A stretch of 33,351 nucleotides of DNA from an uncultured Gammaproteobacteria bacterium. GTDB lineage: Bacteria; Pseudomonadota; Gammaproteobacteria; CAMYKB01. Shown here piece after piece: positions 1-33,351 of the stretch. Numbering within the stretch: position 1 is the stretch's first letter; the number at the start of each line of letters is the position of its first letter. Both the position numbers and the translations under genes were made by a program. The notes below the pieces were generated by a model that was not told where the DNA came from, searched no databases, and was given only the letters and a program-made list of their open reading frames with translations. The stretch is taken from positions 1 through 33,351 of the forward strand of contig CAMYKB010000027.1 in NCBI GenBank assembly GCA_947258875.1. Reading direction: 5' to 3'.

Positions 1-2
1 AT

Positions 3-59
3 CTAGAATTCATCGATTCTGAGACAGTCGACTTAAGCTTCTGGAAGCGAATTAAGTAA
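3..59 (+). CDS. C-terminal end of an unidentified cassette protein (partial)
   Basis: An open frame enters from the left edge and ends at TAA 57-59, giving 18 codons whose last residues read SFWKRIK. The stop lies 3 nt before the GCCTAAC box of the first attC, exactly where a cassette gene should end. The fragment is too short to assign to a family. The same bases contain a dense cluster of common restriction sites, which I take as coincidence because the frame stays open. Confidence 0.5.
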   Translation, partial: LEFIDSETVDLSFWKRIK

Positions 60-62
60 GAT

Positions 63-147
63 GCCTAACAACCACATAAACTCGGACAATTTTTTCAGCG
101 GGCTTAATCGCCCACTGAAAAAATTTCCGGTTATGTAGTCGTCAGGC
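63..147 (+). repeat. attC site 1
   Basis: GCCTAAC at 63-69 pairs with GTCAGGC at 141-147, a one-base variant of GTTAGGC. Inside, CATAA pairs with TTATG. An 11-bp perfect stem (88-98 with 115-125) continues past a one-base mismatch into GGG/CCC. Length is 85 bp. The 3' half (GGTTATGTAG...) closely resembles that of the attC at 2582-2656. Confidence 0.85.
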
Positions 148-174
148 ATTCCCAGTGTATTAAAGTCAAGGAAA

Positions 175-1122
175 ATGATGATTTTTTTATTCAGTTCGGC
201 ATTCGTTTTTGTTGTTACTGCTTTGCTGATCGCGTTCGTCTATCTAGCTCCCGCACGCGCAGTAGAAGCTGCGCTCAATACCACGCGTAAGCAGTCTGGT
301 CTTATCCGTAAAGAAAACACACTGCCAAATGGACTGCGCTATGTCTACCTGGAGGGCGGCCAAGGTGAGCCACTGATGTTGCTGCATGGTTTTGGCGGAA
401 ATAAAGATACTTTCACGCGCGTTTCACGTTTTCTTGTTAAACGATACAGAGTGATTATTCCGGACATCATTGGATTTGGTGAATCAGCACACCCATTTCA
501 AGCGGACTATTCGCCATCAACCCAAGTTGAACGGCTACGGGCATTATCACAGGCGTTGAATCTGAAGAGTTTTCACCTCGGCGGTAATTCAATGGGTGGA
601 CAGATCGCTTTGCTCTACACAGCACTGTATCCAGCTGAAGTAAACAGCCTTTGGCTGTTGAGTCCTGCCGGGGTATGGAGTGTGCCAAAAAGTGATGTAT
701 TGAAAGAGGTTACCGAATCAGGCCACAATGCATTGATCGCCACAAATGAGAAAGAATTTAAGGAGGTAATGGCGCTTGGAATGAGCAGGCCCCCATTTAT
801 CCCCGAGCCGATGTTGAAGGTTCTGGCGCAGGAGCGCATTCAGAATGCCGCCCTGGAAAAGCGTATCTTCCGGAAAATATTGGATCACTCGGTCGAAGAT
901 CAGATTAGCGGCATGGAGACACCCACTTTAATCATGTTCGGAAGTCGGGATCGCGTCATTCCTGTCGAAACAGCTAATGTTCTTAGCAAGCTGCTACCTA
1001 ACTCCAAGGTTGTGTTTGTACAGAACGCCGGTCATGTGCCAATGTTTGAGAAGCCACGGCAATGCGCAAACGACTACGTGTCGTTTCGTGAGTCCATGTT
1101 TGAAGGGCAGAGTAATGCCTAA
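175..1122 (+). CDS. alpha/beta-fold hydrolase, membrane-anchored
   Basis: The 315-residue protein has an alpha/beta-hydrolase fold. A hydrophobic stretch at residues 3-25 is either an uncleaved signal anchor or a signal peptide, so the enzyme probably faces the periplasm. LLHGFGG (69-75) is the oxyanion-hole region. The nucleophile elbow is GNSMGG with Ser139. The acid is Asp259 in GSRDRVIP and the base His287 in NAGHVP, so the triad is complete. The substrate cannot be told from sequence; esterase, lipase or C-C hydrolase activity are all possible. Two ATGs are adjacent (175 and 178) and an AAGGAAA lies just upstream. The gene is the sole ORF of a cassette, and its stop codon lies inside the R box of the following attC. 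Confidence 0.9.
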   Translation: MMIFLFSSAFVFVVTALLIAFVYLAPARAVEAALNTTRKQSGLIRKENTLPNGLRYVYLEGGQGEPLMLLHGFGGNKDTFTRVSRFLVKRYRVIIPDIIGFGESAHPFQADYSPSTQVERLRALSQALNLKSFHLGGNSMGGQIALLYTALYPAEVNSLWLLSPAGVWSVPKSDVLKEVTESGHNALIATNEKEFKEVMALGMSRPPFIPEPMLKVLAQERIQNAALEKRIFRKILDHSVEDQISGMETPTLIMFGSRDRVIPVETANVLSKLLPNSKVVFVQNAGHVPMFEKPRQCANDYVSFRESMFEGQSNA

Positions 1123-1197
1123 CAACACGTTGAACACCGACACACAAAAGCGGTGCTTCGCATCTTTTTTGCTCGCGGGTTAACGCGAACGTTAAGT
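1117..1197 (+). repeat. attC site 2
   Basis: GCCTAAC (1117-1123) overlaps the hydrolase stop codon, and GTTAAGT (1191-1197) is a full match to GTTRRRY. The inner boxes CGTTGAAC and GTTAACG pair with one extra G on one strand, the kind of unpaired base that marks attC bottom-strand folding. Length is 81 bp. Confidence 0.88.
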
Positions 1198-1227
1198 GCA
1201 TAATCACCATCAACCTTAGAGGTAATC

Positions 1228-1656
1228 ATGAGTCCGAAAGCTGAATTAAAGTCTTTGGTACTAAATCCTGATGATGGTCGTTCTTACCGCATGGGCCGAA
1301 TGTCTGCGGTCTTCAAAGCAGATCTTGAAGAAACAAATTCGACTCTATCCGTATCTGAGTGGTGGCTAGAACCAAATACAGAAGGACCGCATATTCACAA
1401 ACATCCAGAAACTCATCTTTTCTATGTAATTGAAGGAAATCTGGCGGTTTATCTCCAAGGCAAAAATTGGTTTGAGGCAGAGAAAGGCTCGTACATTTAT
1501 ATCCCTGGTGGAACAGAACATGGTTTTGAAAATCGAAGTGATAGCACCGTCGGTTTTATGTCTATCAACACACCAGGTGGATTTGAAGAAAGTATTCCCC
1601 ATATTGTGCATTATTTCGAAGAGAATCCACTTGGCGATGCAAAAACGAGCACTTAG
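1228..1656 (+). CDS. cupin-domain protein
   Basis: This is a 142-residue single-domain cupin. Cupin motif 1 is at residues 53-70 (GPHIHKHPETH...VIEG) with candidate metal ligands His57, His59, His63 and Glu69. Motif 2 is at 87-100 (GSYIYIPGGTEHGF) with His98. The whole protein is essentially one beta barrel, the size of stand-alone cupin_2 proteins. It could be a small dioxygenase, an isomerase or a binding protein; sequence alone does not decide. A GAGG sequence precedes the ATG by about 8 nt. It is the only gene of its cassette, and the TAG stop lies inside the next attC. Confidence 0.88.
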   Translation: MSPKAELKSLVLNPDDGRSYRMGRMSAVFKADLEETNSTLSVSEWWLEPNTEGPHIHKHPETHLFYVIEGNLAVYLQGKNWFEAEKGSYIYIPGGTEHGFENRSDSTVGFMSINTPGGFEESIPHIVHYFEENPLGDAKTST

Positions 1657-1739
1657 CAAACGGGTCAACTTGACGACAAAAGCAGTGTGAAGCGAAGCGG
1701 AACACTGCTTTTGTCGTCAAGTTACCGTAGTCATTAGGC
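1651..1739 (+). repeat. attC site 3 with a 22-bp perfect stem
   Basis: The degenerate outer boxes are ACTTAGC (1651-1657) and ATTAGGC (1733-1739). Between them 1667-1688 is exactly complementary to 1702-1723, a 22-bp uninterrupted stem with a 13-nt loop. The TAG of the cupin gene lies within the left box. The outer boxes deviate from consensus, so recombination activity is uncertain. Confidence 0.75.
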
Positions 1740-1766
1740 TCAAACCAGAAGGGGCTATCAATACAA

Positions 1767-2071
1767 ATGAAGCAGATCAGCGTCATCAATTTTATAGAAG
1801 CGCCTGAGGGGATGGGCACAATAGCTACGTCGATTATTTCCGAAGGCAAAGTTGCTTTGTAAGTTCTGCGTTTTACAAATCGGTAGAAAAAGATCAAAAA
1901 AATTATGTAAACATAGTGGTATGGAACTCGATCGAGGGTTTTAATAAAGTTGTGAATTCTGGATTCAAAAATGACCAAGGAATAAATACAAATAGCATGA
2001 AGGTGCTTGGAAAGCGGTTTCCTGAACCAATATTAGTGTCGCCTGGCCGATATGAAATTATCAGCAACTAA
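1767..2071 (+). pseudogene. broken antibiotic-biosynthesis-monooxygenase-like gene
   Basis: ATG at 1767 opens a frame beginning MKQISVINFIEAPEG and stopping at 1860-1862. The frame one base back, from about 1856 to the TAA at 2069-2071, continues with FVSSAFYKS, YVNIVVWNS and ends SPGRYEIISN. Together these resemble small ABM-fold proteins (N-terminal INxxEVPEG followed by a GFVSxxxxxS strand and a YVNxxxW strand). Compared with that pattern, about 15 residues are missing at the junction near 1830-1856, so a small deletion has both removed sequence and shifted the frame. The fragment is flanked by attC sites, so it is a decayed cassette. Family assignment is from motif memory, not a search. 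Confidence 0.65.
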
Positions 2072-2074
2072 TGA

Positions 2075-2149
2075 GCCTATCAACGCCATCAGCTCAGACT
2101 ACCCACAAAAGCTGACGTTTTTGCGGTTGGCTAATCCTTAACGTTAGAA
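2075..2149 (+). repeat. attC-like site 4 (degenerate)
   Basis: It begins 3 nt after the stop of the broken gene with GCCTATC (2075-2081) and ends at GTTAGAA (2143-2149). TCAGCT and AGCTGA inside can pair. Both outer boxes have one or two mismatches to consensus; position between two cassette genes is the main support. Confidence 0.55.
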
Positions 2150-2173
2150 ACCGTAATAACATAGGAGCTGAAA

Positions 2174-2548
2174 TTGAAGTATTACATTTTCTTACTGACT
2201 GCTTATTTAGGCTCAGTAGGTTGTAGTGAAGAGCCAACAACTGCTCAGCTAGCAATTGTTGACCAATTAATACAAAAACAGATAGATATTCCATATGAAG
2301 ATCCAAACTGGGGGCTTGCGGAAGATTACTTATTAAAGAATGGCGAGACCGTTAATGACGCAGCTAAGAGGAACAAAAGGTTATATACTGATGTTCATGA
2401 GTTTCTCATTAAATTAAAAGATAAACCGTATGAGGATAAAGAGATTTGGGCTATCAACATGCTAGAAGCACAAATAGAAGGCTTGGAACAGAATCTAAAC
2501 AATAATGATAATCCCGATAAAGAATTAGCTTTGCTCATTAAGAAGTAG
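2174..2548 (+). CDS. small hypothetical lipoprotein
   Basis: The product has 124 residues. A short hydrophobic N-terminus (residues 3-16) ends in SVGC, a weak lipobox that would make Cys17 the lipidated residue. The rest is charged and probably helical, rich in E, K, N and D, without a recognised domain. The chosen start is TTG at 2174; AGGAG at 2163-2167 lies 6 nt upstream, good spacing, and no ATG competes nearby. It occupies a cassette alone between two attC-like sites. No function is assigned. Confidence 0.7.
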   Translation: MKYYIFLLTAYLGSVGCSEEPTTAQLAIVDQLIQKQIDIPYEDPNWGLAEDYLLKNGETVNDAAKRNKRLYTDVHEFLIKLKDKPYEDKEIWAINMLEAQIEGLEQNLNNNDNPDKELALLIKK

Positions 2549-2581
2549 AAAAAACGGTTAACTACTCTAAAAGAATAAGGT

Positions 2582-2656
2582 TTCTAGCAAGTCAATCAAC
2601 TTCGCGCCTTTGGCGACAGACACAGCAGCGCTGTGCCGGTTATGTAGGCGTTATAC
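2582..2656 (+). repeat. attC-like site 5
   Basis: The left box is TTCTAGC (2582-2588) and the right box GTTATAC (2650-2656). Inner hairpins are GCGCC/GGCG and CACAGC/GCTGTG. The 3' half reads CCGGTTATGTAGGCGTTA, almost the same as attC 1, which supports common origin. Confidence 0.7.
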
Positions 2657-2674
2657 ATCTAAAGGAAATGGATT

Positions 2675-4228
2675 ATGAGTAATCCCATTGTCGCAGGTAA
2701 CAAGCCCGTTAAAGTGAGTTTGTCAAAGGGTGAGGAATATCATTTTTGCGCATGTGGACGATCTAAAAGTCAGCCATTTTGTGATGGTTCACATATTGGA
2801 ACAACATTTACACCAAAAGTGATTGTTGCAGAAGAAAATGGCGATGCGTATTTATGTGCATGCAAACATAGTGGCAACCGGCCTTATTGTGATGGAACAC
2901 ATCAGAAATTTTCTGATGCGCAGGTTGGAAAAGAAGGGCCTGGATTAGGGTCGCAGAGTTCAGAGATTCCCGTTGCGGTTATAACAAATGAAGAACCTAC
3001 TGTTGAATTTATTCATCAGTTGGCCAAAGAAGGACTGACGATGATGGGCCATCATGGGCCAATGACCTCAATGGGTGTGCCCCGTGTTGAATTACCACAT
3101 TGGGATGATTTACAGCTCATGGTTGCACAAATGGCTACTAAACCTTTAATGGAAGATCATCCTGTCGCCACTGAGCTTGTAATAGGACCAGAAGCCAAGA
3201 GACCTTTGACCTTGGAGATACCCTTGTTTGTATCAGACATGAGTTTTGGTGCATTATCTGAAGAAGCAAAAATAGCCTTAGCCAGGGGCGCAGAGCTATC
3301 AGATACGGGCATATGTTCAGGCGAAGGCGGTATGTTGCCTGAGGAGCAAGCAGAAAATTCACGTTATTTTTACGAATTAGCCAGCGCGAAATTCGGTTAT
3401 AAAGAAGAGCTATTGAATAAGGTTCAGGCTTTTCACTTTAAGGGGGGGCAGGGTGCGAAAACGGGTACCGGGGGGCATCTTCCTGGCATTAAAAACAAGG
3501 GAAAAATTTCCACCGTGAGAGGGATACCCGAAGGTCAACCCGCTATCTCGCCGCCAACTTTCAAAGATCTTTCTACAGTGCAGGAGTATAAAAATTTTGC
3601 TGATAGAGTTAGAGAGATATCTGGCGGTATTCCCATTGGCTTCAAGCTGAGTGCGAATCATATTGAAAAAGATATACAGTTTGCTCTTGACGCTAGTGCG
3701 GATTACATAATATTAGATGGTCGAGGTGGTGGCACAGGTGCAGCACCAGAAATGTTTAGAAACCATATTAGCGTCCCGACGATACCCGCTCTTGCACGAG
3801 CTCGTCGCTATCTTGACAAACAAGGAGCAACTGGCCGTGTTACGCTAATCATTACCGGCGGGTTACGCGTCCCGATTGATTTTATTAAGGCCTTGGCCTT
3901 GGGCGCAGATGGAGTCGCTGTCTCGAATAGTGCGATGCAAGCGATTGGCTGTGTCGCTGCGAGAATGTGTAATACAAACAACTGTCCTGCTGGTATCGCC
4001 ACTCAGAAAGAGGAGCTGCGTAAGAAAATAAATATTGATCATTCCGCAGCAAAGTTACAAAACTTTTTTATCGCTTCCGTAGAGCTCATGCAAGTTATGG
4101 CGCGTGCTTGTGGTCACGATGCACTAACCCAATTTAATAAGGGTGATCTTGCGACCTGGCATCGCGAAATGGCATTACTATCAGGAGTAAGATATTCTGG
4201 TTTTGTCAATTCATTAAGCGAAGTATAA
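2675..4228 (+). CDS. double-CDGSH / FMN-binding glutamate synthase-domain fusion
   Basis: The 517-residue protein starts with two CDGSH-type iron-sulfur motifs, each CxCx8CxxxH: Cys25, Cys27, Cys36, His40 and Cys61, Cys63, Cys72, His76. Each motif can ligate a [2Fe-2S] cluster. From about residue 130 onward it matches the FMN-binding central domain of glutamate synthase, including GGGTGAAP and a Cx5Cx4C motif (VAARMCNTNNCPAGIA) of the kind that binds [3Fe-4S] in GltB. There is no glutaminase domain and no partner GltD, so ammonia or another donor, or a different oxidoreductase role, is more likely than classical GOGAT activity. ATG 2675 follows AAAGGAAA. It is the largest gene in the array and is intact. 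Confidence 0.88.
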   Translation: MSNPIVAGNKPVKVSLSKGEEYHFCACGRSKSQPFCDGSHIGTTFTPKVIVAEENGDAYLCACKHSGNRPYCDGTHQKFSDAQVGKEGPGLGSQSSEIPVAVITNEEPTVEFIHQLAKEGLTMMGHHGPMTSMGVPRVELPHWDDLQLMVAQMATKPLMEDHPVATELVIGPEAKRPLTLEIPLFVSDMSFGALSEEAKIALARGAELSDTGICSGEGGMLPEEQAENSRYFYELASAKFGYKEELLNKVQAFHFKGGQGAKTGTGGHLPGIKNKGKISTVRGIPEGQPAISPPTFKDLSTVQEYKNFADRVREISGGIPIGFKLSANHIEKDIQFALDASADYIILDGRGGGTGAAPEMFRNHISVPTIPALARARRYLDKQGATGRVTLIITGGLRVPIDFIKALALGADGVAVSNSAMQAIGCVAARMCNTNNCPAGIATQKEELRKKINIDHSAAKLQNFFIASVELMQVMARACGHDALTQFNKGDLATWHREMALLSGVRYSGFVNSLSEV

Positions 4229-4282
4229 GAATGCACTCCAGCCGACGCCTAAAAGCGGTGCGGCTGAGTTTAAATGTTAGCC
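4223..4282 (+). repeat. attC-like site 6 (short)
   Basis: This 60-bp site has a left box GTATAAG (4223-4229) overlapping the upstream stop codon and a right box GTTAGCC (4276-4282). CAGCCG pairs with CGGCTG. The left box is degenerate. The next ATG follows only 4 nt after the right box, leaving no room for a ribosome binding site. Confidence 0.65.
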
Positions 4283-4286
4283 ATAA

Positions 4287-5101
4287 ATGATCATGGAAGA
4301 TACATTTCGACAATTTGAAAGACATTTGAGCCCTATTCAGGCTATAGAGGATGAACTTCTTCCACCAGCTACCCCCGAGGAGTTGGATGTTGCTGAACAA
4401 AAGCTTGGAATTAAGTTTCCTGAGGAGTTCCGGCAACTTTATATGTGGCGCAACGGGAATAAAGGAGATTTATTTCTGTTTGGTTCATATCGCATTTCGC
4501 CATTGATCGAAATCCTAGAACTGTATAAATCTGCTCGTACGTCTATGGAAAAGACTGGTATCAAGTAACAGACGATTCCGGTCTATTTAAAAATTCTATA
4601 GCCAATACTAAATGGATTCAATTTGCTGATAATGGAGGCAATACGATTGCTTTCCTGGATATGGATCCAGCTAATCAAGGCACTGCGGGACAAATTCTTG
4701 AATCCTGCGACGGCGAAATCGAATGCCATTTTAGTGTCATAAAGGAATTTATATCAGATATTAATGACAGTATTTCGAAAGGTGAGTTAGCATGGGATGA
4801 TGAGGCTGGATCATTCTGGGAGACTGATGAAGAATCTGTAGCAGGACAAGAACGCTTTGTTAAAAAAGTTCAACATGTGGATGGCTTCCCAACTTTTAAT
4901 GAGTTACAACTACTTCATGCTGGTGATAATGCAACTTTGTTGGGAGCTATCCAACCTAACCATAAAACTCAAAAGCACCAACTATTTATTAAAGGTGGCT
5001 CAATATGGGTGTATGGTGAGATTGGGGAAATATATACTGCATTGGCGGGTAGCCACCCGCTTGTAGAGATTAAAGTCTTAGTTGGAAAGAAATCTCTTTG
5101 C
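4287..5101 (+). pseudogene. SUKH (SMI1/KNR4) immunity-type gene, frameshifted and 3'-truncated
   Basis: The first frame (4287 to TAA 4566-4568) reads as the N-terminal half of a SUKH domain (PATPEELDVAEQKLG, FPEEFRQLY). Re-reading one base at the AAAA run 4549-4552 continues as KDWYQVTDDSGLF, WIQFADNGG and MDPANQGTAGQI, the expected second half. A five-A run would restore one frame, so a one-base deletion is the simplest explanation. After the SUKH part comes a second domain of about 65 residues (HKTQKHQLFIKGG, IWVYGEIGEIYTAL) that I do not recognise. Near 5101 the frame runs into transposase sequence. SUKH proteins often act as immunity proteins against polymorphic or contact-dependent toxins. 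No toxin gene is adjacent. Confidence 0.72.
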
Positions 5102-5377
5102 GGTATGGAATTTGCGGGCAATGCGTCCAGGAAAACGCTTAAGAGACACAAGATAACACCGCGTGTTAACCGATTGGGCCATTGTGCCGATAACGGCCAT
5201 ATGGAGTCATATTTCCATAGCCTTAAAGCGGACCAGATTAGAGGCACATAATTTAACTCAATGCGTGAATTAAGGTCTACTTTGAACAGGCGCATCAATT
5301 ACTTTTATAACAAGAAGCGATCGCATTCAGGAATTGGTTATTATTCACCCCTGGAATATGAGAAAATAGCCGCATGA
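5102..5377 (+). mobile_element. IS3-family transposase C-terminal remnant
   Basis: From GMEFAGN (about 5102) the frame reads LKRHKIT, NRLGHCADNGHMESYFHSLK and, past an in-frame TAA at 5249-5251, YFYNKKRSHSGIGYYSPLEYE to TGA 5375-5377. This is the end of an IS3-type DDE transposase (MSRxGNCxDNAxMESFFHSLK ... YNxxRxHSxxGYxSPxEYE). Only the last third or so remains, no complete inverted repeats are visible, and a nonsense codon interrupts it. It is fused in frame to the preceding SUKH gene, so the insertion or a later deletion removed that gene's 3' end. Confidence 0.8.
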
Positions 5378-5407
5378 ATTTACCGGCGTTGATTTTTTTC
5401 GAGAGAA

Positions 5408-5474
5408 GATCACTAGTCAATACGCCGCTTCGCTGCACTATGTATTGCCGGTCAGCTGAATTCAAGCGTTAGCG
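5408..5474 (+). repeat. attC-like site 7 (damaged left half)
   Basis: The right end reads AATTCAAGC then GTTAGCG (5468-5474), similar to the 3' end of well-known 59-base elements. CAATAC pairs with GTATTG around a GCCGCTTCGC core. The left half pairs poorly, possibly because of the adjacent IS insertion. Confidence 0.5.
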
Positions 5475-5544
5475 AGCTTTGGGGCAGCAATGAATTGGCG
5501 GATGATGATCCTCAGCAAAGTAGGGCTAAATCACGGAAATATCA

Positions 5545-6408
5545 ATGGTCGACTTAAGCAACAAGGTATGTATGGTGACCGGCGCCACCAGTGGTATCGG
5601 GCTGGTCGCTGCAAAGGCACTCGCTGAAATGGGCGCTGAGTTGTTTTTGGTGTGCCGCAATCGCGACAGGGGTGAGCGCACCGTAGCGGATATTGTTGAC
5701 CACACAGGCAATGATAGAGTCACGTTATTGCTCTGCGATCTATCGTCATTGACCGAGGTGCGAGATATTGCGCAATCATTTCTCAACTATAAGAGACCCC
5801 TGCATGCGTTGTTGAACAATGCCGGCGTATTCAATTTTAATCGGGAAATTACCGTAGGCAATCACGAGGAAATGTTTGCGGTCAATCACCTTGCTCACTT
5901 TTTGCTAACTAATTTATTGCTTGATCGCATCATGGCCAGCACACCGGCACGCATCGTAAACGTAGCCTCTGAAGCACATTGGTTTTGCAAAGGCATGAAC
6001 TTTGAGGATTTGACTTTCAAGGAAAGGTTCAAAGCGCTAAAAGTCTATGGTCATTCAAAACTAGCAAATATACTATTTACTAGGGAATTGGCGAAGCGTA
6101 TGGAGGGCAGTGGTGTGACAGTTAATGCGGTCCACCCAGGTGGTTTTGGTATTAGGACAGGGTTGGGTTCACAAAATGGCGGGAAAGCTAAAATTCTTAG
6201 CTTGTTATTGAAAGCATTTCTGAACTCTCCGGAAGAAGGTGCAAGAACATCGATTTACGCTTGCACGTCTCCCGAACTAGACGGTGTGACAGGCCGTTAT
6301 TTAAAAAAATGTCGCGAAAAGCAGCCTAAGCCTTGGGCCAAGGACGATGTAGCTGCGCAAAGATTGTGGGAAGTCAGCGCAAAACTTACAGATTTGCCTG
6401 TTTCGTAG
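5545..6408 (+). CDS. short-chain dehydrogenase/reductase, retinol-dehydrogenase-like
   Basis: The 287-residue protein is an SDR with every classical element: cofactor motif TGATSGIG (12-19), NNAG (91-94), Asn114, Ser142 and the catalytic YGHSK (Tyr168, Lys172). The Arg-containing CRNRDRG after the second beta strand (37-43) favours NADP(H). The overall pattern, with HPGG (197-200) and a C-terminal extension ending in WEVSAKL, is that of the RDH11/12-like group of SDRs, often annotated as retinol dehydrogenases or oxidoreductases. The real substrate is unknown. It is the only gene of an intact cassette, between a damaged attC and a good one. Confidence 0.88.
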   Translation: MVDLSNKVCMVTGATSGIGLVAAKALAEMGAELFLVCRNRDRGERTVADIVDHTGNDRVTLLLCDLSSLTEVRDIAQSFLNYKRPLHALLNNAGVFNFNREITVGNHEEMFAVNHLAHFLLTNLLLDRIMASTPARIVNVASEAHWFCKGMNFEDLTFKERFKALKVYGHSKLANILFTRELAKRMEGSGVTVNAVHPGGFGIRTGLGSQNGGKAKILSLLLKAFLNSPEEGARTSIYACTSPELDGVTGRYLKKCREKQPKPWAKDDVAAQRLWEVSAKLTDLPVS

Positions 6409-6450
6409 ATTGTGGCATGATCGAGAAAGGTTCAATGAGTCAGTCAATCT

Positions 6451-6521
6451 CGTTAACAAGTAATTCCACCGGACAAAATACTCGCTACGCTTATATTTAG
6501 CCGTTGAGCTAGACGTTAGGT
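6451..6521 (+). repeat. attC site 8
   Basis: The left box is CGTTAAC (6451-6457) and the right box GTTAGGT (6515-6521) matches GTTRRRY fully. Inner segments TAACAAGTAATTCCACCGG and the complement of the 3' half share the order TAAC..TA..TC.ACCGG with small bulges. The site separates two intact genes. Confidence 0.75.
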
Positions 6522-6558
6522 CGTTAATAAATCCATTGAAGCAATAATTGAGGAAGTA

Positions 6559-7338
6559 ATGCAAAAAAGACACAGAATCCAATTTCCAAAACCCGAATCA
6601 TCCAGTCTTAATCAAGACCAAACTTATTTCTACCTTCAGGGATCTGGGGGCCAGCGTAAAATAAGATTTCACGACTACGATGAAATATACCAAGTTCAGG
6701 GTCTGTATGAACAGATATTTTATGATCGTTTAAAGTGCTCATCCCCTGTCAAAGTAGCAACCATTCTTGAATCTGCCGTAAGGCAATCTCAAGATAATTT
6801 TTCAGAGCTACGCGTGTTAGATCTGGGTGCAGGTAACGGTATGATGGGCGAGGAGTTAAAAAAACACGGATTGTCTCGCTTGATAGGCGTGGATATTATT
6901 CCAGAAGCATATGATGCTACCATCCGAGATAGGCCTGGTTTGTATGATGCCTATTACGTAGAGGATTTCACTCAATTAAGTGAAGAAAAGAAAGAAGATA
7001 TTGCGTCATGGCAGTGTGATTGTATGGTTACAGTCGCAGCTTTAGGGTTTGGTGATATTCCAACAAAAGCATTTATTGAGGCATTTAATATCATTAAGGC
7101 AGAAGGATGGGTTGCATTTAATATAAAAGAATCCTTTTTTGATAATACCGATGATTCAGGGTTTTCCAAGATGATTCGAGAATTAATTTTCTCGGAATAT
7201 CTTGATATCTATTATATTGAGCGATATCGACATAGGTTATCTATTGAAGGTGAGCCACTTTATTATTTCGCAATTGCTGGCAGAAAAAATGCTGATGTGC
7301 CTGTAGAATTTCTTTCATCAAAAAATATTGGGGCCTAA
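6559..7338 (+). CDS. class I SAM-dependent methyltransferase
   Basis: The 259-residue protein has the SAM-binding glycine loop VLDLGAGNG at residues 86-94, followed by GVDI (acidic ribose ligand at the end of strand 2) and a post-motif region with CDCMVTVAALGFGDIP. This is the Rossmann-type methyltransferase fold. The roughly 80 residues before motif I are not recognised. Substrate is unknown; it is not an obvious rRNA or ubiquinone-type enzyme. GAGGAAG lies 4 nt upstream of the ATG. It is a single cassette gene whose stop codon overlaps the next attC. Confidence 0.82.
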   Translation: MQKRHRIQFPKPESSSLNQDQTYFYLQGSGGQRKIRFHDYDEIYQVQGLYEQIFYDRLKCSSPVKVATILESAVRQSQDNFSELRVLDLGAGNGMMGEELKKHGLSRLIGVDIIPEAYDATIRDRPGLYDAYYVEDFTQLSEEKKEDIASWQCDCMVTVAALGFGDIPTKAFIEAFNIIKAEGWVAFNIKESFFDNTDDSGFSKMIRELIFSEYLDIYYIERYRHRLSIEGEPLYYFAIAGRKNADVPVEFLSSKNIGA

Positions 7339-7418
7339 CAACAAGTTTAACAAGAATTTATATTTCATCGACCAAAAAACGGTCGATGAAATATAAGCCG
7401 GTTAAATAAGCGTTACGC
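7333..7418 (+). repeat. attC site 9
   Basis: GCCTAAC (7333-7339) contains the methyltransferase stop codon, and GTTACGC (7412-7418) is the right box with one mismatch. A perfect 16-bp stem pairs 7358-7373 with 7381-7396 around a 7-nt A-rich loop. Confidence 0.82.
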
Positions 7419-7427
7419 GTAAAAAAT

Positions 7428-7598
7428 ATGGAAACAGAAACAATCACTCTAATCCGCGGATGATTTGAAAAATACGCCGACGATGGATTTAAAAAAGATT
7501 TATAATAAGCAAATATTGTCGCGAGGGATTTTGCTCACACATTTGTGCAGAACGCATTACCAGATAAGATTACATATCAGGGCGCACTAAAATACTGA
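7428..7598 (+). pseudogene. decayed short cassette gene
   Basis: ATG 7428 starts a frame reading METETITLIRG, then an in-frame TGA, FEKYADDGFKKDL, two TAA codons, and ANIVARDFAHTFVQNALPDK to a final TGA at 7596-7598. Without the three internal stops it is one protein-like frame of 56 codons. The first TGA sits where a Trp codon would fit. It begins 9 nt after an attC, the normal place for a cassette start. The family is not recognised with confidence. Confidence 0.45.
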
Positions 7599-7683
7599 TT
7601 ATTTGTGGTAGTTTAGATTTGATCTGGTACTGTTTGTACGGTCAGGTCCTGGCTATTACGCTGAATCAGAGGTTCCCCAGCCG

Positions 7684-9738
7684 TTAGTCCTCCGTCGCCT
7701 TGGGTTTCCATTGTTTCGCCAGTTCCTGCTGCAGGTTGGCGGGGGTTGGCTGGTAATGACTGAATGCCAATGTGAATGCGCCATGGCCGCCAGTCAGTGA
7801 TTTGAGTTTGCCGGCGTAATCATTGAGTTCTGCCAATGGCGCTGTAGCCTGTATAGCGAGCCGGCCATCGGGTAGCGATTCGCTACCCAGCACCTGGCCA
7901 CGGCGTGAACTCAGGTCGCCGGTGACAGCGCCCATGGTGTCGTTCGGTATGCTCAGTTCCAGGCTAATAATGGGTTCCAGTAACTGTGGTTTGGCTTTGC
8001 GTGCCGCATCGAGAAAGGCTTTCTTACCTGCCGCAACAAACGCCACTTCCTTGGAATCTACCGAGTGGTGTTTGCCTTCATAGACAGTCACTTCAATGTC
8101 CTGCATGGGATAGCCGGCCACGGCCCCTGTTGATAATGCCTGGCGCACGCCCTTTTCCACCGCTGGAATGAATTGACCGGGGATGGTGGCGCCTTTCACT
8201 TCGTCCACGAAGCGGAAACCGGCACCCCTTTTGAGGGGCGCGATACGCAGGAAGACCTCGCCGAATTGTCCGGCACCGCCGGTCTGTTTCTTATGGCGAT
8301 AATGGCCTTCGGCGGGCGCGCTGATGGTTTCGCGATAGGGCACACGTGGCGGGCGGGTTTTGGCCTCGACCTTGAAACGGTGTTTCATCTGTTCCAGGGT
8401 GATGCGCAGGTGCAGCTCACCAAGACCGCGCAGCACCAATTCGTTTTGCTGGGCGTCGTGTTCCAGGTCCAGACAGGGATCTTCCTCTACCAGCCGTCCC
8501 AGTGCACTGGAGAGGCGTTGCTCATCGCCACGACTGGGTGCGTCTACGGCCAGGCCAAACACCGGCACGGGGAAGGGTAACGGGCTGAGATGCAGGTAAT
8601 CCTCTTCGTGTGAATCGTGGAGCACAGCGTCGAAATACAACTCTTCGATCTTTGCGACTGCGCAGATATCGCCAGGAATTCCGGCATCCACCTCTAGCTG
8701 CCCGTTGCCTTGTAGCTTAAAGAGATGACCTACCTTGAAGGGCTTGCGGCCATCACCGATAAATAACTGGCTGTCTTTGGTAATGGTGCCCTGGTGGATG
8801 CGGAATACCCCAAGCTTGCCCACGTATGGGTCGGCCATGATCTTGAAGACGTGCGCTACCACGTGCATGCCTGGATCGGGTTTCGCGACGAAGGCCTGGG
8901 CTGACGCGCCTTCGCCCTTTAGAAAAGGGCGCGGATTACCCTCCATGGGATTGGGCATCAGCTTCTCAAGGATCTCCAACAGTTCCGAAACACCGGCGCC
9001 GCTGGTTGCCGAGGTAAAACAGACGGGTATCAGGTGTCCCTCGCGCAGTGCCTGTTCGAAGGGCGCGTGGAGTTGCTCGGGAGCAAGTTCCTGGCCCTGT
9101 TCCAGATACAGTTCCATGAGCGCCTCGTCCACCTCAACCACCTGGTCGATGATGCGCCCGTGGGCCTCTGACACAGATGAAAAATCTGAATCGCCATCGG
9201 GATTGAAAAAACAGTCCACTACCCGCGCGCTATTGTCTGCCGGCAGGTTGATGGGCAGACACTCGGGACCGAACTCCTCGCGAATCGATGTTATCAGTGC
9301 AGCAGGCTTGGCACCTTTGGCATCGATGCGGCTGATGATGATCATGCGACACAGTTTGTTTGTCGCAGCCCACCCCAGCATACGGCGGGTGACCGGTTCG
9401 ATCCCGGCAACGGCGTCGATGACCACTGCCACAGTTTCCACGGCAGGGAAGGCGGCAATCGAATGACCGATGAAGTCTGGCATCCCGGGGGTGTCGATGA
9501 TATTTACGTGAATGGCGTCGTGGTCGAGGCTCACCACGCTGGAGGAAAGAGAGTGGCAGTATTCCTTCTCCAATGGGTCGAAGTCACAAACCGTGCTGCC
9601 TTTCTCTACGTTACCGGGGGTGCCGATAACGCCGGCCTTATGTAGCAGCGCCTCGATCAAACTGGTCTTGCCGCTGCCATTCTGGCCCACCAGCGCGATA
9701 TTACGGATGCCGTCGGAGGTATAACGGGGCATGGTCAT
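7684..9738 (-). CDS. elongation factor G-like translational GTPase
   Basis: The 684-residue protein follows the EF-G order: GTPase domain, beta barrel (domain II), and domains III to V including RGLGELHLRITLEQMK and the domain-IV region YRHKKQTGGAGQFG. G1 is GQNGSGKT (18-25) and G3 is DTPG (82-85). The G4 motif is SRID at 136-139 instead of NKxD. The signature differs enough from housekeeping EF-G that this is probably an EF-G-like paralogue of the fusA2/EF-G2 kind, whose role is poorly defined; no ribosomal protein or tuf genes are nearby. ATG 9738 is used, but the ATG at 9732 has better spacing from AAGGGA. The gene converges on the cassette array and its TAA closes the array side. Confidence 0.85.
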   Translation of the reverse strand: MTMPRYTSDGIRNIALVGQNGSGKTSLIEALLHKAGVIGTPGNVEKGSTVCDFDPLEKEYCHSLSSSVVSLDHDAIHVNIIDTPGMPDFIGHSIAAFPAVETVAVVIDAVAGIEPVTRRMLGWAATNKLCRMIIISRIDAKGAKPAALITSIREEFGPECLPINLPADNSARVVDCFFNPDGDSDFSSVSEAHGRIIDQVVEVDEALMELYLEQGQELAPEQLHAPFEQALREGHLIPVCFTSATSGAGVSELLEILEKLMPNPMEGNPRPFLKGEGASAQAFVAKPDPGMHVVAHVFKIMADPYVGKLGVFRIHQGTITKDSQLFIGDGRKPFKVGHLFKLQGNGQLEVDAGIPGDICAVAKIEELYFDAVLHDSHEEDYLHLSPLPFPVPVFGLAVDAPSRGDEQRLSSALGRLVEEDPCLDLEHDAQQNELVLRGLGELHLRITLEQMKHRFKVEAKTRPPRVPYRETISAPAEGHYRHKKQTGGAGQFGEVFLRIAPLKRGAGFRFVDEVKGATIPGQFIPAVEKGVRQALSTGAVAGYPMQDIEVTVYEGKHHSVDSKEVAFVAAGKKAFLDAARKAKPQLLEPIISLELSIPNDTMGAVTGDLSSRRGQVLGSESLPDGRLAIQATAPLAELNDYAGKLKSLTGGHGAFTLAFSHYQPTPANLQQELAKQWKPKATED

Positions 9739-10040
9739 TTCCCTTGTTGTTATTGGACACTTAACTCTAGCCGGGTGGTGTTGCTTAGAGACACATCTCC
9801 CGCCTCAGGAATAGCGTAACCCGCGCTCCCGAATGGTAATTGATCATAGTCATTTATAGACGCAAAAAGGCCTGTGTGCGGGTCCAAACCGGGTTCAGAC
9901 GATAAATCAAGGGCTACATCGGCTTGGGGGTATCGGCAGATGCGCAGCGTAGACAATAGCGTGATGTTGCCATTATAGCTGATCGAAATTACGGCTTGGA
10001 CTATTGTAGCAGGCTGACTGATTCACTATGACCATGGCAG
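9739..10040. other. intergenic region, 302 bp
   Basis: A 68-codon open frame exists on the - strand at 9750-9956. It has no recognisable domain, signal peptide or clear ribosome binding site, and I do not call it a gene. The sequence otherwise shows no hairpin or repeat that I can support. It presumably carries the promoter of the EF-G-like gene. Confidence 0.4.
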
Positions 10041-10502
10041 TTAACGAAAATCATTGCGCAGTCTCTCTACCCGCTTCCTGTTTTGTCCGAGATCGGAGTG
10101 ACCTACGCGTGAAGCGGAACGGATATGTATAAGCTTGTTGTTTTCATCCAGGCTTAGCTCGAGATCATCGATAAAGCGAAATAAAGTCGACGTGAATGTC
10201 GCGTGTAGATAATCTTCTTTATCCTCGACAAGCTTGCCTCCCTGAGCCTGTATTACCTGCTTCAATTTTTGCCACGCCACGTGCTGTTCGCTGCTGTAGG
10301 AAAGTGGCTCGATGAAATGCGCCTCATCGTCATGTGTGCTGCATACGCAGTTCGGTTTGTCGGGGCAGGGCAGCAGACGTCCATTGGCTGTGCCGAGTTT
10401 GGGTTCGTTTCTTGAGATCAATGACAGGACCGCGAAGTAGATACAGATGATTAGTACAAGAATCAGGGCAGCATAAAGTGTTTTCAGTATCACGTGAGTC
10501 AC
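10041..10502 (-). CDS. DUF1499 family protein
   Basis: The 153-residue protein has an N-terminal membrane segment (residues 5-29) and then a DUF1499 domain: CPDKPNCV with Cys46 and Cys52, and the C-terminal signature IRSASRVGHSDLGQNRKR. The family's biochemical role is unknown. The position of the membrane segment suggests a membrane-anchored periplasmic domain. It stands alone between two intergenic regions and is probably a separate transcription unit. Confidence 0.8.
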   Translation of the reverse strand: MTHVILKTLYAALILVLIICIYFAVLSLISRNEPKLGTANGRLLPCPDKPNCVCSTHDDEAHFIEPLSYSSEQHVAWQKLKQVIQAQGGKLVEDKEDYLHATFTSTLFRFIDDLELSLDENNKLIHIRSASRVGHSDLGQNRKRVERLRNDFR

Positions 10503-10921
10503 TCTCGTCTATCGGTTTGCCGTTGTTAGACAGTTTAGCGCATTCTCAGGCCGTATAGCATCGTGGCGGTTACTTCCTCATAAAATTATGACGTTAACTT
10601 GTTTAACATTGTAATTTTGGATGTGAGGTTTCTCATTTTCTGCGGCGGCATCAAAGTATAAAAAAATATCGTCATTCCCGCGCACACCTACATAGAGGTA
10701 GGTGGTAGGGCGACGCAGGATGCCAAAGCCGAGGCGGAAATCCAGTAAATAATCGATTTATAACCTATCTATCTACTGGATTCCCGCCTGCGCGGGAATG
10801 ACGGGTTAGTTGGGGGAGTAGCGTGCTGTGGTAGAAAATAATCAGGAAGCAGTCGGGCGCAAACGTGTTTGACCGAGCGTCTGAGTGTGGTGTGGTTCGG
10901 TTATAATGGAATGATAGCGCG
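10503..10921. other. intergenic region, 419 bp
   Basis: Besides the palindromic element at 10670-10803, nothing gene-like is supported. A 78-codon - strand frame here reads through the repeat (ending RHSRAGGNP) and is spurious. The region lies downstream of the hydrogenase operon and upstream of the DUF1499 gene. Confidence 0.5.
10670..10803. repeat. CGTCATTCCCGC-type palindromic repeat element
   Basis: The outer 15 bases 10670-10684 are an exact reverse complement of 10789-10803. Inner arms 10733-10747 and 10774-10788 pair with one mismatch. A third small hairpin, 7 bp with a 6-nt loop, is at 10685-10704. The whole can fold as a branched cruciform. The end sequence (CGTCATTCCCGCG...ATCCAGTA) is of a type widespread in intergenic DNA of proteobacteria, so it is probably a multicopy element. 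It lies just after the last hydrogenase gene and could also act as an mRNA 3' end. Confidence 0.75.
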
Positions 10922-11440
10922 TTAGCTTGTTTTCCCGGTCGTTTGTTCGGCGCGGGATCGGCCGCGCAGGAAGGCGCGTCTGCCCGGGTCTGTGGGCGCA
11001 TTTGTTACGAAATGTATAGGCTGTTCCGTAACTGCCGGCTCTAGCTCCGGTTGGGGGTTCAGGAGTTTATTGAGTCCCTTGTATGCGGCCTCGCGCGCCA
11101 GTTGCTGGGTCTTGTACCTGACCATCGGAGAAGAGAGGGTGATGAAGTCGTAGCGGCCCAGTTCCTCGTCCTCGCCGACCATGAATTGATGTTCTCCAGT
11201 AGGGAGTTCATGCGTGACTTTATTTCCCGGCGTGATATGTTCCTGTGGTTGTGTTGCGTACAGCAGTATGACATTCATGAACCATGGTGTTATCAGAACA
11301 CCAATAGACTTCCCGGCGTCGAGGGTCTGGAATGCCACGGTTTCAACCTTGAGGGCATGGTTATAGATCGGCAGGTCACGCATACGCTGTTCGCCGATCA
11401 GTGTAAAACGCGCTAGCAGTTTTTCAATCGGGTCATGCAT
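10922..11440 (-). CDS. hybE: [NiFe]-hydrogenase assembly chaperone, HybE/HupJ family
   Basis: The 172-residue protein matches the HybE/HupJ family: ALKVETVAFQ, GVLITPWFMNVILL, LPTGEHQFMVGEDEELGRYDF and a later SPM. Members help mature the hydrogenase and are thought to hold back export of the small subunit until its clusters are in place. It is the last gene of the operon, 6 nt after hupE. The C-terminal tail contains GRRAFLRG, which resembles a twin-arginine motif but sits at the wrong end for export. Confidence 0.87.
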   Translation of the reverse strand: MHDPIEKLLARFTLIGEQRMRDLPIYNHALKVETVAFQTLDAGKSIGVLITPWFMNVILLYATQPQEHITPGNKVTHELPTGEHQFMVGEDEELGRYDFITLSSPMVRYKTQQLAREAAYKGLNKLLNPQPELEPAVTEQPIHFVTNAPTDPGRRAFLRGRSRAEQTTGKTS

Positions 11441-11446
11441 TACATC

Positions 11447-11992
11447 TTACCGGGAAAACAGCTGTGCGATTGGCGTGCGCCGTGACAGCCGATAGCCCAA
11501 CGCCAGGCCTGTGGCATGTAACAAAAGGGTTGCCAGGGCAAAGCCTGCAAAATAGCTCGACACTGCAGCGGCAACAGGTAATTCGATGCCGTGTGCGTAA
11601 CCGTGGAATACGGCAAACAACGCGACGGTCAGGCTGGCCAACAGGGGTGCGGCGCGCCAGCGCAGGGCAATCACCAGACCCAGTATGACGACAGACGCGG
11701 CAATGATGGTTTCTGCAAAAGGCAAATTAATGCCTACTACGGCAATACCAGCGCCGAGCAGCAGTGTTACCACAAACGCCAGTGGAACTTTCCACACTGC
11801 CGAGCCGCCGAGCTGTGACGCCCAAAGTCCAACGGCCAGCATTGCCAGCAGGTGATCAATACCGCGGAACGGGTGTGTCAGTCCGTTGCCGAAGCCACCC
11901 AGGGTTGCGCCATGTGTGTGGGCATACGCCGCCGGAGCAAGCAGCAGCAAGCCTGTTATCAACAGGCCGGTTGTGCAAGTGTTGCGTTTCAT
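11447..11992 (-). CDS. hupE: HupE/UreJ family nickel permease
   Basis: This 181-residue membrane protein has an N-terminal signal-like segment (ending AAYAHTHG) and then five or so hydrophobic helices. The HupE signature HPFRGIDHLLAM begins at His40 and the second conserved motif FHGYAHGIE follows later; both are histidine-rich in the family and linked to Ni2+ transfer. Its place between the maturation protease and hybE supports nickel supply for the large subunit. The classical E. coli hyb operon lacks this gene. Confidence 0.9.
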   Translation of the reverse strand: MKRNTCTTGLLITGLLLLAPAAYAHTHGATLGGFGNGLTHPFRGIDHLLAMLAVGLWASQLGGSAVWKVPLAFVVTLLLGAGIAVVGINLPFAETIIAASVVILGLVIALRWRAAPLLASLTVALFAVFHGYAHGIELPVAAAVSSYFAGFALATLLLHATGLALGYRLSRRTPIAQLFSR

Positions 11993-12010
11993 GATTCGTT
12001 TCCTCTCACA

Positions 12011-12565
12011 CTAATGATGCACGATACGCCCTGATTCAGATTTCGCTTCGATCTCATAACCGATGACATGTAATTCGTTCAGGACGTTTGTGATCAGCGC
12101 TTGCAGCTGGTGGTTTACGATATCAGACAGGCCCAGATGGGTTTTCAGACTTTCGGGTTCCACGCCTATGACGATGACCTCCAGCGGTTTTTCCCCGGTG
12201 AGTGTCAGCACCGCCAGCACATCGGACAATGCCAGTTGATGCGGTGACACCTTGCTGAGGAAAAATGCCGGTACCTGTTCGCCTTTTAATACCACCAACG
12301 TTCCTGCGGGCTGGCCGGTGCGTACCGCATCGACCACGATCAATGTTTCGCGCCTGCGCAGATCATCCAGCAACGCCATGCCGGAGGTGCCGCCATCCAG
12401 CAGTTCGATGTCATCAGGTATGCGATAATCCTGTTGCAGGCGCTCAACAACGGCAACACCCACGCCTTCGTCCTGCATGAGGATGTTCCCCAGTCCTAAC
12501 ACCAGCACCGGTGCCTGGGCCGCGCCAGTGTCGAGCCCCGTGGGTGTCTGCGCAGTTTCTTTCAT
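12011..12565 (-). CDS. hybD: hydrogenase maturation protease (HupD/HybD type)
   Basis: The endopeptidase removes the C-terminal tail of the large subunit after nickel insertion. I choose the ATG at 12565, giving 184 residues: it overlaps the large-subunit stop as TAATG and has GGAG 10 nt upstream. An in-frame ATG at 12583 would put that GGAG inside the gene. GLGNILMQDEGVG (24-36) is the family signature. Predicted Ni-sensing residues are Glu33, Asp79 (IVVDAV) and His109 (SPHQL). The N-terminal 18 residues are extra compared with typical members. Confidence 0.92.
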   Translation of the reverse strand: MKETAQTPTGLDTGAAQAPVLVLGLGNILMQDEGVGVAVVERLQQDYRIPDDIELLDGGTSGMALLDDLRRRETLIVVDAVRTGQPAGTLVVLKGEQVPAFFLSKVSPHQLALSDVLAVLTLTGEKPLEVIVIGVEPESLKTHLGLSDIVNHQLQALITNVLNELHVIGYEIEAKSESGRIVHH

Positions 12566-14292
12566 TAGAATGTCACTCCGCATTGCGCGCCGACAGCCTG
12601 TAGCCGCACGATCTCCGTCTTACGGGTGTCAACCATATGCACGGCGCAAGCCAGGCAGGGGTCGAAGGAGTGTATGGTGCGTAATACTTCGAGCGGCTTT
12701 TCAGGATCAGCGATCGGGTTATCGAGCAGCGAGGCTTCGTAGGGTCCGGGTTTGTCGAGCTCGTCACGCGGCCCGGCATTCCAGGTGCTGGGTACGACCG
12801 CCTGGTAATTGGCGATCTTGCCATCGCGTGCCACGATCCAGTGCGATAAGACGCCGCGCGGGGCTTCGTGATAGCCAAAACCACGAATTTCCTCCTTGGG
12901 AAATACGGGCTGGTTGAAGGTACTGTAATCACCTTTACCAATATTCTCCATCAGTAGCTGCCACTGCTTGGTAAGTGATTCATGCAATACCGCGGTACGC
13001 ACGGCGCGTGCGGCATGGCGGCCGATGGTGGAATGCAATGCTTCCACCGGGATGGTTGTACCGGCGACACTGCCAACCATATCCAGCAGGGTTTTTAAAT
13101 GACGCGTTGTCGGTTCATGTCCAGCAGCAACCATTGTCAATACATTGGCCAACGGGCCCACCTGGGCGCGTTCATCATAGAAGGTCGGCGCCTTGACCCA
13201 GGAATACTTGTCGTCATCCTGAAAGTCGGTGTACTCGGGAATGGTCTCTCCGTCGTAGGGATGCAGTGCGCCCTTGCCGCCCTGATACCAGGCGTGCTTG
13301 ACACTTTCTTTCACGCCGCCTTCAAAGAAGGCATCCTGATAACTGGTTATCGGTTTGAATGTCGACAGATCGGCGTTCTTGATATAACCACCCGGCAGGT
13401 CGAATTTGGTGCCTTTGGTGTCCAACGGTAAATCCGGAACCGCGAGATAATGGGTGACACCGGCACCATAAGCCGTCCAGTCGGCATACAGAGCGCCGAT
13501 GGCGGCCACGTCAACCATGTAGACCTTGTTCACGAAGTCACCCAGTTCATCGATGATGCTCTTGATGTAATACAGGCGCTCAAGCGTCAGGGTCGACTGG
13601 CTGTCCATGTTGATGGCATTGGTAACACCACCGACGGCCAGGTTCTGAATATGCGGTGTCTTGGAACCGAGTATGGAAACGATCTTGTTGGCGGTACGCT
13701 GATAATCCAGTGCCTGGAAATAATGTGCCGCTGCAATCAGGTTGATCTCCGGCGGCAACTTCATGGAGGGATGTCCCCAGTAGCCGCTGGCAAATACACC
13801 CAGTTGACCGGATTCAATAAAGCTTTTCAGTTTGTCCTGAATCTGCTTGAAATGCTGTGCGCTGTTCAGCGGCCAGTCCGACAGGCTTTGTGCAATCTGC
13901 GAAGCCTTGTTCGGATCGGCATCAAGTGCCGACACGATATCCACCCAGTCCAGTGCAGACAGGTGATAGAAATGCACGATGTGGTCGTGGATGCCGTGTG
14001 CCGTAATCAACATGTTGCGTATGTACTGCGCATTGAGCGGTACTTCCAGGTTTAGCGCATTTTCGACTGCGCGCACCGAGGCGATGGCGTGTACCGTGGT
14101 GCACACACCGCAGATACGTTGCGTAAAGATCCATGCGTCGCGCGGGTCACGTCCCTGCAGTATGAGTTCGATACCTCGCCACATCTGGCCGGATGACCAT
14201 GCCTTGGTAACCTTGCCATCGTCGACTTCGCAATCGACACGCAGGTGGCCTTCGATTCGGGTCATCGGATCTACGATGATTCGTTCACTCAT
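12565..14292 (-). CDS. hybC: [NiFe] hydrogenase large subunit
   Basis: The 575-residue catalytic subunit carries the two paired cysteine motifs that bind the Ni-Fe(CN)2CO site: RICGVC with Cys61 and Cys64, and DPCLACAVH with Cys546 and Cys549. Processing is expected after His552, removing 23 residues, longer than the tail of many homologues. The N-terminus (DPMTRIEGHL) is canonical. With the small subunit, HybA- and HybB-like partners, this is a membrane-bound group 1 uptake hydrogenase, closest in gene content to the Hyd-2 (group 1c) type. It starts 39 nt after hybB. Confidence 0.95.
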   Translation of the reverse strand: MSERIIVDPMTRIEGHLRVDCEVDDGKVTKAWSSGQMWRGIELILQGRDPRDAWIFTQRICGVCTTVHAIASVRAVENALNLEVPLNAQYIRNMLITAHGIHDHIVHFYHLSALDWVDIVSALDADPNKASQIAQSLSDWPLNSAQHFKQIQDKLKSFIESGQLGVFASGYWGHPSMKLPPEINLIAAAHYFQALDYQRTANKIVSILGSKTPHIQNLAVGGVTNAINMDSQSTLTLERLYYIKSIIDELGDFVNKVYMVDVAAIGALYADWTAYGAGVTHYLAVPDLPLDTKGTKFDLPGGYIKNADLSTFKPITSYQDAFFEGGVKESVKHAWYQGGKGALHPYDGETIPEYTDFQDDDKYSWVKAPTFYDERAQVGPLANVLTMVAAGHEPTTRHLKTLLDMVGSVAGTTIPVEALHSTIGRHAARAVRTAVLHESLTKQWQLLMENIGKGDYSTFNQPVFPKEEIRGFGYHEAPRGVLSHWIVARDGKIANYQAVVPSTWNAGPRDELDKPGPYEASLLDNPIADPEKPLEVLRTIHSFDPCLACAVHMVDTRKTEIVRLQAVGAQCGVTF

Positions 14293-14331
14293 GTTGTGCT
14301 CCTTCCTATTAAGTCCAGGGGCTATCAGCAG

Positions 14332-15465
14332 TTACGCACGGTGTAAAACGGGTAAGGTCTTGACGAAGATCAGATACAGAATCACTTCGAAAGAGAAAAT
14401 ACCCACCGTCAGCATGATCTCGGCGACCGACGGAAAATAATGCCAGGTGCCGCCCGCAGCCGGGTGGTACCCGATAATGTAGGTGTTGATCCGGTATATC
14501 GATCCAGCCAGCAACAGGCTGACTGCTGAAATGAAAATCAACGCTGGATTGGTGCGCGAGCTGCGTTGTGCAAGCAGTACCACCGGAACGATAAACAGCA
14601 GGTTTTCCACCCAGAACATCAGTGCATCCAGATTGCTTTCAAAGGCAAAACCCAGTGCGCCGCGCCACAGCAGATCTGCGAAACGCAACACCAGGTAGAA
14701 AATAGTCACTGCCAGGGCTACCCCGGAAATTTTTGCAAGCAGGCTGGTTTCCATCGGCTGGCGCAAACCCATGGAAGCAAGGATGGCCTCGAAGGGAACG
14801 AGGGCGTAGCCCATCAGCAATGCACTGATGAGGAACAAGGGTGGCAGTAACTGTGTCTGCCACAGCGGTGAAATTTGATGTCCTGCAACCACGGCCATGG
14901 TGCCCAGTGATGACTGGTGCATAGTGGGCAACAGGATGCCCAGGGCAATAATGATGAACAGCACTTTGGAGAGTTTCTGGCGCAGGTTTTTCAGTCCAAA
15001 ACGCTCCAGGAACGTAGGTAAAAATTCGATCCACAGCACTACGATGTAAGCCATCACACACCAGGCCACTTCCAGCATCACCGAGTTGTACTGTACGTAG
15101 CCGGGCATCATCAGCGTGTAGAATTGCCAGTAGCGGCCAAGATCAAACATGACCGCCATGCCGGCAAGTGTGTAACCAAACATGCCTGCCATTAACGCCG
15201 AACGCACCAGCGGGTGGTATTCGCCACGGTTGAACAAATACACCAGCAGCGCCACGGCATAACCGGCACAACCGAAGGCGGTGCCGATCATGACATCAAT
15301 AACGATCCAGATACCCCAGGGATAACCGTCGTTAAGGTTGGTAACTGATCCCAGTCCGAAAATAAAACGCGTAGCCAAGATCGCCAGGGCGATCATGAAC
15401 AGTAACAGGAAAAAATAGAACGGGCGGGTGAAAAGCTTTCCACCAATGGGTGCATGTGTACTCAT
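14332..15465 (-). CDS. hybB: HybB-type membrane subunit (NrfD/PsrC family)
   Basis: The 377-residue integral membrane protein has about ten hydrophobic helices and begins with a short cytosolic segment before the first helix. NDGYPWGIWI near residue 40 is typical of HybB/NrfD-like proteins. It has no haem or cluster of its own; in the family it connects the periplasmic iron-sulfur subunit with the quinone pool. Its ATG overlaps the stop of the HybA-type gene as ATGA, indicating translational coupling. Confidence 0.93.
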   Translation of the reverse strand: MSTHAPIGGKLFTRPFYFFLLLFMIALAILATRFIFGLGSVTNLNDGYPWGIWIVIDVMIGTAFGCAGYAVALLVYLFNRGEYHPLVRSALMAGMFGYTLAGMAVMFDLGRYWQFYTLMMPGYVQYNSVMLEVAWCVMAYIVVLWIEFLPTFLERFGLKNLRQKLSKVLFIIIALGILLPTMHQSSLGTMAVVAGHQISPLWQTQLLPPLFLISALLMGYALVPFEAILASMGLRQPMETSLLAKISGVALAVTIFYLVLRFADLLWRGALGFAFESNLDALMFWVENLLFIVPVVLLAQRSSRTNPALIFISAVSLLLAGSIYRINTYIIGYHPAAGGTWHYFPSVAEIMLTVGIFSFEVILYLIFVKTLPVLHRA

Positions 15466-16475
15466 GACGTCCCCTTGTCAGAAGAAGTTTCTGAATCGCT
15501 GTGGTCATCATCGTGGTGATTGCGGGTATTGCGGTGCACTACATAGACCAGTCCGGAAAGCAGCACGGCAGGGCCGAGCATCCACTTGTAAAGCGTGTGC
15601 TGAATGCCTTCCGAAATCGTGGGGTAGCCAAAATCCGGTACATTGGTTGGCAGTCCCAGTTTGTCGAAGGACACGGCGGACATATACATCACCTGGGTGC
15701 CGCCCAGTTCCTTCTCACCATAGACATGCTTGAGGTAGCGTGACGCTTTCGCGATATGGCCGGGCCGTCCGCCACCCAGTTTACCGCGCGGGAATTCGTA
15801 TTCCTGATCGGTTTGCATCTGCAAGCGCCGTTGTGATTCCTGTTTCAGGTCCTCGACGGTGCCAAACAACGATGCACCGGTCGGGCACACGTCACAACAC
15901 GCGGGGATCACACCTTTGGCCTGCAGGTGTGCACAGAACTGACACTTCTGGATCTGGCCAAAGGCGTCCTCGTATTCGTATTTGGGTATACCAAAAGGAC
16001 AGCTATAGACACAGTAACGGCAGCCGATACAGCGATCGGCGTGATGTTCGACGATGCCGGTCATTGGGTCTTTGGTCATAGCTGATACCGGGCATACCGA
16101 CACGCAGGAGGGGTCAACGCAATGCAGACAATGGCGTTTCATAAACGCGTAGCCATCGACTTCCTGGTCCTTGTGTTCAGCGCTACCGTTCTGGTAGAGC
16201 TTGATGACGTTGAGGGTACGCCCGGAGGTTTCCGGCGGTGTATCCCACAGGGGTGTGGGTTGACCGGGGGTTTCCGGCGGCATGTTATTGGCATCCTTGC
16301 AGGCCGACATGCAGGCCTTGCAACCGATACACAACGACGAGTCGTACAGCATGCCCACTGCATCGGGCGGCAGCTGTTTGGTTTCGCGCTGCGCTGCATT
16401 CGCAGCATCTGCGCACAATGCGCCACCCACACCCGCGGCCGACAACTTGAGAAAATCTCTACGATTTAACGGCAT
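15462..16475 (-). CDS. hybA: HybA-type 4Fe-4S ferredoxin subunit with Tat signal
   Basis: The 337-residue protein starts with a twin-arginine signal (NRRDFLK, residues 4-10). It has four cysteine clusters: CIGCKACMSAC (Cys49, 52, 55, 59), CLHC...CVSVCP, CIGCRYCVYSCP and CQFC...CCDVCP, giving up to four [4Fe-4S] centres. A hydrophobic helix near the C-terminus (WMLGPAVLLSGLVYVV) is followed by a His/Asp-rich tail and would anchor it. It passes electrons from the small subunit to HybB. It starts 3 nt after the small-subunit gene. Confidence 0.94.
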   Translation of the reverse strand: MPLNRRDFLKLSAAGVGGALCADAANAAQRETKQLPPDAVGMLYDSSLCIGCKACMSACKDANNMPPETPGQPTPLWDTPPETSGRTLNVIKLYQNGSAEHKDQEVDGYAFMKRHCLHCVDPSCVSVCPVSAMTKDPMTGIVEHHADRCIGCRYCVYSCPFGIPKYEYEDAFGQIQKCQFCAHLQAKGVIPACCDVCPTGASLFGTVEDLKQESQRRLQMQTDQEYEFPRGKLGGGRPGHIAKASRYLKHVYGEKELGGTQVMYMSAVSFDKLGLPTNVPDFGYPTISEGIQHTLYKWMLGPAVLLSGLVYVVHRNTRNHHDDDHSDSETSSDKGTS

Positions 16476-16478
16476 CGT

Positions 16479-17642
16479 CTAGCCCTCCCGGTCGTGCGGC
16501 TCTAGGTCGTTATCTGTTTCGTTACCGTTGTTTTGCATGAGACGATTAACAACGACGCCACCTGCACCTGCAGCTGCACCGGCAACGGCCAGCGCCGTGG
16601 CGGCAGCGGCGGGAGTGACGCCTACCCCGATGTCCTCGGCAATGTCGACATGTGTGGCGGAAGGCTTGATCGTTTCAAGTTCGGCCAGCTGGTGCACGCC
16701 TTTGGTAAAGCCGACGCCTTGTTCAGAACAGCCGAAGCAGGGATGCCCCGTACCCACCGGCCACGCACCCGGGCCCACGTCGCCGAACAGTATTGCGGGA
16801 CAGTTGGCGTAGGTCTCCGGACCCTTGCAGCCCAGTTTGTACAGGCACCAGCCCTTGCGATGACCTTCATCGCCAAAGGTGATGGCGAAGCGTCCGGCAT
16901 CAAAGTGCGGACGGCGTTCGCAGTTCTCGTGAATCAAACGGTTATAGGCAAACTTCGGGCGGCCCTTGGCGTCCAGTTCCGGTAATCGATTAAAGGCGAG
17001 GAAGTGCAATACTGTAGTCAGGAAGTTATATGGATTCGGCGGACAGCCGGGGATATTGACGATTGTCTTATCCTTCAGTATTTCCGCGACACCTGTGGCG
17101 CCTGTTGGATTAGGGCCGCTGGACGGTATGCCGCCCCAGGATGCGCAGGAACCGATGGCGATAATGGCGGCTGCGCCCTCAGCGGCCTCAAGCAGGTGAT
17201 CAAGAATCGGTCTATCGGCTACCTTGCAATAAATGCCGCCATCCTTGACTGGAATGGAGCCATCAACGACCAGTACATACTTACCCTTGTTCTGCTGCAT
17301 CGATTGTTGTTTATGGGCCTCGGCCTGATGCCCCGCGCCTGCCGACAGGGTTTCATGGTAGTCGAGCGAAATAGCATCGAGGATGAGTTGTTCAAGGGTC
17401 GGGTGTGTGGAGCGTAATAACGATTCGGTACAGCCGGTACATTCCTGTGCCGACAGCCAGATCACCGGTGGGCGTTGCGGGTTGCTTGCGGCCGCTGCGA
17501 TCTGCCAACTCATCCCGGCCGGTAAACCAATAGTGGCTGCAACCCCGGTGCAAAACTTCATAAACTCGCGCCGGCTAACGCCTCCCAACGTGCCTACGAA
17601 ACCATCCAGATGAGTGTCCGACTCTTTGATGCTGATCGCCAT
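16479..17642 (-). CDS. hybO: [NiFe] hydrogenase small subunit with Tat signal
   Basis: The 387-residue subunit has the twin-arginine signal SRREFMKF (Arg24, Arg25), which exports the folded dimer. Mature sequence starts with WLSAQECTGCTE (Cys68 and Cys71), part of the proximal cluster, and later GSCASWGG, NIPGCPPNP, KGWCLYKLGCKGP and HPCFGCSE supply the other cluster ligands. A glycine/alanine-rich helix near residues 345-368 should anchor it in the membrane. It is the first gene of the operon and therefore follows the promoter region directly. Confidence 0.95.
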   Translation of the reverse strand: MAISIKESDTHLDGFVGTLGGVSRREFMKFCTGVAATIGLPAGMSWQIAAAASNPQRPPVIWLSAQECTGCTESLLRSTHPTLEQLILDAISLDYHETLSAGAGHQAEAHKQQSMQQNKGKYVLVVDGSIPVKDGGIYCKVADRPILDHLLEAAEGAAAIIAIGSCASWGGIPSSGPNPTGATGVAEILKDKTIVNIPGCPPNPYNFLTTVLHFLAFNRLPELDAKGRPKFAYNRLIHENCERRPHFDAGRFAITFGDEGHRKGWCLYKLGCKGPETYANCPAILFGDVGPGAWPVGTGHPCFGCSEQGVGFTKGVHQLAELETIKPSATHVDIAEDIGVGVTPAAAATALAVAGAAAGAGGVVVNRLMQNNGNETDNDLEPHDREG

Positions 17643-17823
17643 GACTGCTATATCTCCAGTTAAAGAACAGGGGATGTACTGCAGCTAGCGCTATCTCGCG
17701 ATGCCAGGCTTATTCACCTGGTATGGTTGGGCTCAGAAATACGGTGTGTACTTCCGTGAGACCAGTCTACGTCGTTGAAATGGGGGGCTGGCTGAGCACA
17801 TAAACTGTGTTTCAACATTACCG

Positions 17824-17872
17824 AGAGCAGGTAATACATTATTTATCGGCTCTCGAGATTGACATGAGTCAA
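17824..17872 (-). promoter_or_regulatory. predicted class II FNR/ANR-dependent promoter of the hydrogenase operon
   Basis: The perfect palindrome TTGACATGAGTCAA at 17859-17872 is a variant of TTGAT-N4-ATCAA. If its centre is placed at -41.5, the hexamer at -12 to -7 on the - strand is TATTAC (17831-17836), a 4/6 match to TATAAT, and the start falls near 17824. This geometry is that of class II FNR activation. It fits oxygen-limited expression of an uptake hydrogenase. The site was found by eye. Confidence 0.5.
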
Positions 17873-17917
17873 CAATGAAACCGCGATTTTGGATAAGTAC
17901 GGTAATGTTCAAATTAA

Positions 17918-17931
17918 CTGACCAGGATCAA
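17918..17931 (-). promoter_or_regulatory. second FNR/ANR-like box
   Basis: On the - strand it reads TTGAT-CCTG-GTCAG, with one exact FNR half-site and one near match. It is 59 bp upstream of the first box, centre to centre, and could add activation or repression. Confidence 0.4.
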
Positions 17932-18055
17932 TTAATTCCGGCTTTGAAAATGGCAGGGCGAGGAACAAGACCCCTTCTCCCAAGATTGGAAGGCGGCTGC
18001 AAGGCAGTCAAAGGGCATGAATGGGAATGAGCTTTGTAAGACAGTACTGACTCAA

Positions 18056-18073
18056 GGCTCATTCGGATGAGCC
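18056..18073 (-). terminator. hairpin after the 233-residue gene
   Basis: GGCTCAT-TCGG-ATGAGCC is a perfect 7-bp stem with a 4-nt loop, 27 nt beyond the stop codon of the - strand gene at 18100. There is no clear T tract, so termination is uncertain. Confidence 0.35.
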
Positions 18074-18099
18074 CGAAGAATGGTTTGTGTGAGGCGCCC

Positions 18100-18801
18100 T
18101 TACTCTTTCAGTTTGATGACTAGTTGCCCTTCCTCGATGTGGATGTTTTCCACGCCGTCGGCGAATGACTTCCAGAAACCTTGTTCACCGCCGAATTCGC
18201 GCACCAGGTCGATATTCTTTAAACCCCCGATCCAGGCGTTGGGTAGCGGTACACCCATGACACTAATACCCTTCAGTACAACCACGGGCCGGCTGTCGCG
18301 GTATGCCAGCTCAACACCGGCACGCACCTTGAGGGTTTTGCCACCCAGCAGCGGGAAATCCTCATCCATGGGCACCAATAGTTTGGCGCTAACCAGGTCG
18401 CCCGATAAATCCAGCGCAAGCCTGCTGGCGATATCCGTATTCTTCGCCACCAGCGCATTGAGTTCCCTTTCGCTGAGGGAGATTTCGCGCTTGGCACCTT
18501 CTTCGCTGTAGGCTTCCGGTTCGAGTGCCTTGCCGGGTTTGACCGATTCATCGCCTCCGCGATGAGCGCGAGCGGGGGTCTGGAATGTGTCGAGGCGCTG
18601 TAGCTTGGTCGTCAGAACCTGCTCTTCCTTTGCATTGAGTGTGACCGGCTTGAATTCCGTACGAAACACCGTGAGCTTAAGGACAAAGAAGGTGACAACT
18701 GCCGTCAGCAGAATTGCAACCAGTACAAACAGAGTAATGTGCAGAGCGTCGAAGCGGCGTTTGCGAGCCGGGTCTGCAGTTTGATCGATATCAGTATCCA
18801 T
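18100..18801 (-). CDS. single-pass membrane protein of unknown function
   Basis: The 233-residue protein has a basic cytosolic start (ARKRRF), one transmembrane helix (about 21-43) and a large presumably periplasmic part. That part contains ISLSERELNALVAKN, LLVPMDEDFPLLGGKTL and GISVMGVPLPNAWIGGL, which look like a conserved family found in gammaproteobacteria; I cannot attach a function. No catalytic motif is seen. It is separated from the PAP2 gene upstream by 80 nt and may share its transcript. Confidence 0.7.
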   Translation of the reverse strand: MDTDIDQTADPARKRRFDALHITLFVLVAILLTAVVTFFVLKLTVFRTEFKPVTLNAKEEQVLTTKLQRLDTFQTPARAHRGGDESVKPGKALEPEAYSEEGAKREISLSERELNALVAKNTDIASRLALDLSGDLVSAKLLVPMDEDFPLLGGKTLKVRAGVELAYRDSRPVVVLKGISVMGVPLPNAWIGGLKNIDLVREFGGEQGFWKSFADGVENIHIEEGQLVIKLKE

Positions 18802-18881
18802 AAGTGGAATACTGACGCAGGCGGGCAGGCGAGTAAAGCCTGTTGTGCGCCGCAGGCGGCATAAACCGGTTCCGGTTGATG

Positions 18882-19601
18882 TTAACTATTAGCTGGGTCG
18901 GATGCGTCTTCCAGGCGCCCACGCTCCTGCAGCCAGCGGGCGACCAACCAGCAGGCCGCAGCCCAGGCCGACCCCGCAGCCCAGCCCGCTAGAACATCGG
19001 TGGGCCAATGAACCCCAAGATAAATACGGCTCATGCCGACAAGAAACGTGAGTAACACCGCACAGAGAATGAGATAGGCCCTGACACGACGGCGCTTGTG
19101 CACGGCCGCCAGCAAGGGCCCGCAGGTGAGATACACAACCGCGGACAGCATGGAGTGGCCACTGGGAAAACTGGCTGATGACACTGCCGTACCGTGCGCC
19201 ACCAGATCCGGACGTGTGCGGTCAAAACCGGATTTCAGTGCCGTCGATAATAGTAGTCCACCACTGACCGCTAGAATAATAAACAGGGCAGCGTGTTTTT
19301 TACCGCGTAACAGCAAGTAGCCCATTGTGCCGAAGGTAATGAGAATCAACACGCCCACACCACCGAGTGCGGTAAAGTCACGAAACATGACTTCCAGCCA
19401 GGAAGGCCCAATTGGGTCGGCGAGATCTCCCGGTACGCGCATCGACATCAACATCCCTTCATCAAAGGCGTGCATGCCGCCCGCCATGACGGTATTCGCA
19501 ATTACAATAAAGGTTGATAATCCCACGCCGATGATCAACAGGCTGATTGCAGTAATGTGGTCAAGTACAAAGTCATGGCCGGCTGATTTTTGTTGGTTCA
19601 T
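18882..19601 (-). CDS. PAP2-family membrane phosphatase
   Basis: The 239-residue protein carries the three PAP2 signature motifs: KSGFDRTRP (Lys123, Arg130), PSGH (146-149) and SRIYLGVHWPTD (Arg192, His198, Asp202). His149 and His198 are the expected acid and nucleophile. About six transmembrane helices surround them. Likely substrates are lipid phosphates such as undecaprenyl diphosphate or phosphatidic acid/PGP; the sequence does not decide between them. The insert between helices 1 and 2 (FDEGMLMSMR) is typical of bacterial members. Confidence 0.9.
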   Translation of the reverse strand: MNQQKSAGHDFVLDHITAISLLIIGVGLSTFIVIANTVMAGGMHAFDEGMLMSMRVPGDLADPIGPSWLEVMFRDFTALGGVGVLILITFGTMGYLLLRGKKHAALFIILAVSGGLLLSTALKSGFDRTRPDLVAHGTAVSSASFPSGHSMLSAVVYLTCGPLLAAVHKRRRVRAYLILCAVLLTFLVGMSRIYLGVHWPTDVLAGWAAGSAWAAACWLVARWLQERGRLEDASDPANS

Positions 19602-19930
19602 ATTCTTCAGTTACTGGCTGCTTGGGCGATAAGTGTAACCCGATTTTAGGCGCTACGCTGTATTACAGGGACTCGAAAGCACAACAATGCGTTATCCACA
19701 AAGAAGAATCACAATGTGTGGAAATCTAATTCCACATGGATATTCACAACGACTGGAAGCGGTGATTTTGAATTAAGGTCGTGATCACCAGCTATCCATC
19801 TAACTGAAAGTCATGCGTCTAAGGCCGGATGTCCGTAATGCGGCGCAAATGGACGACCTGTAGCATTGTGTTAATCAAAAGGATGATATTCTGTAACGCC
19901 AAAATCAGTTGGCACATTTATGGGTGGCTG
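19602..19930. other. intergenic region with DnaA-box-like cluster, 329 bp
   Basis: No gene is supported. At 19692-19748 there are four TTWTNCACA-like nonamers: an exact TTATCCACA at 19692-19700, its near matches at 19717-19725 (- strand) and 19740-19748, and a weaker one at 19728-19736. The middle pair forms an inverted repeat, TGTGGAA-N6-TTCCACA. Confidence 0.45.
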
Positions 19931-20356
19931 TTAGGGACGCCAATACTTGTAACCTAGCATTTGAAGCCGTATTACTTCAGGCGCGCCCGCTGGAACAAAT
20001 TCGATTTCCAGTGGGAATTCATCTTCTTGTAAGTTCCACGCGCGCATACTGATGCGGCATGCCTTGAAGGTAACGCCTCGGTTAGCTAGCTTGGTTACAA
20101 GTTGTGATGTTTCCTTGTTATTCTCTAATAACGCTTGAATTCCATTCTCATATGCAACAACTTCTATTTTTAACTGTTTTTCGCCTAGATCATCTAGCAC
20201 TTTGTCAATTTGCAACAGTGCGCGTCGGTGACCATAGTTGTCGCCAGGGCGAGTTAGCTGCATAACAAATGGAACAATATCATCAGCAGCGATGACAGGA
20301 GAGGGTATGTCTAAAGCAAACAACAAACACAATATTGGGAAATAACTGAGTTTCAA
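19931..20356 (-). CDS. secreted DsrE-fold protein
   Basis: The 141-residue precursor has a signal peptide (1-23, cleavage after VIA) and a DsrE-like alpha/beta fold: a Q/D-rich strand-helix unit (HRRALLQIDKVLDDL), KIEVVAYENGIQALL, then RGVTFKACRISMRAW. Cys100, in the place of the conserved cysteine of many DsrE/DsrF-like proteins, is the only cysteine of the mature form. Cytoplasmic homologues move sulfur; a periplasmic one could bind persulfide or be structural. The start is TTG 20356 with GGAG 6 nt upstream. It stands alone. Confidence 0.75.
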   Translation of the reverse strand: MKLSYFPILCLLFALDIPSPVIAADDIVPFVMQLTRPGDNYGHRRALLQIDKVLDDLGEKQLKIEVVAYENGIQALLENNKETSQLVTKLANRGVTFKACRISMRAWNLQEDEFPLEIEFVPAGAPEVIRLQMLGYKYWRP

Positions 20357-20473
20357 ATTTTACTCCTGCTTTGCGTTTCTAAATATAATGGCCCGCCGCT
20401 GAAGGGCCCGATCTTAGTCCTAAACATGGATTAACGCCCTGCGGCAGAGTCATAAATAAGGGCTTGGCAATCA

Positions 20474-20722
20474 ATGAGCGTGGCTCAGGGTCGATTGATA
20501 ACTTCGAACATACTATTTATCGGGGTAGATGTACATAAAGACAACGCCAGGAGCGACATGGTCGGCGGTGCTGCCATGTTGGTTTACGCGCCTGCCGCCC
20601 AGTTGTTCTTGCCGTTACCAATCCACCAGGTTTTCGCGAGGATAGTGGATGATGGTCACCGCGAACCTGAAGATATCAGCGATTTCGAGTTTGGCTACGT
20701 GAATGGTATGAGCGGATTGTGA
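20474..20722 (+). pseudogene. possible IS110-type transposase N-terminal scrap
   Basis: An 82-codon + strand frame contains ILFIGVDVHKDN (about 20507-20545), which resembles the first strand of the IS110-family DEDD transposase (IGxDVHKD). Nothing after it looks like that family, and the end of the frame overlaps the opposite gene. It may be a small relic or a coincidence. Confidence 0.25.
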
Positions 20723-21616
20723 GGAGTCATCGCTGACCTTGATTCCCATCTGGTTCAGGTGATAAGAATTGAGATTCATACATACAAAGTCTTCGGGATG
20801 ATTCAGGATGCCCTTGACCTCCTTCAGATAATATCGCGGTGAATCCAGGCTGGCGGGTATTTGTTTGAGTTTGTGTTCGGTTTCGGCTAGTTTCTCCTCG
20901 ATGTCGCCGTCTGGGGTTTGCTCAATAGTCGAGGTATTCAGCAGGACGCTCAAACCACCGCTCTGTGCCTGCCTTGCTCTCAGGCGCGTATGAAGAATAC
21001 GGCGTTGATCCTCCAGATTCCGCATCTGTGACTTAACTTCCACGATGTTCTGTAGTGCGCGAGTTATCAGGCCATCGAAAATACATTTTTTGATGCCCTC
21101 TCTGGCGTCTGCTTCGGTTGCCGCCGGTGACAGAATTTTATGATCAGAAAAATTAACGGCTGTCTGCATGACGTCATGACGCAGCATGTCGCCTTCCAGT
21201 TCGGTGCCTAATATGGTTTTTTCTTCCACTGTTGTACATAGCAATGCATAGGCTCCATCAATACCGACGCTTGAGATGTCTTTGAAAAACGCATTCGCTT
21301 CAGGGTTGCGATTGAAAAACAGATGCATTTCCCCAAGTGTGGCGAATAAGGCATGGACCTGCGGGTCTGAAATGAAGGTTTTATGATTGACCTCGAGAGG
21401 GCCAGGGATCTTGTCTACGAGTTCATCGATATATGCCAGCGAGGTGGCGACTGCATCCTGTAGTTTTTTTTTGTATCCCATGATGAGCCGCATATTCGGC
21501 TCGGTGCCTTCGACAACCGTCTCGATGGCTTCCAGCAAGGCAGTGTCTGGCTGCTGCGCTATGTGTCTTGCGATCATCCCGCCAGGGAAGCGCGGTAGTT
21601 TGAATGGTGGCTTCAT
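20615..21616 (-). CDS. conserved hypothetical protein, 333 residues
   Basis: No family is recognised. The protein is soluble and mostly helical by composition. A charged segment near 205-235 (VKSQMRNLEDQRRILHTRLR) and another near 250-275 (IEEKLAETEHKLKQ) could form coiled coils. The N-terminus is FPGGMIARHIAQQPDT; a GIDGAYALL segment lies in the middle. No signal peptide or transmembrane helix is seen. A TATAAT sequence at 21669-21674 (- strand) may be its -10. The end overlaps a doubtful + strand frame. It is full length with a normal codon pattern, so I consider it a real gene. Confidence 0.75.
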   Translation of the reverse strand: MKPPFKLPRFPGGMIARHIAQQPDTALLEAIETVVEGTEPNMRLIMGYKKKLQDAVATSLAYIDELVDKIPGPLEVNHKTFISDPQVHALFATLGEMHLFFNRNPEANAFFKDISSVGIDGAYALLCTTVEEKTILGTELEGDMLRHDVMQTAVNFSDHKILSPAATEADAREGIKKCIFDGLITRALQNIVEVKSQMRNLEDQRRILHTRLRARQAQSGGLSVLLNTSTIEQTPDGDIEEKLAETEHKLKQIPASLDSPRYYLKEVKGILNHPEDFVCMNLNSYHLNQMGIKVSDDSSQSAHTIHVAKLEIADIFRFAVTIIHYPRENLVDW

Positions 21617-21747
21617 ATTGGCTACGACACTCGACCGTTCATGATGTAGATTAGGCTGTATCGTAGATATTATATATCACTCGTCCCGTTTGTTTTCTGA
21701 GCGTTGTAGTTGTGGCCTGCATAAGGCGTCAGTAGCGCCAGGAAACC

Positions 21748-22710
21748 TTAACAGGCGGGTGTTCGACTGCCCTTGCCAGAGGCCGTTGCTGCCGCAGCGC
21801 AATGGAATTCGGAGCGTGCAACGGCGTCCTCAAAGAAGGGTAGGTATTCAAGCCAGTTTTCGACCGGACCGTAGTGTGAGAACACTACGAGGCCATTTCT
21901 GTCCAAAACATAGCTGCTAGGGAACACACGGGCGATCTTGCGATCCTCGATCTGGTTGTCACTGGCCAGTGACAGGCTGGTGTGGTCACTGTCTGTGGCC
22001 AGTGAATCGTAAAGCGGCAGGTTGCCGAAGCCGTTTTGCTCGGCCCATTGGCGCGACTTGCTGTAGGGTTCGCGTACCTGAAGAAAAACCATGACAACAT
22101 CGGCAGAAAACTTTTCCTCAAGTCGTTGTTGCAAAATCTTCAGGGAAGGGAATTCCCGCATGCAAGGCGGACACCATGAGCCCCAGAAATGGACGAAGGT
22201 GATTTTCCCTCGTAAGCCAGACAGCGACAGAGATTTACCTGCGGCATCCTTGTAGGTCAGGTCGTAGAAGCGCTGACCGACTCCTGTGCCGGTTGCCGCA
22301 TCCAGTGTGTCCTGTTTGCCTGCATAGGGCCCCCACAGCGTCGGCCATGTGCTGTTATTAAAAACAACACGCTCATCCAGCGCGTACAGTACACACTTCT
22401 GCTGGGTGTTCGCCTGGCAGTTTTCGAGGGCCTGTTGTTTGGCGTCCTCCGGCGAGACGGCATCGGCTTGCCACGCCCAGGCGCCGCCAGGGGCAATCGC
22501 AAACGCCTTGTGCCCGTCGGCGTATTGGTATGCGCTGTAGTTTTGCTGTGCCCTTGCGTTGACGTGCGGTAGGTTGGCTGCAGCTGTTGGCGGTGATGCA
22601 ATGCCAGGCCCGGCGATCAGGTAATAAGTTGTTAACATAACCGCAACAACCCGTGCCAGGCCCGGCTTGCTTGTTCTGCTGTGAAATGAAGTTACCTTAA
22701 AAAGTCTCAT
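21748..22710 (-). CDS. TlpA-type thioredoxin with N-terminal DUF4189-like domain
   Basis: The 320-residue exported protein has an N-terminal hydrophobic signal (about 20-42). Residues 58-117 (GHKAFAIAPGGAWAW, AKQQALENCQ, KCVLYALDERVVF) resemble a DUF4189-like domain. From about 145 a TlpA/ResA thioredoxin fold follows with active site WCPPC (Cys180, Cys183). Such proteins reduce disulfides or apocytochrome haem-binding cysteines in the periplasm. Being 9 nt after the cytochrome b gene in an operon with an octaheme cytochrome, a cytochrome-maturation or thiol-transfer role is plausible. Confidence 0.85.
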   Translation of the reverse strand: MRLFKVTSFHSRTSKPGLARVVAVMLTTYYLIAGPGIASPPTAAANLPHVNARAQQNYSAYQYADGHKAFAIAPGGAWAWQADAVSPEDAKQQALENCQANTQQKCVLYALDERVVFNNSTWPTLWGPYAGKQDTLDAATGTGVGQRFYDLTYKDAAGKSLSLSGLRGKITFVHFWGSWCPPCMREFPSLKILQQRLEEKFSADVVMVFLQVREPYSKSRQWAEQNGFGNLPLYDSLATDSDHTSLSLASDNQIEDRKIARVFPSSYVLDRNGLVVFSHYGPVENWLEYLPFFEDAVARSEFHCAAAATASGKGSRTPAC

Positions 22711-22719
22711 TGGTCTCGC

Positions 22720-23313
22720 TTAGTCTGTTTCTTCCCAGCCAGTGATCATGGCCTTGATGTGAGCCGTCGGTGTATGTCCGGCGGTTGCCAGATACACGTG
22801 CGCGATAAAGAAGATCAACATCATGAATGCGGCGATCACGTGAAACAGGGCAACGTATTCAATGTTCAACCAGTCTACCCCCCAATCTTTCCAGGAGTTG
22901 TAAAACAGATAAAACCAGCCTGTTGTCCAGATGAGTGGGTTGATGACTAACAGTACAAACAAGTAGGCCAGACGTTGCAGGGGGTTGTGTTTTTTTAAGC
23001 GTGTCTGTTTGAATGGATGCGGTGCATTGGTGAAGATGCCAGTGAGATAGTAGCGGAACATCGCCACCACTTTATCCATGGTTGGAATGTACTGCTTCCA
23101 TTCGCCGGTAGTGAGGTGCCAGAAGACTGCGAACACCCACAAACCCACCAGCGTCCAGGCGGCGATGGTGTGGTAGGCCACAGCTTGCTGGAAACCAAAG
23201 AAGGTATACGAGCCATGCACCTCGAAGCCAGTGAGCATAAGGAACATGATCAGCGCCGCCTGCGACCAGTGCCAGAAGCGTTCAAAGCGTTTAAAGATAT
23301 ACATTCTTTCCAT
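22720..23313 (-). CDS. membrane cytochrome b (b561-like), quinol-side subunit
   Basis: The 197-residue protein has four hydrophobic helices with histidines placed for two b haems: candidates are His15, His48 and His66, plus FHVIAAF and IAHVYLATAGH in the last helices. This is the Ni-Fe-hydrogenase/FdnI/PhsC-type cytochrome b domain. It begins 4 nt after the octaheme cytochrome gene, so it is probably the membrane partner moving electrons from quinol to that cytochrome. It could in principle also serve the hydrogenase, but that operon has its own HybB. Confidence 0.88.
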   Translation of the reverse strand: MERMYIFKRFERFWHWSQAALIMFLMLTGFEVHGSYTFFGFQQAVAYHTIAAWTLVGLWVFAVFWHLTTGEWKQYIPTMDKVVAMFRYYLTGIFTNAPHPFKQTRLKKHNPLQRLAYLFVLLVINPLIWTTGWFYLFYNSWKDWGVDWLNIEYVALFHVIAAFMMLIFFIAHVYLATAGHTPTAHIKAMITGWEETD

Positions 23314-23317
23314 CGTT

Positions 23318-25051
23318 TTATCCTCTCTTACTCATCAGGTAGCGGATACCGCCGTGGATGAGGACGCCTAGCAAGGCAAGCAGTGCCAGGGTGAAACCGA
23401 TCTTGTCGACTAAGGGTGTGTTGTTGCGGCCCGGCATGTAGATGCCGTCGATCGCCTGCAGGCGGCCATTTTCCGTATGGCATTGTTCACAGCGCATGGC
23501 GTCTTCCTTGGGTGCGACCATATGGGTAATGGGCCAGCTCATCTCCGTTTCCACGAATTTCTTTTCGCCGCTGTACTTCATGCCGGCTTCGCGCATTCCC
23601 CATTCGAGCGCCTTGTCCCAGTCGTAGTTGCCCCAGAAAGCGGAATCGTCCTTGCCCGCCGTGTGAAACACGGCCAGTGTTTCGTTGCCGACGTCGTAGG
23701 GTTGTTTACCACGGAATACTTTCACCGGCCAGATGCGCGAGTCCGGGTCATCGGCGCTACCGAGGAAGGTGTTGATGTTTACCTTGTCGCCCTCGACTTT
23801 TTCACCGAACAAGGTGTACTTGACGTTGCCGTTGAACCATACGTATTCCGGTATTACATAACGGTCGTAAGTGAAGTGACCTTTCTTGCTGTCATAGCTG
23901 ACGCGGCCGTTACTGGCTTTCTCGATAATGCGTTGGCCTTTTTCATCAAGCTTGCCGGCGGTCGACCAGTCCCAGCTCATTTTGGTGGCGAGCGCGCCGC
24001 GCGCAAATTCCGGAATGTGACAGGTCTGGCAGGCCAATTTGTCGGTATGCGCGTTGAGCTTCGCAGTGATTGTGGTATTACCCGGATGAGGCGTATTACC
24101 GTGGCAGGCGACACAGGTGGTGGGGTTTCTGCCGTTACGCTTGCCGCGGATTAATGCGCCCTCGTCGTCTGTTGCGGTCGGCGCATAACGGCTGCCCGAC
24201 ACCTCATGTGAATCGCTGACATGGCAGTCGCCGCAGGTAAAGTTCAGGCCGTCGGATTCCATGTGGACATCCAGATAACGTTTTGGATTGGTCAGTGAGC
24301 TGTCCAGATCACCATGCTTGACTGCATTTCCACCGCCACCGTAGAAATGGCAGGCGCCACAGGTTTGCCGGCTGGTTTTACCAATGTTCTGGGCAATCTT
24401 TTTGAGATCGACGGCCTCACGGAATTTGCCGGAATGCGGTGGCCATTCCATTTTTTCGTAATTGGGATGTCCGGAGAGCCCCGGGATCTTCTTGTAGCTG
24501 CCGGTGGTGTCATGGCATGCGATACAGTCGACATTGGCTTCGGAAGTGAAATCGAAGGAATCGTCACTCCAGCCATAACCGACGTGACAGGCACTACAGA
24601 AGGTCTGGTTGGAAGTCACCGCGGTACAGAAGTTGTTGATTATGCTTTTCTTGCCGAGCTTTTGCTTGGTGACCGGATTGAGGTATTCCCAGGTCCAGTG
24701 CTTGGTGTTGTGAACCTGTTTGGCGGCCTCGGTATGACATTCCAAACATGCCTTGGTGACCTCGGGCCCGGTCTTGAAATCTTTGTCGAGTTCCGAAAAC
24801 TTGGAGTGATCGGCGGTGGAAGGCTTTTTTGCCTTGGGCTTGGTATATGCCTCGCTGCTTACAGCCACAGTGGTCTTTTCGTTCGCCAGGGTTACCACTG
24901 GTGTCGTGGTTGCGCTGCCTGGTTGTGCAGTGATAGCGGCGCCGTCCGCCTTTGGTTGGGCGTCCGCCACAATTGCGGATGCGCTGGTGGTGACCAGCAG
25001 GCAACCGATGAGAATAAGCGCGTGGCGTACTTTCATCCTTGGTGTATTCAT
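23318..25051 (-). CDS. octaheme c-type cytochrome, tetrathionate-reductase (OTR) family
   Basis: The 577-residue product carries eight CxxCH motifs, the first at residues 102-106 (CLECH), then CSACH, CIACH, CGACH, CGDCH, CVACH, CQTCH and CEQCH. Family members reduce tetrathionate, nitrite or hydroxylamine in vitro, and their natural substrate is unsettled. The N-terminus has a signal-type helix (ALILIGCLLV), followed by a low-complexity Ala/Thr/Lys linker to about residue 80. A C-terminal helix (IGFTLALLALLGVLIHGG) should anchor it. I choose ATG 25051, with GGAG 8 nt upstream; a farther in-frame ATG at 25117 lacks one. It follows the DUF302 gene by 59 nt. Confidence 0.92.
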   Translation of the reverse strand: MNTPRMKVRHALILIGCLLVTTSASAIVADAQPKADGAAITAQPGSATTTPVVTLANEKTTVAVSSEAYTKPKAKKPSTADHSKFSELDKDFKTGPEVTKACLECHTEAAKQVHNTKHWTWEYLNPVTKQKLGKKSIINNFCTAVTSNQTFCSACHVGYGWSDDSFDFTSEANVDCIACHDTTGSYKKIPGLSGHPNYEKMEWPPHSGKFREAVDLKKIAQNIGKTSRQTCGACHFYGGGGNAVKHGDLDSSLTNPKRYLDVHMESDGLNFTCGDCHVSDSHEVSGSRYAPTATDDEGALIRGKRNGRNPTTCVACHGNTPHPGNTTITAKLNAHTDKLACQTCHIPEFARGALATKMSWDWSTAGKLDEKGQRIIEKASNGRVSYDSKKGHFTYDRYVIPEYVWFNGNVKYTLFGEKVEGDKVNINTFLGSADDPDSRIWPVKVFRGKQPYDVGNETLAVFHTAGKDDSAFWGNYDWDKALEWGMREAGMKYSGEKKFVETEMSWPITHMVAPKEDAMRCEQCHTENGRLQAIDGIYMPGRNNTPLVDKIGFTLALLALLGVLIHGGIRYLMSKRG

Positions 25052-25110
25052 GATGTGTACTCCAGATGTATACGATGAGCTAATAGCTATATCGTGGTTC
25101 ATGTGATTGC

Positions 25111-25656
25111 TCAGCATCCACCGACATCCGTGCCGCCGGCACCGCCACCACCTGGGCGAATCTTAATTAGTGGGGGTGCAGGTTTGTCTGGATCAAATGT
25201 CAGGAAGGCCTCCTGGTCGGCCGCTACCTGGTCCATGATGTCTGAAATACCAAAGAGTTTGCCCATCAGGCCCGAATTCATGGTGCCGATGTAGGTTTTG
25301 CCATCGTCATTTTTGAATACAGTGATGGTGCAGGGCATCAGGATTGAAAATATGCGGTTGGCATTGGCCTTGAGTAACGGCCCGGAGTAATTGGTGCTAC
25401 ATGCCTCAACCAGCAATACCGGTAACACGTTACTTCCGGCAGATGCCACGGCCCTTGACGGATCCCTGAGGCCAGACAACTTCCAGCCATGCGCGGCCAT
25501 CTCCGGACTTTGAATATTCGCCTGGATGCGTGCCGCCGTTTCCTCTACGCCATAGGGGCTGGGGGTAATATTGAACATCAGGCTTTGTGCTGATGTCACC
25601 GCGATGACTGCGACCAGAGCAATGCCTGCAATGAAACCTACGATTGTCTTAATCAT
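25111..25656 (-). CDS. DUF302-domain membrane-anchored protein
   Basis: The 181-residue protein has an N-terminal helix (1-24) and a DUF302 domain, recognised by VEETAARIQANI, the central VLPVLLVEACSTNYSG, MPCTITVFKNDDGKTYIGTMN and a C-terminal segment. DUF302 is a small alpha/beta domain of unknown role. It ends in a flexible tail, GGGGAGGTDVGGC, with Cys as last residue. Being first in the operon ahead of the octaheme cytochrome, it may be an accessory or sensor protein of that system. Confidence 0.83.
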   Translation of the reverse strand: MIKTIVGFIAGIALVAVIAVTSAQSLMFNITPSPYGVEETAARIQANIQSPEMAAHGWKLSGLRDPSRAVASAGSNVLPVLLVEACSTNYSGPLLKANANRIFSILMPCTITVFKNDDGKTYIGTMNSGLMGKLFGISDIMDQVAADQEAFLTFDPDKPAPPLIKIRPGGGGAGGTDVGGC

Positions 25657-25742
25657 GTCGGACCCTCTCTTTACTCTCCTGGCGGCTAAAAGCAGCCGGT
25701 TGGATTCTGTCTATAAGAAATTAATAATAATCTTATATACTG

Positions 25743-25770
25743 ATTATGATACTTATGCCGGTGTTATCAA
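25743..25770 (-). promoter_or_regulatory. predicted sigma-70-type promoter of the DUF302-octaheme operon
   Basis: On the - strand TTGATA (25765-25770) is followed after 16 bp by CATAAT (25743-25748), a good -35/-10 pair, about 87 nt upstream of the DUF302 start. The -35 overlaps one FNR-like half-site (TTGAT), but no second half is seen. Confidence 0.45.
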
Positions 25771-25843
25771 TACCTGATGCAGGCTGGCAGAACGATTTGT
25801 TGATCTGGGCTAACTCGCTATAACTCCGACATAGGTTTTTTTT

Positions 25844-26073
25844 ATGAAAGGCCTACAAGCGCTACCCACGATGCTCCGGCTCAGCCTGAAAGACCTCTCT
25901 CCGCTACTTTTGCTTGTCTGTGCTTACTCCTCATACTCGATAATGGCCCGATTATTGCTCTACCTATATTGAAAGCCCGTTATGAGGCCTATGAGACCGG
26001 ACGGTCTATACCGAACGGCGGATACAAGGTCTTCCAGCCGATAAAGTTAACGGCTCATGAGCCGAAATATTAA
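25844..26073 (+). pseudogene. frameshifted remnant of a short membrane-type gene
   Basis: ATG 25844 starts MKGLQALPTMLRLSLKDLSP followed by a leucine-rich stretch and a stop at about 25970. A second frame, open across the same region, continues LLLILDNGPIIALPILKARY and IPNGGYKVFQPIKLTAHEP to TAA 26071-26073. The two fit as one protein of about 75 codons broken by a single shift near 25905-25920. I do not recognise the family. The alternative is a chance open frame. Confidence 0.35.
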
Positions 26074-26104
26074 GGGACAACTGGGTTACGGGACTTTACG
26101 CTGC

Positions 26105-26126
26105 CAACGCCAATTTATTGGCGTTG
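26105..26126. repeat. 22-bp palindrome
   Basis: CAACGCCAAT-TT-ATTGGCGTTG is a perfect 10-bp inverted repeat with a 2-bp centre, about 110 bp before the binding-protein gene. It could be an operator or the 3' hairpin of the decayed gene; there is no T tract. Confidence 0.5.
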
Positions 26127-26135
26127 CTGTGCCTA

Positions 26136-26165
26136 TTGAACAACCGCGGGCGTCAAAAATATATC
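26136..26165 (+). promoter_or_regulatory. weak predicted promoter of the binding-protein/GGDEF operon
   Basis: TTGAAC (26136-26141) and TATATC (26160-26165) are separated by 18 bp, and lie 70-100 bp upstream of the ATG. Both elements are near matches only. Confidence 0.3.
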
Positions 26166-26234
26166 GCCTGCCTGTATGTTGATTCAGCCAGAAAATAAGT
26201 GCCTGAAACAATGAAGAAGGAAGACCAGAAATAA

Positions 26235-27212
26235 ATGAGATATTCAGTAGCAATCAGATATCTGCTCATCTTTTGCGTGTTTGCGGGCATTGCATTGGGC
26301 TTATTAGGTTGTGGACTGGGGGAAAGCAGCGAAAAACTGGATTTAACTAAACGTGTCAGTGATAAAACCGCCAGCGTTGCACTTACTAATGATGGTGCTG
26401 ATGATCCAGAAGTATTCAACTTTGGATTTGACCTCCGCGGTAGCCCACACGAGGACGCTCGCCAATACCTTCCTTTCCTGGATTATTTAGAACAAGCGAC
26501 ATCTTATCGATTCAGGTTGCGCTTCACTCCAAACGACGGGGAAATAATCGACGACCTGGGCAGCAATGTCGTTCAGTTCGCAGCGATAGGCGCAGAGTCC
26601 TATATACGCGCACGGCATCAATATCATGTAATCCCTCTGGTACGGGGCCTGAACCAATACAACAAGGCCGAATATCAGTCTGTGATTGTTGTTGCGCCCG
26701 GCAGCCCGGTGGAACAGTTGCAGGATCTGGTCGGCAAGCGCTTCGCCTTTGGCAGCCTCTCCTCTACACGGGGCCATTTGATCCCGCGCATCGTGCTGCA
26801 GGAGCACGGCATTTCATTGCAGGACTTCAAGCTATATGACCACACAGGTTCACACACTAATTGTGCCAAGGCTGTTATTTCTGGTGAATTCGATGCCTGT
26901 GGTATGCAGGACATCATGGGCAGACAATTGGCAGCTGAGGGATTACTGCGCATTGTTCACGAATCTAACTACTTTCCGTCGAGTGGTATTGTTACCAACA
27001 GCAAAGTTCCAGAGGAAGTGCGAGACAGGGTGAAGCAGGCGTTGCTCGATTTCAAGCCCCTGAGTATTCATGCCAAAAGGCTTTACAGATGGCAGTTGAC
27101 TGAAATGTCCAACGGCTTTGTCGAGGCGGATGACGAGGACTATCACGCCTTACATGAATGGAACCACAAATTCGGCTTGATTCGTCATGCGGAGGCGAGT
27201 GCCGAACAATGA
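26235..27212 (+). CDS. PhnD-type substrate-binding lipoprotein
   Basis: The 325-residue protein has a lipoprotein signal ending LLGC (Cys26). The mature part is a periplasmic binding protein of the phosphate/phosphonate (PhnD) class: FGFDLRGSPHEDARQYLPFLDYLE, VQFAAIGAESYIRA, VVAPGSPVEQLQDLVGKRFAFGSLSSTRGHLIPR and a FDACGMQDIMGRQ segment. No ABC permease or ATPase follows. Instead the stop codon overlaps the ATG of a GGDEF-EAL protein, so it probably presents a ligand to that sensor rather than to a transporter. The ligand is unknown. Confidence 0.85.
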   Translation: MRYSVAIRYLLIFCVFAGIALGLLGCGLGESSEKLDLTKRVSDKTASVALTNDGADDPEVFNFGFDLRGSPHEDARQYLPFLDYLEQATSYRFRLRFTPNDGEIIDDLGSNVVQFAAIGAESYIRARHQYHVIPLVRGLNQYNKAEYQSVIVVAPGSPVEQLQDLVGKRFAFGSLSSTRGHLIPRIVLQEHGISLQDFKLYDHTGSHTNCAKAVISGEFDACGMQDIMGRQLAAEGLLRIVHESNYFPSSGIVTNSKVPEEVRDRVKQALLDFKPLSIHAKRLYRWQLTEMSNGFVEADDEDYHALHEWNHKFGLIRHAEASAEQ

Positions 27213-29647
27213 AACTGTCAACCAGGATACTGCTCTTGATTGCCGGTGTGGCCTTGTTTCAGGGGGTTGTCATTGTTCTGTGGGGAGGCTCCCTTATGCA
27301 TAAAAGTCTGCATGATGAACTGAGCGAAAGGGTGTCTGTAATAGGTAAGTCAGCCGGCGAAGCTGTTGTTGATCGTGTGATAGATGGTGATGCGCTATCT
27401 GTCAATGAGATTCTCCGCGAACTCAAGACAGCGAATGAGAATATCGAATATGTCTATATTACCGATTTTGATGGCAATATGTTTGCGCATAGCTTTAAAA
27501 ATGGTTTTCCTCGTGACCTGATCGCCTTAACGCAGAAGGCGTCAGCCTCTGAAGGTGAAATGCTTGATAGATATGCGGTAGCGGCATCCGAGATCATTCA
27601 CGCCAGCCACCCGTTGATTGAGGGTATGGATGCTCGCATACATGTCGGAATAAACAATCAGGATGCAATAAAACAGCTGTCCTCTATCCGCTACCAAATG
27701 GCAGGTGTCGCGATTCTGGCGGTGGTGATGAGTTTCTTTGCAGGTATCTATCTCAGCAGGCGTGTAACGCGACCGTTGAGCAGGCTGGTCGCGTTACTCA
27801 GATACTATGGCCGCGGTGTGGCGGTTGCGCCGTTTCTTGTGGATGTCAAATCCGGTGGCCAGGAGGTTGTTGAGCTTAATGTCGCTTTTAAAGAAATGTT
27901 GAGCGAACGTTTGCGCTCAGAAGCCAGTATGCAAAGGCTTTCGATGGCGCTGGAACAAAGCGGCGATGCGGTCACTATTACAGACCGTGATGGCATCATC
28001 GAGTATGTCAATCCGGCTTTTGAGAAGATTACGGGTTATAGCAAAAGAGAAGCTGTAGGCAAGAGCCACCAAATTGTGAACTCAGGTCAGCACGAGCCTG
28101 AATTTTTTGCACGCCTGTGGCAAACGATATTATCCGGTGAAGTATTCAGCGAGGTGTTTATTAATCGCAGAAAAGACGGCAGCCATTACTACGAAGAAAA
28201 GACCATTACGCCTATAAAAGATGCGACTGGCGGTATCAGGGATATTGTATCTTCCGGGAGGGATGTAACTGAACGTCTCGAGGATCAAGAGCATTTGCAG
28301 TACCTTGCTCATCATGATGCGTTGACAGCGCTGCCAAACCGCGCCTTGTTTTCGGATCGGCTGAACCACGCGTTGGCACAAATGCGCGAAGTCGATGATA
28401 ACCTGGCCGTGTTGTTCCTTGATCTTGATCGATTTAAGATTATTAACGATACATTGGGTCATGGTATTGGTGATGAAGTACTACGGGTGCTGGCTGAAAG
28501 GTTAAAAGATTGTGTGCGTGAAGGTGATACAATTGCTAGATTGGGCGGCGACGAATTTGCAATCCTGATCCAAGGTATCAAGACCGCCAATCATGCGGCA
28601 CCCATCGCACAGAAAATCCTGGATTCGCTGGTGCAGCCTTTCGAACTTGACGATCGCGAACTCTATATAACAACCAGTATCGGTATCAGTCTTGCGCCTA
28701 TGGATGGCGATGATGCGCAGAGCTTGCTAAAACATGCCGACATTGCCATGTATCGTGCCAAGGATCTTGGACGTAACACTTACCAGTTCTATTCGCAAAG
28801 TATGAGCGATGCCGCGCTGGAGCGTCTGACACTGGAAACTGACCTGCGGCATGCCCTGGAGCGTGAGGAATTCCGGCTCTACTACCAGCCACAAGTAAAT
28901 CTCAATAGTGGTGAGATAACGGGTATCGAGGCGTTGTTGCGTTGGCAGCATCCAGAACTTGGCCTGGTTGAGCCTGTCGAGTTTATCCCCATACTTGAAG
29001 AAACAGGGCTGATCGTACAGGTCGGTGAATGGGTATTACGTTCCGCCTGCATACAAGCAAAGCGTTGGCAGAAATTGTACGAATCCCCGTTACGCGTCGC
29101 AGTTAATCTCTCAGGGCGTCAGTTCAGCGGACATGAACTGTCGGCAACGCTACGCAATATACTCCATGAAGCACAGCTGGATCCGCATCTGCTTGAGGTA
29201 GAGATTACGGAAAGTACGGTGATGCGGGATGACCGTAGAACAATGGAAGTATTTAATACCCTCAGTGAGTTGGGTGTAGGGATTGCCATTGACGATTTTG
29301 GTACCGGGTATTCGTCGCTTGGTTATCTCAAACGTTTCCCTATTGATACACTCAAGATTGATCGCAGTTTCATACGTGATATATCAACCGATCCGGATGA
29401 TGCCGCGATCGTCAGTGCGATCATTGCACTTGCAGATAGCTTGAATCTCCGTGTTATCGCTGAAGGCGTTGAAACAGAGGCACAGAATGCATTCCTGTGC
29501 GATCAAGGTTGCCAGACCATCCAGGGCTACTTGTTCAGTCGACCCATGCCTGCTGATCAACTGGAACAATTGCTGGTTACACCGCCTGGTAGCGTTTCAG
29601 ATGCAAACCGAGTGGGCCGTAAAACAGATAACGCCCGTATTCATTGA
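27209..29647 (+). CDS. membrane PAS-GGDEF-EAL cyclic-di-GMP enzyme
   Basis: The start used is ATG 27209, overlapping the upstream TGA (ATGA), giving 812 residues; a farther in-frame ATG at 27158 lies inside the preceding gene. Order: helix (8-27), periplasmic sensor (28-160), helix (163-182), HAMP-like segment, PAS domain (about 245-360, TITDRDGIIEYVNPAF), GGDEF at 446-450 with I-site RxxD (437-440), and EAL at 574-576 with DDFGTGYSSL and LKIDRSFI. Both catalytic signatures look intact, so it may make and degrade cyclic-di-GMP. Coupling with the binding lipoprotein suggests ligand control from the periplasm. Confidence 0.92.
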   Translation: MKLSTRILLLIAGVALFQGVVIVLWGGSLMHKSLHDELSERVSVIGKSAGEAVVDRVIDGDALSVNEILRELKTANENIEYVYITDFDGNMFAHSFKNGFPRDLIALTQKASASEGEMLDRYAVAASEIIHASHPLIEGMDARIHVGINNQDAIKQLSSIRYQMAGVAILAVVMSFFAGIYLSRRVTRPLSRLVALLRYYGRGVAVAPFLVDVKSGGQEVVELNVAFKEMLSERLRSEASMQRLSMALEQSGDAVTITDRDGIIEYVNPAFEKITGYSKREAVGKSHQIVNSGQHEPEFFARLWQTILSGEVFSEVFINRRKDGSHYYEEKTITPIKDATGGIRDIVSSGRDVTERLEDQEHLQYLAHHDALTALPNRALFSDRLNHALAQMREVDDNLAVLFLDLDRFKIINDTLGHGIGDEVLRVLAERLKDCVREGDTIARLGGDEFAILIQGIKTANHAAPIAQKILDSLVQPFELDDRELYITTSIGISLAPMDGDDAQSLLKHADIAMYRAKDLGRNTYQFYSQSMSDAALERLTLETDLRHALEREEFRLYYQPQVNLNSGEITGIEALLRWQHPELGLVEPVEFIPILEETGLIVQVGEWVLRSACIQAKRWQKLYESPLRVAVNLSGRQFSGHELSATLRNILHEAQLDPHLLEVEITESTVMRDDRRTMEVFNTLSELGVGIAIDDFGTGYSSLGYLKRFPIDTLKIDRSFIRDISTDPDDAAIVSAIIALADSLNLRVIAEGVETEAQNAFLCDQGCQTIQGYLFSRPMPADQLEQLLVTPPGSVSDANRVGRKTDNARIH

Positions 29648-29686
29648 TTTTCTTTACGTGCCGATGCGAATTTGTAAGTGTTTTTA

Positions 29687-30409
29687 TTAGTCGTCGCCAT
29701 GTAGTTCGATAAACACAATGTGCGAGTCAAAGTCAGATAGGTCTGTGTGTTCATATCCCGGCGGAGCACGCACACTGTTGACGCCAAAACGTGCCATATC
29801 CCGTGTGGAGAGAAAATAATAATCGGGTGCGTTATGCGGCGGCATCTTGCCGATCCAGCACAGGTATTGGTCAACACCGATGCGCGTAAAGAATTCGTGT
29901 TCCAGATTTACCAGTCGCTCGACCTGTGCTTGCAGATAGTGTGTGGCCGTGTTGGCATCTTCATTATGCTGTTGCATTCGTTGTGTAATCTCATCTCTCC
30001 ATAGGCCCGTGCTCTTGAGATGATGATAATTCCCATGCCAGGCAACAATGGCATTATCGCGAATCAGTTTGTTGCGCGCCGCTGGGAATACATAATTAGC
30101 GCAGGAAGAAAGGCAATATTCAGGGACTTCAATATCAAGCTGCCTTTCGTGTAGCCACAAGCCCAGTTCTATAGCAGCGGCGACTTCGCCTCCGCTGGAG
30201 GTGATGATTAAGCGTTCGACGGGTTGTTTCTGAATACTGCTGAAAAAGCGCTCATTGTGTTGTGTGCTGATGGCGCCCGTGTAATAAACTCTGTGCCCGG
30301 TAGTTTGGCTATAGGCTAACGAACAGGCTGTGTTGCAAGAGCACAGCAAATATAGCAGCAAGCCGCCAAGGCATTGCAGTTTGCTGCTGCAATTTGCAAC
30401 GCCCGGCAT
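29687..30409 (-). CDS. ClpP/crotonase-fold-like periplasmic protein
   Basis: The 240-residue protein has an N-terminal hydrophobic signal (13-30, with Cys23 and Cys25 possible lipid sites). Then VYYTGAIS, RLIITSSGGEVAAAIELG (SSGG at 71-74), VPEYCLSSCANYVFPA (99-110) and IVAWHGNYHH (AWHG at 123-126) follow. The strand-SGG-helix and SxCANY pattern is that of predicted periplasmic proteins with a ClpP-like fold. Whether it has protease activity is unknown; Ser102 in the SSCA motif would be the candidate nucleophile. It converges on the GGDEF-EAL gene across 39 nt. Confidence 0.7.
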   Translation of the reverse strand: MPGVANCSSKLQCLGGLLLYLLCSCNTACSLAYSQTTGHRVYYTGAISTQHNERFFSSIQKQPVERLIITSSGGEVAAAIELGLWLHERQLDIEVPEYCLSSCANYVFPAARNKLIRDNAIVAWHGNYHHLKSTGLWRDEITQRMQQHNEDANTATHYLQAQVERLVNLEHEFFTRIGVDQYLCWIGKMPPHNAPDYYFLSTRDMARFGVNSVRAPPGYEHTDLSDFDSHIVFIELHGDD

Positions 30410-30427
30410 GATGGGTTGGGTGTGTCG

Positions 30428-30667
30428 TTACGTTCCTCTGAGGATGGCGTATAACTTATCTTTCAATTGCACTCGTTTAAACTTGAGGCTCTCGGTGTAT
30501 TCATCTGAAGGGGTCTCGATATCCTCTTCTATCCTGAATATCTCGTCATCAAGTTCGCTATATGTCTTGAGCAATCCTGAAAACCCGGAATCGTTGAGAG
30601 TGAGCTCGTTGATCTTGTCCTTGAAATTCGGGAATTCCTCGGCTAAACGGTGATGTTTTCCAAACAT
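30428..30667 (-). CDS. DUF465 (YdcH-family) small protein
   Basis: The 79-residue protein has the DUF465 layout: two long helices with FGKHHRLAEEFPNFKDKINEL near the start and LKFKRVQLKDKLYAILR at the end. The helical hairpin is of unknown function; homologues are common as small stand-alone genes. It lies 18 nt upstream of the ClpP-like gene on the same strand and may be cotranscribed. Confidence 0.82.
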   Translation of the reverse strand: MFGKHHRLAEEFPNFKDKINELTLNDSGFSGLLKTYSELDDEIFRIEEDIETPSDEYTESLKFKRVQLKDKLYAILRGT

Positions 30668-31021
30668 GGTGTATTCTCGCGGCTATGGGTGGATGCTTTT
30701 GATATTATCGCACTGCTCATACAAATACAGCCGGAAGTTATTGATCTCAATCATTCAAACGCCGCTTTCTGGTTGCCTGATACGCAACAGTTTAGGCTAT
30801 AAGTCCATCCCCTTACCCCTTGGCGGGGGCGACAGCAGGGATGCAGGACGGCATCAAGGACGGAGGAGGTGGGTAATGCATGGACAGCTACAGGGATGTA
30901 GCTGTTAGGGTAATGCAGGGGCAATTACCGAGGGCCATGGCCAGGGATATCCCTGGCAGTAATCGCGTTTGAGTTTTACTGGCGCATAGTGGATACATCA
31001 CAGCAGCAAGGAGTGTACGGT
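30668..31021. other. intergenic region with clustered hairpins, 354 bp
   Basis: An 80-codon + strand frame (30666-30908) is Gly/Arg-rich and follows the repeats; it is not considered coding. Several short hairpins occupy 30884-30957 (listed separately). The region includes the upstream sequence of the rhomboid-type gene. Confidence 0.45.
30884..30957. repeat. cluster of three hairpins with AGGGAT motifs
   Basis: ACAGCTACA-GGGA-TGTAGCTGT (30884-30905) is a perfect 9-bp stem. GGTAAT/ATTACC (30909-30929) is a 6-bp stem around a G-rich loop. GCCAGGGATATCCCTGGC (30940-30957) is a perfect 18-bp palindrome. Spacing is short, and the AGGGAT hexamer occurs in the first and third and again at about 30837-30842. 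Confidence 0.6.
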
Positions 31022-31681
31022 TTGACGGAGCAACAGATAAACACGGGGGATGACGCGCAGCGGCTACGGCGGTCATTCATGCTGGCTGTGTCGTTTGCAG
31101 TATTCTTGTGGTTGATCGAACTTGCCAAGAACCTCTTTAACCTCGATCTTGAGGTCTATGGTGTGCTGCCACGCCATATGGTGGGCCTTAGCGGTATCCT
31201 GTGGGCTCCCTTGATACATGGTTCCCTATCTCACTTGTTCGCCAATACCATGCCCATTGTCCTTCTCACTACAGCGTTGTTATATGGTTATCCGCGATCA
31301 GCAAGGATAGTGTTGCCGATCATCTACCTTGGTACAGGTCTATGTGTGTGGTTATTTGCGCGCAGTGCTTACCATTTTGGCGCCAGTAGTCTGACGTTTG
31401 GCATGATGTTTTTTGTATTCGTTGTCGGCGCGCTGCGTTGGGATAGCCGTGCTATCGTGATTTCCATGGTCGTTTTCTTTCTTTATGGAGGCATGATTTG
31501 GGGGGTGTTCCCGTCTGATCCCCGCGTGTCTTTCGAGTCCCATTTTTTTAGCGCCGTCATAGGTGTGGTGTTAGCATTCCTGCTCAAAAATTATGATGCA
31601 GCACCGCCCATGAAAAAATACAGCTGGGAAGGTGAGGTCGACGAACCATCGGGTGATGACGAATGGAATTCCAGGGAGTGA
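31022..31681 (+). CDS. rhomboid-family intramembrane protease-like protein
   Basis: The 219-residue membrane protein has about six helices with rhomboid motifs: HGSLSHLFANTMP (66-78), the active-site segment HFGASSLTFG (GASS 120-123, Ser122) and ESHFFSAVIG with His174. Rhomboids normally have GxSG; here the last Gly is Ser. Substrates are unknown. I choose TTG 31022, with AAGGAG (31008-31013) 8 nt upstream; a GTG at 30989 in the same frame would add 11 residues but has no such signal. The soluble C-terminal tail is acidic. Confidence 0.82.
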   Translation: MTEQQINTGDDAQRLRRSFMLAVSFAVFLWLIELAKNLFNLDLEVYGVLPRHMVGLSGILWAPLIHGSLSHLFANTMPIVLLTTALLYGYPRSARIVLPIIYLGTGLCVWLFARSAYHFGASSLTFGMMFFVFVVGALRWDSRAIVISMVVFFLYGGMIWGVFPSDPRVSFESHFFSAVIGVVLAFLLKNYDAAPPMKKYSWEGEVDEPSGDDEWNSRE

Positions 31682-31693
31682 GTGGTCGCGGTG

Positions 31694-32089
31694 TCAATTG
31701 CAAGACCCATGCGTTTCTAAGTTAGCCAGATTCGAGGTTTCGAGATATTCAAGTACCTCACTCAACCTGCCGTCATCCACAATCAATAACAACGGTACGC
31801 CCTGTAAATCGGCATTATCGGCACGTAACCAGTGCACCATTGATACACCGTCACCTAGCATCATTTCATAAAGCGCATCGTAAACACGAGCAAAGCGCAC
31901 TGCCCGTACCCAGGCAGCAGAACCGGGCCTTAGCTCTTGTCTGCCGCTGGAGAGTTCGCCGATGTCACCACATTGGATGCCGAGTATCCGCGCAAGCTCG
32001 GCCTGGTACAGGCCCAACATCTCAGTGATTTGTATAACCGATTGTGTCAGCTTGCGCGGATTGGCGTCAGGACTGGAAAGTTTATGCAT
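31694..32089 (-). CDS. solitary Xre/MbcA/ParS-like protein (antitoxin-type)
   Basis: The 131-residue protein has an N-terminal helix-turn-helix-like part (MLGLYQAELARILGIQCGDIGELSSGRQEL) and a C-terminal part (FARVYDALYEMM, MVHWLRADNADLQGVPLLLIVDDGRL) resembling the toxin-binding domain of Xre-MbcA-ParS antitoxins, where W..xxNxxL.G.PL.L is typical. Those antitoxins usually precede a RES-domain toxin. None is found here: upstream on the same strand is only the leader of an opposite gene, downstream a convergent gene. It could be an orphan antitoxin or a regulator. Confidence 0.65.
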   Translation of the reverse strand: MHKLSSPDANPRKLTQSVIQITEMLGLYQAELARILGIQCGDIGELSSGRQELRPGSAAWVRAVRFARVYDALYEMMLGDGVSMVHWLRADNADLQGVPLLLIVDDGRLSEVLEYLETSNLANLETHGSCN

Positions 32090-32204
32090 CTTGAGCTTAC
32101 CGCTTTATGGTGTTCCGTTGCGACACATGTTGTTATTCGAAGCAGGGCTTACTCTTGCCCGCGCATCCCTTTAGAATGCGTATCTCATTCAGCGTGGACA
32201 TACT

Positions 32205-33158
32205 ATGGCTATTCACTGGTATCCGGGGCATATGCACAAGGCCCGCAAGCAGATCGAAGAGGTGTTGCCCAAGGTCGATCTTATCATTGAAGTGCTGGAT
32301 GCGCGTATCCCGTATAGTAGTGAAAATCCAATGATCACCAGCTTGCGTGAACACAATGGCAAGGTCAGGCCCTGCATTAAGCTGCTCAATAAAAATGACC
32401 TGGCTGATCCCGTAATCACGCAACAGTGGCGCGATTATCTGCAAAAAGAACATGGTGTCACGGCCATGCCCCTGAGCTGTGAGCAACCCTCACAGGTGCT
32501 GCAAATAACACGATTGTGTCGCGAGCTTTTTCCGGGCAGGGAGCATAGCAACAAGCCCATACATGCCATGATCATGGGAATACCCAATGTCGGTAAATCG
32601 ACCCTGATCAATATCCTGGCAGATCGGGCGATTGCCAAGGTGGGCAACGAGCCGGCCATTACCAAAAGACAACAACGCATTAATCTCGATAACGGAATTG
32701 TCCTATCCGACACACCGGGGATGCTTTGGCCCAAAATCGAGAATGAAAACAGCAGCTACCGCCTGGCAGTCACCGGCGCCGTCAAGGATACCGCCATGGA
32801 ATATGAGGACGTGGCCTTTTTCGCTGTAGAGTACTTGCTGCAAGCATACCCGGAGAGACTCCAGGCGCGTTACCAGTTAGACGAATTGCCGGATGATCCG
32901 GAGACACTGCTGGAGCGTATCGGTAAAAAGAGGGGTTGTCTCGGCGCGGGCGGCCGGGTCAATCTGAACAAGGTCGGCACGTTACTGCTGAACGAAATTC
33001 GCGCAGGGATGCTCGGACGCATCAGCCTCGAGACACCTGAAATGATAGAGCGTGAGAAAAAGCAACTGGTGGCAATGCAGGCGAGTAAGGCCGAAAAGAA
33101 GGCAGCGAGAAAGAAGGCCTTTAAGAGTGGGAACAGACAGGCGCCGGGTAAAACCTGA
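32205..33158 (+). CDS. YlqF/RbgA-type circularly permuted ribosome-biogenesis GTPase
   Basis: The 317-residue GTPase has permuted motifs: G4 NKND (62-65), G5 SCE (91-93), then G1 GIPNVGKST (125-133) and G3 DTPG (169-172). The N-terminal WYPGHMHKA is the family signature, as is the C-terminal helical RNA-binding region (GRVNLNKVGTLLLNEI). YlqF/RbgA assists maturation of the large ribosomal subunit. The basic tail (AEKKAARKKAFKSGNR) would favour rRNA binding. It starts at ATG 32205 as a separate transcription unit. Confidence 0.93.
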   Translation: MAIHWYPGHMHKARKQIEEVLPKVDLIIEVLDARIPYSSENPMITSLREHNGKVRPCIKLLNKNDLADPVITQQWRDYLQKEHGVTAMPLSCEQPSQVLQITRLCRELFPGREHSNKPIHAMIMGIPNVGKSTLINILADRAIAKVGNEPAITKRQQRINLDNGIVLSDTPGMLWPKIENENSSYRLAVTGAVKDTAMEYEDVAFFAVEYLLQAYPERLQARYQLDELPDDPETLLERIGKKRGCLGAGGRVNLNKVGTLLLNEIRAGMLGRISLETPEMIEREKKQLVAMQASKAEKKAARKKAFKSGNRQAPGKT

Positions 33159-33351
33159 GCAAGGACAGACGCTTCAATGTGTGGTAGCTTCGACCCGACC
33201 ATATAGGCAGTGCCCGATCAGACCGAGTTATATGGGCCACATTGGCCCACAATCGGCCGCTCAGGCGATCAATGATTTTTGAATCTACTGTTCGGTAACG
33301 GCCGGCAGCGGGCATCTAGCTTTCCATAGTAATTACGTGTAGTAGTCGGTA

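Follow-up and report, generated by a model that had tools for sequence, protein, structure and literature searches.

The structure of an octaheme cytochrome of the OTR family was reportedly published in 2004. The Shewanella enzyme reduces tetrathionate and, in vitro, nitrite and hydroxylamine, and has the electron carrier STC as an interaction partner (PMC4484225). Heme 2 is the catalytic heme of OTR, the heme potentials of the soluble homologue are reported to be similar to those of MmcA (about -100 to -450 mV), and the physiological role of the enzyme has been termed cryptic (PMC11024163). In lucinid symbionts soxY-S3 and soxZ adjoin otr (PMC11237559), and in chemolithotrophs with the tetrathionate pathway a DUF302 gene lies between soxA and soxB (PMC5037610), an arrangement for which trithionate oxidation has been guessed (PMC5037610, PMC5248467). 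The OTR family itself and its SoxY neighbourhood, noted once before, are already known. In the literature searched we found neither DUF302 together with an octaheme cytochrome nor a carrier of the DUF302-tail type with a TlpA partner, and a wider search returned no description of the four-gene unit presented here.

The unit lies in a 33,351-nt stretch of DNA, the whole of which we refer to as the window, and consists of four minus-strand genes which encode, 5' to 3', a DUF302 protein, an octaheme cytochrome, a cytochrome b and a TlpA-like protein (Table 1). The coordinates and the tight spacing given in the initial annotation were reproduced, with gaps of 59, 4 and 9 nt in the same order; a longer open reading frame for the cytochrome, starting at 25117, exists, and the start at 25051 fits the 59-nt gap. 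Promoter-like or terminator-like sites at the unit were not clearly above shuffled sequence.

Table 1. Features of the four-gene unit, in positions of the window.
Feature	Position	Strand	Remarks
DUF302 protein	25111..25656	-	181 aa; PF03625; membrane helix at the N-terminus, then the DUF302 fold and a Gly-rich tail with Cys as the last residue; proposed sulfur carrier, membrane-anchored
DUF302 C-terminal tail GGGGAGGTDVGGC with terminal Cys	25114..25152	-	predicted disordered
Octaheme c-type cytochrome, OTR family	23318..25051	-	577 aa; exported, C-terminally anchored; TIGR04315
Cys142 codon of OTR	24626..24628	-	aligns with Cys64 of 1SP3
Heme-2 motif CSACH (second CxxCH) of OTR	24584..24598	-	catalytic heme in OTR (PMC11024163)
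Lys245 codon of OTR	24317..24319	-	aligns with Lys153 of 1SP3, heme 2 ligand in OTR
Asn242 codon of OTR	24326..24328	-	1SP3 has Asp150 there
OTR C-terminal membrane anchor	23321..23407	-	hydropathy 2.18 (Kyte-Doolittle, best 19-residue window)
b561-type cytochrome b	22720..23313	-	197 aa; PF01292; proposed quinone-reactive subunit
TlpA-like thioredoxin, N-terminal DUF4189-like domain	21748..22710	-	320 aa; PF08534; proposed thiol partner of DUF302

The unit was compared with 81 OTR loci, comprising 80 from named genome records plus L007, with the window and one further locus (G270) counted apart. Most of these loci come from metagenome bins, some of them doubtfully named, and the many antisense or shifted-frame clusters produced by clustering of all open reading frames were disregarded. 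Two of the bins (L065, L078) are titled Bordetella parapertussis, and their OTRs group with those of other betaproteobacterial bins, so that the species name is probably wrong. The initial annotation had proposed a co-occurrence survey, and all four genes were indeed found together, rather than only apart, in relatives: identical order and strand recur in three loci (L048, L049, L050), which argues for a unit beyond chance. Carriers of the unit appear, from their loci, to include relatives of Thiobacillus and of the Gallionellaceae. Three neighbouring genes were considered as further members and rejected, as relatives do not keep them near OTR: a DsrE-like gene (19931-20356), a gene at 20615-21616 and a PhnD-like gene (26235). 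The first encodes an exported protein and lies close to the unit, likewise on the minus strand, and other DsrE-like genes occur near OTR in four loci; the last encodes a periplasmic binding protein and overlaps a gene for a PAS-GGDEF-EAL protein, the two (together 26235-29647, +) being divergent from the operon and likely forming a sensor/c-di-GMP pair.

The window cytochrome clearly belongs to the known OTR family, as it scores 618.3 bits against TIGR04315 (cut-off 375) over model positions 1-440 of 440 and matches both Pfam Cytochrome_cB (5.3e-68) and the Shewanella OTR structure 1SP3 (6.5e-110), while the NrfH model reaches 25.6 bits on it, below a cut-off of 134. Consequently, the initial annotation of the locus as a candidate for an undescribed system does not apply to the enzyme. 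Its eight CxxCH motifs (shuffled mean 0.02, maximum 2 in 20,000 shuffles) and its C-terminal hydrophobic anchor, on the other hand, had been described correctly. An anchor of this kind is present in most OTR members and absent from the four soluble Shewanella-type ones. Across 85 members, Cys is found at the position of Cys142 in 84 and Lys at that of Lys245 in all, the latter a presumed heme 2 ligand from alignment with 1SP3, and the position of Asp150 (1SP3) is occupied by Asn in the window protein as well as 14 others. The source genome has one full-length OTR; among 398 genomes sampled from the phylum, 45 carry one above cut-off. A 2026 review lists a selenoprotein in TIGR04315 without giving the position of its selenocysteine (PMC13188914), which would be telling if it stood in place of the active-site Cys.

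Of the 74 loci that have 600 nt or more of downstream flank, 73 encode a homologue of the window cytochrome b directly after OTR, L127 being the exception. OTR and cytochrome b form a single open reading frame (27-2423) in the metagenome bin L115, with soxY and soxZ behind it; subject to assembly error, this fusion supports a physical complex of OTR with cytochrome b. The window cytochrome b matches PF01292 (Ni_hydr_CYTB) with 83.6 bits (cut-off 30.1; 1.9e-23), and its His15, His48, His158 and His172 are invariant among 57 full sequences, which fits a protein with two b hemes; its nearest curated family is PhsC (NF011582), at 113.4 bits, under the cut-off of 204. From the electron flow proposed at the outset, that is quinol to cytochrome b to octaheme cytochrome, the membrane redox pair can be retained on the strength of neighbourhood and fusion, but electrons may run the opposite way. 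A further type of OTR cluster is seen in five loci (L088, L101, L102, L107, L112), where a multiheme cytochrome of about 430-460 aa is encoded directly upstream of OTR and a NapC-like gene is nearby. In five others (L073, L081, L090, L093, L097) OTR and cytochrome b are followed by genes for DUF3373 porin-like, small conserved exported and rhodanese-domain proteins, and the recurrence of the three makes an outer-membrane link possible.

Around the OTR-cytochrome b pair, SoxY and SoxZ are encoded together in L083, L100, L115 and L117, coming after the pair in the last three, and SoxZ also in L088. Rhodanese-domain proteins occur near OTR in 19 loci and YeeE-type sulfur transporters in 11, and in G415 the genes run YeeE, OTR, cytochrome b, a SulP-like gene, SoxY, SoxZ. 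At OTR loci the C-terminus of SoxY reads GAGGCG or AGGC (AGGC in G415). Matches to sulfur genes lay within 5 kb of OTR in 17 of 18 cases (33 loci with full flanks), and no sulfur gene was seen within reach in 35 of the 62 loci without DUF302, some of which are cut by contig ends. The recurrent neighbours identified are sulfur genes, nitrogen genes not having been surveyed alike. Tetrathionate, nitrite, hydroxylamine or another compound had been listed as possible substrates, and the neighbouring genes narrow this choice to sulfur.

We know of no function for DUF302, and its role had been left unassigned in the initial annotation, which overlooked the terminal-Cys tail. The window protein matches PF03625 with 36 bits (cut-off 23; 6.3e-9), and its AlphaFold model (pLDDT 84) comprises a membrane helix, a DUF302 fold similar to 1Q9U (Foldseek 7.5e-8) and 7TJ1, and a disordered tail. 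In 21 loci (19 of the 81 database loci, the window and G270), from records labelled alpha-, beta- and gammaproteobacterial, a DUF302 gene immediately precedes OTR. All 21 OTR-linked proteins end in a Gly-rich stretch with terminal Gly-Cys, compared with none of 11 other DUF302 matches in the phylum sample, two of which are close homologues (about 1e-52) from genomes with OTR elsewhere; internal Cys 85 and Cys 108 (alignment numbering) are common to DUF302 generally. On the OTR tree the DUF302 trait needs two changes, and a single origin is also possible. Since DUF302-linked OTRs thus trace back to one lineage or two, the association tests carry the effect of common descent, and for this reason Fisher tests on the loci are descriptive only. 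SoxYZ, rhodanese, YeeE or DsrE genes were found within 7 kb in none of the 19 loci with DUF302 vs. 27 of the 62 without, and DUF302 and SoxYZ share no locus. The absence of those sulfur genes from DUF302 loci makes DUF302 look like a local replacement of a SoxYZ-type carrier. By Pfam, the SoxY domain (PF13501) was not found in the window DUF302 protein, DUF302 being the sole match, and the likeness to the SoxY arm is best described as a functional analogy, not family membership. Alternatively, metal binding or disulfide formation could be the function of the terminal Cys.

The window TlpA-like protein matches PF08534 (Redoxin; 1.2e-13) and carries a CPPC motif. Its DUF4189 label (PF13827) is weak, as the match of 22.3 bits is below the Pfam cut-off of 25. 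The TlpA, DsbE and ResA equivalogs (NF047696, TIGR00385, NF002854) gave 56, 30.7 and 45.7 bits on it, none reaching its cut-off (230, 123 and 170). Cys98, Cys106, Cys180 and Cys183 are invariant in 12 homologues, and the model (pLDDT 84) is confident over residues 50-300. The gene is found within 7 kb of OTR in 12 of 19 loci with DUF302 vs. none of 62 without, and 5 of the 7 DUF302 loci lacking it end early downstream. It is downstream and co-directional in the window, L048, L049 and L050, downstream on the opposite strand in L053, L055, L057, L060, L067, L076 and G270, and upstream on the opposite strand in L056, L066 and L086, and this company with DUF302 in shifting positions suggests a functional tie. 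One counterexample is G415, in which a full-length TlpA-DUF4189 homologue lies far from OTR and no DUF302 match was found. Proteins of the TlpA/ResA/CcmG type generally serve cytochrome c maturation, and the initial annotation had suggested that the thioredoxin matures the octaheme cytochrome; since the gene tracks DUF302, not OTR, we abandoned heme maturation as the leading idea. SoxW probably reduces or resets the carrier cysteines of SoxY.

The host draft genome (3.0 Mb, 67 contigs) contains SoxB twice, SoxA and the 3' end of SoxZ beside one SoxB, and DsrA. In this draft no match to SoxC and no NrfA above cut-off were found. SoxY was not found in it by Pfam, but the SoxZ end lies at the edge of a contig, directly ahead of SoxA and SoxB, so that the missing SoxY may be an assembly gap and was not used as evidence. 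Within the limits of a draft genome, the gene set is that of a sulfur oxidizer without SoxCD. The window also carries, at 11447-17642 (-), a Hyb-type uptake [NiFe] hydrogenase cluster (small, ferredoxin-like, NrfD-type membrane and large subunits, protease, HupE-like) which, together with Sox and Dsr, suggests hydrogen and sulfur lithotrophy. Near position 7500 the G+C content steps from about 0.40-0.46 (1-7500) to about 0.53-0.56 (7500-19500), and hence the left part of the window may have been recently acquired; at 2675-4228 (+) it encodes a protein which, read by eye, has an N-terminus like CDGSH iron-sulfur repeats and a glutamate-synthase-like domain.

Beside the gene order, families, conserved residues, co-occurrence and tail described above, we infer a carrier role for DUF302, a thiol partnership for the TlpA-like protein and a sulfur substrate. 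Judged from sequence, there is an even chance that the unit encodes a sulfur oxidoreductase that is bound to the membrane and linked to quinone, in which DUF302 carries the sulfur and the TlpA-like protein serves as the thiol partner of DUF302. The Asn at the position of Asp150 of 1SP3, the loci with no sulfur gene in reach, the TlpA homologue of G415, and nitrite and hydroxylamine reduction by Shewanella OTR weigh against it. Under such a mechanism OTR would face the periplasm and carry out sulfur redox chemistry at the Lys-ligated heme 2 beside the conserved Cys142, with electrons exchanged with the quinone pool through the OTR heme chain, the anchor and cytochrome b. The membrane-anchored DUF302 protein, occupying the place held by SoxYZ in other OTR operons, would present sulfur bound to the terminal Cys of its tail, as a thiosulfonate or persulfide, to heme 2 of OTR, and the TlpA-like protein would reduce or reset the carrier cysteines in a SoxW-like manner. 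Sulfur oxidation, with quinone as the electron acceptor, is slightly favoured over reduction, based on the sulfur-oxidizing host and the low heme potentials of Shewanella OTR, a soluble homologue. It is unlikely, though conceivable, that the OTR-cytochrome b pair is specifically a quinone-reducing sulfane dehydrogenase which replaces the missing SoxCD and acts on sulfur bound to the Cys of DUF302 (elsewhere of SoxY), making DUF302 a second, independently evolved periplasmic carrier.

Among the rival explanations, a quinol-driven tetrathionate or polythionate reductase, in which cytochrome b would oxidize quinol, OTR would convert free tetrathionate to thiosulfate, and DUF302 and TlpA would handle reactive sulfur by-products, is doubtful but survives best. 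It would agree with tetrathionate reduction by Shewanella OTR (PMC4484225) and with the resemblance of cytochrome b to PhsC of thiosulfate reductase, but the heme potentials (PMC11024163) are low for a ubiquinol-driven enzyme, though those of a soluble homologue, and the recurrence of SoxYZ or the DUF302 tail is unexpected if the substrate is free and requires no carrier. A nitrite or hydroxylamine reductase, either ammonifying or detoxifying, in which quinol electrons would reach OTR through cytochrome b and reduce nitrogen oxides, appears quite unlikely. Shewanella OTR does reduce both compounds in vitro and interacts with STC (PMC4484225); however, the identified neighbours, in a survey not extended alike to nitrogen genes, point to sulfur, and a carrier with a terminal Cys would be without obvious use. 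That OTR and cytochrome b are the functional pair, while the TlpA-like protein aids the maturation of cytochrome c and DUF302, retained through common ancestry, is a bystander or chaperone, is likewise quite improbable: the usual maturation role of such proteins (the CcmG-type DsbE and ResA models score below cut-off here) and the near-single lineage of DUF302-linked OTRs would fit it, but 62 loci have the same octaheme cytochrome without this TlpA nearby, TlpA accompanies DUF302 in three arrangements, and DUF302 keeps its terminal Cys without exception throughout three classes.

Taken together, the tail, the exchange of DUF302 and SoxYZ beside the same enzyme, and the TlpA tie offer one concrete and cheap hypothesis for OTR and DUF302 and make the roles of two orphan protein families testable. 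If the carrier-linked sulfur oxidoreductase is true, the nitrite/tetrathionate reductase annotations that such genes routinely receive in many sulfur and iron oxidizers would change.

With the OTR of Shewanella oneidensis (SO4144, PDB 1SP3) the window enzyme shares the family, the eight hemes and the aligned active-site Cys and Lys, but it is anchored, unlike the four soluble Shewanella-like members tested, has Asn in place of Asp150 of 1SP3, is paired with a cytochrome b and comes with DUF302 and TlpA. Of the curated families, PhsC, the cytochrome b subunit of thiosulfate reductase, is closest to the window cytochrome b, yet the latter falls below the curated cut-off, and while PhsC partners a molybdoenzyme, the window protein partners an octaheme cytochrome. 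In the Acidithiobacillia and others (PMC5037610), DUF302 is likewise found in a periplasmic sulfur-oxidation context and is of similar length (191 aa), but no OTR was reported at those loci, unlike in the window. The unit resembles SoxYZ, the Sox-pathway sulfur carrier served by the thioredoxin SoxW, in having a terminal Cys on a flexible Gly-rich arm and a thioredoxin-like partner, whereas DUF302 and SoxY are not homologous, and the DUF302 protein has a membrane helix of its own and lacks a SoxZ partner. Finally, the OTR/SoxY-S3/SoxZ loci of lucinid symbionts (PMC11237559) and those of L100, L115 and L117 share with the window an OTR core and, next to it, a small periplasmic protein whose C-terminal arm carries Gly-Cys; there, the putative carrier is SoxY (PF13501) with SoxZ, and in the window it would be the unrelated DUF302 protein with a TlpA-like partner.
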